From positions 1 through 43,621 of the forward strand of contig JAEEQL010000008.1 of NCBI GenBank assembly GCA_016285265.1: DNA of 43,621 bases, in the 5' to 3' direction. Source of the stretch: Lachnospiraceae bacterium. GTDB lineage: Bacteria; Bacillota; Clostridia; Lachnospirales; Lachnospiraceae. Below, piece after piece: positions 1-43,621 of this stretch. The position numbers and the translations under genes were made by a program. The notes under the pieces were generated by a model, which searched no databases, was not told the DNA's origin, and saw only the letters and a list, made by a program, of their open reading frames with translations. How positions within the stretch are numbered: the first letter of the stretch is position 1; each line of letters opens with the position of its first letter.

Positions 1-1
1 A

Positions 2-1395
2 GGATTTATCACCACCGGTGTCAACAGATTCTCCACCTGCGGAGCGGATGTCGATACCGCAACCTATTCCAATTTCAGGCGCACCGTTTACCAGGCATAT
101 GAATATGAAAAGGAAGGATACGGCTCGGGCGGACTCGACAGGGAAGCCCTCAGGGTTGAGGAAATGATCAATTACTTCGATTATTCCTATCCCGAAGCAA
201 AGGACGGAGAGAAATTCTCCGTAAGCCAGACCATAGTTCCATGCCCCTGGAATAAAGACACCCTCTCTACAGGGTGGGCGTAAGAGCCGAAAAGGTCGAT
301 ATCTCCGGCGGCTCCAATATAGTTTTCCTTGTTGACACATCAGGTTCAATGTTCTGGAACAACGGTCTTCCCCTTGCACAGGAAGCGCTTAAGATCCTCC
401 AGAAGAACCTTACCGAGAACGACCGCATCTCGATCGTCACCTACGCAGGTGATGCTTCAGTCAGGGCCGAGGGACTTTCCGGCGACCAGCACAGTGAGAT
501 CAAGAAGATCATCAACTCCCTCGAAGCGGGCGGCGGAACGAACGGACAGGGCGGAATCCTCAAAGCATACGAGATCGCAGAGAAGTATTTCATTGAAGGC
601 GGAAATAACCGTGTCATCCTTTGCACAGACGGCGATTTCAACCTCGGAACTTCTTCCGAAGCGGGACTTATCGAGCTGATCGAAGAAAAGAAGGAATCCG
701 GCGTATTCCTCTCCTGTCTCGGATTCGGAACCGGAAATTATAAAGACGACAAGATGGAAGCACTTGCAGATCACGGAAACGGCAATTACTTCTACATCGA
801 CTGCACCGCAGAGGCTGAAAAGGCTCTCGAAAACGAGATCTGGTCAACACTTTATACCGTAGCCAAGGACACCAAGTTCCAGGTTGAGTTCAATCCCGAA
901 ACCGTAGCAGCTTACAGGATCATCGGATACGAAAACCGTCAGATGGCAGCCGAGGACTTCGCCAACGATGCCAAGGACGGAGGCGAAGTAGGATCAGGCC
1001 AGACCGTTACCATCCTCTACGAGATAGTTCCCGTAGGTTCCGACATGAACATTCCCAATGTCGAATCCAGATACGGTGAAGACGAAGAAACCTCGATCAC
1101 CGGAAGCAACGAATACTGCGTACTCAATATCAGATACAAAGAGCCCGACGGAAAAGACAGCAAGCTTGAAACTTTCCCTGTTACCACCGATATGTTCACC
1201 GAGACAATGGATTATGATACCTCATGGGCCGCAGGAGTCGCACAGGTCGGAATGCTCTACAGAGGATCCGATTATGCGGGCACCTCGGATTACGAGGACA
1301 TCATCGAAAGACTTTCGAAAGATCCCGCAGTCATGACAGACGATTACAAGGCACAGTTCCTTTACATCGTAGGAATGCTTGAAGAGATGGAATAA
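2..1395 (+). CDS. von Willebrand factor A domain protein (YfbK-like), 5' partial and frameshifted
   Basis: This is a surface or secreted vWA protein of the YfbK type: an N-terminal vWF-A-associated module, then a vWA domain, then a DUF3520-like C-terminal region. The gene enters from the left edge in frame 2 and reads ADVDTATYSN and VEEMINYFDY, typical of the N-terminal module, until a TAA at 281-283. The rest (VFLVDTSGSM, the MIDAS DxSxS; GGGTNGQGG; CTDGDFNLG) continues in frame 1, open only from 256. The two frames join naturally if one base is missing near 263-268, restoring DTLLYRVGVRA. The apparent GTG start at 274 has no ribosome site and is an artefact of the shift. The 3' end overlaps the convergent protease gene by 34 bases. 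The family is fairly certain; whether the lesion is real or a sequencing error cannot be told here. Confidence 0.8.
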
Positions 1396-2603
1396 TCCAC
1401 AGAATCCGCAAATTCAAGAAAAAACGGAAGCGGAACGAACTGATCCAGATAAATAAGTTCGGGTCCGTCAGCGTAAGTGGTTCCCCAGATAAATCCGAGA
1501 AGATTTCCGTATTTATCGAAACATGGGGAACCACTGCAGCTTCCGACAGCATTCTTAAGATCCCCCACGACCATATGTGATAATGCCGGAACATTACCGT
1601 TTTCATCGAAATGATAAGCGGTGTTTTCATAACAATCCGTGTACATCACGGTATTCTCAAGGACGATATCCTTCTGGCATCTTCTCCAGGACTGGGTATT
1701 CATCAGGAACATATCACCGGCCTTTAAGCTTTCAAAAGCAGACCGGTCGATATGAACTTCCTTAAAGCACAAAAGCCTGTCAATATCAAAATACGATAAC
1801 GGAACGGCAAACATCTGCTGATCGTACTGAAGATAGCCGTTTGCGACGGCATCCCACTCCGGATGATATTTAAGATAAATGATGTCAGCGGAAGGAATCT
1901 CCGTCATATTGTCATAACAGTCATATAAGCACAGAGTTTCGGCACTGTCCACCGGGCAGTGCTTATTTGTATAGAAAAAGAGATACTCCTCCGTCACCTT
2001 GTAAAGGAAACAGCTGCACGCGCCGTCATCATAAGCAGCACCGAATGAGGTGGGAGAAGTAAGCTCCGTCAGCGCATCAATATCTCCGGCTTTCTCCTCC
2101 GGAAGAACGTCATATCCGAAATAACCGCGGGCAATAAGATCGCTCAGTATTTCGCCGTCCATGGCAAAGCCGTAATCGTTCTTTTCGAAATCGCCGACGG
2201 TTACGGTAATCGTTTCCTCCGCCTTTGTCTGATCATCATCGGTGACACTGTATGTAACATCGTAGCTGCCTGAGATGTCCGGATCATATCCGCCGTCGCT
2301 TTCGACGACAATACGGTCTGTGATATCATTTCCCTGCGCATCCTCGGCATATACAAGATCCAGGAGTGACAGCTTTGTTCCCGTCCTGTACTTCCTGTCA
2401 CTGAGCATTATAAAATGCGGAGGCTCCAAAGCTTCCGGCTCTTCAGCGGTCACTTCCTCCGGTATGGCGGTGCTCTCTATTTCGGCGATCCCGCTTTCGG
2501 GATCATCTGTGAACATCTTCGAATACACCACTGCGAATATCAAAGCACCCAATGCCAAAAACAGCATTGCCGCAAATATATAAATGCCCTTTTTATTTCT
2601 CAC
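1362..2603 (-). CDS. Membrane-anchored trypsin-like serine protease with Ig-like domain
   Basis: The protein has 413 residues. Residues 5-28 form an uncleaved signal-anchor, followed by an acidic linker. Residues about 65-137 look like a DUF5011/HYR-type bacterial Ig-like domain (DISGSYDVTYSVTDDD). The C-terminal half has trypsin-fold landmarks: YTNKHC with His215, HPEWDAV with Asp251, and GSCSGSP with Ser357, matching the His-Asp-Ser order and GxSGxP setting of S1/HtrA-like peptidases. Several cysteines around these motifs could form disulfides. The start codon is GTG with AGG just upstream. The gene lies 18 bases after the ABC exporter and is probably cotranscribed with it. The protease call rests on motifs only; overall similarity to a named subfamily is low. 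Confidence 0.6.
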   Translation of the reverse strand: MRNKKGIYIFAAMLFLALGALIFAVVYSKMFTDDPESGIAEIESTAIPEEVTAEEPEALEPPHFIMLSDRKYRTGTKLSLLDLVYAEDAQGNDITDRIVVESDGGYDPDISGSYDVTYSVTDDDQTKAEETITVTVGDFEKNDYGFAMDGEILSDLIARGYFGYDVLPEEKAGDIDALTELTSPTSFGAAYDDGACSCFLYKVTEEYLFFYTNKHCPVDSAETLCLYDCYDNMTEIPSADIIYLKYHPEWDAVANGYLQYDQQMFAVPLSYFDIDRLLCFKEVHIDRSAFESLKAGDMFLMNTQSWRRCQKDIVLENTVMYTDCYENTAYHFDENGNVPALSHMVVGDLKNAVGSCSGSPCFDKYGNLLGFIWGTTYADGPELIYLDQFVPLPFFLEFADSVDYSISSSIPTM

Positions 2604-2621
2604 CTAAACCTGTCTCCCGTC

Positions 2622-4346
2622 TCATCCCTGAATGCTGCTCATGCGTGCGTATGTTCCGCCGAGTGCGATCAGTTCTTCATGGGTTCCCTTTTCCACAATA
2701 TGACCGTTCTCGATCACAAGGATCATATCCGCATTACGTATCGTCGAAAGACGGTGTGCAATCGCGATGATGGTCTTACGTCCGGAAATATTGCTGATAG
2801 CTTCCTGGATCTGCTTTTCGGTCTCCACATCAACGGAAGCCGTTGCTTCATCAAGCACTATGATCGGTGATTTCCTGAGGATTGCCCTCGAGATCGCAAC
2901 TCTCTGCTTCTGTCCTCCCGAAAGCCTCAGTCCTCTTTCTCCTACAAGCGTCTGATATCCGTCCGGCATGTTCATTATATCCTTGTGGATGTTCGCAGCC
3001 TTTGCCGCCTCTATTATACGGTCCATATCCGCCTCAGGAGCGGCATATCCGATATTCTCCGCGATCGTTCCGTTGAACAGGAATGTGTCCTGGAGAACGG
3101 GAGAGATATTCTGCCTGAGGCTCTCTATGGTAACGGAATTTATATCGTGACCATCCACCAGGATCTTACCCGAAGTAGGTTCATAGAACCTCGAAATAAG
3201 CTTCGTCATCGTAGTCTTGCCGACACCCGTGGGACCGACAAGTGCGAGCATTTTACCCGGAGCGCATTCAAAGGAAATATCATCAAGTATCACCCCGCCC
3301 GTCTCATACGAAAACGAAACATGATCGAATGCGATGCTGCCCTTTACTTCTTTTAACGGCACCGCATCGGGTGCATCCTTGATCTCACAGGGTGCATCGA
3401 GAACGGTCATGACACGCTCAGCTCCCGCAAGTGACTGCTGCATATTCTCCAGAAGATTCGCAAGTCCCGTAACGGGTGCATAGAACAGTCCGAGATACAG
3501 AAGGAATGCGACAATATCCTCCACCTTCAGTCCTTCCTTCCATGCGAGAAATCCGCCGAACGCAACGACAAGTATCGTTCCTATCGAGGATATGAATTCA
3601 ACCGTGGGATGAAAGATCGCGCTGATCTTAAGAGCCTTCAGCATGGCCCTTATGTGCTCGAAATTCTTCTCATTGACCTGACCGGTCTCGTACTCTTCCC
3701 TTCCGAAGGACTGTATCTCCTGAAGTCCCGAGAGATTATCCTGCAGCTTTCCGTTCAGTTCACCCATCTTGGTCTGTGACGCCTTGAAGAAAGGGCGTAC
3801 CTTCTTGGAAAAGACTATTCCCGATAAAAAGATGAGAGGAATCGGTGAACAGGTTATAAGAGCAAGCTTGGGATTGATCGTAAGAAGAACAATGAGAACA
3901 CCGATGAAGGTTACGAAATTGGTAATGGTCTCGGGGATCATATGTGCATAGAGAAGTTCAAAATCCCTGGTGTCGTTGACAATGCGGCTCATCAGGTCTC
4001 CTGTCTGCTTATCATGGAAGTATCCGATATGCATCCTCTCGAGCTTGTCATAGGTCCTCGTACGCAGGTCCCCGACCAGATACCATGCCGCCTTATGTGC
4101 AAGATAATTATTCAGGAATCTGAAAAGAACCCTCGCAAGATAAAGGAGAACAAGGATAAACGTAAGCTGCCATATCCTGCTCATTCCTTCGTCATCAACA
4201 CCCTCGCTGACTATTCCGGTCATTGCAGACAAAACCTTCGGTGCCGCCAGATTGATCACCGTAAGGATCAGTGTTGAGAGTATGGCGATCAGGTAAAGGC
4301 CTCTGTATCTTACGGCCTCTCTGCTGAGTTTAAGTAGAAGTTTCAT
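2622..4346 (-). CDS. ABC transporter, fused permease and ATPase (MsbA/BmrA-type exporter)
   Basis: This 574-residue half-transporter has an N-terminal six-helix ABC_membrane domain (about residues 15-300) and a C-terminal ATPase. Walker A is GPTGVGKTT (near residue 370), the Q-loop follows, the signature is LSGGQ (near 474), and Walker B runs into the D-loop as IIVLDEATASVD, with the H-loop in AIAHRLST. The length is normal for a homodimeric type IV exporter. GGAG precedes the ATG. It is flanked by a 53-residue membrane peptide upstream and the serine protease downstream, all on one strand with short gaps, so a small export/processing operon is possible. The substrate cannot be inferred. Confidence 0.92.
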   Translation of the reverse strand: MKLLLKLSREAVRYRGLYLIAILSTLILTVINLAAPKVLSAMTGIVSEGVDDEGMSRIWQLTFILVLLYLARVLFRFLNNYLAHKAAWYLVGDLRTRTYDKLERMHIGYFHDKQTGDLMSRIVNDTRDFELLYAHMIPETITNFVTFIGVLIVLLTINPKLALITCSPIPLIFLSGIVFSKKVRPFFKASQTKMGELNGKLQDNLSGLQEIQSFGREEYETGQVNEKNFEHIRAMLKALKISAIFHPTVEFISSIGTILVVAFGGFLAWKEGLKVEDIVAFLLYLGLFYAPVTGLANLLENMQQSLAGAERVMTVLDAPCEIKDAPDAVPLKEVKGSIAFDHVSFSYETGGVILDDISFECAPGKMLALVGPTGVGKTTMTKLISRFYEPTSGKILVDGHDINSVTIESLRQNISPVLQDTFLFNGTIAENIGYAAPEADMDRIIEAAKAANIHKDIMNMPDGYQTLVGERGLRLSGGQKQRVAISRAILRKSPIIVLDEATASVDVETEKQIQEAISNISGRKTIIAIAHRLSTIRNADMILVIENGHIVEKGTHEELIALGGTYARMSSIQG

Positions 4347-4395
4347 ATTATTTCTCCGCTTGCGGAATGCATATTACAAGGAGGAAGATCACCAG

Positions 4396-4557
4396 TCACG
4401 TCGGAGAAGTCATCCACAGATATCCCAGAACAGCTATTCCAAGCACCATGATCGCAATCAGTGCTATCCCTATTACCTTCTTTTTCTTTACAAATGAAAC
4501 GATCGAAAAAATCAACAGAAGCTCGTATACTGTTACGAACAACCGGGTAAGACTCAT
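4396..4557 (-). CDS. Small membrane protein, 53 residues
   Basis: This short ORF runs from an ATG at 4557 to TGA at 4396-4398, with an excellent ribosome site (GAGGAGGT, 7 bases before the ATG). The peptide begins MSLTRLFVTVYELLLIF, continues through a basic KKKK turn, and has a second hydrophobic segment (GIALIAIMVLGIAVLGYLW), so a two-helix hairpin is likely. It sits 49 bases upstream of the ABC exporter on the same strand and could be an accessory subunit or an unrelated membrane peptide. I recognise no family. The strong ribosome site, the hydrophobic composition and the fit between neighbours argue that it is translated. Confidence 0.6.
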   Translation of the reverse strand: MSLTRLFVTVYELLLIFSIVSFVKKKKVIGIALIAIMVLGIAVLGYLWMTSPT

Positions 4558-4607
4558 CTGAAGTACCTCCTCGAATCCTTTCAGTACTTTCGTACGCTTA
4601 ATTCAGA

Positions 4608-4754
4608 TTATTTCCTCAGGTATTTCTCATCCGATTTATATTCATCGCTCACAAAGCGTTCCACGCTCATGTGCAGATCATACTTATCACGAAGCTCGGC
4701 AAAAGCACGTGCATTCCCGTTTGTTCCCTTATAGTACAGATTTACCGTTATCAT
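4608..4754 (-). pseudogene. Internally deleted ABM-type monooxygenase remnant (48 codons)
   Basis: A 48-codon ORF with a perfect AAAGGAGG ribosome site starts at 4754 and stops at 4608-4610. Residues 1-19 (MITVNLYYKGTNGNARAFA) look like the start of the roughly 100-residue antibiotic-biosynthesis-monooxygenase-like proteins common in Firmicutes. Residues 20-48 (ELRDKYDLHMSVERF onward, ending KYLRK) look like their C-terminal end. The central half, with the usual EEGNLRYEYF and ETVLLIDxW strands, is missing, yet the frame is kept. An in-frame deletion between similar FAEE and IAEL stretches would explain this. It lies just after the tRNA-Pro terminator. The fold is probably lost; a reduced functional peptide is less likely. 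The comparison is from memory of the family. Confidence 0.6.
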
Positions 4755-4798
4755 ACAACCTCCTTTGATCGGATGATCCCAATATTCTTAACCAAAAG

Positions 4799-4821
4799 AA
4801 ACCCACTGTTTAAGCGGGTTT
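4799..4821 (-). terminator. Terminator of the tRNA-Pro gene
   Basis: On the minus strand an 8-bp stem (AAACCCGC pairing with GTGGGTTT, one G-T pair) encloses a 7-base loop and is followed by CTTTT. It lies just after the tRNA 3' end. Confidence 0.8.
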
Positions 4822-4827
4822 CAAGCA

Positions 4828-4902
4828 TCGGGGTGACAGGATTCGAACCTGCGACCCCCTGGTCCCAAACCAGGTACTCTAGCCAAGCTGAGCCACACCC
4901 CG
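4828..4902 (-). tRNA. tRNA-Pro (anticodon TGG)
   Basis: The minus strand folds as a cloverleaf. The 7-bp acceptor pairs CGGGGTG with CACCCCG, the discriminator is A, the T-loop lies in GGTTCGAATCC, and the anticodon stem CCTGG/CCAGG encloses TTTGGGA, giving anticodon TGG for proline. CCA is not encoded (TGC follows the discriminator). It is a single tRNA with its own promoter and terminator. Confidence 0.97.
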
Positions 4903-4913
4903 AAAACAGATAA

Positions 4914-4942
4914 ATTATACTATCAAACACTTCTCAAAACAA
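4914..4942 (-). promoter_or_regulatory. Sigma-A-type promoter of tRNA-Pro
   Basis: On the minus strand the -35 is TTGTTT (4937-4942) and the -10 is a perfect TATAAT (4914-4919), with a 17-base spacer. Initiation would fall about 5 bases before the tRNA 5' end. Confidence 0.8.
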
Positions 4943-4962
4943 CCCGAGTATAAACAGTTAAA

Positions 4963-5436
4963 TCACGATTCGTTGACCAGCTTTCCGGTCATATGCTCGG
5001 GGATCAGTTCAAGGCAGTTCACTCTTGGAAAAGCATTCTTCATCTCTCGCTCAAGATACTCTTCATCATCCGAGAACTTTTTGAGGAGCTTAATGCAGAT
5101 ATCTTTCTTTTTCTCCTCATCCTCCACAATGCGGATCCGTCCGAACACCACGACGCTGTTTATGTTCAGAGCCCATTCACCCTCCCTGCGGTATCCCTGA
5201 TCGTACACGCAGTAGCTGACCTTATCGCATTTGGATATGGCATCGATCTTGTGGCCTTCCCCTGCACCGTGAAAATAAATATGTCCGTCATCCATATAGA
5301 GATGATCCATGGGAATACCGTATGGGTATCCGTCATCCCCTATCATGGAAAGCACTCCTCTGGGCTGTTCTTTCAGGATCCTGATGCACTCCTCTTCGCT
5401 TATCTGCTGTTTAAATCTCCTCATTTTCCGAAACAT
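4963..5436 (-). CDS. Pyridoxamine 5'-phosphate oxidase family (FMN split-barrel, Nim-like) protein
   Basis: The protein has 157 residues and the pattern of small FMN-binding split-barrel proteins annotated as Nim-like or pyridoxamine-5'-phosphate-oxidase-related. The N-terminal helix is MRRFKQQISEEECIRILKEQ, followed by the first strands GVLSMIGDDGYPYGIPMDHLYMD and HIYFHGAGEGHKIDAI, whose His/Gly/Lys cluster usually meets the flavin phosphate. A middle strand, SVVVFGRIRIVED, and a C-terminal strand, CLELIPEHMTGK, complete the barrel. AAAGGAGAG precedes the ATG. Substrates in this family are mostly unknown; some members reduce nitroimidazoles. It stands 50 bases downstream of the GH114-like gene, with no obvious functional tie. 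Confidence 0.85.
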   Translation of the reverse strand: MFRKMRRFKQQISEEECIRILKEQPRGVLSMIGDDGYPYGIPMDHLYMDDGHIYFHGAGEGHKIDAISKCDKVSYCVYDQGYRREGEWALNINSVVVFGRIRIVEDEEKKKDICIKLLKKFSDDEEYLEREMKNAFPRVNCLELIPEHMTGKLVNES

Positions 5437-5486
5437 GGTGCTCTCTCCTTTTATCTTGCGTATTCAGGCCGTCCCCTTGTTCACTT

Positions 5487-6908
5487 TCAGTTAAGGTCTA
5501 TGGAATCCGAGATGTAATACAGGTAATCATGCTCCTCGCAGTAGTTTTTGATACTGCTCCTCAGAGTCCTGTGTTCATCCGCGTTATCCACATATTCGAT
5601 CAGGAAGATATATGCTCCCTGATCACCGTACTTTTCTATGTAATCGAGGAAATAAGCCTTGTCTTCTTCGGATGCATATGTCAGGGAACCGTTATCCCAA
5701 TCGATGTATGAAAATACGCTTTCCTGGTTGATACCGGTTATGACATCGGTCCAGGATCCCATCGATGCACAATACGCATCAAGGAAAGCATCCCCGCCGT
5801 TGATAATGACATCACAGCCCATACCCTTCAGGCCTCTCATGATGACCGCAAGACCGTTAAGGATATCTTCGGTGGGATAGTTGTAATACACATCACAGTT
5901 ATCTACAAAGAAACCGTTTATGCCCTTTTCAAGAAGCTCGGGAGCAAGTTCGTTCAGAATGAAGTTCTGCCATCTGGGATCCGATACATCGATCCACTCT
6001 TCGCCGTCCCAATTCTCATAATCACCGAGGGCAAGATCTGCATAATCATCGTAATAATCCCTGAAATCCTCAATGGAACCGATATTGATATAGCTGTAGA
6101 CATATTTCTGATATCCGGAATTGAAATCAACTATCTCATCCCTGCTGTGATACTGCGCATCTATGACAATATAGTTGTATTTATCCAGTTCGCCTAAGTC
6201 TCCGTCATAGTCCAGAAATACTCCGTATTTGGTCTTAAACTCTTCACTGTGGTTCTCATAGGGATCAAATTCCTCTTCCCTTAACCGGGCAAGCTTATAT
6301 TCGTTGCAGTATCTGTAAAACTCCTCGGGAAGATTTTCGGAGATCACTCCGGACATGCGGTTGAAATCACTGTTATGCGGGCAGAATCCGCCGCACACTT
6401 TATAGACATCGCCGTTCTTGTCATATATGATCAGGCTGCTGTAGCCTCCGTCCATGGTAGTCTCCGGGTCGGCTTCCTCGGGATCGAGAAAGAAAAGCTT
6501 ACGGAGATCGATCTCTTCTTCAATATTCGCATACTGCTCTTCGGTAAGATCAAAATAGCGGATATCGGTATATTCCTCACCGTTTAAAAGTGTGTGATCG
6601 AATCCCACCTCGATCCTGCCGTCATATCTGACCTTTACGATGACCGTTGGAGCAAGCTCAAGGAAATCGCCGGTAAAATAATCCATTCCGACAAGATATT
6701 CATCGCTTATAAGCGACTCATCAAAATAATATAAAGGTGTCACCGGAGTGACGGGATCCGTATTTCCGGCAGATGACGGAGCGACGGAAGTCACCGGGGT
6801 AACTGCCGCCTGATCATCTGCAGGCAACTGATCGGTAGCCTTTCCGCATCCGGCCAAAGCACATGCCGTAAGCACTGTCATTATCCATAAAACGATCTTC
6901 TTTTTCAT
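5487..6908 (-). CDS. GH114-like (TM1410-type) glycosidase lipoprotein
   Basis: The ATG at 6908 is preferred over one 60 bases upstream because it has GGGAG upstream and begins a clean lipoprotein signal (ALAGCG, lipid-modified Cys). The protein then has about 473 residues. After a Pro/Thr/Val linker comes an unrecognised beta-rich domain (about residues 55-215). The C-terminal half resembles the TIM barrel of GH114/TM1410-like endo-alpha-1,4-polygalactosaminidase proteins: YIVIDAQYHSRDEI, KYVYSYINIGSIEDF, GINGFFVDNCDVYYNY (the Asp-rich strand of this family), GCDVIINGGDAFLD and a late YIFLIEYVDN. The family cleaves galactosamine-containing exopolymers in characterised members. The present substrate is unknown. 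It is probably anchored outside the cytoplasmic membrane. Confidence 0.75.
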   Translation of the reverse strand: MKKKIVLWIMTVLTACALAGCGKATDQLPADDQAAVTPVTSVAPSSAGNTDPVTPVTPLYYFDESLISDEYLVGMDYFTGDFLELAPTVIVKVRYDGRIEVGFDHTLLNGEEYTDIRYFDLTEEQYANIEEEIDLRKLFFLDPEEADPETTMDGGYSSLIIYDKNGDVYKVCGGFCPHNSDFNRMSGVISENLPEEFYRYCNEYKLARLREEEFDPYENHSEEFKTKYGVFLDYDGDLGELDKYNYIVIDAQYHSRDEIVDFNSGYQKYVYSYINIGSIEDFRDYYDDYADLALGDYENWDGEEWIDVSDPRWQNFILNELAPELLEKGINGFFVDNCDVYYNYPTEDILNGLAVIMRGLKGMGCDVIINGGDAFLDAYCASMGSWTDVITGINQESVFSYIDWDNGSLTYASEEDKAYFLDYIEKYGDQGAYIFLIEYVDNADEHRTLRSSIKNYCEEHDYLYYISDSIDLN

Positions 6909-6933
6909 ATATCCGCTCCCAAAATACAAAACA

Positions 6934-6965
6934 AAAACCGTCCCTACAACTGTATAGACGGTTTT
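6934..6965 (-). terminator. Rho-independent terminator after the YfcE-like gene
   Basis: AAAACCGTC pairs with GACGGTTTT across a 14-base loop; the minus strand continues TTTTTGTTTTG. It ends the upstream housekeeping cluster and separates it from the GH114-like lipoprotein gene. Confidence 0.8.
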
Positions 6966-6977
6966 CACGGGATCCGG

Positions 6978-7475
6978 TCACATCATCCCGTCATTAAGAT
7001 AAGCTGTCATGAAATGGTCCTGTCCTCTGTCGTCCACTTCCCAGATGCAGTAACTGGGCTTTCTGCCCTCCTGTCTGGGATATGAAAGAGACCCGGGATT
7101 GATGATGTAGCATCCGCCCCCGTAGCTCACCTCGGGTCTGTGGGTATGTCCGAAGAAAGCGATATCACAGTCTCTTGCGATCGCCTCATCCCTGAGCATT
7201 TCGATGGAAACGGAGACTCTGTAATTATGTCCGTGGGTGATCAGTACCCTGTGTCCGAAAAGCTGTTCTTCAAGCTCCCTGGGAAGATTCCCAAAATAAT
7301 CATTATTGCCTGCCACAAGGTACAAAGGACATCCGAGGCCGGATCTGATATCACCCTCCCCGCCTTCGACATCCCCGCAGTGGATCACGAATTCCGCATC
7401 AGGGTGCATCTTCATAACCTTGTGAAAATTGGTATTGTTGCCGTGAGTATCGCTCACGATGATGGCTTTCTTCAC
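6978..7475 (-). CDS. YfcE/MJ0936-family metallophosphoesterase
   Basis: This 165-residue calcineurin-like phosphoesterase shows all the expected metal-binding motifs in order: SDTHGN near the start, HCGDVEGG, AGNND, ITHGHNY and FGHTHRP. The length matches YfcE/MJ0936-type enzymes, which hydrolyse phosphodiesters in a Mn-dependent way in vitro; the physiological substrate is not settled. It overlaps the upstream RdgB gene by four bases (ATGA). This rdgB-yfcE pairing is recurrent in Clostridia and suggests translational coupling. The terminator just downstream ends the cluster. Confidence 0.93.
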   Translation of the reverse strand: MKKAIIVSDTHGNNTNFHKVMKMHPDAEFVIHCGDVEGGEGDIRSGLGCPLYLVAGNNDYFGNLPRELEEQLFGHRVLITHGHNYRVSVSIEMLRDEAIARDCDIAFFGHTHRPEVSYGGGCYIINPGSLSYPRQEGRKPSYCIWEVDDRGQDHFMTAYLNDGMM

Positions 7476-8062
7476 TTTTCGAGCTCCGTTCTCATCTTCC
7501 TGAGCGCCTTGCCCCTGTGGGAGATCTTGTTCTTCTCAAGCTCGGGGATCTCACCCGTGCAGCACCCTATCTCGGGGCAGTAGAAAATGGGATCGTATCC
7601 GAATCCGAACTCTCCCTTTTCCTCATATCCGATGCGGCCCTCAACTGTTTCCCTTACGCATTTTTCGGTTCCGTCGGGGAAGACTGCGGCTATGGCGCAG
7701 ACGAATCTTGCCGTTCTCTTTTCATCGGGAACACCTTCAAGTCTTTCGATGATGCTGTTGTTCTTGACGGAATATGGAGTATCTTCACCCATATACCTTG
7801 CCGAATATATGCCGGGTTCGCCGTTCAGTGCATCGACTACAAGTCCCGAATCATCGGCAAGGACTATATCGTCCGGAAGCAGCTCGTGAACCGCTCTTGC
7901 CTTGATCAGGGCATTCTCTTCAAAAGTTGTTCCGTCCTCGACAATATCGGGATCTATTCCGGCTTCCTTCATTGAAAGGATCTCATATCCGCTTCCTTCC
8001 ATGATCTCGCGTATCTCACGCATCTTGCCCTTATTGCCGGTTGCAAAAACTAATCTCTCCAT
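7472..8062 (-). CDS. rdgB: RdgB/HAM1-family XTP/dITP pyrophosphatase
   Basis: This 196-residue cytoplasmic enzyme hydrolyses non-canonical purine triphosphates (XTP, dITP, ITP) to the monophosphate, keeping them out of nucleic acids. The hallmark motifs are all present: the N-terminal FATGNKGKMREI, the central DIVLADDSGLVVDALNGEPGIYSARYMG, FVCAIAAVFPDG, and the C-terminal FGFGYDPIFYCPE followed by SHRGKALRKM. The length is typical. It overlaps the upstream amidase-like gene by 13 bases and the downstream phosphoesterase by four, so these genes are one transcription unit. Confidence 0.97.
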   Translation of the reverse strand: MERLVFATGNKGKMREIREIMEGSGYEILSMKEAGIDPDIVEDGTTFEENALIKARAVHELLPDDIVLADDSGLVVDALNGEPGIYSARYMGEDTPYSVKNNSIIERLEGVPDEKRTARFVCAIAAVFPDGTEKCVRETVEGRIGYEEKGEFGFGYDPIFYCPEIGCCTGEIPELEKNKISHRGKALRKMRTELEK

Positions 8063-9153
8063 GATTCTTCTCCCATCTTTCCGGCCGCTTCGAGCACTGC
8101 CTGATAAAGACCCTTTGCAAGTTTTTCCCTGTAGGAATCCTCCGTCATCAGCTCATTTTCGCGGCTGTTATCACTGTTTCCGAGGGTGATGTACACCGCC
8201 GGAACATTTATATCATACAAAACGCTTCCCTCCGGCGCTTCTTCGATGCCGCACGCCTTGTCGGACACCGCTATCGCCACGGCTTTAAGGCAGCTTTCGC
8301 AGAGCGATATACTGCCGTATCCGGGAATATAATACATAGGATCGTAATACGTCTTTATACCGTGATGATCGGCTCCGTCATGCGACACACCCATACCGAT
8401 GAATATATCGGCTCCGGTCTCTTCCGCAAGCTCGGCTGCGGTGATATATCTTCCTTCCGTCACATCGGGCTCCGTGATATAAACCTTCACTCCGTCGGCA
8501 GACAGCATTGCTTCGCATCTTCCCGCAACATCCGGAAGGACGCCTGCTGCCGAATAACTGTCTTCGGGATCCATGACCACGACAAAATCGTACAGATCGG
8601 CAGGTGAAACCGCCTCCATCGTGACCGTATCCCCGTCTATCGACAGCACATATTCGTACACATGTGACATATCGAAAATAAGGAGTGCCCCGGTTCCGTC
8701 ATAAGCGACCGAGCACCGGTTTACAAGCCCCGGATCACCCGTGATCCTTCCCGCATCCACCGCAATACCGGAATCCGACAGAGTCCCGTAATAGCCTTCG
8801 GAATCCGTAGTTATGTGCACAAGGAATCTTCTTTCGTTGTACAGATTCTGCGTTACGATATCGGATGCCCTGACACCTGCGGGAACGCTGAATGTAACGG
8901 TATTTTCCGCACCGCCCTCCGCCGCGGAAAGAGATATCGCTTCGGATAGATTTATAAGCTCATCGTCGCTCACGTTGGCGCTTGTGATCACGATGGGTTT
9001 GACCATACAGTAATAAAGGCATACCGCAAAGCATGCCGCAAAAAGAAGACTCCAGAGCAGCCCTGTGCCGAGCCTGCCCGAAAGCCTCGTTTCCCCTTCA
9101 AGCTGGGGGTCTGTGAACTTAACGTAAGGAACCTTCTTTGCCTGTCCGGACAT
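8050..9153 (-). CDS. Membrane-anchored Amidase_3-like protein lacking zinc ligands
   Basis: The protein has 367 residues. It has a cytoplasmic N-terminus, one membrane helix (about residues 30-51), a domain of unknown fold (55-185) and a C-terminal region that aligns by eye with N-acetylmuramoyl-L-alanine amidase (Amidase_3). Landmarks are VVVMDPEDSYSAAG where DPGHGG is usual, DGVKVYITEPD, ADIFIGMGVSHDG where ADIFISIHANA is usual, GIKTYY, and VPAVYITLGNSDN where PAVLVELGFLSN is usual. The His, His and Glu zinc ligands are therefore replaced, and the segment carrying the other Glu appears deleted. It is probably catalytically inactive, perhaps a peptidoglycan-binding or regulatory relative. 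It is sandwiched tightly between RdgB and the RNA methyltransferase. Confidence 0.55.
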   Translation of the reverse strand: MSGQAKKVPYVKFTDPQLEGETRLSGRLGTGLLWSLLFAACFAVCLYYCMVKPIVITSANVSDDELINLSEAISLSAAEGGAENTVTFSVPAGVRASDIVTQNLYNERRFLVHITTDSEGYYGTLSDSGIAVDAGRITGDPGLVNRCSVAYDGTGALLIFDMSHVYEYVLSIDGDTVTMEAVSPADLYDFVVVMDPEDSYSAAGVLPDVAGRCEAMLSADGVKVYITEPDVTEGRYITAAELAEETGADIFIGMGVSHDGADHHGIKTYYDPMYYIPGYGSISLCESCLKAVAIAVSDKACGIEEAPEGSVLYDINVPAVYITLGNSDNSRENELMTEDSYREKLAKGLYQAVLEAAGKMGEESWRD

Positions 9154-10287
9154 TTAATCCTTCTTCCTTGAGGGAGGCTTGGGTCCCCTGAATTCATAAA
9201 AGTAAGTCTTCATCATACCGTTATAGATCTTGCGGTTTTTATCGGCTTTTCTGCCGATGTCGCTCTCCGCCTTTTCATATGAGCTGATGATGTACATGCT
9301 CCAGCTGTCGAGCGCTTTGTACCTTTCCCCGAGTACGCGGTACAGCTCTCCCACTTCGGACTTATCCATAAGTCTTTCTCCGTAGGGCGGGTTGGTGATT
9401 ATAAATCCGTACTTTTTCGGATGCGAAAGCGCGGCAACATCCCTTGTCTGGAAATGGATCAGGTGCTCAACGCCCGCATCGGCGGCATTCTTTCTCGCTA
9501 TCTTTATGACCTCGGGATCCGCATCATAGCCCTGTATATCGGTCTCTTTAACATCGATAACAAGATCTCTTGCCTCTTCGTACGCATCGTTCCATACGCT
9601 CCTTGGAACAATATGCTCCCAGTCGCAGGCGGTAAAGAACCTGTTCATTCCGGGTGCCATATTTGCCGCCATAAGAGCCGCTTCTATCGGGAAGGTTCCG
9701 CTTCCGCAGAAAGGATCGACCAGGATGCGGTCACCTCTCCAGGGAGTGAGCATGATAAGACCCGCGGCAAGATTTTCCGCGATGGGAGCCTTGGCGGTCA
9801 GCTTCCTGTAGCCCCTCTTATGGAGTGATTCTCCGGTGGTATCAAGGCCTATCGTGACCTCATCCTTGTAAATGAATACCCTGAACGGAAAAGAATCCCC
9901 GTCCTCCGGGAAATGCTCTATCCGGTATACGCCTTTGAGCGACTCCACCATGGCCTTCTTGACTATGGACTGGATGTCGGAAGGTGAAAAGAGGGCGGAT
10001 TTTACGCTTGAAGCCTTGGTCACCCAGAATTTACCGTTCTCGGGAATGAATTCTTCCCACCTTACGGCCTTTACCCCTTCAAACAGCTCGTCGAATGTCC
10101 TCGCGGTAAAGGAGGCCGCCTTTATCAGCAGCCTTTCGGCCGTGCGGGAGCAGATATTTACTCTGGCAACAGCCTCGGCATCTCCCTCAAAAGTAACCCT
10201 GCCGTCGGAAACGGAGGTTACGTCATAGCCAAGATCGATTATCTCTTTTTTCAGCACAGACTCCATGCCGAAATGACATGGAGCCAT
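9154..10287 (-). CDS. THUMP-domain class I RNA methyltransferase (RlmL-like)
   Basis: This 377-residue enzyme is of the UPF0020/RlmL N-terminal type, which methylates guanine N2 in 23S rRNA in characterised relatives using S-adenosylmethionine. The N-terminus (APCHFGMESVLKKEI) opens a ferredoxin-like/THUMP region to about residue 150. Then comes RGYRKLTAKAPIAENLAAGL, the SAM-binding motif DPFCGSGTFPIEAAL (near 190) and the catalytic NPPYGERL (near 297). The annotated ATG follows AGGA by 11 bases; a slightly longer product is blocked by the upstream stop. It starts 25 bases after the cyclic-di-GMP gene and abuts the amidase-like gene, so it lies within the same minus-strand cluster. Confidence 0.92.
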   Translation of the reverse strand: MAPCHFGMESVLKKEIIDLGYDVTSVSDGRVTFEGDAEAVARVNICSRTAERLLIKAASFTARTFDELFEGVKAVRWEEFIPENGKFWVTKASSVKSALFSPSDIQSIVKKAMVESLKGVYRIEHFPEDGDSFPFRVFIYKDEVTIGLDTTGESLHKRGYRKLTAKAPIAENLAAGLIMLTPWRGDRILVDPFCGSGTFPIEAALMAANMAPGMNRFFTACDWEHIVPRSVWNDAYEEARDLVIDVKETDIQGYDADPEVIKIARKNAADAGVEHLIHFQTRDVAALSHPKKYGFIITNPPYGERLMDKSEVGELYRVLGERYKALDSWSMYIISSYEKAESDIGRKADKNRKIYNGMMKTYFYEFRGPKPPSRKKD

Positions 10288-10311
10288 GATCTCAAATATC
10301 CTGTTAATGGT

Positions 10312-12699
10312 TTAATCCTTTCCCCAGCCAATGATCATTTCCGTCTTGGTGGGATTGTTTACTATCTTGCAGAATTCATCCTCGGGCATGGGCCTGTAAA
10401 AATAGTAGCCCTGGATCATATCACAGCCCGCATCGTAAAGGAATGCAAGCTGCTGTTCGTTTTCCACGCCCTCCGCAATGACATCGGCCCCGAATGCGTG
10501 GGCCATGTTGATGGTCGATCTGATTATGGTCTCGGCCTTTTCACTCTGGCCTATCTTGCGGACAAATCCGATATCGAGCTTGATGGTATCGAATTCGTAG
10601 CTTTCGAGCGTTGAAAGAGAGCTCATTCCGCTGCCGTAGTCATCAAGCAGTATCTTGACCTTTTTATCCTTCATTATCTTTAGGAAATCAAGTGCATTGC
10701 TCTCAAGATTGGCATAAGCGGACTCCGTTATCTCGATCTTGGCGGCTCCCTCGGGGAATTCGTCGCTGTCGAGGATCTCCTTGATCCTGTCTAAAAGCGT
10801 CGGATCGTAGAAATCAACCCTGGAAAGGTTAATGGATACGGGAACCAGGGGGTATCCCTCCCTGGAATTCTTCATGAGCATTCCGAATACGTTCTCGGCC
10901 ATGTACATATCGACTCTGGACACCTTGCCCGACTGCTCGAGAGCAGGGATGAAAAGTCCGGGAGAAACCATTCCCATATCGTGATGCTGCCATCTGACGA
11001 GCGACTCCGCCGATACCACCTTATGGGTTATGGTATCTACAACGGGCTGGTAGAAGGAAATGAGTTCCCTGTTCTTCACCGCCTCTCCGAGATCGGATAT
11101 CAGGATCATCCGGTTAACATAATCCGTACGCATCCTGTCCGTATAATCGGTGTAAAGAATGGCATCGGAGTTGGCTATATTGGACTCCGCAAGCTTTGCC
11201 CTGTCTATCATCAGTCCTATGGAAAGACCGGTATCGACTATGTGATAAATACCACATGTGACGTTAAAATCATACTGCTTATAAATACTCCTGTAGGTCA
11301 TCTGGGTGAGCTTTTTCATCCTGGCGGCCTTAAGGTATTCATTCCTGATTATGGCAACAAAATGATCGCTCTCGAGTCGTCCGAGAACAAGGGGCTCAAG
11401 AACCTCCCTGATCTGGTCCCTGACCATAAAGATGACCTTATCTCCTATCTCTTCGCCAAAGAGGTCATTTACCGTCTTAAAACCGCGGATGTTGGTATAC
11501 AGAAGCGAATAACCCTTCGAAAGATCGAGTTTATTGATGCAGATCTCCGCATCCCTCAGGAATCCGGCTCTCGAAAGGATATCGGTCATCCAGTCCCTGT
11601 CTATCATCTCGGTGATATCCTGGATAATGCATATCCTGGTATCATCCTCGCCTTCAAGCGGCCTTATGCGTATATCCATGGCCCTTCTGAAGCCGCCTCT
11701 TTCGGAATGCACGGTCCTGGAATAACATCCCATGGATTCTATCTCGGCTTCTATCACAGCCTTGGTTGAATGTCTTATGAGCTGGTCTCTCTCTCTTTCG
11801 ATAAGTATCTTGGACGCAAAATCTTGTATGAAGGCTTTGAAGTCCGCAGCCTTGTCGACACTGACGTCATATTTAGGGAGAAAATCACCCGTGAATTTGC
11901 TGATAAGCTTGCCGGTACTGGAGTTGATCTCAAAAACGCAAATGTAACCGCCTGTCATAACGGCATTCCAGTCACTTTCTCTGACATGGCTGTCAATCAT
12001 GCGTAAAGCGCCATTTTCCAACACTTCTCCCCTGCCATAGAGTTTTGTGACATCGCCGTCAATTAAAAAGTAGCTTCCGTCGTCGATCAGGTAAAATTCC
12101 CTGTCCTTGCTGTCCGGAACCACAATATCTTCCATCAGGTCAAATCCGCCGACCTTCTTGGATCTGAGATATTCGCTGTGAGTCAGGATGATCCTGTCTG
12201 TAAGGCCGAGACCGTCCGTAAAGCGCTCAAAACCGGGTTCTACGGCCTCTCCGCCGAGTTCCGGGAGCAGATATGCGGTTTCACAGGAATTAATGGTTCC
12301 CGTGCTGAGAGCGATTATAACGCCCGGATACCCCGTAAGGAGCATCTTAAGGCTTATTTCTTTGAAGAATGCGTTCTGGGCACCGGCCATTCCGCCCGAT
12401 AATATGACCACATCCGAATTCCTGACCAGTTCAAAGGCCTCGGAGGAGTTCCTGTGGTCGAGCACGGTGGTCTTCTCCACGCTGAATCCTGCCTCGGTGA
12501 AAGCCTGTGTATATCTGGCTGCGGAGCTGTCATTATTCTCATGGTCATCGGGATCTGCGGCCACGACCAACAGACCGGAGTTTTCCCTCCAGTATTTCTG
12601 AAGATTGCCGATAAAATCGTAGTCACCGCTAAGGTGAGCGGGTCCGGTTTCGGCTATCGTCCTGTATTCCACGAATGAACTTGTGAGAAAAACAACCAT
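10312..12699 (-). CDS. S51-peptidase-like / degenerate GGDEF / EAL fusion (c-di-GMP signalling)
   Basis: The protein has 795 residues and no membrane segment. Residues 1-235 resemble the peptidase S51/dipeptidase E (class I glutamine-amidotransferase-like) fold: GLLVVAADP, DVVILSGGMAGAQNAFF, and IALSTGTINS with Ser132 in the nucleophile-elbow position. A PAS-like linker follows (about 245-370). The GGDEF-like domain has ESDHF in place of GGDEF (near 440), so cyclase activity is unlikely. The EAL domain (about 540-785) keeps its metal and catalytic signature: YQPVVD, ESLVRW, SINLS, IEITES, LLDDYGSG, TIKLD, IAEGVEN and QGYYFYRP. It is probably a c-di-GMP phosphodiesterase controlled by an unusual input domain. 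GGGGAG precedes the ATG. Confidence 0.85.
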   Translation of the reverse strand: MVVFLTSSFVEYRTIAETGPAHLSGDYDFIGNLQKYWRENSGLLVVAADPDDHENNDSSAARYTQAFTEAGFSVEKTTVLDHRNSSEAFELVRNSDVVILSGGMAGAQNAFFKEISLKMLLTGYPGVIIALSTGTINSCETAYLLPELGGEAVEPGFERFTDGLGLTDRIILTHSEYLRSKKVGGFDLMEDIVVPDSKDREFYLIDDGSYFLIDGDVTKLYGRGEVLENGALRMIDSHVRESDWNAVMTGGYICVFEINSSTGKLISKFTGDFLPKYDVSVDKAADFKAFIQDFASKILIERERDQLIRHSTKAVIEAEIESMGCYSRTVHSERGGFRRAMDIRIRPLEGEDDTRICIIQDITEMIDRDWMTDILSRAGFLRDAEICINKLDLSKGYSLLYTNIRGFKTVNDLFGEEIGDKVIFMVRDQIREVLEPLVLGRLESDHFVAIIRNEYLKAARMKKLTQMTYRSIYKQYDFNVTCGIYHIVDTGLSIGLMIDRAKLAESNIANSDAILYTDYTDRMRTDYVNRMILISDLGEAVKNRELISFYQPVVDTITHKVVSAESLVRWQHHDMGMVSPGLFIPALEQSGKVSRVDMYMAENVFGMLMKNSREGYPLVPVSINLSRVDFYDPTLLDRIKEILDSDEFPEGAAKIEITESAYANLESNALDFLKIMKDKKVKILLDDYGSGMSSLSTLESYEFDTIKLDIGFVRKIGQSEKAETIIRSTINMAHAFGADVIAEGVENEQQLAFLYDAGCDMIQGYYFYRPMPEDEFCKIVNNPTKTEMIIGWGKD

Positions 12700-12791
12700 A
12701 TATCTCCCCGTTTAACGGATACAGTTATACATATTGATTTTATCACAGAAACAAATTGAATACTATTGCCCGGAAAATCGTTTCTAAAGAT

Positions 12792-14135
12792 TTAAGAATT
12801 GAAAAGCTGCATAAGAGAAAGTGATCCGAACACTACGTAAACATCCTTCGGAACAGAATCCGGGGCGGAAAGCTCTGCGGTATCAGGGTTGTCCTGACAG
12901 GACATTTCCGCAGAAAGGTTATGGGGAAGAGCTTCACTCAGACTCCCCGCTTTTGATATGGCCGGCCCGGCGGATAAGCCGAGCTTATCACAAACGTCCC
13001 CGGCAGCCCTGACAAGGTCATCCGCGGGAAGTCCTCTCCTTCTGTCAGGCAGGTCGATCGCGGTAAATGAAACCGCACAGGGCAGCATTATACGAAGTAT
13101 CTCCATATAATCTTTGTCTTTAAAAACACCCATTATTAAATGGATATTTATGCCTTCGTTCAGGTATCCGTCCCTTTCCAGTGAATCATAAAGAGCAGAT
13201 GCGGCGGCAGGGTTATGAGCCCCGTCTCTTATTATGACGGGATTGTCACTGATCCTCTCATACCGGCCGGGCCAGGAAGCCTTTGCTATGCCTTTCAGGA
13301 ATATATCACTCGTTATTGATTTGTCCGGGAAAAGTCCGGCAAGCTTTTCTTTAACCGCTTCAAGGGTGTGGAGGGCCGCATTCAGGTTGTCCTTCTGATA
13401 TGATCCGGGAAGGGGATTTTCAAAATCTGCCGGGATGATATCCTCATCGGCACGGATGCAGATCCCCCCTCTGGCCAGAGTCTCCCTTTCAAGGATCCCG
13501 GCAGGGTCATAATCCTTTCCTTTGCAGGAAATATGCGGCATATGAGATATGATAACAGGTGTATTTTTCTTGATTATTCCGGCTTTATTTACAGCGATCT
13601 TCTCGGGATCGTGACCGAGGAATGCCATATGGTCCATGCTGACCGAAGTGATCACACAGGCAAGTGGGGAATCGAATACATTGGTCGCATCCTCAAGGCC
13701 TCCCATGCCGCATTCCACTATAATAACATCCGCTTTTTTATCTGCAAAGTACTTAAAGGCAGCCGCGGTCTCGGCTTCAAATCCGGTGGGCTTATCTTCC
13801 ATTCCTTCCGCCGCCTCTTTCACTGCGGATACGGCTTCGGCATAATCCTCTTCCGTTATATCCTCTCCTGAGAGCCTGATCCTTTCCAGATACCTGAATA
13901 CGGACGGCGAGGCATATCTTCCGGTCTTAAGTCCGCATTCGTTAAGCGCACACTCAAGATAGGTACAAACGGAGCCTTTTCCGTTGGTACCTGCCACGTG
14001 GATGACATTAAGTCCCTTCTCCGGGTTATCAAGGCGTCCCAGGAGCTCTTTTATGACCCCGGTTCCCGGTTTTATACCTGATGATCCCGTGTTTTCTATG
14101 TAATTTAACGCTTCTTGAAAATCCATCCTACACAT
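12792..14135 (-). CDS. folC: Folylpolyglutamate synthase / dihydrofolate synthase
   Basis: This 447-residue FolC adds glutamate to folates and/or dihydropteroate in the cytoplasm. The P-loop is HVAGTNGKGSV (residues 47-56). Other Mur-ligase-like hallmarks follow: TGRYASPSVFRYLERI, IIVECGMGGLEDATN, ITSVSMDHMAFLGHD, AVNKAGIIK, and the C-terminal domain IIRDGAHNPAAA with IHLIMGVFKDKD. A second ATG three codons in (14126) is also possible; neither has a good ribosome site, and a TATGAT box (14139-14144) sits so close that the mRNA may be almost leaderless. It is divergent from the Rrf2 gene. No terminator separates it clearly from the next gene. Confidence 0.95.
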   Translation of the reverse strand: MCRMDFQEALNYIENTGSSGIKPGTGVIKELLGRLDNPEKGLNVIHVAGTNGKGSVCTYLECALNECGLKTGRYASPSVFRYLERIRLSGEDITEEDYAEAVSAVKEAAEGMEDKPTGFEAETAAAFKYFADKKADVIIVECGMGGLEDATNVFDSPLACVITSVSMDHMAFLGHDPEKIAVNKAGIIKKNTPVIISHMPHISCKGKDYDPAGILERETLARGGICIRADEDIIPADFENPLPGSYQKDNLNAALHTLEAVKEKLAGLFPDKSITSDIFLKGIAKASWPGRYERISDNPVIIRDGAHNPAAASALYDSLERDGYLNEGINIHLIMGVFKDKDYMEILRIMLPCAVSFTAIDLPDRRRGLPADDLVRAAGDVCDKLGLSAGPAISKAGSLSEALPHNLSAEMSCQDNPDTAELSAPDSVPKDVYVVFGSLSLMQLFNS

Positions 14136-14143
14136 TGTATCAT
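14115..14143 (+). promoter_or_regulatory. Promoter of the Rrf2-mntP operon
   Basis: The -35 TTGAAA (14115-14120) and -10 TATCAT (14138-14143) are separated by exactly 17 bases. Initiation is predicted near 14150, about 34 bases before the Rrf2 ATG. The element overlaps the 5' end of folC and its own possible -10. Confidence 0.6.
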
Positions 14144-14153
14144 ATCAAATATG

Positions 14154-14165
14154 TTGTAATTACAA
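14154..14165. promoter_or_regulatory. Perfect 12-bp palindrome, candidate Rrf2 operator
   Basis: TTGTAATTACAA is a perfect palindrome lying just downstream of the predicted Rrf2 start site and between the divergent folC and Rrf2 genes. Its place suits autoregulation, and perhaps control of folC. Binding is inferred from position only. Confidence 0.4.
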
Positions 14166-14183
14166 GTTTTTTGGGAGAATGCA

Positions 14184-14600
14184 ATGCTTATTTCCACTAA
14201 AGGCAGATATGCGCTCAGCGTAATGGTCGACCTTGCCGAGCACGAAAAAGAAGGCTACATCGCACTGGGTGATATCGCCGCAAGACAGGGAATGTCCAAA
14301 AAATACCTTGAAGCCATAATAAAAGATCTCGTAAAAGAAGAATTCGTTAAAGGCGTCAGGGGCAAAGGTGGCGGCTATAAACTTAACGTCGACCCGTCAA
14401 AATGCACCGCATGGGACATCATAAAGGCTACCGAGGAAAATTTCACCCCCGTATCCTGCGTTACGGACGATCACGCCAGCTGCCCCAACCAGACGGTCTG
14501 CAGGACCCTTCCGATGTGGATCGAACTTAACAGGACACTCAAGACCTTTTTCGAAAAATATACCATCGCGGATATGATGGCTGAAGAATTACAGGTATAA
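14184..14600 (+). CDS. Rrf2-family transcriptional regulator with IscR-like cysteines
   Basis: The protein has 138 residues. A winged helix (MLISTKGRYALSVMVDLA, IAARQGMSKKYLEAIIKDL, VRGKGGGYKL) is followed by a dimerisation helix. Three cysteines at 92, 100 and 106 (C-x7-C-x5-C), just before a TLPMWIEL helix, closely match the Fe-S cluster ligands of IscR, so iron-sulfur or redox sensing is likely. GGGAG lies 6 bases before the ATG. The next gene, for the manganese exporter MntP, starts 17 bases after the stop, so the two are almost certainly cotranscribed. A perfect palindrome upstream may be its operator. CymR/NsrR-like roles are alternatives. Confidence 0.9.
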   Translation: MLISTKGRYALSVMVDLAEHEKEGYIALGDIAARQGMSKKYLEAIIKDLVKEEFVKGVRGKGGGYKLNVDPSKCTAWDIIKATEENFTPVSCVTDDHASCPNQTVCRTLPMWIELNRTLKTFFEKYTIADMMAEELQV

Positions 14601-14617
14601 AGGAGCAGGGACAGGTA

Positions 14618-15199
14618 ATGGGACTTACAGAACTGCTTCTTTTATCGGTGGGCCTGGCGATGGATGCGTTTGCCGTATCTGTATGCAAAGGCCTTTCCGC
14701 AGGTAAGGTAAGCTTTATGAACGCCGCATGCTGCGGCACATGGTTCGGATCATTCCAGGGGATCATGCCGTTTATAGGATATCTTCTCGGATCGGCATTT
14801 TCAGGCATAATAGACAGATTCTCCGGCTGGGTGGCATTCATCATCCTTTCGATCATCGGCTTCAATATGGTCAGGGAAGGCTTCTCCGGAGCCGAGGATG
14901 AATCGGCGGACTTCGGATTTAAGGCAATGTTTCCTCTTGCCATTGCCACAAGCATAGATGCACTGGCCATCGGTGTCACATTCGTGGCCATCCCGGTTAA
15001 TGTCCTTTCGGCTTCGGCACTTATCAACGCCGTATTCGCCGTGTGCGTAATAGCCGTAATAACCTTTGCAATATCCGCGGCGGGAACATATATAGGCGGA
15101 ATTTTCGGAACAAAGTACAGAAAGCCTGCGATAATCTCGGGCGGTGTCATCCTGATCATCATAGGGATCAAGTCGCTCATCCAAAGCTTAATAAAATAA
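14618..15199 (+). CDS. mntP: Manganese efflux pump MntP
   Basis: This 193-residue, six-helix membrane protein exports excess manganese. It shows the internally repeated signature of the family: LAMDAFAVSVCKGL in the first helix and ATSIDALAIGVTF in the fourth, each with a buried aspartate implicated in metal passage. WFGSFQGIMPFIGYLLG and the final IISGGVILIIIGIKSLI helix also match. The length is standard. No yybP-ykoY manganese riboswitch is visible; instead the gene is cotranscribed with an Rrf2 regulator, which may take over its control. A strong terminator follows immediately. Confidence 0.95.
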   Translation: MGLTELLLLSVGLAMDAFAVSVCKGLSAGKVSFMNAACCGTWFGSFQGIMPFIGYLLGSAFSGIIDRFSGWVAFIILSIIGFNMVREGFSGAEDESADFGFKAMFPLAIATSIDALAIGVTFVAIPVNVLSASALINAVFAVCVIAVITFAISAAGTYIGGIFGTKYRKPAIISGGVILIIIGIKSLIQSLIK

Positions 15200-15201
15200 T
15201 C

Positions 15202-15244
15202 AAAATGACGTTCTTACGCATTAAGCGTAAAACCGTCATTTTTT
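15202..15244 (+). terminator. Terminator of the Rrf2-mntP operon
   Basis: A long two-part hairpin: AAAATGACG pairs with CGTCATTTTT, and inside it TTACGC pairs with GCGTAA. A run of six T follows the outer stem. It lies directly after the mntP stop. Confidence 0.9.
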
Positions 15245-15260
15245 CTGCCATATAAACAGC

Positions 15261-15290
15261 ACCCCCGGACGGCTGCCTGCCTCCGGGGGT
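15261..15290 (-). terminator. GC-rich hairpin after the xylanase gene
   Basis: ACCCCCGGA pairs perfectly with TCCGGGGGT across a 12-base loop. It lies between the convergent mntP and xylanase genes. The T-run is poor on both strands, so it probably ends xylanase transcription from the minus strand but less cleanly than the neighbour. Confidence 0.6.
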
Positions 15291-15308
15291 ATTGTTATGT
15301 ATGATCGA

Positions 15309-17429
15309 TTATTTTTTCCTGCTGTCTGTCTTTTTCTTATTATCAGCCATATAGAACGCACCGGCAAATACCGCAAGAGCGATTATAGCGATCCAGCCTG
15401 CCGCATGATTGCCCTGACCTGCCTCAGCGGGAAGGGCGGAATCTGTGCCTTCTTCTTCGCCTGCCGCATCATCAATGATGCTTCCGTCCTCCGCAACCCG
15501 ATGAAGGCCGTCAGAAACCTCTGTATCGTCTGCCATGGAGACGGTGAAATCGTCGATAAAGAACTCTCCCGCTCCGTCCGTTTCGAAGTATATAGAAGCG
15601 CTTTCAAGGCTTTCGGGAAGCTTGATGACGGTATCTACAAGGTACCATTCGGGAGCTTCCGCAGCCACCTCTTCGCCCTCTGCGGGCTCAGCTGCTTCCG
15701 CATCGGCTGCCTCTGCCTCGGCATCTTCTTCTGCGGGAGTTCCGGTAACTATCTCGATGACACCTGCATCCTCATATCCGTCGATTCCGGTCCTGAATAC
15801 GGGATCTTCTTCCGACTTGACATAGTATGAAAGCTTTATGGTGTGTCCGATGAATCTTGAAAGGTCATAGCGGACGGTTGCATCAGCTTCTTCCCTTCTT
15901 ACATGGAGTGAGAATCCGGGATTGGCACCTTCGGTGTGGTTGACCTTGATCTTGAGCATGATCGTAGCCTGGTGTCCCGAACCGCGGCTTATAAAACCGA
16001 GTTCTTCGGGAGTCTTTACCGATGAATCATATTCATCGGGCTCAAAATTTATTACGATATCTTCTGCCTTGCCCTTACCTGCGGTATCCTCGAGAGTGAA
16101 TTCCTCACCTTTTCCTGCCATTGCGACTGCCTCAAATGCGGGCTTGGGGGAAAGGTTTCCGTTGAAAAGAAGGGGCTCGGTGTCTTTTCTCCATGATGTG
16201 GGATCGGTAAGTCCCCAGATCGTAACAGAAGTGATGTTGACACCTGCATCCTGCTCATCGCAAAGGAGCTTGAAATAATCATAATAGTACTTGGCCTGCT
16301 TGAAATCGCCTGCCTCGCCGGGGATGGACTTTCCTACGTCCAGCTCGGTTACGTGAAGGTTGTTGATCGCTGCAGCATACTTTTCAATCGCATCCTTGTA
16401 CTGGTAGAGTGAATCCGCATCGGTCATATGTGCCTGAAGTCCGAATCCGTCGATGAGACCGTCACCGTAGATGGTTCCGTCACCGTCGGGATTGATGACA
16501 TCGCTCTTTACCATTGCATGACCCTCGTTATAAGGAGTCTGGGTCATATGCTCAATGATGTAATCGGTCTTTCTGGAGAACCACTCGTTGTAATCATTGT
16601 AGAAGAGCTCGGGCATGATTGAGGAAAGATCTCCCTCGGGATCGAGTCCGTAATCAGCTGCATACTCCTTAGCATACTTTACCTCTGCTTCTCTTGCATA
16701 GAGGAAGCTGTAGTAAAGGAATTCGCCGCCGATGATCTGATACCAGTAGCTCTGTCTGTAGCCTTCGGGCTTACCCTCATCTATTGCCTCGTTAACAACA
16801 TCCCATGCATAGATGGTTTCGGCATATCCGTTTGCATAGGTATACTCGATAACGCTGTAGATATAGGTTTTAAGTCTCTGAAGAAGTACATCCCTGCTTA
16901 CAAGGCAGTCCTCATCAAGTGTTGCGTTGTAGTCGGTTGTGACCTTGCCGCCCGACATAGCCTTGAAATCCTTGGCAAAGATGGAGGGATTAACCTGTGA
17001 ATGCCATACAAGACAGTGTCCTCTTACGGGAATTCCGTTGGCCTTGGCCCAGTCAAGTAGTTCCTCAGCCGCTGCATCTACGGTAAAGAGGCCTTCCGCT
17101 TCAGCATCGAAATTGTATGCGGGCTTGAACTCATTACCGAAGGTCATCGAATTGAACTGGTTACATATGAATTTCTCTTTATCGGGATTACCGATCTCTG
17201 CGCCCGGATCGTTCCAATGGGAGATAGCCTGTACCGCGATACCCATCTTGAAACGGTCACCGAAAATGTCCTTAAGGCTTTCGATCGACATGTAATCGTA
17301 TGTTGCTGCCTTAGCCCTGCTGCCGGAAACTCCCGGAAGGACTTCGGGAACTGCAGCCACAAGGGTGATCACCGAAAGCGCGATCCCCATCGCTTTGGTG
17401 AACAGTTTCTTTATTGCCTGTGCTTTCAT
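15309..17429 (-). CDS. GH10 endo-1,4-beta-xylanase, membrane-anchored
   Basis: The protein has 706 residues: a signal peptide (about 1-42), a GH10 catalytic barrel (about 45-445), a CBM4/9/22-like beta-sandwich (about 460-640), and a C-terminal membrane helix (WIAIIALAVFAGAFYM) with a basic tail. The acid/base is Glu214 in WDVVNEAI and the nucleophile is Glu362 in HVTELDVG; GNEFKP and GHCLVWHSQ are also typical. It hydrolyses internal xylan bonds at the cell surface. There is no LPxTG or dockerin. An Ala/Glu-rich insert (about 565-600) breaks the binding module between two strands. The start overlaps the preceding gene by ATGA, tying the enzyme to that two-gene unit. Confidence 0.96.
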   Translation of the reverse strand: MKAQAIKKLFTKAMGIALSVITLVAAVPEVLPGVSGSRAKAATYDYMSIESLKDIFGDRFKMGIAVQAISHWNDPGAEIGNPDKEKFICNQFNSMTFGNEFKPAYNFDAEAEGLFTVDAAAEELLDWAKANGIPVRGHCLVWHSQVNPSIFAKDFKAMSGGKVTTDYNATLDEDCLVSRDVLLQRLKTYIYSVIEYTYANGYAETIYAWDVVNEAIDEGKPEGYRQSYWYQIIGGEFLYYSFLYAREAEVKYAKEYAADYGLDPEGDLSSIMPELFYNDYNEWFSRKTDYIIEHMTQTPYNEGHAMVKSDVINPDGDGTIYGDGLIDGFGLQAHMTDADSLYQYKDAIEKYAAAINNLHVTELDVGKSIPGEAGDFKQAKYYYDYFKLLCDEQDAGVNITSVTIWGLTDPTSWRKDTEPLLFNGNLSPKPAFEAVAMAGKGEEFTLEDTAGKGKAEDIVINFEPDEYDSSVKTPEELGFISRGSGHQATIMLKIKVNHTEGANPGFSLHVRREEADATVRYDLSRFIGHTIKLSYYVKSEEDPVFRTGIDGYEDAGVIEIVTGTPAEEDAEAEAADAEAAEPAEGEEVAAEAPEWYLVDTVIKLPESLESASIYFETDGAGEFFIDDFTVSMADDTEVSDGLHRVAEDGSIIDDAAGEEEGTDSALPAEAGQGNHAAGWIAIIALAVFAGAFYMADNKKKTDSRKK

Positions 17430-18361
17430 ATCTTTTTTCCTTTTCCTCCTGATGAAGCCTGTATCCTCAGATCCCTGAGAGATGTATTTATCTTATTTCT
17501 GACGATATCCCTGTATTCGGGCTTAGCCAGGAAATAAACATAAGAATCGATCACATAGCTTTCGGGCATTCCGCGCCCCGCGATCTTGAACTGGTTGAAT
17601 CCCCTCTCGATATAAGAGCCTATCTGTGTATCACTTATGAATGCGGGTCTCTTCATGCATTCATTAAAGTCCCTCGGCGCCGTGGATACAAGGCAGGGAT
17701 AGGACTGTGATGTGTCAAACTCAAGCTGGAACCTGGACTGCATCGTATAATGCTCTATACGCTTCGGACAGTTGGGGAAGCATACTTCGTTTACGAGTAT
17801 CTCGCATCTTCCCGCGTTTCCGGATTCCACTATCGTATTCAGAACATCCTCATCGTGATTGAGGTCATAATCGAGAACCACGAGGAAAAAGTCCTTGGAA
17901 AGTTCCTCTTTAAGCTTATCCTTATCGACGATCCTCTTTGTGGTCGATGAGATCATCTTGAAGTTCGGATAATTTTCCCTGAGATACTTTTCGAGCGGTG
18001 CCGAGTTGACCAGCACCTGGTTCATACCGTTATCCGCAAGCCTCATGATAAGGTTGCAGAAGGTGTCATAGCATTCCTTTTCCCCGATGAGGGAATTGGT
18101 CCAGGTAAAACGTACGGGGATTCCCCTTGAATTGTAAATGTTCAGAACGGATTCGATCTGGGCCTTGGATGAAAAGCCGACCGCTGCCCTTCCTCCGTTC
18201 CATATTGCTCCGGGAAAGGTTCCGTATGCGGATCCGATCGTATATCCGTCATTGAAATACTCCGGATGGGATTTCATCATATTCAGAAGCACCTGGTTCA
18301 AGAGTCTGAATACGCAGAATCCCGGGATATGCCAATATATCTTCTTATCACTGTTTTCCAA
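17426..18361 (-). CDS. Unrecognised family, cysteine-motif TIM-barrel-like protein (paralogue B)
   Basis: This 311-residue protein is clearly paralogous to the next gene upstream. Shared blocks are YGxFPxxxWNGGR, the PVRFTWTNS-like strand, LEKYLRENYPNFKMISSTTKR, FLVVLDYDLNHD, GRCEILVNEVCFPNCPKRIEHY, a GFNQFKIAGR block and the final FLAKPEYRD. The repeated strand-helix pattern suggests a TIM barrel, with faint resemblance to peptidase U32 proteins. The CxPNCPxRxxHY motif could bind metal or an Fe-S cluster. There is no signal peptide, so it is cytoplasmic. The function is not known. Four bases separate it from its paralogue, and its stop overlaps the xylanase start. Confidence 0.7.
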   Translation of the reverse strand: MENSDKKIYWHIPGFCVFRLLNQVLLNMMKSHPEYFNDGYTIGSAYGTFPGAIWNGGRAAVGFSSKAQIESVLNIYNSRGIPVRFTWTNSLIGEKECYDTFCNLIMRLADNGMNQVLVNSAPLEKYLRENYPNFKMISSTTKRIVDKDKLKEELSKDFFLVVLDYDLNHDEDVLNTIVESGNAGRCEILVNEVCFPNCPKRIEHYTMQSRFQLEFDTSQSYPCLVSTAPRDFNECMKRPAFISDTQIGSYIERGFNQFKIAGRGMPESYVIDSYVYFLAKPEYRDIVRNKINTSLRDLRIQASSGGKGKKI

Positions 18362-18365
18362 GATA

Positions 18366-19340
18366 TCACTCCTTACCGGGCAGTACGAATCTCTGGGGCT
18401 TGGGTTTCATGTATGTTATAAGTTTGTTGCCGACAAGCGCGTCAATTATCTTGATCCTGAAAAGCCCCTGGTACTCGGGCTTGATCAGGAAGTTCGAATA
18501 AGTCTCAACGAGTGAAAAATAATTATCGGTTCTTCCCTCTATCTTGAAGTTGTGGAAACCGAGCTCTTCGCTGTACTTTCCGAAGATTGCCTCAGGAGAA
18601 ACAAAGGTGGGGTAATCCTTGATCTTATAGTAGTTGCTCTCCTTGTAATACTCACAGCTCCAGGGCTTCTGGGGAATCTGATGCTCGGGAGGCATATTAC
18701 GGTTCTTGAGCTTGATACGCTGGTTCTCGGCGATATTCTTGTAATGATCCGATCTTCTCGGGCAGTTCGGTGTACAGATGGCATTTATCAGTATCTCGCA
18801 TCTGTCGTGATGGTTGATCTTCTCGAGAGCATCGAATTTATTGTTGAAATCATAATCAAGGACAACGAGTGAGTAGGGCTTTTCAAGTTCCTCGTTGACC
18901 CTGTCTATATCCGTCAGTCTCTTACAAGTGGAGGAGACCATTTTCATATTCGGATACTTTCTGCGGATATAATTCTCGAGAATGGGGGAAAAGATTATAA
19001 CCGCATTCCTCTCATCCTTTGCTATCTCATCCAGACAGAAATTGCAGTACGGATCCTCGCACTCATACTCGGTAAGAGTCATATTGGTGAATGTAAGTCT
19101 TACGGAAACATTATGCGAATTGAGAGTCTTAATGACATTGGTCACATACTCAGCATTGCACTGATCGTCATTCGAACCTCTTCCGCCGTTCCAGAGAGAC
19201 ATGGGAAATTCTCCGTAAACGCTTTCTATCCTGACCCCATCCCTGAACCATTCGGGATCGGATTCAAGCAAATTGATGACCATCATATTCAGAGGAAAAT
19301 TCTTCCTCAGTCCGGGAAGATGAAATTTTGCTTCGCCCAT
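18366..19340 (-). CDS. Unrecognised family, cysteine-motif TIM-barrel-like protein (paralogue A)
   Basis: This 324-residue first gene of the operon shares the block order of paralogue B: YGEFPMSLWNGGR, VSVRLTFTNM, LENYIRRKYPNMKMVSSTCKR, SLVVLDYDFNN, CEILINAICTPNCPRRSDHY, GFHNFKIEGR and FLIKPEYQG. It adds a Cys pair in the middle (CEDPYCNFC) and a WSCEYY segment, so it has more candidate metal ligands. No signal peptide is seen. I cannot name a family; U32-like is only a guess. Expression is from a strong promoter about 60 bases upstream, and xylanase comes two genes later. Confidence 0.7.
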   Translation of the reverse strand: MGEAKFHLPGLRKNFPLNMMVINLLESDPEWFRDGVRIESVYGEFPMSLWNGGRGSNDDQCNAEYVTNVIKTLNSHNVSVRLTFTNMTLTEYECEDPYCNFCLDEIAKDERNAVIIFSPILENYIRRKYPNMKMVSSTCKRLTDIDRVNEELEKPYSLVVLDYDFNNKFDALEKINHHDRCEILINAICTPNCPRRSDHYKNIAENQRIKLKNRNMPPEHQIPQKPWSCEYYKESNYYKIKDYPTFVSPEAIFGKYSEELGFHNFKIEGRTDNYFSLVETYSNFLIKPEYQGLFRIKIIDALVGNKLITYMKPKPQRFVLPGKE

Positions 19341-19401
19341 AAAAAGCCCCCGTAAAATATTATTCCTTATAGGTTTATGATACCCAAACCGTATCGGAAT
19401 A

Positions 19402-19430
19402 ATTATATTATAACGGCTTGTTTAGTACAA
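19402..19430 (-). promoter_or_regulatory. Promoter of the paralogue-paralogue-xylanase operon
   Basis: The -35 TTGTAC (19425-19430) and a perfect -10 TATAAT (19402-19407) are separated by 17 bases. Initiation near 19395 gives a leader of about 55 bases before the ATG at 19340. Confidence 0.75.
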
Positions 19431-19453
19431 ATCCCTTCAGTTAACGGCAAAAA

Positions 19454-19470
19454 TGCTCCAAAATAGAGCA
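19454..19470 (-). promoter_or_regulatory. Inverted repeat upstream of the xylanase operon promoter
   Basis: TGCTC and GAGCA flank a 7-base AT-rich spacer. It is centred about 67 bases upstream of the predicted start site, and TTTTT follows on the minus strand. It could be an activator site or a weak second terminator for the gene upstream. TTGCTC recurs in the repeats at 41177-41207. Confidence 0.3.
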
Positions 19471-19536
19471 ACATAAAGATCCGGTAACAGTGCATAAAAC
19501 TAAGCGACGTACACTGCATGTATTGTATATAAGTGC

Positions 19537-19568
19537 AAAAACAGGGCGATGCGTAAAGCATCGCCCTG
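19537..19568 (-). terminator. Terminator of the importer locus
   Basis: CAGGGCGATGC pairs with GCATCGCCCTG, an 11-bp perfect stem with a 5-base loop, followed by TTTTT on the minus strand. It closes the solute-binding lipoprotein gene. Confidence 0.93.
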
Positions 19569-19594
19569 CCGGATGTTTCATGTAAGAAACTTAC

Positions 19595-21127
19595 TTATTT
19601 AGCGTTTGCGTCAGCAACGTAAGCGTTCCACATGGTAGCTGCGGTCTCGATTGCAGCAGACATATCAAGGATGGTTCCGTTAGCAACGTCAACACCTACA
19701 TGATGTCTGAAGTCGGGTCCGATGTCAACCTGTGCAACTGACTCAGCGGGCTCATAAGTGCCGGTTCTGATGATTCTAACAACTGACTCGTCAACTGCTC
19801 TGAAGTCATCAAACTTAGCATAGTAAGAAGCCTTGATACCATCGAGTCCATCGATGAAATCTTCGTATCCGGGAGTATCCTGATAGAAGCAAAGGTATGC
19901 GAATGCGCACTTCCAAGCCTTGTCAGCATCATAGCATCCGGGGATGTAGTAAAGGTTCTCCTGAGCATATGATCCGAAGTGGCCCTTAGCGGAAGGTCCT
20001 TCAGGGAAGGATACGAAACCAACTTCGTCTTCCATTGATCTGCCGTCTTCGCCGATTCCTCTTACGTTGTCAGCTTCCCAAACCTGTCCGATGTAGAAAG
20101 CGGTATTTCCGGTAAGCCAATCAGTCTTGTAGAAGTCCCAAGCAGCATCAGCGGGATAGTAGTTGTGAGCGTCATAAGTGGAAACCATCTCCTGGAAGAA
20201 GTTGAGAGCTTCAGCAACCTCAGCATCATCAAATGCTACTCTGTAGCCTGCAGCTTCGTTCTTGATGAATGATCCGCCGTTTGAGAGAACGAACTCTTCT
20301 ACGCCGTCATCATAGTTTCCGGTAAATCCGTAAACATCGGGAGTACCGTCGTTATCGGTATCTCTCTGAACCTTCTCGCAAAGATCCTTCCAAGCGTCCC
20401 AGGTCCAGGTTCCGTTAGCCTGCATATCATAGAGGCTCTCGGGATCGATACCTGCGTCCTCAAGTACTCTCTTGTTGAAGAAGATTCCTTCACGTGCCTC
20501 AGGGAATCCGTTGCTGGTAGCGTACATGGTGTAAACGCTGCTTCCCTTTGCGAAGAACTCGTCAACACCGTTTCTGGTGAATACTGACTCATTCTTGAAA
20601 TCAAGGCAATCAAGGGTAGAAAGGTCATACATAAGTCCGGACTGTACAGCGGTGGTAGCTGCTGCGCACATACGGCCGGTGAATACATAGTATCCGTCAT
20701 CGCCGCCGGAAGTTACATAATCAGAGAACTGCTGGATACAATCGGACCAGGTAAGCTCATTGCCTGAGAAATTCTTGGTCTCCTTAACGGTGAAGTTGTA
20801 GGTCTCCTGGCACCACTCACGGTAATCCCACATAGCTTCCTCGTAATCATTTACGGGATCAGCAGGGGTGTCAGCTGCCCACCAGTTAACGATGTCGACT
20901 TCGATTCCACCAAGGTCGATGGGGTTGCCGTCAGCATCAGTAACAATCTGATACTTGCTTCCCTCATCTTCGGGCTCTACAGTAGGCTCTACTGTAGGAT
21001 TGGGATCGACTTCAGGCTGGGGAGTTACTTCGCCGGTATTGGTGGTGCCACCGCATCCTGCAAGTCCCGCAACCATAGCTGCTGTAGCACCTACAGCAAC
21101 GATCTGGTTCAAAAACTTTCTCTTCAT
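19595..21127 (-). CDS. Extracellular carbohydrate-binding lipoprotein of an ABC importer (second binding protein)
   Basis: The ATG at 21127 is chosen because AAAAGGAGG lies 4 bases upstream and it opens a lipoprotein signal ending AGLAGCGG; the reading frame extends 28 codons further without support. The mature protein (about 490 residues) has a Thr/Pro/Glu linker and then a type 1 solute-binding fold: REGIFFNKRVLEDAGIDPESL, WTWDAWKDLCEKV, YGFTGNYDDG, GNTAFYIGQVWEADN and a late GPSAKGHFGSYAQENLYYIPG. It captures a sugar, probably an oligosaccharide, outside the membrane. It follows the second permease pair but after a hairpin and a 121-base gap, which may allow separate expression. The ligand is unknown. 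Confidence 0.92.
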   Translation of the reverse strand: MKRKFLNQIVAVGATAAMVAGLAGCGGTTNTGEVTPQPEVDPNPTVEPTVEPEDEGSKYQIVTDADGNPIDLGGIEVDIVNWWAADTPADPVNDYEEAMWDYREWCQETYNFTVKETKNFSGNELTWSDCIQQFSDYVTSGGDDGYYVFTGRMCAAATTAVQSGLMYDLSTLDCLDFKNESVFTRNGVDEFFAKGSSVYTMYATSNGFPEAREGIFFNKRVLEDAGIDPESLYDMQANGTWTWDAWKDLCEKVQRDTDNDGTPDVYGFTGNYDDGVEEFVLSNGGSFIKNEAAGYRVAFDDAEVAEALNFFQEMVSTYDAHNYYPADAAWDFYKTDWLTGNTAFYIGQVWEADNVRGIGEDGRSMEDEVGFVSFPEGPSAKGHFGSYAQENLYYIPGCYDADKAWKCAFAYLCFYQDTPGYEDFIDGLDGIKASYYAKFDDFRAVDESVVRIIRTGTYEPAESVAQVDIGPDFRHHVGVDVANGTILDMSAAIETAATMWNAYVADANAK

Positions 21128-21166
21128 AATCCTCCTTTTGACCAAACGGTCATCCTTTATAATATT

Positions 21167-21184
21167 ATCCGCTTTATTGCGGAT
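21167..21184. promoter_or_regulatory. Inverted repeat in the leader of the second binding protein
   Basis: ATCCGC and GCGGAT flank AATAAA within the AT-rich stretch 40-60 bases upstream of the lipoprotein ATG. It could be an operator or an mRNA-stabilising hairpin; nothing more can be said. Confidence 0.3.
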
Positions 21185-21200
21185 TATATTTCGGGCTGAT

Positions 21201-21235
21201 AAAACCCACAAAGGATTATATCATAATCCTATGGG
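21201..21235 (-). terminator. Partial terminator between permease and binding-protein genes
   Basis: On the minus strand CCCA-AGGATTA pairs with TAATCCT-TGGG (small internal bulge) around TGATA, then TTTT. A TATAAT (21215-21220) lies inside it with a TTGGAC 19 bases upstream, so a weak internal promoter is also possible. Either would let the lipoprotein be expressed at a different level from the permeases. Confidence 0.6.
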
Positions 21236-21248
21236 AATTGTCCAATTT

Positions 21249-22265
21249 TTACATCTTGATACCTGTTGATGAAAGGCTCTCTACAAATCCCTTCTGAGCG
21301 AACAGATACAAGAAGATAAGAGGCAGAATGATCATCAGCGTACCGGTCGAAAGAATACAGTTCGAATATGCAACCGATACGGTAGTCTGTACACCGGTCT
21401 GGCTCGCAATGTAAGTAGAAAGGTCATCTGCTATGGATGAAAGCGAAGTACTTACAAGCTTAAGGTTTCCAAGGAACATTCTTGAATAGAAACCGTCAGT
21501 CCACTGCCAAACGAATGAGAACAGGAAGCAGGATACAAGAATGGGCTTTGCATCGGGAAGCATGATGATGACGAAGGTCTTAAGTGTTCCCGCTCCGTCA
21601 ACGTAAGCTGCCTCTTCGAGTTCCTTGGGGATGTTTCTGAAGAACTGTCTTATAAGGTAGATATACAGTCCGTTCTTAAGTCCCATACAACCCGCACTCA
21701 GCAGATAATACGGAAGGACCGAACCTCTGAGGTTGATCGTATTTCCGGTTACAAGCTTTGCAATTCCGAGAAAATCGAAAAACTTGAAGTGAAGATACAG
21801 GGATGTAGACATGATCTGGGGAGGGATGATGATCATAAGAAGAACACATCCGAACCAGAACCTCTTAAAAGGAAATTCATATCTTGCAAATCCGTATCCT
21901 ACGAGAGTACAAACCGCAACCTGGAGTAATCCGATGGTGAGTGAAGTGATCATCGAATTCTTGAATGCCAGCTTGTAATTCATAAGTTTAGCCGAAAGCT
22001 GGTAATTCGCGGTCGTAAAGTGAGCCGGAATATTGATGACAACGGGATCGTAAAGATCACCCTCAGTCATGAAGCTTACGGAAATCTTGTTAAGAATGGG
22101 CTGGATTATCATAAAGCAGAGTCCGAACAGAAGAATGAAACGGACAAAGCTGATAAACGCATTCGTTGCTATCTTTTTCTTTCTGAGTGCAGACATCTTG
22201 GGTCTGTCTTTGGATTTTGTCTTGCCCGTACTTGCAGGAGCACTCATCACCGCAGTATTACTCAT
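21249..22265 (-). CDS. Carbohydrate ABC importer permease, MalG-like (second pair)
   Basis: This 338-residue membrane subunit has a short basic cytoplasmic N-terminus, six predicted helices, and the EAA loop that docks the ATPase: EEAAYVDGAGTLKTFVIIMLPDAKP. GVQTTVSVAYSNCILSTGTLMIILPLIFLYLFAQKGFVESL matches the C-terminal end of MalG-like proteins, including the final EGSLK-like turn. Its start overlaps the stop of the partner permease by 8 bases, with AGGAGG 10 bases before the ATG. It pairs with that permease and probably with the lipoprotein downstream. The importer ATPase is not encoded nearby. Confidence 0.94.
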   Translation of the reverse strand: MSNTAVMSAPASTGKTKSKDRPKMSALRKKKIATNAFISFVRFILLFGLCFMIIQPILNKISVSFMTEGDLYDPVVINIPAHFTTANYQLSAKLMNYKLAFKNSMITSLTIGLLQVAVCTLVGYGFARYEFPFKRFWFGCVLLMIIIPPQIMSTSLYLHFKFFDFLGIAKLVTGNTINLRGSVLPYYLLSAGCMGLKNGLYIYLIRQFFRNIPKELEEAAYVDGAGTLKTFVIIMLPDAKPILVSCFLFSFVWQWTDGFYSRMFLGNLKLVSTSLSSIADDLSTYIASQTGVQTTVSVAYSNCILSTGTLMIILPLIFLYLFAQKGFVESLSSTGIKM

Positions 22266-23169
22266 AATAATAAACCCTCCTGGAAATTAAGAACGAGCTG
22301 ATGGCTAGGAACAAAATGGTCAGAACGAAATAGCACCATGCCATTGCAGACGACAGACCGTAGTTGAGCTGATCGACCATCGTATCGGTGATCTTAGTCA
22401 TAACTTCGTTGTCGGTTCTCATACAGAAATCAACTATGGTGTAGACCCAGTTTACAAGGAAGATGGAGCTGACCATAGGGAATGTAACCTTCCAAAGGCT
22501 CTCCCATGCGGTACATCCTTCGATGGAAGCTGCTTCATACATGCTCTTGGGTATTGTCTGGAGTCCGGAAAGGAAAACGATGATCTGGATTCCGGATGCA
22601 AGAGCTATATCATAGATGTTATCAATGAGTTCGAATACCGTTTCGTAAGCCCTGGTACCTATTCCGGCTGTTCTCAGAATATCCTCGAGAACGGCGGTGA
22701 CGCTTACGTTGGTCATGGACTCTTCAACAGTCGCATGCATCTGGGCGATGACCGAATTATCGGTTTCAAGTCCGAGAATAACACCGCTCGACAGGATTAC
22801 GGGAAGGAAGAATATCGCTCTTACGAATGCTCTTCCGTGGAATTCCTGATTGAGTATCAGCGAAACGAAGAAGGCGAATACCATGATGGCAAGCGAGTAA
22901 ACGATCATTCTTCCGAAGCCTTCAAGCAGAAGTCTCGAATAATCGGGATCGACTCTGAATGCATACATGTAATTCGAAATTCCGTTCCTGACCATTTCAA
23001 AGGAACCGGCACCTACCTGCACATCGCAGAAGCTCATGTAGAACGACTGGACCATAGGCTTTACCATAAAGAGTAAAAAGCCGATAATAAAGGGTGATAT
23101 GAACAGATAGCCTGTTACTGCCCTTCTCTTTTCAAGTCCGCTAACTTTTCCGTTTAATTTCTTCTTCAT
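22258..23169 (-). CDS. Sugar ABC importer permease, MalF/UgpA-like (second pair)
   Basis: This 303-residue permease has about six helices: YLFISPFIIGFLLFMVKPMVQSFYMSF at the start, MIVYSLAIMVFAFFVSLILNQ, and an EAA loop reading YEAASIEGCTAWESLWKVTFPMVSS. The Cys and the loss of the usual Gly-Ala after EAA are slightly off consensus. A roughly 60-residue insert after the second helix (SSGVILGLETDNSVIAQMHATVEES onward) faces outward and is longer than in MalF-like relatives of this size. It lies 21 bases after the DUF5696 gene and is coupled to the MalG-like partner. Confidence 0.92.
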   Translation of the reverse strand: MKKKLNGKVSGLEKRRAVTGYLFISPFIIGFLLFMVKPMVQSFYMSFCDVQVGAGSFEMVRNGISNYMYAFRVDPDYSRLLLEGFGRMIVYSLAIMVFAFFVSLILNQEFHGRAFVRAIFFLPVILSSGVILGLETDNSVIAQMHATVEESMTNVSVTAVLEDILRTAGIGTRAYETVFELIDNIYDIALASGIQIIVFLSGLQTIPKSMYEAASIEGCTAWESLWKVTFPMVSSIFLVNWVYTIVDFCMRTDNEVMTKITDTMVDQLNYGLSSAMAWCYFVLTILFLAISSFLISRRVYYYE

Positions 23170-23190
23170 ATCCGGGTCTCCGTATCGCCC

Positions 23191-25788
23191 TTATTTTACA
23201 ACCTTATAATCTCTTGCCGGAACGTTTATTCCGTCTCCCGCATAATCGGTATATCCGTAGTTGACATATACTCTGGTTCCGTCAGCATATTCGGTTACCG
23301 ATACGTAGTCATTGATATTTTCATGGCCGGTCATCTCCTGATTGAAGGTATGTCCGAGCTCATTGTTATATCTCGTGTAAGTCTCTACCAGCCTGTCGTG
23401 AACAGCTGCATAGCTGCTTCCGTAATACTGGGGATAAAGAGTCTTCTGAAGTGTCTTGGGATCTTCATCCATGATGCTGTAGCAAAGTCCTGCGCCGTAT
23501 TCGGCAGATGCGAGGATCTCATCGGTCTCACTTCCGCAGATATTTACCGGCATTCCGGTGTAATTGACATATCCGTGAAGAGCGAGCTCATAGAAAGGAA
23601 TAAACTCATCGATTATGGTATATTCGCTTCCCTTAAGATCCATATGGGTGATCATATCACTGTAAACAGCCGCATAGGAGTTACCGGAATTGATCATCAC
23701 GAATCCGCCGTTATCCTTGATCTCCTTAAGAACAGCTACCTGATCGATCATCGCTTCCTGTCTGGAGTGGGGATCCTTACGGTAGAAATCGCTGGCAAGA
23801 TCGGTTCCGATATCCTGGAATGAAGCACCTGTTGCTCCGTAAGAATCGCATGTCTTTACAAAGCTTCTCATCATCTTGGGGATGAGCTGCTCGTGGAGCA
23901 GGTAGTGCTCATCAAGATCGTCTCTGTCGCCGTAGGTGATCTGGCTGAAGGGATAGAGCTTGCAGAGCTCTCTGCTTATAAATCTTGCGGAATCCCTGTA
24001 AGTAAAGAATCCGTCGAAGATATTGGAGTTATATGCATACTCAACGATACCGTCAAGATATATCTGATTGCCCTGGGATACAACGGTATTGCAAAGGTTC
24101 TTGAGATCCCTTCCGGATCCGAGTGACATAATGGTATCAACATCCTTGATGTACTGCTGCTCAACGCCGCCGTTACACCAGCCGGTGAGCTTGACCACCA
24201 TATTCTCAATACCGTCCTGATCAAGCTGGGTGATGACTCCCTCAGCCTCCTTATAGGTAGTGAGCGCAAGAGGTCTCGATACGGGCATACCGAAGATCTG
24301 CTTAACCTTGTCTACCGCTCCGAGTACTTCGATGACACAGGGAGCTGCGGTATCGGTATTCTCGGTAAGATATCCATCTGCATTCTTAAGAAGATATGCC
24401 TTATATGCCTTGGCCATATCGATATAGCTTCCGGAGTTAACGAAGGTATATCTCTGGGACATAACCTCATCGGGAAGGCCATCCTGGAAAGCGAAGATAC
24501 GTGAGTTCGAAATGGAACCTACATCAAACTCTTCTCTTTCGATTACGCCGTACTCGGCGTTGACGTTATTGTAACTGTTGGATCTTCCGGAAATATCGGC
24601 TTCGATAGCCGCATATGCGGATCCGCCTTCAACGCTGCAGATGAAGGAATCCTTTCCGTTTGAGATTCCGAATGTGGAGAATACGGTACTGGTGCTGTGG
24701 ACAAGAGCATCTCTCGCATGGCACATATCCCAGCCGTAAACATTTGCATAGTAAACGCTCTGTGCGGTCTTGCCGTTATTGAAATGAATGAGTCCGCCGC
24801 TTCCCTCGGGAACAAGAAGGAAACCTTCGTCATCAAGTCCGCCCGCTCCGAAGAAGGGAAGGACATCAACGGCAAGGATGGGACGATCCTTGGGATATTC
24901 CATAGCGGAATAAGGCATTTCCACGATAAGATCACCACCGTCGAGTCTGTAGGTGATGTCTACATTGTATACGGCATTGCTGCCCTGATCTTCGGTATTC
25001 ATAAGTTCCTTGTCTTCAAGGAACTCTTCATATGTATATCCGGCAGATTCTTCAAAGATGGTCTGAAGCTTAGCCTTAACCGAATCGGTAGCTGTGTCAC
25101 GAAGAATATAGAGAGGCTCATTGGCAAGATCCGGATATGTTGCAAGGAGAGCTTCCTTGTCATCCTTCTTTCCGAGATCGTTGATATCGTATTTCTTGTA
25201 GTACTGCTTGATGATATTGAGATCGCCGGAGCTGAGTTCAGCCATATATCCTTCCATACGCTCAACGGTACATACGGGAGGAATGACATATTCCTTCTGC
25301 ACCTTACCGATCGAATAATGGACGGTTATGGATTCTCCGTCGGTATCCACTTCGTAGGTCTGGTTCTTGATACTGTAATCATAGTTGTTGTATGCAACTT
25401 CGGAACCGATCTCGTTAGCGTAGGTAACGTTAAGAGTGGATCTGATACGTCCCTTCTCCGAGCTCATTGCGATCCCGTCTTCTTCAGCATCCTCGGGAAC
25501 CGAGTACCATACCTTACCTGAAGACTTTACGAGCACATTGAAATAAGTAGTATTCGGATCGAATGTAAGCTTGAGCTCACTGTTCTCGAGTACTATCTCT
25601 TTTCCGTCTCCGGCATATGCATGAACGGGAATGATCTGCTCTTCTACTTCCGCATTCTGGTAAGTAACTACAAAAAAGATAAGTCCAGCTATGATGAGAG
25701 CAAATATTCCGGGAACGATCAGGGCCTTAAGGTTCTTGATGACCCCATTCCTGAATTCTCTCTTTTGTTCTTCACTTCTTTTTCTCAT
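23191..25788 (-). CDS. DUF5696 glycosidase-like membrane-anchored protein
   Basis: The protein has 865 residues. A basic N-terminus and a signal-anchor (about 22-45) place the bulk outside. A beta-rich region (about 60-450) starts with EIVLENSELKLTFDPNTTYFNVLVKSSGK, which resembles the supersandwich that precedes barrels in several glycosidase families, and includes LLVPEGSGGLIHFNNGK. The C-terminal half has a TIM-barrel feel: NMVVKLTGWCNGG, QIYLDGIVEYAY, SYGATGASFQDIGTDL, GGFVMINSGNSYAAVYSDMITHMDLKG and YVNYTGMPVNICGS. This is the DUF5696 pattern. Catalysis is not proven, but Asp/Glu residues at strand ends are compatible. It sits centrally among two permease pairs, so it may trim the imported glycan. 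Confidence 0.85.
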   Translation of the reverse strand: MRKRSEEQKREFRNGVIKNLKALIVPGIFALIIAGLIFFVVTYQNAEVEEQIIPVHAYAGDGKEIVLENSELKLTFDPNTTYFNVLVKSSGKVWYSVPEDAEEDGIAMSSEKGRIRSTLNVTYANEIGSEVAYNNYDYSIKNQTYEVDTDGESITVHYSIGKVQKEYVIPPVCTVERMEGYMAELSSGDLNIIKQYYKKYDINDLGKKDDKEALLATYPDLANEPLYILRDTATDSVKAKLQTIFEESAGYTYEEFLEDKELMNTEDQGSNAVYNVDITYRLDGGDLIVEMPYSAMEYPKDRPILAVDVLPFFGAGGLDDEGFLLVPEGSGGLIHFNNGKTAQSVYYANVYGWDMCHARDALVHSTSTVFSTFGISNGKDSFICSVEGGSAYAAIEADISGRSNSYNNVNAEYGVIEREEFDVGSISNSRIFAFQDGLPDEVMSQRYTFVNSGSYIDMAKAYKAYLLKNADGYLTENTDTAAPCVIEVLGAVDKVKQIFGMPVSRPLALTTYKEAEGVITQLDQDGIENMVVKLTGWCNGGVEQQYIKDVDTIMSLGSGRDLKNLCNTVVSQGNQIYLDGIVEYAYNSNIFDGFFTYRDSARFISRELCKLYPFSQITYGDRDDLDEHYLLHEQLIPKMMRSFVKTCDSYGATGASFQDIGTDLASDFYRKDPHSRQEAMIDQVAVLKEIKDNGGFVMINSGNSYAAVYSDMITHMDLKGSEYTIIDEFIPFYELALHGYVNYTGMPVNICGSETDEILASAEYGAGLCYSIMDEDPKTLQKTLYPQYYGSSYAAVHDRLVETYTRYNNELGHTFNQEMTGHENINDYVSVTEYADGTRVYVNYGYTDYAGDGINVPARDYKVVK

Positions 25789-25836
25789 AAATACTCCGGT
25801 ACAGCTTTTTTCTATCTGATGATATTATTCAGCGCA

Positions 25837-26532
25837 CTATGCCCTGAACAGGAATTCTCTGTAAAGTGAATAAAAATATCCGATGCCCTGGGTGATCATA
25901 CTGAAGAACAGCATAAGTATGAATACCATGACGAGCATTGCAAACAGCGAGAATACAAGGAACAGGATGTTCTTGGCTCCGCCGAACTCATGGATCTGTC
26001 CCATACCTGCAATAAGGAGAAGTCCGCACCATATAATCGAGATTGCCGAGAGCACCGTGTAGAACTGTGCTTCATTAACGGTAAGGCCGTTGGAAAGGAT
26101 CATCAGAGGGACCTGCATGAGCGGGTAAGGAGTAAGTGCATAGCAGGTTCCGATATAAACCTGACCGAGCTTTCCTTTTCCGTCGAACAGTGTCGTGGTT
26201 GCCCAGTTGCCGATAACAAACAGTGCAAGGGGGAACAGGATACTGGCGATATATAACCAGACATTCAGGTCCTCCCAGTAGACCGTCTGGATGACGAAAC
26301 TGGTATATTTCAGATTGAGAAGTCTTACGAGTACGGTAGCGATAAGAATCGTGTTCGCAGCCGCGTAAGTTCCTCTTTTTTCATGGGTGAGATCCCAGAA
26401 TCCGTCGAGGGGATGCGTTAAGCAATAAAGGGAGAACTTAAGTGAATCCCAATATTTCGCATCGAAGGTCTTCCTGAACCAGCCGAGGATTCCGCCCACT
26501 ACACTATTTTTTTTAACTTCTGTATTTGCCAT
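25837..26532 (-). CDS. YIP1-family integral membrane protein
   Basis: This 231-residue protein has five predicted helices: AANTILIATVLVRLL, WLYIASILFPLALFVIGNW, the ALTPYPLMQVPLMIL turn, FYTVLSAISIIWCGLLLIAGM and ILFLVFSLFAMLVMVFILMLFF. The N-terminal part (WFRKTFDAKYWDSLKFSLYCLTHPLDGFWDL) is typical of bacterial YIP1-domain proteins, as is ALTPYP in the third helix. The bacterial role is unknown. The ribosome site is weak (AGAGAG). It lies 24 bases after the NHL gene and 48 bases before DUF5696 and is part of the same unit. A scaffold or assembly role for the surface complex is only a guess. Confidence 0.85.
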   Translation of the reverse strand: MANTEVKKNSVVGGILGWFRKTFDAKYWDSLKFSLYCLTHPLDGFWDLTHEKRGTYAAANTILIATVLVRLLNLKYTSFVIQTVYWEDLNVWLYIASILFPLALFVIGNWATTTLFDGKGKLGQVYIGTCYALTPYPLMQVPLMILSNGLTVNEAQFYTVLSAISIIWCGLLLIAGMGQIHEFGGAKNILFLVFSLFAMLVMVFILMLFFSMITQGIGYFYSLYREFLFRA

Positions 26533-26556
26533 AATATGTTCTCTCTGGTCAAAGCT

Positions 26557-28209
26557 TTATCTGTTGCTGCCCATCTTAGCGAGCTTGCGGGCTTCTTTCT
26601 TAGCTTTTTCTCTTTCCCTGAATTCCTGACGCTGCTTCTTGTGATACTCTCTTATCTCTTCCCTGGTCATATTATCCTCGGGATCAGGGAATCTGAATAC
26701 GTCGGAAGTAGCTATCTCGATCTTCATGTTTCTGTACTTCTCGATTCCGAGAGGAATGAGGAAGACTAGAAGGATGATGGCTACCGTTATAAAGAGATGG
26801 CTCTGAACCCATTCCTTACGGTATTCCTTGAATGCCTTGGAATAATTCTCGTCATCATACTTGAGCTCGAAATAATCCATTGCTTCCTTGTATCTTTCCT
26901 GACGGAGGAGAGAACGTCCGATTCCGATGTAAGCAAGATCGTAGTTGCCGTCGGCATCGAGTACTCTCTGCCAGGATTCTCCGGAAGCTTCATATTCACC
27001 GCGGTCAAACTGATCGATCGCGTTGTAGATATTCTGTCCGAAATCACTGAGAACGAAATAAGTTATGGAACAGTCGGCCTGGTCAAGTACGAGAAGATCG
27101 TATCCGATATGCTCGATACCGATGGGACGTCTGAAATATCCGTCCATATTACCGTTTCCGCCGAATCCGAAGACCATGCGTCCCTGATCGTCATATCCGA
27201 AAAGTCTTCCGCGGTTTCTGTCGAGACATACATAGATATCATTCTCAAATGCGGTTACATCGGAGAAGGATGAAGGTCCCGAGTATCCGCCTGCGGAACC
27301 CCAGTAGATATCTCCGCAGTTGAGCCAGTTGCCGTTATTTACAAGAATGTTGTTTCCGAGAAGGTTAAGCCTTCTGACCGAATCAACCTTAAGATCATCG
27401 AGAGCCTGAGCATCCGATACGGGAACGCTGGCATAAATGAAGCCTTCATAATCCATATAGATGTTGCTGTACTCGGTAGGAACGTCAACCGGCATACGGT
27501 CGATCTGTTCCTGGGTGGCAAACTTCTTCCAGATATAATCCCAAAGATCGTAAGGAGCCTTTGTGGCACCGATGAAGCCTGCGAACGTTCCGTCAGCCTC
27601 ATACTTGAGAAGACCCTTGTTGATACCGTCGGATATGCAGTAAACTCTCTCCGCGGTGTCGACGACCAGCTTATTGGGAAGGAAGATCGTATCTGCCGAA
27701 AGAGCGGAGTCAACGGGAAGGTCGAACTGCATCAGATAATTGAGATTGGGATCAACCTTTACGATTCGGTTGTTGCCCTTATCGGCTATGAAGATATTAC
27801 CGTCCTCGGAGATTGCAATATCGGTAGGTCCGCTCAGATTGGAAGGTCCGGGAGCGAGCTTGATCGATGAGAACTCATGATCGTATACGAGACCCAGATC
27901 GGGATCCGTGGCAAGAACAACGATCTTATTGTTTCCGGTATCACAGATATATACATATCCGTCATGCTGATATATTCCGGAGGGATTGTTCAATCTCTCG
28001 GGAAGTCCGAGCTCGGAAGATGTGAAAACCTTGAATACCTCATATACATCGGGAGTATCCTGTACATCACCCCAATAATCGTAAATGTAAGTATAGCTTC
28101 TGTGCTCAACAGCATCCGAATGCATGGGAACACTGAGTATTCCTATGGCAGCTGCTGCAAGGACCGCACCTATTCTTTTGATCTGAAAATGTAAGGGCTT
28201 CTTCATCAT
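26557..28209 (-). CDS. NHL-repeat beta-propeller / TPR protein with C-terminal membrane anchor
   Basis: This 550-residue protein has a signal peptide (about 1-33), then an extracellular six-blade NHL propeller: SGIYQHDGYVYICDTGNNKI, PTDIAISEDGNIFIADKGNN, PNKLVVDTAERVYCISDG, YSNIYMDYEGFIYASV, SDVTAFENDIYVCLDRNRG and IGIEHIGYDLLVLDQAD. A TPR pair follows (EYEASGESWQRVLDADGNYDLAYIGIGRSLLRQERYKEAMDYF split over two helices each), then a membrane helix (FITVAIILLVFLIPLGI) and a charged cytoplasmic tail rich in Arg, Glu and Lys. It lies between permease pair one and YIP1, two bases after the upstream permease gene, so it is coexpressed. Glycan or partner binding is inferred. Confidence 0.85.
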   Translation of the reverse strand: MMKKPLHFQIKRIGAVLAAAAIGILSVPMHSDAVEHRSYTYIYDYWGDVQDTPDVYEVFKVFTSSELGLPERLNNPSGIYQHDGYVYICDTGNNKIVVLATDPDLGLVYDHEFSSIKLAPGPSNLSGPTDIAISEDGNIFIADKGNNRIVKVDPNLNYLMQFDLPVDSALSADTIFLPNKLVVDTAERVYCISDGINKGLLKYEADGTFAGFIGATKAPYDLWDYIWKKFATQEQIDRMPVDVPTEYSNIYMDYEGFIYASVPVSDAQALDDLKVDSVRRLNLLGNNILVNNGNWLNCGDIYWGSAGGYSGPSSFSDVTAFENDIYVCLDRNRGRLFGYDDQGRMVFGFGGNGNMDGYFRRPIGIEHIGYDLLVLDQADCSITYFVLSDFGQNIYNAIDQFDRGEYEASGESWQRVLDADGNYDLAYIGIGRSLLRQERYKEAMDYFELKYDDENYSKAFKEYRKEWVQSHLFITVAIILLVFLIPLGIEKYRNMKIEIATSDVFRFPDPEDNMTREEIREYHKKQRQEFREREKAKKEARKLAKMGSNR

Positions 28210-28211
28210 TG

Positions 28212-29330
28212 TTAATCCTTAAGTCCGGAGGATGCCATGGTTTCAAGTATCTGGCTCTCGGAGAATATGAATATTGCTATAGGTACTATCATCAGAACGA
28301 CAAGTACGGCTGCCGCTTCACCCGTTCTCGCGATACCGCCGGCCTGGATCTGCTGCATTGCGAAGGGAAGGGTTTTCATTTCCTCGGAATAGATGACTGT
28401 TGAAGCTTTGTTGTTCCAAAGTGCCTGTACCGAGAAAATAATGAGTGTCAGCCATGCGGGCTTGACGTTTGGCATTACTATCTTACTGAAAACAGTCCAC
28501 TCGGTCGCACCGTCTATCTTCGCCGCTTCGATAAGTGAAGTGGGAAGTCCTTCCATGAACTGCTTCATAAGGAAGAGACCCATCGGGAATGCGAATGCGG
28601 GAATGATTATTGCCCAGTAAGTATCGATCATGTGAAGCTTACTCATGATGATGTAGTTGGGAATCTGGGTAACATATCCGGTGAACATCATTGCCACGGT
28701 TACGAGCCTGAAGAATGTCTTTCCGCCGGGGAACTCATACTTTGCAAGAACGAAAGCCGCCATTGATGCAATGATCAGATGTCCCGCGGTTCCGACTCCC
28801 GTAATGAATACGGTGTTGAACATGTATCTGGAGAAGGAAACCCATGACTTTCCGAGTGTTACGAACAGATCGGAAAAGTTATCAAGCGTGGGATTCTGTG
28901 CAAATATCCTGGGAGGGAATTTGAACAGCTCGTCGAGAGGCTTGAGTGCCGACTCAACCGCATAGATGATCGGGAAGAACATAACGATCGCAACTATGAC
29001 AAGGAAGAGATACAGGAAAATATCTCCCGCAATACTTCTGTTGGGCTTGCGGCGCTTGATGAGGGGTTTGTGATAAACCTCCTCCTCTTCTTCCTTCTTC
29101 CTGGACTTTTTGGTCTTCTTTACGGAAGTCTTTTCCTTGGAAGGAGCTTTCTTTTCGGCTTTGGCGGTCTCTTCAACATCATCAACCGCTTCGAGCTTGG
29201 AAAGAGCCTCATCCTCAAGATTGAAAGCGTCAGCCTGAACGGTCTCTACCACTTCGGTATCGACGGTTTCCTGAGCCTCCGTAACAATGTTCTGGTTTTC
29301 TGCTGTGTTGTTATTATTCATATCGGACAT
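28212..29330 (-). CDS. Carbohydrate ABC importer permease, MalG-like (first pair), with charged N-terminal extension
   Basis: This 372-residue permease has six helices from about residue 100. Its EAA loop is canonical (IEAAKIDGATEWTVFSKIVMPNVKP), and the end (FSESQILETMASSGLKD) closely matches the EGLTAGAVKG-like tail of MalG-type subunits. The first 95 or so residues are unusual: an Asn/Thr start, then a Glu/Asp/Val-rich acidic stretch and a Lys-rich block (EKKAPSKEKTSVKKTKKSRKK) followed by EEEEE. This is cytoplasmic and probably disordered. It abuts the partner permease gene (one base) and is coupled to the NHL gene (two bases). Confidence 0.94.
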   Translation of the reverse strand: MSDMNNNNTAENQNIVTEAQETVDTEVVETVQADAFNLEDEALSKLEAVDDVEETAKAEKKAPSKEKTSVKKTKKSRKKEEEEEVYHKPLIKRRKPNRSIAGDIFLYLFLVIVAIVMFFPIIYAVESALKPLDELFKFPPRIFAQNPTLDNFSDLFVTLGKSWVSFSRYMFNTVFITGVGTAGHLIIASMAAFVLAKYEFPGGKTFFRLVTVAMMFTGYVTQIPNYIIMSKLHMIDTYWAIIIPAFAFPMGLFLMKQFMEGLPTSLIEAAKIDGATEWTVFSKIVMPNVKPAWLTLIIFSVQALWNNKASTVIYSEEMKTLPFAMQQIQAGGIARTGEAAAVLVVLMIVPIAIFIFSESQILETMASSGLKD

Positions 29331-29331
29331 A

Positions 29332-30270
29332 TCAGGTACCTACCCTGCTGAGCATTGACTGTATTGCCTTGTTGCAAAGGATCATTATGAGGAACAGGAT
29401 AGTTGCTATCGAACAAGCATAACCCATTTCGAATCTGCTGAAACCGTAGTCCCACAGGTGGGTTACGATGGTTCTTGCAGCATAGTCGGTGGAAGGATAT
29501 CCGCAAAGAGTCATGGTGACCTCACAGACACTGAAGGCCTGGGTTATCGACATGACCGCACCGAACATGAGCATGGGCTTCATATTGGGGAGAGTGATGA
29601 ACCACAGTTCCTGCCATCTGTTCTTAACACCATCCATATATCCGGCTTCATACTGGGACTTATCAATACCCTGAAGACCTGCAACGAATGAAAGGAATCC
29701 TGCTCCAAGGCTCATCCAGAGAATAACAAGCATACATACGGGAAGCATGTATCTGGGATCGATGAACCAGAGGATCGGAGTATCAATGATACCGGCATTC
29801 ATAAGGAATGCATTTACGTATCCGTATGCATCGCCTCTGAAGAATACTGAGAAGATGACGTAGCAGTTACCTGCGATCGAAGGAGCATAGAATACAACGA
29901 CCGCAACGCTTCGTACCCATCTGGGAAGCTCGTTGATCAGCCATGCGAACAGGAAGCTTCCGAGATATCCGAGAGGACCGGTTATGATAGCTATCATGAA
30001 CGTATTCTTGATCGCCATCAGGAAGATGTCATCCTCAAGGAAAAGGGAAACGTAATTCTGTAAGCCTACAAATCTGGGAGCTTCCAGAATATTGTAATAA
30101 GTGAAACCGAATACGATCGAAATAACGACGGGAAGTATGTAGAACATCGTAAATACGATCGCATACGGAGCGAGGAAGAGATAGCAGGGTATGGAAAGTC
30201 TTGCTTTCTTTACTCCCACTCTGAAATTATGCTTTTTTACTTTGACGTAATCTTTAAAAAATTGTGACAT
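29332..30270 (-). CDS. Sugar ABC importer permease, MalF/UgpA-like (first pair)
   Basis: This 312-residue permease has LFLAPYAIVFTMFYILPVVISIVFGFTYYNI as its first helix, then NTFMIAIITGPLGYLGSFLFAWLI, VAVVVFYAPSIAGNCYVIFSVFF and the docking loop YEAGYMDGVKNRWQELWFITLPNMKP. The YAARTIVTHLWDYGFSRFEMGYACSIATILFLIMI end is typical of UgpA/LacF/YtcP-like subunits. GGAG lies before the ATG, embedded in the last codons of the giant binding-protein gene (three-base gap), implying tight coupling with that ligand receptor. Confidence 0.95.
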   Translation of the reverse strand: MSQFFKDYVKVKKHNFRVGVKKARLSIPCYLFLAPYAIVFTMFYILPVVISIVFGFTYYNILEAPRFVGLQNYVSLFLEDDIFLMAIKNTFMIAIITGPLGYLGSFLFAWLINELPRWVRSVAVVVFYAPSIAGNCYVIFSVFFRGDAYGYVNAFLMNAGIIDTPILWFIDPRYMLPVCMLVILWMSLGAGFLSFVAGLQGIDKSQYEAGYMDGVKNRWQELWFITLPNMKPMLMFGAVMSITQAFSVCEVTMTLCGYPSTDYAARTIVTHLWDYGFSRFEMGYACSIATILFLIMILCNKAIQSMLSRVGT

Positions 30271-30273
30271 CTG

Positions 30274-33234
30274 TTACATTTCTCCGTATACAGGTAAGCC
30301 GAACTCGCGTCTCTTTCTGTCTATCTCGTCATCGATGAGTATCGAATAATCGATGATCGTCTCACGGGCATCCGTCTTCTCGTTGATAACCTTTCTGCAG
30401 GCATTTGCGATATGGCGTCCGGTGTAGTATCCGCCGGGAACCTCTCTGATACCTACGGTCGAATCCCACTGTTCGTTGAGAACCTGGATATCATTATAGC
30501 TCCATGAGAGCTGTGAGAATGCGTCGCGGTTTGCGGTGGCATATCTTGCGGATGATCCGAGGAGTGCCTCGATCTCACGTCCGAATCTTACCTGGGTCTC
30601 AGGTGTAGCCCACCACTTCATGAACTCCCAGGAGTTCTGCTTTACGATCTCGTCATCGGTGGCGATCATCATGGTCGCGTTACCGGTGATGAAGTCGGAC
30701 CTGTCGATATAGACATTGCCGTTCTCATCCACTCTTTCGGTTCCGGGAACGAGAGTAAAGTCCCAAAGCCCCTTTATCTCGGGTGCGGATACCATCAGTG
30801 TGTTGTACTGAGAGTAGTTGCAGATTCCGATAGGCATCTCGCCCGAACGGAAACGGCTTACGAAGTCATATATTACGGGAAGACCATAGTCGTTAAAGTA
30901 TCTGGTGTAATCATCGAATGCCTTGACGCCGGCCTCGGTATCTACGGTAGTCTTGTTTCCGACATCGTTGTACATGTCACCGCCGTACTGGAACAGGAGC
31001 GTGAAGTACAGTGAAAGATCGGGAACGTTGGATGCAACTGCGGTTGATGCCGTTGCGGTGGTGCTGGAACCTGCTGCTGTAGGAATACCTACGGAGAGGT
31101 TGTTACCCTGGATGGTGGGAAGCATCTCGATGAGTTCCTTCCAGGTGTTGGGCGGCTCAAGTCCGAGCTCGTCAAGTACGTCCTTACGGTAGAACATAAC
31201 GCAGAACTGCTGCTGCTCGGGAACCGCATAAATATGATCGTCCAGTCTGTACTGCTCGTAAGAGCTTGCGGAATAGTGACTGAGCACATCTTCCCATCCT
31301 TCAAACTGGGTAATGTCTTCGGATGCATGTCTGAGTGCATAGTTGACAGGCTGATCTGCACCGACGGAAAGAACGACATCGGGACCTCTTCCTGCAAGAA
31401 CCGCATTCAGGAGTGCGTTGGGATCGACGATCTCCACATTGACCTTGATTCCGGTCTCGGGAGTGAAGGTATCATCTATCATCGTCTTAAGGATGGTACC
31501 CTGGTCACGTCCGGTGGTAACCCATACCTTAATGGTATCTTCGCGGCTTGCTCCTTCATAAACGTTACCTACGGAATTGTAGTCGACTATGAATGAGGAA
31601 ACAAAGCTCTTGACCTCATGTACCGCCTTATTCCAGAAGTGAGTCTTATCGGCGGGAGGATTGGTTCCCGTTCCGGTGATGACGATGTAGTCAATATCCA
31701 TCTTGGTATCGCTGAGGTTGAGCATTGCGGTACCGAGAGCGGTGATATTATCCTTAAATGTAATGAACTCGTGAGTGATCTTGCCGGGCTTCTCGCAGAA
31801 ACGCTCGAGCTGCTGTGCAACGGTCTGGGCTGCTGCGATATTGGTCGCCTTCTGGCCGGTAAGCTCTACGTATTCATCAACGATCCTGTAGAGTCTTCTG
31901 TACTCGAGTTCCATCGCATCCATGATCTCGGGATAGTTGTCCTGGATACGGTAGTCTCTGTACTGGTCGGGATTTGCACCGGTAAATACAAGAATCCTTC
32001 TGTAGATCTGGTTGAGTCTGTAGGTTGAATCCTCGAGCTCCTCAATGATGGGGCCGACACTTCCGAGAACCGACTCTATTCTTAATGTATGTGTTCCTTT
32101 TGTAAGCCAGACCTTGCAGGGATTGCCATCGGCATCAGCCAGACTTATGATCTCCCAGTCATTGTCATAAGGGAAGGCTACGGCTTCGGCATCCTCAAAA
32201 GGAATCTCGCCGTCAATATATACCGCTCTGGAGGTGATCTGTCCTCTTGCGTAATTCTGACGCCCCTTGATGTCTATATTATAGTAGCCGTCCTGTTCGA
32301 TAACAAAATCCCACTCGATCCACTGTCCCGCAGCTCTCCAGGATTCACCGCCGGTATAGTTGAGAACGGTGCTGGTAACGCTGTAAGGCTGAGTGGTAGG
32401 TGATGCTCTGTCATACTTTGCGTAAAGAGATGACTCACTGCGGCGTACGGAATCCTCACCCTGGATGATCTGGATGTAATCTGCTGCCGCACCGGTATCG
32501 GCGGGAGATGCCGCGATATAGTCCTGATATGATACGGATTCTTTGACCGGCTCAAGAGAAAGAGCCTTGATGACCATGGGCTCGCTCTCAGCTCCGAGGC
32601 CGATAGTCTGTGAACCCTTGTCAAAATAGAAAGTGTAGGGATGCTGAACATAACCCATATCATCCCTGAAATATGAAGACTGCCAGTCGAATATCTCGAC
32701 CTGTGCAGGTCTGATCTCATTGCCCTGGTTATCGGTTCTTACCTCACCGCCGTCAGTCCAGATACGTGAGAAGATAAGTGTGCTCGCATCAGCGAAAGGA
32801 AGCTCTCCGTTGATGTAAACAGCTCTCTCGGCCTGAACGCCTCTTGACTCGGGAATAAGGTAATCCATCTTGACGTAATAGTATCCCGATTCGGGTACGT
32901 CAACAGGCCAAGATACCACCGATTCGGTCTCGGTATAAAGAGCCTTGGCCTCATCGTAGTAATCGGTAACCACCTCTGCCTCTCCGTTTTCGACGGTGTA
33001 ATTGAATATATCGATGTCTACCGTCTTATCGGGGCATGCAGCTCCCTCATGTTCGAGCAGGTAACCGGTATAGGTCCCGGTCCTCTCGAGTCCCACTACA
33101 TCAGTAGTAAGATCGTATCCCGCGTACTTCTCATGAAATGTTTCCTTACCGCGAAGGTTAAGAAGAACGCAAATGCCTGCGAATGCTCCGCAGAAAACAA
33201 CTGTGCCTATAAGCTTTTTTGTTCCGTTTCTCAT
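30274..33234 (-). CDS. Giant membrane-anchored solute-binding protein with two extra carbohydrate-binding-like modules
   Basis: This 986-residue protein is about twice the usual size for an ABC binding protein. An N-terminal helix (LIGTVVFCGAFAGICVLLNL) without a lipobox anchors it. Two similar beta-sandwich modules follow (about 75-245 and 270-400). Each has a PxxGYYxVxxxY- or QDGYYNIDI-type strand, then RAVYINGELPFADA and RAVYIDGEIPFEDA respectively, and end in a YxxxKGxxTxxxxxE strand like CBM6/CBM35 domains. A helical segment (about 420-540) links to the type 1 solute-binding domain (about 580-960): KVWVTTGRDQGTILKTMIDDTFTPETGIKVNVE, GRGPDVVLSVG, IYAVPEQQQFCVMFYRKDVL. It is first in the locus. 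No Shine-Dalgarno sequence is seen before the ATG. Confidence 0.9.
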   Translation of the reverse strand: MRNGTKKLIGTVVFCGAFAGICVLLNLRGKETFHEKYAGYDLTTDVVGLERTGTYTGYLLEHEGAACPDKTVDIDIFNYTVENGEAEVVTDYYDEAKALYTETESVVSWPVDVPESGYYYVKMDYLIPESRGVQAERAVYINGELPFADASTLIFSRIWTDGGEVRTDNQGNEIRPAQVEIFDWQSSYFRDDMGYVQHPYTFYFDKGSQTIGLGAESEPMVIKALSLEPVKESVSYQDYIAASPADTGAAADYIQIIQGEDSVRRSESSLYAKYDRASPTTQPYSVTSTVLNYTGGESWRAAGQWIEWDFVIEQDGYYNIDIKGRQNYARGQITSRAVYIDGEIPFEDAEAVAFPYDNDWEIISLADADGNPCKVWLTKGTHTLRIESVLGSVGPIIEELEDSTYRLNQIYRRILVFTGANPDQYRDYRIQDNYPEIMDAMELEYRRLYRIVDEYVELTGQKATNIAAAQTVAQQLERFCEKPGKITHEFITFKDNITALGTAMLNLSDTKMDIDYIVITGTGTNPPADKTHFWNKAVHEVKSFVSSFIVDYNSVGNVYEGASREDTIKVWVTTGRDQGTILKTMIDDTFTPETGIKVNVEIVDPNALLNAVLAGRGPDVVLSVGADQPVNYALRHASEDITQFEGWEDVLSHYSASSYEQYRLDDHIYAVPEQQQFCVMFYRKDVLDELGLEPPNTWKELIEMLPTIQGNNLSVGIPTAAGSSTTATASTAVASNVPDLSLYFTLLFQYGGDMYNDVGNKTTVDTEAGVKAFDDYTRYFNDYGLPVIYDFVSRFRSGEMPIGICNYSQYNTLMVSAPEIKGLWDFTLVPGTERVDENGNVYIDRSDFITGNATMMIATDDEIVKQNSWEFMKWWATPETQVRFGREIEALLGSSARYATANRDAFSQLSWSYNDIQVLNEQWDSTVGIREVPGGYYTGRHIANACRKVINEKTDARETIIDYSILIDDEIDRKRREFGLPVYGEM

Positions 33235-33295
33235 AGTGTTAATTATATTTACGATAGGTTAAACAATCCAATTAATTTTTGCTTTTTCGGTATTA

Positions 33296-33325
33296 ATTTT
33301 ATGCAAAAAATCGATAGAAAGTCAA
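33296..33325 (-). promoter_or_regulatory. Promoter of the double-importer locus
   Basis: On the minus strand a TTGACT -35 (33320-33325) and TAAAAT -10 (33296-33301) have an 18-base spacer. Initiation near 33289 would give a leader of about 55 bases, very AT-rich and without a clear ribosome site before the ATG at 33234. Confidence 0.7.
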
Positions 33326-33383
33326 TTGTCTGTGGAATTATTTGTGCATATTCAACAGTTTTAATAGGTTTTAATGTAAACTC

Positions 33384-34286
33384 CTAAGGCTTTTTTAGCT
33401 TTATTTGACCATCTTCGTATGAAACGACCAGTCTGCCGGTCTGTCCGCCCAGTTTTTCGACTACATCCGCAGGCAGCTGCAGGCGTCCCGCCTTGTCCAC
33501 GACTACGTACTCTTCCTGGGTTTCCTCGTTCCTCCAGTCAACTCCCGACTCTTTAAGCCTGTCGGCAAAGCTTTCCTTGAGTATCCTCTCGGAACTGATA
33601 CGGCCGTCCCTTATCGCCACAACCCTTCGCACCTTCCTCGAAAGCGCCAGGTCATGCGTTACGACAAGTATCGTCTGTCCCGCTTCATTGAGCTTCGTGA
33701 ATATCTCAAAGATCTGGTCGCCCGTCTTCTCGTCGACCGAACCCGTGGGTTCGTCCGCAAGAAGGAGTCCCGGTGAATTCGCAAGCGCTATGGCTATCGC
33801 TATTCTCTGCTGCTCTCCTCCGGAAAGCGTCTGCAGCTTGGAGTTACGGTGGTCAGCCATTCCGACGGCTTCGAGAAGCTCTTCGGCCCGCTGCTTCTTT
33901 TTCTTCTGACCGCTGAACCTCATCGGTATGCAGATATTGTCTATGGCGGTCAGGTAAGGGAAAAGGTTCCTTGCGTTGTTCTGCCAGACGAATCCGACCG
34001 TCTCACGCTTGTACCTGACCCTTTCGCTCTCTGTCATACGGAAGAGATTCCTTCCTCCGACGAAGAGCTTTCCCGCACTGGGGATGTCGAGTCCGCCGAT
34101 CATATTCAGGAATGTCGATTTACCCGAACCGGAATTACCGATCAGCGCGGTGAACTCGCCCTTTTCAACCTTCAGATCCAGGCCTGACAGCGCGAGCACC
34201 TCGGTTTCCTTGGTCTTGTAGATCTTGACCAGGCCTTCCGCATCTATCATATATTCGGGAGTTTTAACTTCATCAGCCATCTTCAC
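33384..34286 (-). CDS. MacB/LolD-type ABC ATPase with C-terminal AbrB-like hairpin
   Basis: The protein has 300 residues. The ATPase domain (about 12-235) has GNSGSGKST (Walker A), LSGGEQQRIAIA (signature), LLLADEPTGSVD (Walker B/D-loop) and VVTHDLALS (H-loop), typical of exporters that work with FtsX-type permeases. A linker leads to residues about 250-300: YVVVDKAGRLQLPADVVEKLG, the swapped-hairpin AbrB/SpoVT/MazE pattern, ending in SYEDGQIKLKK. Such a tail is unusual on an ATPase and could dimerise the protein or link export to regulation. It overlaps the preceding ATPase gene by 14 bases. It is last in the five-gene export operon, and no terminator follows. Confidence 0.88.
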   Translation of the reverse strand: MKMADEVKTPEYMIDAEGLVKIYKTKETEVLALSGLDLKVEKGEFTALIGNSGSGKSTFLNMIGGLDIPSAGKLFVGGRNLFRMTESERVRYKRETVGFVWQNNARNLFPYLTAIDNICIPMRFSGQKKKKQRAEELLEAVGMADHRNSKLQTLSGGEQQRIAIAIALANSPGLLLADEPTGSVDEKTGDQIFEIFTKLNEAGQTILVVTHDLALSRKVRRVVAIRDGRISSERILKESFADRLKESGVDWRNEETQEEYVVVDKAGRLQLPADVVEKLGGQTGRLVVSYEDGQIKLKKP

Positions 34287-34959
34287 CGCTCCCTTCTATA
34301 CGTCCGTTCTTAAGCTCTATCAGCTGGTCGCCCGCTCCCATGAGACCTACATCGTGGGTCGTCATGATGATGGTGACATGTTCTTCTTCGGATATCTGCT
34401 TGAACAGCCTCGTCACTTCGGTAGCCATTCCGGAGTCAAGCTCCGCCGTAGGCTCGTCTGCAAGGATTATCCTCGGGTGATGTGCGATCGCCCTTGCTAT
34501 CGCAACTCTCTGCTGCTCACCTCCGGACATTTCCTGCGGCATATGTGTCATTCTGTTCGAAAGACCGACGATGGAAAGAACCTCCGCCGCTCTTTTATCC
34601 ATGTCTTCCTTGACACCCGCCATACGCATCGCAAATTCCACATTCTGTATGGCATTCATCGAAGGGATAAGGCTTACGGACTGGAATACGAATCCCATCT
34701 GCCTTCTTCTCATATTCTCCCTTGCGAGAGCGTTCATCGAATGAGAACTGTTTCCGTCGATCAGGATCTGACCCGATGTGGGATCGTCAAGCGCTCCGAT
34801 TATGTTGAGAAGAGTCGTCTTGCCGGATCCGGATTTTCCTCTCAGGATGCACATGGTATCGGGCTGTATGGTACATGTGATACCCTTGAGCACCGAAACC
34901 TTTCCGCCGGGAGTCTGGAAATCTCTTGTGACGTTTTTGACTTCAATAAGCGATCCCAT
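34273..34959 (-). CDS. MacB/LolD-type ABC ATPase (second of pair)
   Basis: This 228-residue ATPase has GKSGSGKTTLLNIIGALDDPTSG (Walker A and following), the family-typical MGFVFQSVSLIPSMNAIQNVEFAMRM, MSGGEQQRVAIARAIAHHP (signature), IILADEPTAELD (Walker B) and IMTTHDVGLM (H-loop). The length is that of LolD/MacB-NBD proteins. It sits between the FtsX-type permease (one-base gap) and the AbrB-tailed ATPase. The two ATPases are clearly different proteins, so they may form an asymmetric pair on the single large permease, as in heterodimeric exporters. Confidence 0.93.
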   Translation of the reverse strand: MGSLIEVKNVTRDFQTPGGKVSVLKGITCTIQPDTMCILRGKSGSGKTTLLNIIGALDDPTSGQILIDGNSSHSMNALARENMRRRQMGFVFQSVSLIPSMNAIQNVEFAMRMAGVKEDMDKRAAEVLSIVGLSNRMTHMPQEMSGGEQQRVAIARAIAHHPRIILADEPTAELDSGMATEVTRLFKQISEEEHVTIIMTTHDVGLMGAGDQLIELKNGRIEGSGEDG

Positions 34960-34960
34960 A

Positions 34961-37768
34961 TCACTCCTCCCCCAGTTTCAGCGCCTTGATCATATTCTGC
35001 TTTCTTATGATCAGTGCAAGCACCAGTATGCTGACTACGAGCATCAGTCCTATGGACACAAACAGCTTGGTCATGTCGGAACTCTCTCTTATCATCACAA
35101 GAGGAAGTATCTGCGCCGATGATGAATATGCCGTCTGCAGCATGGGAACATAAAGCGTGTAAGCTATAAATCCCGCAAGAGCACCGGCGGCAACGGAATA
35201 CAGTCCGCATATCGCCTGCTCTATAGAGAGCATCTTCAGCATCTCGAAGGAATGAAGTCCCATAGCCCTGAGGACACCGAGCATCATTTCCCTCGCCTTT
35301 ATCGAAAGAACCCAGTAGATCAGATATCCGGCCGCACACAGTATGAGCATTACGATAAAGCTCATCGTAAGGATTCCGTTCATTCCCTGGAGCAGCGGAT
35401 CTTCAACGGTCTTCTCGAGATCCTTGGTCCTGTCGGAAAAGTAAGTAAGAGTCGTACCGGACTCATCAAGCCAGTTGTAGAAAAATGACGTATCGCCGCT
35501 TTCGGGAGCTCCCACCCAGATATAGTAGGGCTGAAGTCCGAACTTCTTTCTGATGAAGGAATAGTTGGCAACGATCATATAATTCTCGGTCTGAGTGATG
35601 TCGCCGGATGCATTCAGCTCCCTGGAAACAGGTCTGTAACCGGGCCAGTATTCGAAGAATCCGACAACCACGGCATCGGCACCGGAAGAATTCCTGTCGT
35701 AGAAGGAGATCTTATCGCCGATCTTGATTCCCTTCACATCCCTGTAATTTGCGGAAAGAAGTACGCCCGTAGGAGCGATCGCAAGGTCATTCAGGAGCTG
35801 TCTGTACGGAGCGTTCAGTAGCGACGAATCCACGCCGGTGATGGTTCCGAATTCCTTGGTATGGATACCCATGATGGCGACGGTTTCCCTGGCACCGGAG
35901 CTTCCCTTGGTATATCCGTCTTCGAAATAGACTCTTGTATATCCTCCGCTTTCCTTGGCAAATACGGCATACTCCGAATAATCGGGTTCATAATATGTCA
36001 GTTCAACCGTGGGATCGAACTGCTTGGTCGCGCTGTTATCAAGCCATACTTCCTTGAACCTGATATCCGTTCCGTCGATATAGGAAGTGTTGGCAAGTGA
36101 GTTTTCAAGTATGGTTCTCGCGGAGACCGCATCGAACATTCCGAGTGCGACGGTGAGGATAACGAAGAGCGAGATGTACTGCTGTGCCCTCGCGCTCCTT
36201 ATGCTCTCAAGCATTGCCGCATACGATGCGGGTGAGAAACGCTTTTTTCCCAAGAAGAAAATGAACTTTATCAGAAGCGGTCTTAAGCGGATCAGAAGCA
36301 TTCCGGCACCGAGTATGAAAAGCGATGACGAGAAATACAGAAGCGGATCGAGTGCCTCACCCTTTAATGCGCTTTCGAGAAGATCGTCGGTATGGTGTGA
36401 GAAATTGTAGTATCCGTAGAGTGAAACAAGAAGGAAAAGTCCGTCGAGATAAAACTTCTCCCAGAGGGGCTTTTTGTTCCTGGCTCCTCCCCTCTTGGCT
36501 CCGACTATGGATAATCTGGATGCGGGGATGGAAGGAACGGTCATGATAATGATACAAACGGCTGCGGATACAAGCGTATAGATAAACGCTTCACCGGTAA
36601 ATACGATATTGAGTTCACGTCTTATTCCGAACTCAAGGAAGGAGCTCGCGCTTCCGAGTCCCCTGCACGCAAGCATTCCGAGCGGTACTCCGATGCATGC
36701 CGAGGCGGCTGCTATCAGGAAGCTCTGAAGCAGATAAAGAAGGAAGATCTGGCCGGAAGACGCGCCTCTGCTCTTATACATGGAGATCTCATTTTCTTCC
36801 ATTGAATAAAGCTGTCCGGAGATCATCAGTATGAATGCCGCAAGAAGAAGGAGAAGAGGTATCTCGAGCAGAAGAAGGGATACGGAGATCCTGCGCCTCA
36901 TGCTCTCATGCTTTTCAAGCACCTCCTTATAATCGGGAACGGAAGTGAGGCCGCCCCATGAACCGTTCAGATATTTTTCCGTGGATTCAAGTACCAGAGC
37001 CGCCTGTGAAGCATCAAGCGTCTCGTAATCAAACTGATCGTAGATGTTACAGTTTATTGAAAATTTGGATCTGTCGGGGTTATGGATGAAGTAATCCATA
37101 AAAAGATCCGATCTGACAAAAAGAGCATTGGAAAAGAATCTGGTCTCCTTCTGCCAGTAGACATCCGAAGGATCCTCGGCGTCAAAGACTCCGACTACTT
37201 TAAGCCTGATCGAATCCGTACCCCTGGGTGCGATATTGGAAAAAGAGAACACATCCCCGATGATCATACCCGATGCAAGGAATGTCTGTTCGCTGACTAT
37301 GACATCCATGGTGCCGTCGGAAGGATCCTCATCCTCCCAGAGTCTTCCGTCTATCAGTTTGATGTGGTCTTCAAGTTCCGAAAGAGAAGCCACCTTGAGG
37401 GAAAACTCGGCATCGTCCCCTCTGGACAGCTCAGGTGTGCAGGCCGAGCCCAGAGTCGAATAATAGCAGATGGTCCTGTACTCGGGAATTCCGATAGCGG
37501 AATATGCCGAAAGTGCGCCTGACAGGTTCTTGTCGAAAGCATCCATATTGGCGCTCTTACCGACCTGGAATGAAAAGTTCATCTGCATGGGCCACCTGCC
37601 CGTGCCGGTTATATACTCTTCGAGCTGGTCTTCAAGCATACGGTCGAGAACCGCCGTCCTGTAAATGGGGAAGCTCACCGCGGACGCAAAAAGCAGCACG
37701 GCTCCGAGAAGGAGACATGCAAACATCCATTTTTTATTCCTGATCTTCTGAAGTTCTAGGAAAAGCAT
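34961..37768 (-). CDS. Large FtsX-type ABC exporter permease
   Basis: This 935-residue protein has an N-terminal helix (WMFACLLLGAVLLFASAVSFPIY), a large extracellular region (about 30-290), three helices (SLLLLEIPLLLLLAAFILMIS, IFLLYLLQSFLIAAASACIGVPLGM, FIYTLVSAAVCIIIMTVP), two more in the middle (GLFLLVSLYGYYNF and LFILGAGMLLIRL), then QYISLFVILTVALGMFDAVSAR, a second extracellular region (about 560-800) and three last helices. This is the duplicated FtsX/MacB layout with roughly ten helices. A one-base overlap with the tandem adaptor gene indicates coupling. It probably uses mechanotransmission, moving substrates from the membrane outward; the cargo is unknown. Confidence 0.92.
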   Translation of the reverse strand: MLFLELQKIRNKKWMFACLLLGAVLLFASAVSFPIYRTAVLDRMLEDQLEEYITGTGRWPMQMNFSFQVGKSANMDAFDKNLSGALSAYSAIGIPEYRTICYYSTLGSACTPELSRGDDAEFSLKVASLSELEDHIKLIDGRLWEDEDPSDGTMDVIVSEQTFLASGMIIGDVFSFSNIAPRGTDSIRLKVVGVFDAEDPSDVYWQKETRFFSNALFVRSDLFMDYFIHNPDRSKFSINCNIYDQFDYETLDASQAALVLESTEKYLNGSWGGLTSVPDYKEVLEKHESMRRRISVSLLLLEIPLLLLLAAFILMISGQLYSMEENEISMYKSRGASSGQIFLLYLLQSFLIAAASACIGVPLGMLACRGLGSASSFLEFGIRRELNIVFTGEAFIYTLVSAAVCIIIMTVPSIPASRLSIVGAKRGGARNKKPLWEKFYLDGLFLLVSLYGYYNFSHHTDDLLESALKGEALDPLLYFSSSLFILGAGMLLIRLRPLLIKFIFFLGKKRFSPASYAAMLESIRSARAQQYISLFVILTVALGMFDAVSARTILENSLANTSYIDGTDIRFKEVWLDNSATKQFDPTVELTYYEPDYSEYAVFAKESGGYTRVYFEDGYTKGSSGARETVAIMGIHTKEFGTITGVDSSLLNAPYRQLLNDLAIAPTGVLLSANYRDVKGIKIGDKISFYDRNSSGADAVVVGFFEYWPGYRPVSRELNASGDITQTENYMIVANYSFIRKKFGLQPYYIWVGAPESGDTSFFYNWLDESGTTLTYFSDRTKDLEKTVEDPLLQGMNGILTMSFIVMLILCAAGYLIYWVLSIKAREMMLGVLRAMGLHSFEMLKMLSIEQAICGLYSVAAGALAGFIAYTLYVPMLQTAYSSSAQILPLVMIRESSDMTKLFVSIGLMLVVSILVLALIIRKQNMIKALKLGEE

Positions 37769-39966
37769 CAGTAAACTATCACCATTCCTTCTTCCAGGCC
37801 TTCGATGGCCCAGATATATGCAGTGCCGTTTATGGTCACGCTTCTGACGGGATTGATACCGCCCGCGATAAATCCTTTTTTGATATACTTTCCGTCCTCC
37901 AAAACCGTGACATACGCCTGCTTTCCGACGATCGTGACTGCCTTGGCGGGAACGAGTATGACATCTGATTCATACTGAAGATATCCGGTAAGTTTATAAG
38001 ACTGCTTGGCCGGTGCGTTTTCCGCTTCCTGCTGGGCGATCCACTCTTCCCATGGATTGGAAGGGGTGAATGATTCACCCGCGGTGATCTCTGCGGAGAT
38101 CTCGGCGTCGGGATCGTATGCTCCTCCGGGAAGCGTAACTCCTGCTGCGGGCATTACGAAAACCCTGTCGGAAGCAAGTTCCTGGCTAACGGCTCCGAAC
38201 GAAGCACTCGATACGGTAAGGGGAAAGCTTACAACATCGCCGGTAGCCGGATTTGTATATTCACCGGTAAGCTCCATTCCGTAAAGAAGGGACTTACCTT
38301 CATTCATTGCGTAGAGATATTCCGATGAGATCGATGCAACCGTTGCGATCCTTTCACCGGGCTTTAAGACGGATCCGTCGGAAAGATCGGTGATGTATCC
38401 GATGACTCCGTCAACGGGGGATTTAAAAGCGGTGATCGAATATGCCGCCTGTATCTCCGATATCTGTTCGGTAACATCCTCTATCTGTCTGTCCAGGGAT
38501 GAGACCATATTATCGAGCTGTCTCTGCACATCCTCTCCGAGGAAGTAATTGCCCGGATCGTCTGCGGCTTCCTGTGCATCCTGTCTCTTTTCGGTAAGCC
38601 TCATAAGTCTGAGCGAAAGCTCTTCAAGTCTTACACTGTTGGGAGATACGGTGATGTATGCGATGACATCGCCCTTCTTCACCCTCTGTCCCTGTGTCAC
38701 CTTTTTCTCTGTCATGGTGACGGTTCCGTATTGCACATCGTTGGTGACATTGGTTATGTCGGGATAATACAGATATCCGGTTCCTTCGTAGGAAAGATAA
38801 TAATCTCCCCTTGCCAGGGTGGCCACATTCTCGGGAGCTTCGTTGTAGCTGTCGAGAAGGATCACATCGCCTTCGTTCACACCGCTGAGGACCTCGGTAA
38901 ACATTCCGTCAGTGATGCCCTTTGAGATATATGACTTTTCGCCGGATGCGAGATTTACATAGAATCCGCTGCTGTCCCTGTGAATGCATTCATTCGAAAC
39001 GGACAGTATATCATCCTTCTGATCGTAAAGAACGACCACGGATGCCTTCTGTCCCGCACGGACCAGGCCGTCAGGATCATCAATGCGGAAAACGGAATAA
39101 ACGTCACTTCCCGATGCCTTCAGCGCATTGTATTCGCTTGCCGAATAGGGAATATGCGTGATCTCATATCTTTTTCCGTCAACTATCGCATAAACATCTA
39201 TTGCCGAATTAAGCTCTCTTGCAGATCTGTAGTCGGCAAGAATATTGATGCTGTGCCCGTCGGTAACGGCGGCAACGCTTGTTCCCTCGGAGATCTGTGC
39301 TCCGGGAGATGCGGTGTTGACCGCGACCACGGTTCCGCTCATATAGGATGTGACCCGCCTCTTTGCTTCATTGACGGTAATCCTGTAAAGCGTGTCGTTC
39401 AAATGCTTTGCATCAAGCATGAATATCGCTTCGTCATCTTCCATCGTCTGCTTAAGAAGATCTCTTTCAAACATTACCCTCTGGACATCACAGGCAAGAA
39501 CAGGATCATTTTCCAGCTGCGATTCCCTGGAGCTTATGTAATTGTTGAGTTCCTTCAGCCTGAGCGTATTGACGGCCCAGTTATCGTTGTAATTGATTAT
39601 CAGGTTATAGAGCGCATCTCTCGCAGCCTCTTCCTGGTCGATATAATCCTGCATATCGCCGGAAAAGAGAACGCTTCCGCGGTTTACGCTCTGACCCGGG
39701 AAAAAGCCTATATCCGCCGCTTTCATTCCGGCCGCCGTTGAGTATTCCGATACAACAGGGAACACGCCTCCGTCGAGAACCTCATACCTGCGGATTGTGC
39801 GTCTTACGGCAACCTCGGTGATACTTGCGGAAGATACGGGATCTATGAGTTCGATCTCGGGCTCGGCCTGCGCAGCGCTTCCGCATCCGGAAAGGAGCAT
39901 GACAAAAGAAAGCCCTATCGCGAGCATTCCCTTTATCTTATTAAACTGTCTTCTTCCGATGATCAT
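37768..39966 (-). CDS. Tandem double-adaptor (membrane fusion) lipoprotein
   Basis: This 732-residue lipoprotein (signal ending VMLLSGCGS) seems to hold two adaptor modules. Module one: GQSVNRGSVLF (half-lipoyl), a helical hairpin (about 115-205), YMSGTVVAVNTASPGAQISEGT, then GQKASVVVLYD and LSGVNEGDVILL (membrane-proximal end). Module two: VTQGQRVKKGDVIAYI, a second helical hairpin (about 440-505), FKSPVDGVIGYITDLSDGSVLKPGERI, then ESDVILVPAKAVTIVGKQAYVTVLEDGKYIKKGF and EGLEEGMVIVY. Each repeats lipoyl / hairpin / barrel / proximal order. It bridges the exporter permease and the cell wall. It overlaps both neighbouring genes by one base. Confidence 0.85.
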   Translation of the reverse strand: MIIGRRQFNKIKGMLAIGLSFVMLLSGCGSAAQAEPEIELIDPVSSASITEVAVRRTIRRYEVLDGGVFPVVSEYSTAAGMKAADIGFFPGQSVNRGSVLFSGDMQDYIDQEEAARDALYNLIINYNDNWAVNTLRLKELNNYISSRESQLENDPVLACDVQRVMFERDLLKQTMEDDEAIFMLDAKHLNDTLYRITVNEAKRRVTSYMSGTVVAVNTASPGAQISEGTSVAAVTDGHSINILADYRSARELNSAIDVYAIVDGKRYEITHIPYSASEYNALKASGSDVYSVFRIDDPDGLVRAGQKASVVVLYDQKDDILSVSNECIHRDSSGFYVNLASGEKSYISKGITDGMFTEVLSGVNEGDVILLDSYNEAPENVATLARGDYYLSYEGTGYLYYPDITNVTNDVQYGTVTMTEKKVTQGQRVKKGDVIAYITVSPNSVRLEELSLRLMRLTEKRQDAQEAADDPGNYFLGEDVQRQLDNMVSSLDRQIEDVTEQISEIQAAYSITAFKSPVDGVIGYITDLSDGSVLKPGERIATVASISSEYLYAMNEGKSLLYGMELTGEYTNPATGDVVSFPLTVSSASFGAVSQELASDRVFVMPAAGVTLPGGAYDPDAEISAEITAGESFTPSNPWEEWIAQQEAENAPAKQSYKLTGYLQYESDVILVPAKAVTIVGKQAYVTVLEDGKYIKKGFIAGGINPVRSVTINGTAYIWAIEGLEEGMVIVY

Positions 39967-41105
39967 CAGAAATTGACCGCAACCCTTTCTCCCGCTTCGA
40001 GTCCGGAAATGATCTCCGTTCTCGTATCGCCTTCAAGTCCTATCGTAACATCCCTGTAGCGTCTGTATCCGTCCTCGTCAACAACATAAACATATGTCTG
40101 ATCGCCGGCCCTGTGAATAGCAGCCTTAGGAACGCTCAGTACATTGTCCCTTCTTCCCAGTTCGATCGTTATATACCCGTTCGTGCCCTCTGCGATGGAT
40201 TCGGTGGCACTGTCACCTGTGAGGATGAACTTAAGTCCGGATCCGTCTTCAAGAACCTCGGGAACCGCTTCATACTGAATTCCGGATGAACTGTTCGGTA
40301 TGATCAGCACGCTCTCCATGCCTTCAAGATAAGTGACCGCAAGGGGGTCGGACGCGAAAAAGTACATATCCTCCGGGTCCTTCAATGTGATGACAGTCTT
40401 GCCTATGACGGAGGTTGTTCCCTCAAGGCCCTCTCTCAAATACTCGACTATGCCGTCCATGGGAGCGTAGATATTGTGATCCGCATTGCTCTGCTCAAGA
40501 TACTGAAGCTCAAGATACTTGATTGCTATATCGTCATCGTAGCCCTGGAGAATGTAATAATACTGTTTGTCAATCTCCTCGAGAGCTTCTTTTTCCTTTT
40601 CTTCCTTCTCCCTGACGCCCAGTCTTCCGTCAACGGCTATATTGAAACGCGCAAGCGTTATATCATATTCCTTTTCATCGAGAGTCCGTGCCTTTTGAAG
40701 CTCAAGTCTTTCAATCTCGTAAAGAATATTTTCCCGTTCGGCTTCAATATCCGTGTTGCTCACAAGGGAAATAAGGAGCTGGCCTTTCTTTACGGCTTCC
40801 CCGTTGGTGACAAGTACGGAGTCTATCTTGACTCTTTCGACATCAAACGAAAGATCGACGGTAACGGCAGCGCGGTATCTTACGGATATGGACTCTGTCT
40901 TGACAACATCCGTGTATTCTACGGGAAGGTCACCGGCAACTTCCACGGTCTCTTCCTCACCGTAAAGGAGGACGAGTTCCTCTTCGCCCGCATCATTTGC
41001 ACAGCCCGAAAGGGATAAAGTAATACACAACGCAAAAAAGAGCATACCAAGACCGGTTGCTCTTTTTCTGCATTTATAACAAATACCCCAAAATGACCTA
41101 GACAA
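39966..41105 (-). CDS. Single-module adaptor (membrane fusion) lipoprotein
   Basis: This adaptor has about 379 residues. The start is taken as TTG at 41105, because GAAAGGG lies 8 bases upstream and the predicted transcription start (near 41128) would exclude the GTG at 41129; the longer form has eight more residues. The signal ends SLSGCAND. Then VLVTNGEAVKKGQLLISLVS (half-lipoyl), a helical hairpin (about 125-205, rich in Glu/Lys), YAPMDGIVEYLREGLEGTTSV (second half-lipoyl), a beta-barrel, and ELGRRDNVLSVPKAAIHRAGDQTYVYVVDEDGYRRYRDV with LEAGERVAVNF. It is first in the export operon, upstream of the double adaptor. Confidence 0.88.
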   Translation of the reverse strand: MSRSFWGICYKCRKRATGLGMLFFALCITLSLSGCANDAGEEELVLLYGEEETVEVAGDLPVEYTDVVKTESISVRYRAAVTVDLSFDVERVKIDSVLVTNGEAVKKGQLLISLVSNTDIEAERENILYEIERLELQKARTLDEKEYDITLARFNIAVDGRLGVREKEEKEKEALEEIDKQYYYILQGYDDDIAIKYLELQYLEQSNADHNIYAPMDGIVEYLREGLEGTTSVIGKTVITLKDPEDMYFFASDPLAVTYLEGMESVLIIPNSSSGIQYEAVPEVLEDGSGLKFILTGDSATESIAEGTNGYITIELGRRDNVLSVPKAAIHRAGDQTYVYVVDEDGYRRYRDVTIGLEGDTRTEIISGLEAGERVAVNF

Positions 41106-41134
41106 AACTAATACCCTTTCTTTCCCCACGTGAA

Positions 41135-41163
41135 ATATTACCTTTATGCCGCTTTCAGTTCAA
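41135..41163 (-). promoter_or_regulatory. Promoter of the export operon
   Basis: TTGAAC (-35, 41158-41163) and TAATAT (-10, 41135-41140) are separated by 17 bases. Initiation is predicted near 41128. Confidence 0.65.
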
Positions 41164-41176
41164 TATTTTTGCGGAT

Positions 41177-41207
41177 TTGAGCAATTTCCGAACTGAATTG
41201 AGCAATT
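41177..41207. repeat. Direct repeat upstream of the export-operon promoter
   Basis: TTGAGCAATT occurs at 41177-41186 and 41198-41207, 21 bases apart, which is two helical turns. Read on the minus strand as AATTGCTCAA, the copies centre near -53 and -74 from the predicted start, a place suited to a tandem-binding activator. Confidence 0.5.
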
Positions 41208-41213
41208 ATTCGG

Positions 41214-43621
41214 CTATTCTTTCTTTTCATCTTCCTTTTTACCGCTCTTTTTGAGCAGCACAAGCTTGTAGATAAAAACTTCCGTGGGTATGACAACGGC
41301 TATCACGCCGAATACGATTATCGCGATCTTAAGCACTCCCGCCAGATCATCCGTCTTATCTTCCTGAGCGGAAGGTGTGCCTGCCGGTGCTGCCCCTGCG
41401 GGTGCGGAGGATACGACCGTACCACCCTGTCCCGCCGCGGAACCTGTGCCCTGCACGGATGCTCCGGTCTCGGTTCCGCCCACCGACATATTATCCTGGG
41501 TGACATATCCCGTTGTAAGTCCGTGAGCCCCAACCGCTATTCCTTCGGTATTGCCCGCAATGAACGCGGTCATCCACGCCAGAGGTGCGTTCCAGTTGAT
41601 CGCACATTCATTGGCGGAATATGCCTCAATATGGTCAAGGTAACACTTTGCCGGAGGTATCGTTCCCTTCTTCCATCCCATGCCTCTTACCCAGGGATCC
41701 TGCATTCCGCTGTTGGGACCGCCGACAAGAACTCCCGCGGGAGCCGTGGGGAAACTGTCATCAATGAGATTTGCCCAGAATCTGTGGTGGGGATACATCG
41801 CAAAGTGGCTTCCGTAACCCGTTACGTATGAGTAATCATTGGCATTCTTGCCGAGTATGTAATCCATTGCCGAGATTGCGGCATTTAAGTACTGTATATC
41901 TCCGGTCTTAAGATATGCATAGGCAAGGATCATTGAATTATCAAGGATGAATGAATTCGAACCCCACTGATATCCCACCGATGCATCCGTGGATGAAAGA
42001 GTGCTCGAACCATAGGGAATTCCGTAGCCCTGCCCGGCTTCCATGGTGACCATGACATCTGCGGCGGCACGGAGGTTACCTGTCGCGGTTTCTTTATCCT
42101 TATCGGAAAGACCGTTATCCGTGACGATTAGGGATAATGTTCCGAGCGATGCGGTGTGGCCCCAGTCAAACGCACCGAAGGTATCCACACTCTCACCTCC
42201 GGAAAGGTCTGTGACAACCTTCAGGTAAAAAGATGACTCTGACGCATCATCCAGATATCCGGCTTCGCCCGTTGTGACATAAAGCTCGCAGGCAGCCCAG
42301 TAGAATTCATCACTTACATTGTCATCTCCGTATGCACCGCCACCCGGAGTATCCGCTATCGGAGCATACAGATCGGGATACTTAAGTGCTGCGTCATAAG
42401 CCCTTTCAGCAGCGGCAAGACACTCATCCGCAAAGGCATCATCGATGCCTCTCCAGAGTCTCGCACTCTGTGCTGCGCAGGCAGCCAGGTTAAGCGTTGC
42501 TGCGGTCGTGGGAGGATACAGGACTCTCGGCTGGGGATCGTCTGCGGGAGCAACCGCCAGGCCGGTCCACTTTTCATCGGTCACCTTGTGGAAGACCATT
42601 CCGTCATATTCTCCGCCGGAGATCTGCATTTTCAGCATCCATTCCATTTCCCATCTCGCTTCATCGAGAAGGTCGGGATATGAGTTGGAATTCTCGGGGA
42701 TCAGCATCGTGCCGTCGGCAAATGCGGTTTCCATTCCGGTGGCAAGTGCGTTCTCGTACATATTCTGGAGTATCCATACACTTATTCCGCCGTTTACGAC
42801 ATACTTTCCGTGGTCACCTGCATCGTACCAGCCGCCCGTTACATCGTAGGAACCCGAAAGTCCGAAATTGCCCCATGCGTTCAGATAAGAAGCATTATCG
42901 GGATTGTGGCCCGCAGTTCTTGCAAGTAAATCGGGCGATCCGCCGCCGACGGGAAGTGACGATATATAGTTGCTCTCAATATTTATCGCGGATCTGTTCT
43001 GGTAGAAATAGTTCAGAGAATCATAGAGCATGGATGAATACGTCCTCGATACGCCGATCCCGAAAGCCCTCGAAAAGCTTCCGTCCTCGGCATAGATTAC
43101 ATATGTTCCGGGAGTATCGAAATCCGAGAAATCAAGGGTATGGACATTATCCCCGGAATCCTCATCGTAACCGAACACGAGCGACTTACCTTTATAGACC
43201 GCCTCGTCCGAAGTATCGGCTATGTAAAAATCCACAGGAGTCTTCGAATCGCAGACAAGCACCGCCGTCTTTTTCATTCCGGGGATATAACCGATCTGGT
43301 TAACAAGGATGGAAGACCTTTCGAATGCGCGCTGTTCATGGTAATCGTGCTCATTTGACGTTTCGTCAACAAGAGACATATTGTCGAATTCGATCACGGT
43401 TCCCGCCGGGAAGCATACACCGTTCGTATACTGTCCGTCCCCTCCCAGATGGAAAGCCCACTCTGCGACATCGATCGACTGGGAAGCGGTAAAGGTCAGG
43501 TCGACTACCATCCAATTGTTCGCGCCGATATTTATCGGATCCCAGGTTGCATCGAGGTCATAACCGTTGGACATGTTATGCCAGACCTCCACATCACCTG
43601 CGAGGTTTCCGATCTTGGTAT
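41214..43621 (-). CDS. GH9 endoglucanase, membrane-anchored, 5' partial
   Basis: The frame is open through the right edge, so the signal peptide and probably more of a CBM lie outside; at least 802 residues remain. The order is a CBM-like beta-sandwich end (WMVVDLTFTASQSIDVAEWAFHLGG), a CelD_N Ig-like domain (ILVNQIGYIPGMKKTAVLV), and a GH9 (alpha/alpha)6 barrel. Catalytic landmarks are GGWYDAGDHGKYVV (base Asp), YPHHRFW (conserved His), and YSANECAINWNAPL, whose Glu is the likely acid. An Ala/Gly/Pro linker follows, then a helix (VLKIAIIVFGVIAVVIPTEVFIY) and a Lys-rich tail. It cleaves cellulose or related glucans at the cell surface. No dockerin or sortase motif is seen. Confidence 0.95.
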   Translation of the reverse strand, partial: TKIGNLAGDVEVWHNMSNGYDLDATWDPINIGANNWMVVDLTFTASQSIDVAEWAFHLGGDGQYTNGVCFPAGTVIEFDNMSLVDETSNEHDYHEQRAFERSSILVNQIGYIPGMKKTAVLVCDSKTPVDFYIADTSDEAVYKGKSLVFGYDEDSGDNVHTLDFSDFDTPGTYVIYAEDGSFSRAFGIGVSRTYSSMLYDSLNYFYQNRSAINIESNYISSLPVGGGSPDLLARTAGHNPDNASYLNAWGNFGLSGSYDVTGGWYDAGDHGKYVVNGGISVWILQNMYENALATGMETAFADGTMLIPENSNSYPDLLDEARWEMEWMLKMQISGGEYDGMVFHKVTDEKWTGLAVAPADDPQPRVLYPPTTAATLNLAACAAQSARLWRGIDDAFADECLAAAERAYDAALKYPDLYAPIADTPGGGAYGDDNVSDEFYWAACELYVTTGEAGYLDDASESSFYLKVVTDLSGGESVDTFGAFDWGHTASLGTLSLIVTDNGLSDKDKETATGNLRAAADVMVTMEAGQGYGIPYGSSTLSSTDASVGYQWGSNSFILDNSMILAYAYLKTGDIQYLNAAISAMDYILGKNANDYSYVTGYGSHFAMYPHHRFWANLIDDSFPTAPAGVLVGGPNSGMQDPWVRGMGWKKGTIPPAKCYLDHIEAYSANECAINWNAPLAWMTAFIAGNTEGIAVGAHGLTTGYVTQDNMSVGGTETGASVQGTGSAAGQGGTVVSSAPAGAAPAGTPSAQEDKTDDLAGVLKIAIIVFGVIAVVIPTEVFIYKLVLLKKSGKKEDEKKE

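Follow-up and report, generated by a model that had tools for sequence, protein, structure and literature searches.

Gene content and layout of the locus

The window (the whole stretch of 43,621 nucleotides analysed here, contig JAEEQL010000008.1 of Lachnospiraceae assembly GCA_016285265.1) was found to carry nine genes on the minus strand, running from 33234 down to 19595 in its list of open reading frames (ORFs). Their products were assigned by Pfam, in order of transcription, as a solute-binding protein (SBP) of 986 aa, two permeases, an NHL protein, a Yip1 protein, a DUF5696 protein, two further permeases and a second SBP. An earlier reading of the letters alone (the sequence-only reading) had described nine genes on one strand with two complete permease pairs, two binding proteins and three extra membrane proteins (NHL/TPR, YIP1 and DUF5696), and these assignments were confirmed, with the TPR match falling below its cut-off. 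Both CUT1 sets consist of an SBP of family 1/8 and two BPD_transp_1 permeases, all above Pfam cut-offs. The features are as follows, all on the minus strand.

33296..33325, minus: promoter-like site 5' of SBP1 (TTGACT-18-TAAAAT), 10/12 in the promoter scan, with enrichment 5' of SBP1 in relatives
30274..33234, minus: SBP1, 986 aa; from the N terminus an anchor helix, a pair of beta-sandwiches, a helical domain and, at the C terminus, a solute-binding domain (about 568-977)
29332..30270, minus: permease P2 (UgpA-like), EAG..DGV loop
28212..29330, minus: permease P3 (UgpE/GlcU-like), EAA loop, charged N-terminal extension of ~95 residues ahead of the first membrane helix
26557..28209, minus: NHL protein with a signal-like helix at the N terminus, a membrane helix at 466-492 and a short, charged tail; TPR match weak
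25837..26532, minus: YIP1-domain membrane protein, 231 aa, Pfam 43.6 bits (cut-off 28.6)
23191..25788, minus: DUF5696 protein, 865 aa, with a membrane-anchoring helix (15-46) and a part resembling GH129, Pfam 608 bits
22258..23169, minus: permease P7, EAA.IEG loop
21249..22265, minus: permease P8 (MalG-like), EAA loop
21215..21244, minus: promoter-like site 5' of SBP9 (TGGACA-18-TATAAT, TG-extended), 11/12, top score of the scanned region
19595..21127, minus: SBP9, 510 aa, lipobox LAGC, AGGAGG and ATG at 21127 (TTG 21211 in the ORF list)
19540..19570, minus: intrinsic terminator stem-loop 3' of SBP9, from folding and a shuffle test

The intergenic distances taken from the ORF coordinates are 3, 1, 2, 24, 48, 21 and -8 bases, followed by 121 bases up to the corrected start of SBP9. 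This start is most likely the ATG at 21127 and not the TTG at 21211, because it is preceded by AGGAGG and followed by the lipobox LAGC. The tight spacing that had been claimed for eight of the genes holds for seven of the eight gaps, which are below 50 bases, but the last gap is wider than had been thought.

The claim of one good promoter held in that the site at 33325-33296 exists, but the stronger site at 21244-21215 lies before SBP9. The number of promoter-like sites in the region was close to that in shuffled sequence (26 observed against 25.6, simple scan), so that the scan by itself is no proof. The relatives were read on a scale of our own (maximum 13, threshold 10), on which scores of at least 10 were reached before SBP9 in 21% of 78 gaps (5% when shuffled) and before SBP1 in 32% of 90 stretches (7% when shuffled); in six of the seven remaining gaps (all but that 3' of SBP1), which are short with 0-2% expected, the figure was 0%. 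As the top-scoring site lies just 5' of SBP9 and is enriched there in relatives, a single promoter is probably wrong, and transcription probably starts both before SBP1 and before SBP9.

The strong terminator proposed for the end of the unit was upheld by a 13-pair stem of -24.4 kcal/mol (z -6.1), which was equalled by none of 200 shuffles; it is absent from the output of the simple terminator scan. A tandem gene pair lies 3' of it, the first gene having a weak Peptidase_U32 match and no convincing solved relative (best E 0.17). The nearest named DNA among the matches listed is a water-buffalo rumen Lachnospiraceae MAG (DUF5696 95% identical), which makes a Lachnospiraceae of the rumen the probable host.

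Conservation of the gene set and its two halves

A set of 161 loci was compared, comprising the window, two plasmid records, 78 stretches chosen by hand from a larger collection of full-length matches, and the top 80 of 527 relatives; the last two groups partly overlap (L089 and L124, for example, are the same DNA), so the counts are not independent. Genes in the relatives were called from our own ORF picks with profile thresholds. Flanks were often short (median 6.9 kb, both sides summed), with at least 1 kb on both sides in 128 of the 161 loci. A further 28 loci (L201-L228) were hand-picked from a phylum-wide survey, and comparisons across 90 loci refer to 107 nine-gene loci after removal of those more than 90% alike in DUF5696.

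The co-occurrence and gene order which the sequence-only reading had proposed to look for elsewhere were found to be conserved. With profiles built from the window genes, the eight-gene core SBP1-permease-permease-NHL-YIP1-DUF5696-permease-permease was complete in 138 of the 161 loci, mostly together with SBP9. Of the 23 incomplete loci, 20 run into the end of their sequence, and the remaining three (L106, L195 and L200) are genuine or apparent exceptions; L106 has DUF5696-P7-P8-SBP9 alone, the other genes being absent despite 9.8 kb of upstream sequence. In other families the SBP1 block is placed after P8 in five loci (L212, L217, L219, L220, L226), is missing from the available stretch in four (L205, L209, L210, L211; a contig end truncates L209 and L211) and is rearranged otherwise in L213. 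All nine genes are carried by the Butyrivibrio fibrisolvens D1 plasmid pNP243 (NZ_CP146964.1), where they are annotated in an order identical to that of the window; its DUF5696 is 27% identical, and unlike the window it has GH43 and a two-component system upstream and a second SBP downstream. The set thus occurs in many bacteria that break down plant fibre; further named carriers are Butyrivibrio hungatei, B. proteoclasticus, Lachnotalea glycerini and two Treponema MAGs.

In the window's order, 110 of 393 genomes have a DUF5696 match over cut-off, with at most three candidates scored per genome, and in the phylum 43 of 398; both figures include some low-scoring GH129-type enzymes and are upper figures for the module. 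The protein sits in the module in nearly every uncut locus examined. In the literature searched (titles and opening abstracts among the matches listed, with subscription papers outside its scope), no description was found of the eight-gene core across bacteria or of the role of its three accessory proteins, no paper on DUF5696, and no related paper on YIP1 jointly with an ABC transporter, a solute-binding protein and an NHL repeat.

The two binding proteins differ in their predicted attachment. A hydrophobic helix stands at the N terminus of SBP1 in 83 of the 90 loci, and SBP1 carries a lipobox-like motif in only three, in keeping with the membrane-tethered receptor that had been proposed, and SBP9 has a lipobox-like motif in 80. 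In the predicted model of SBP1 (pLDDT 84), a pair of beta-sandwiches and a helical domain accompany a solute-binding domain whose top solved relatives, by model comparison, are sugar-binding proteins. The N-terminal parts gave no Pfam match over cut-off and no CBM match; as a profile they matched a cycloisomaltooligosaccharide glucanotransferase (5x7g, E 2.2e-6) and a "lipolytic enzyme, G-D-S-L" module (2w47, E 1.4e-3) in regions which we take to be CBM35. The beta-sandwich domains are thus candidates for remotely CBM35-like modules. The EAA-type loop is kept in all four permeases over the 90 loci (that of P2 reading EAG..DGV), and all four should therefore couple to an ATPase. Mean identity across these loci is highest for P2 and P3 (0.69 and 0.67) and lowest for SBP9 (0.35).

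The set splits into two semi-independent halves, SBP1-permease-permease and NHL-YIP1-DUF5696-permease-permease-SBP9. In trees from single FastTree runs, where a split is counted as found if the other tree also has it, whatever its support, SBP1-P2-P3 and the other half contradict each other at 16 of 54 and at 20 of 56 strongly supported splits; a single control with shuffled labels gave none found and 54 of 54 contradicted. Copy numbers also differ: DUF5696 outnumbers SBP1 by about 2:1 in three genomes of one genus (10/4 in G450, 8/4 in G541 and at least 9/4 in G516, hand-merged where one gene gave two matches), G429 and G469 also having more but being fragmentary, while the two are equal in seven of the 12 genomes compared.

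These observations bear on the proposal that the nine genes encode one cooperating surface machine. In its strongest form, NHL, YIP1 and DUF5696 would bridge both importers in one membrane supercomplex, with long oligosaccharides passing from SBP1 to the propeller, on to the GH129-like domain and into the second importer. The constant order and near-constant gene content are in favour of such an arrangement, as are the membrane anchors on SBP1, NHL and DUF5696, the occurrence of NHL-YIP1 fusions, and the pairwise identities of the components, which rise and fall together (correlations of 0.86-0.98). However, shared descent by itself could give these correlations, and an indivisible unit is weakened by the partly conflicting trees, the altered block order in five loci and the excess of DUF5696 over SBP1 in three genomes, which leaves the supercomplex rather improbable.

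A better supported alternative, with a chance somewhat short of even, is that two independent and merely co-regulated importers serve one polysaccharide, NHL-YIP1-DUF5696 assisting the P7/P8 importer only, in the manner of MusI. The NHL/YIP1 tree fits that of DUF5696-P7-P8 (43 of its 50 strong splits found, two contradicted) better than that of SBP1-P2-P3 (33 and 15), and so does the SBP9 tree (of 49 strong splits, 37 found and 11 contradicted with the former; 22 and 24 with the latter). The blocks are separable, and those of Caldicellulosiruptor bescii bear the distinct names XloEFG and AxoFGE (PMC8579813). Against full independence, the halves stand together in every uncut locus of the 161 except L106 and perhaps L195. 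Trees, block order and copy numbers taken together group the accessory trio by descent with the second importer, and on this sequence evidence the first importer is closely associated with that half yet separable from it.

Putative accessory proteins and the missing ATPase

NHL and YIP1 are encoded as one protein in 13 of the 161 loci and in 15 of the 28 further loci from other families, and both domains were found by Pfam in all three fusions scanned. The YIP1 protein matches PF04893 over its cut-off and gave no match to MusI or DUF624 at E 0.01. MusI-type proteins assist maltose importers, and YIP1 may work like such MusI/DUF624 accessories; a role of NHL, YIP1 and DUF5696 as accessories of import is what we infer. 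In a Yip1 profile survey of 245 genomes, 63 were over cut-off, and Yip1 proteins were also found outside the module.

The closest folds to the predicted model of DUF5696 (pLDDT 87) are those of ZgGH129 and NagBb, with a TM to target of 0.67-0.74, and its profile matches GH129 with a probability of 99.0% (A1) and 95.9% (A3). The sequence-only reading had suggested a possible trimming enzyme, and an active membrane-bound glycosidase that trims side groups ahead of import would be consistent with this fold and with the GH129 label given in PMC8579813 to the C. bescii gene at the same place. The catalytic positions argue otherwise. NagBb D435 and E478 are presumably the catalytic residues (nucleophile and acid/base Glu). 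At the acid/base position the window protein has Asn700, and among 188 DUF5696 proteins this column holds N in 110 and E in 15, although in the fused type Glu occurs there more often than any other residue (10 of 28). Asp659, the better candidate for the nucleophile, falls on that position in one of two profile alignments; as these disagree there, the assignment of the column is uncertain. Of the 188 proteins, 126 have D and 10 have E at Asp659, with D in 119 of 160 separate-type and just 7 of 28 fused-type proteins. Only five of the 188, the window protein not among them, combine an acidic residue at the nucleophile column with Glu at the acid/base one. DUF5696 as an ordinary enzyme is therefore unsupported and an active glycosidase unlikely. 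Because catalytic acids at both columns are mostly not kept, this relative of GH129 more likely has a sugar-binding or structural role than the activity of a normal hydrolase. By model comparison it shares the fold of GH129 (NagBb, ZgGH129) and GH101, from which it differs in having a membrane anchor and in mostly not keeping the catalytic acids; proof is needed before DUF5696 is tallied as a functional GH129.

The absence of an importer ATPase from the unit, and the exporter type of the nearest ATPases, were both confirmed: no importer ATPase was detected in the nine-gene unit by Pfam and profile scans, and the two ATPases upstream gave best matches to LolD/FtsE/MacB-type families, below those cut-offs. 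On the strength of these matches, which are not to MalK/UgpC, the exporter ATPases were rejected as the missing importer ATPase. That the upstream exporter genes power or belong to the module is very improbable, for although HlyD/FtsX/LolD-like parts adjoin 34 of the 161 loci, the other 127 have no exporter part among the available, often short, flanking ORFs. A sugar-importer-type (MalK/UgpC) ATPase adjoins one of the 161 loci and none of the 28 further ones (1/189), this sole case being L035 of Paenibacillus cellulosilyticus, with a UgpC ATPase directly before SBP1.

An ATPase with an OB_MalK domain is encoded elsewhere in 62 of the 63 module genomes behind the hand-picked stretches (61 over cut-off), and exactly one in 42 of them; no such domain was found in G384, where an ATPase domain 51% identical was found and is not decisive. 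The window's own genome has two MalK/UgpC-type ATPases. One (L054) belongs to the UgpC family at 492.7 bits (cut-off 432), and no permease was seen among the three neighbours scanned, while the other (L055) has permeases adjoining. The solitary ATPase (L054) stands between a MusI-like membrane protein (126 bits, below the cut-off of 160) and a CdaR-type regulator, and it lies on a different contig from the module in this 92% complete draft. In C. bescii, CUT1 importers are described as having no ATPases of their own, and a strain deleted for msmK shows a severe growth defect on the tested di-, oligo- and polysaccharides (PMC8579813). The shared MsmK-like ATPase that had been suggested is supported by these findings, and by analogy the solitary UgpC/MsmK-type ATPase is predicted as the one most likely to drive the window permeases.

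Substrate, proposed mechanism and known systems

Glycan uptake, as claimed from the sequence alone, is supported by xylan or mannan enzymes as neighbours and by the C. bescii xylan locus (PMC8579813). Genes of GH10, GH43, GH67 or GH115 lie near 79 of the 161 loci and genes of GH26 or GH130 near 12, with none having both, and none of the counted GH classes was seen in 51 of the 148 loci with at least three flanking ORFs; neighbour classes are clusters of at least five loci with one representative scanned, by which single GH genes are missed (e.g. the GH43 beside L034). On a tree of the four permeases, the xylan/mannan class changes once among 82 classed loci, compared with a mean of 11.4 and a lowest value of 9 in 200 label shuffles, a control which ignores shared descent. 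Both classes occur side by side, one copy apiece, in two genomes (L067 and L068; L046 and L040). Other groups of loci have different neighbours: ten of their flanking ORFs were scanned, giving a GH31 by L104 and a GH95 by L090 (both fused-type), GH106-like matches by L099 (below cut-off) and L109, and four ORFs without a Pfam match. LacI-type genes adjoin 10 of the 161 loci and AraC-type genes 54. The window copy falls within the xylan group of the permease tree and has a GH10 xylanase gene downstream; judged by such neighbour genes, its substrate is most likely xylan oligosaccharides.

The C. bescii xylan degradation locus has the order xloEFG-X-GH129-axoFGE and is up on xylan, about 10 to 100 fold for proximal and 4 to 9 fold for distal genes (PMC8579813), and its operator is bound by XynR, of the LacI family, with a Kd of 161 nM (PMC12285236). 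In B. proteoclasticus, the sugar-binding protein Bpr_I0182 was detected only on xylan (PMC5217386); it may be an SBP9, being by locus number two from the xylosidase Bpr_I0184. Three of our loci (L214, L216 and L228) show a C. bescii-like order, with GH43 following in L214 and L216, and have NHL and YIP1 fused where the window has two separate proteins. From place and order we infer that these loci are from Caldicellulosiruptor, and by analogy X would be NHL-YIP1 and the GH129 gene DUF5696.

The nine genes are best read, with a probability of roughly 0.7, as a two-importer module for the capture and uptake of hemicellulose oligosaccharides, here most likely from xylan, with an ATPase shared from elsewhere. 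SBP1 would be fixed in the membrane by its apparently uncleaved helix and carry two CBM35-like domains, and SBP9 would be a more variable lipoprotein with seemingly its own promoter. Both would bind fragments that enzymes outside the cell set free, the secreted product of the downstream GH10 xylanase gene among these enzymes; SBP1 would presumably hand the fragments to P2/P3 and SBP9 to P7/P8, and both importers would be driven by the solitary UgpC/MsmK-type ATPase. The NHL propeller, YIP1 and DUF5696 would be membrane accessories of the P7/P8-SBP9 half by descent. A bolder version, which we regard as doubtful, makes the trio a new class of importer accessory, in which an extracytoplasmic beta-propeller and a non-catalytic GH129-fold protein, held on P7/P8 by YIP1, thread long hemicellulose oligosaccharides from a membrane-fixed receptor with CBMs into two tandem importers with one shared ATPase, as a functional Gram-positive counterpart of SusCD.

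The two-importer module offers a precise target for the question of how Gram-positive bacteria, without SusCD, import large hemicellulose fragments. It also makes the NHL-TPR, YIP1 and DUF5696 families testable, because genetics and a xylan phenotype are in place in C. bescii.

In common with the CUT1 importers of Streptococcus pneumoniae, Bacillus subtilis and C. bescii that share MsmK/MsmX (PMC8579813), the window has SBPs with two EAA-loop permeases each, an operon free of ATPase and a solitary UgpC-type ATPase; it differs from what is described there in having two complete importers together and three extra membrane proteins. With the C. bescii locus the window shares two CUT1 importers placed around X and a GH129-labelled gene, the lack of an ATPase in the locus and adjoining xylan enzymes (PMC8579813). 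The importers are of a known kind and the module has partly been seen before in C. bescii, while the wide eight-gene core with its accessory trio appears to be new relative to the papers listed in the literature search.

DUF5696 annotation and composition of the module

Low-scoring matches to PF18952, the Pfam model of DUF5696, in three of the compared DNA stretches (L116, L119, and L120) were found to be GH129-type enzymes, with the L116 protein matching the known GH129 enzyme NagBb at an E-value of 2e-266. These enzymes exceed the cut-off of the model, and annotation by the DUF5696 model therefore mixes two families.

Some genomes of other families carry at least eight DUF5696 genes vs. only four SBP1 genes (stretches L205 and L210; genomes G450, G516, and G541), as if several second halves of the module (NHL to SBP9) were sharing few first halves (SBP1 and permeases P2 and P3). 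The P3 permease of the window (28212-29330) has a charged N-terminal extension of ~95 residues ahead of its first membrane helix; P3 is likewise long in L085 and L089, of the same genus, while in most relatives the whole protein is ~290 residues. The module is also present beyond Bacillota, in two Treponema MAGs (L194 and L198), possibly through transfer or mis-binning.

Genes flanking the module

Window 17426-19340: tandem pair of same-family genes (products of 311 and 324 aa), 3' of the terminator
Window 33384-41129: MacB-like exporter operon, directly upstream of the module

The tandem genes gave weak, below-cut-off matches to Peptidase_U32, with no confident match in a Pfam scan of the family and no convincing solved relative identified with the first of the two as query (best E-value 0.17). 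The family occurs downstream in 48 of the 161 module loci (which include the best 80 of 527 relatives), frequently in tandem.

The exporter operon encodes two LolD-like ATPases, an FtsX protein and two HlyD/RND-adaptor-type proteins. The association of such an exporter with the module does not seem accidental, as parts of it adjoin 34/161 loci, on the upstream or downstream side.

An ATPase in the window's own genome

L054:11753-13774: UgpC/MsmK-type ATPase and preceding MusI-like membrane protein

The MusI-like protein scored 126 bits against a cut-off of 160. The MusI family is said to aid maltose importers in Corynebacterium.
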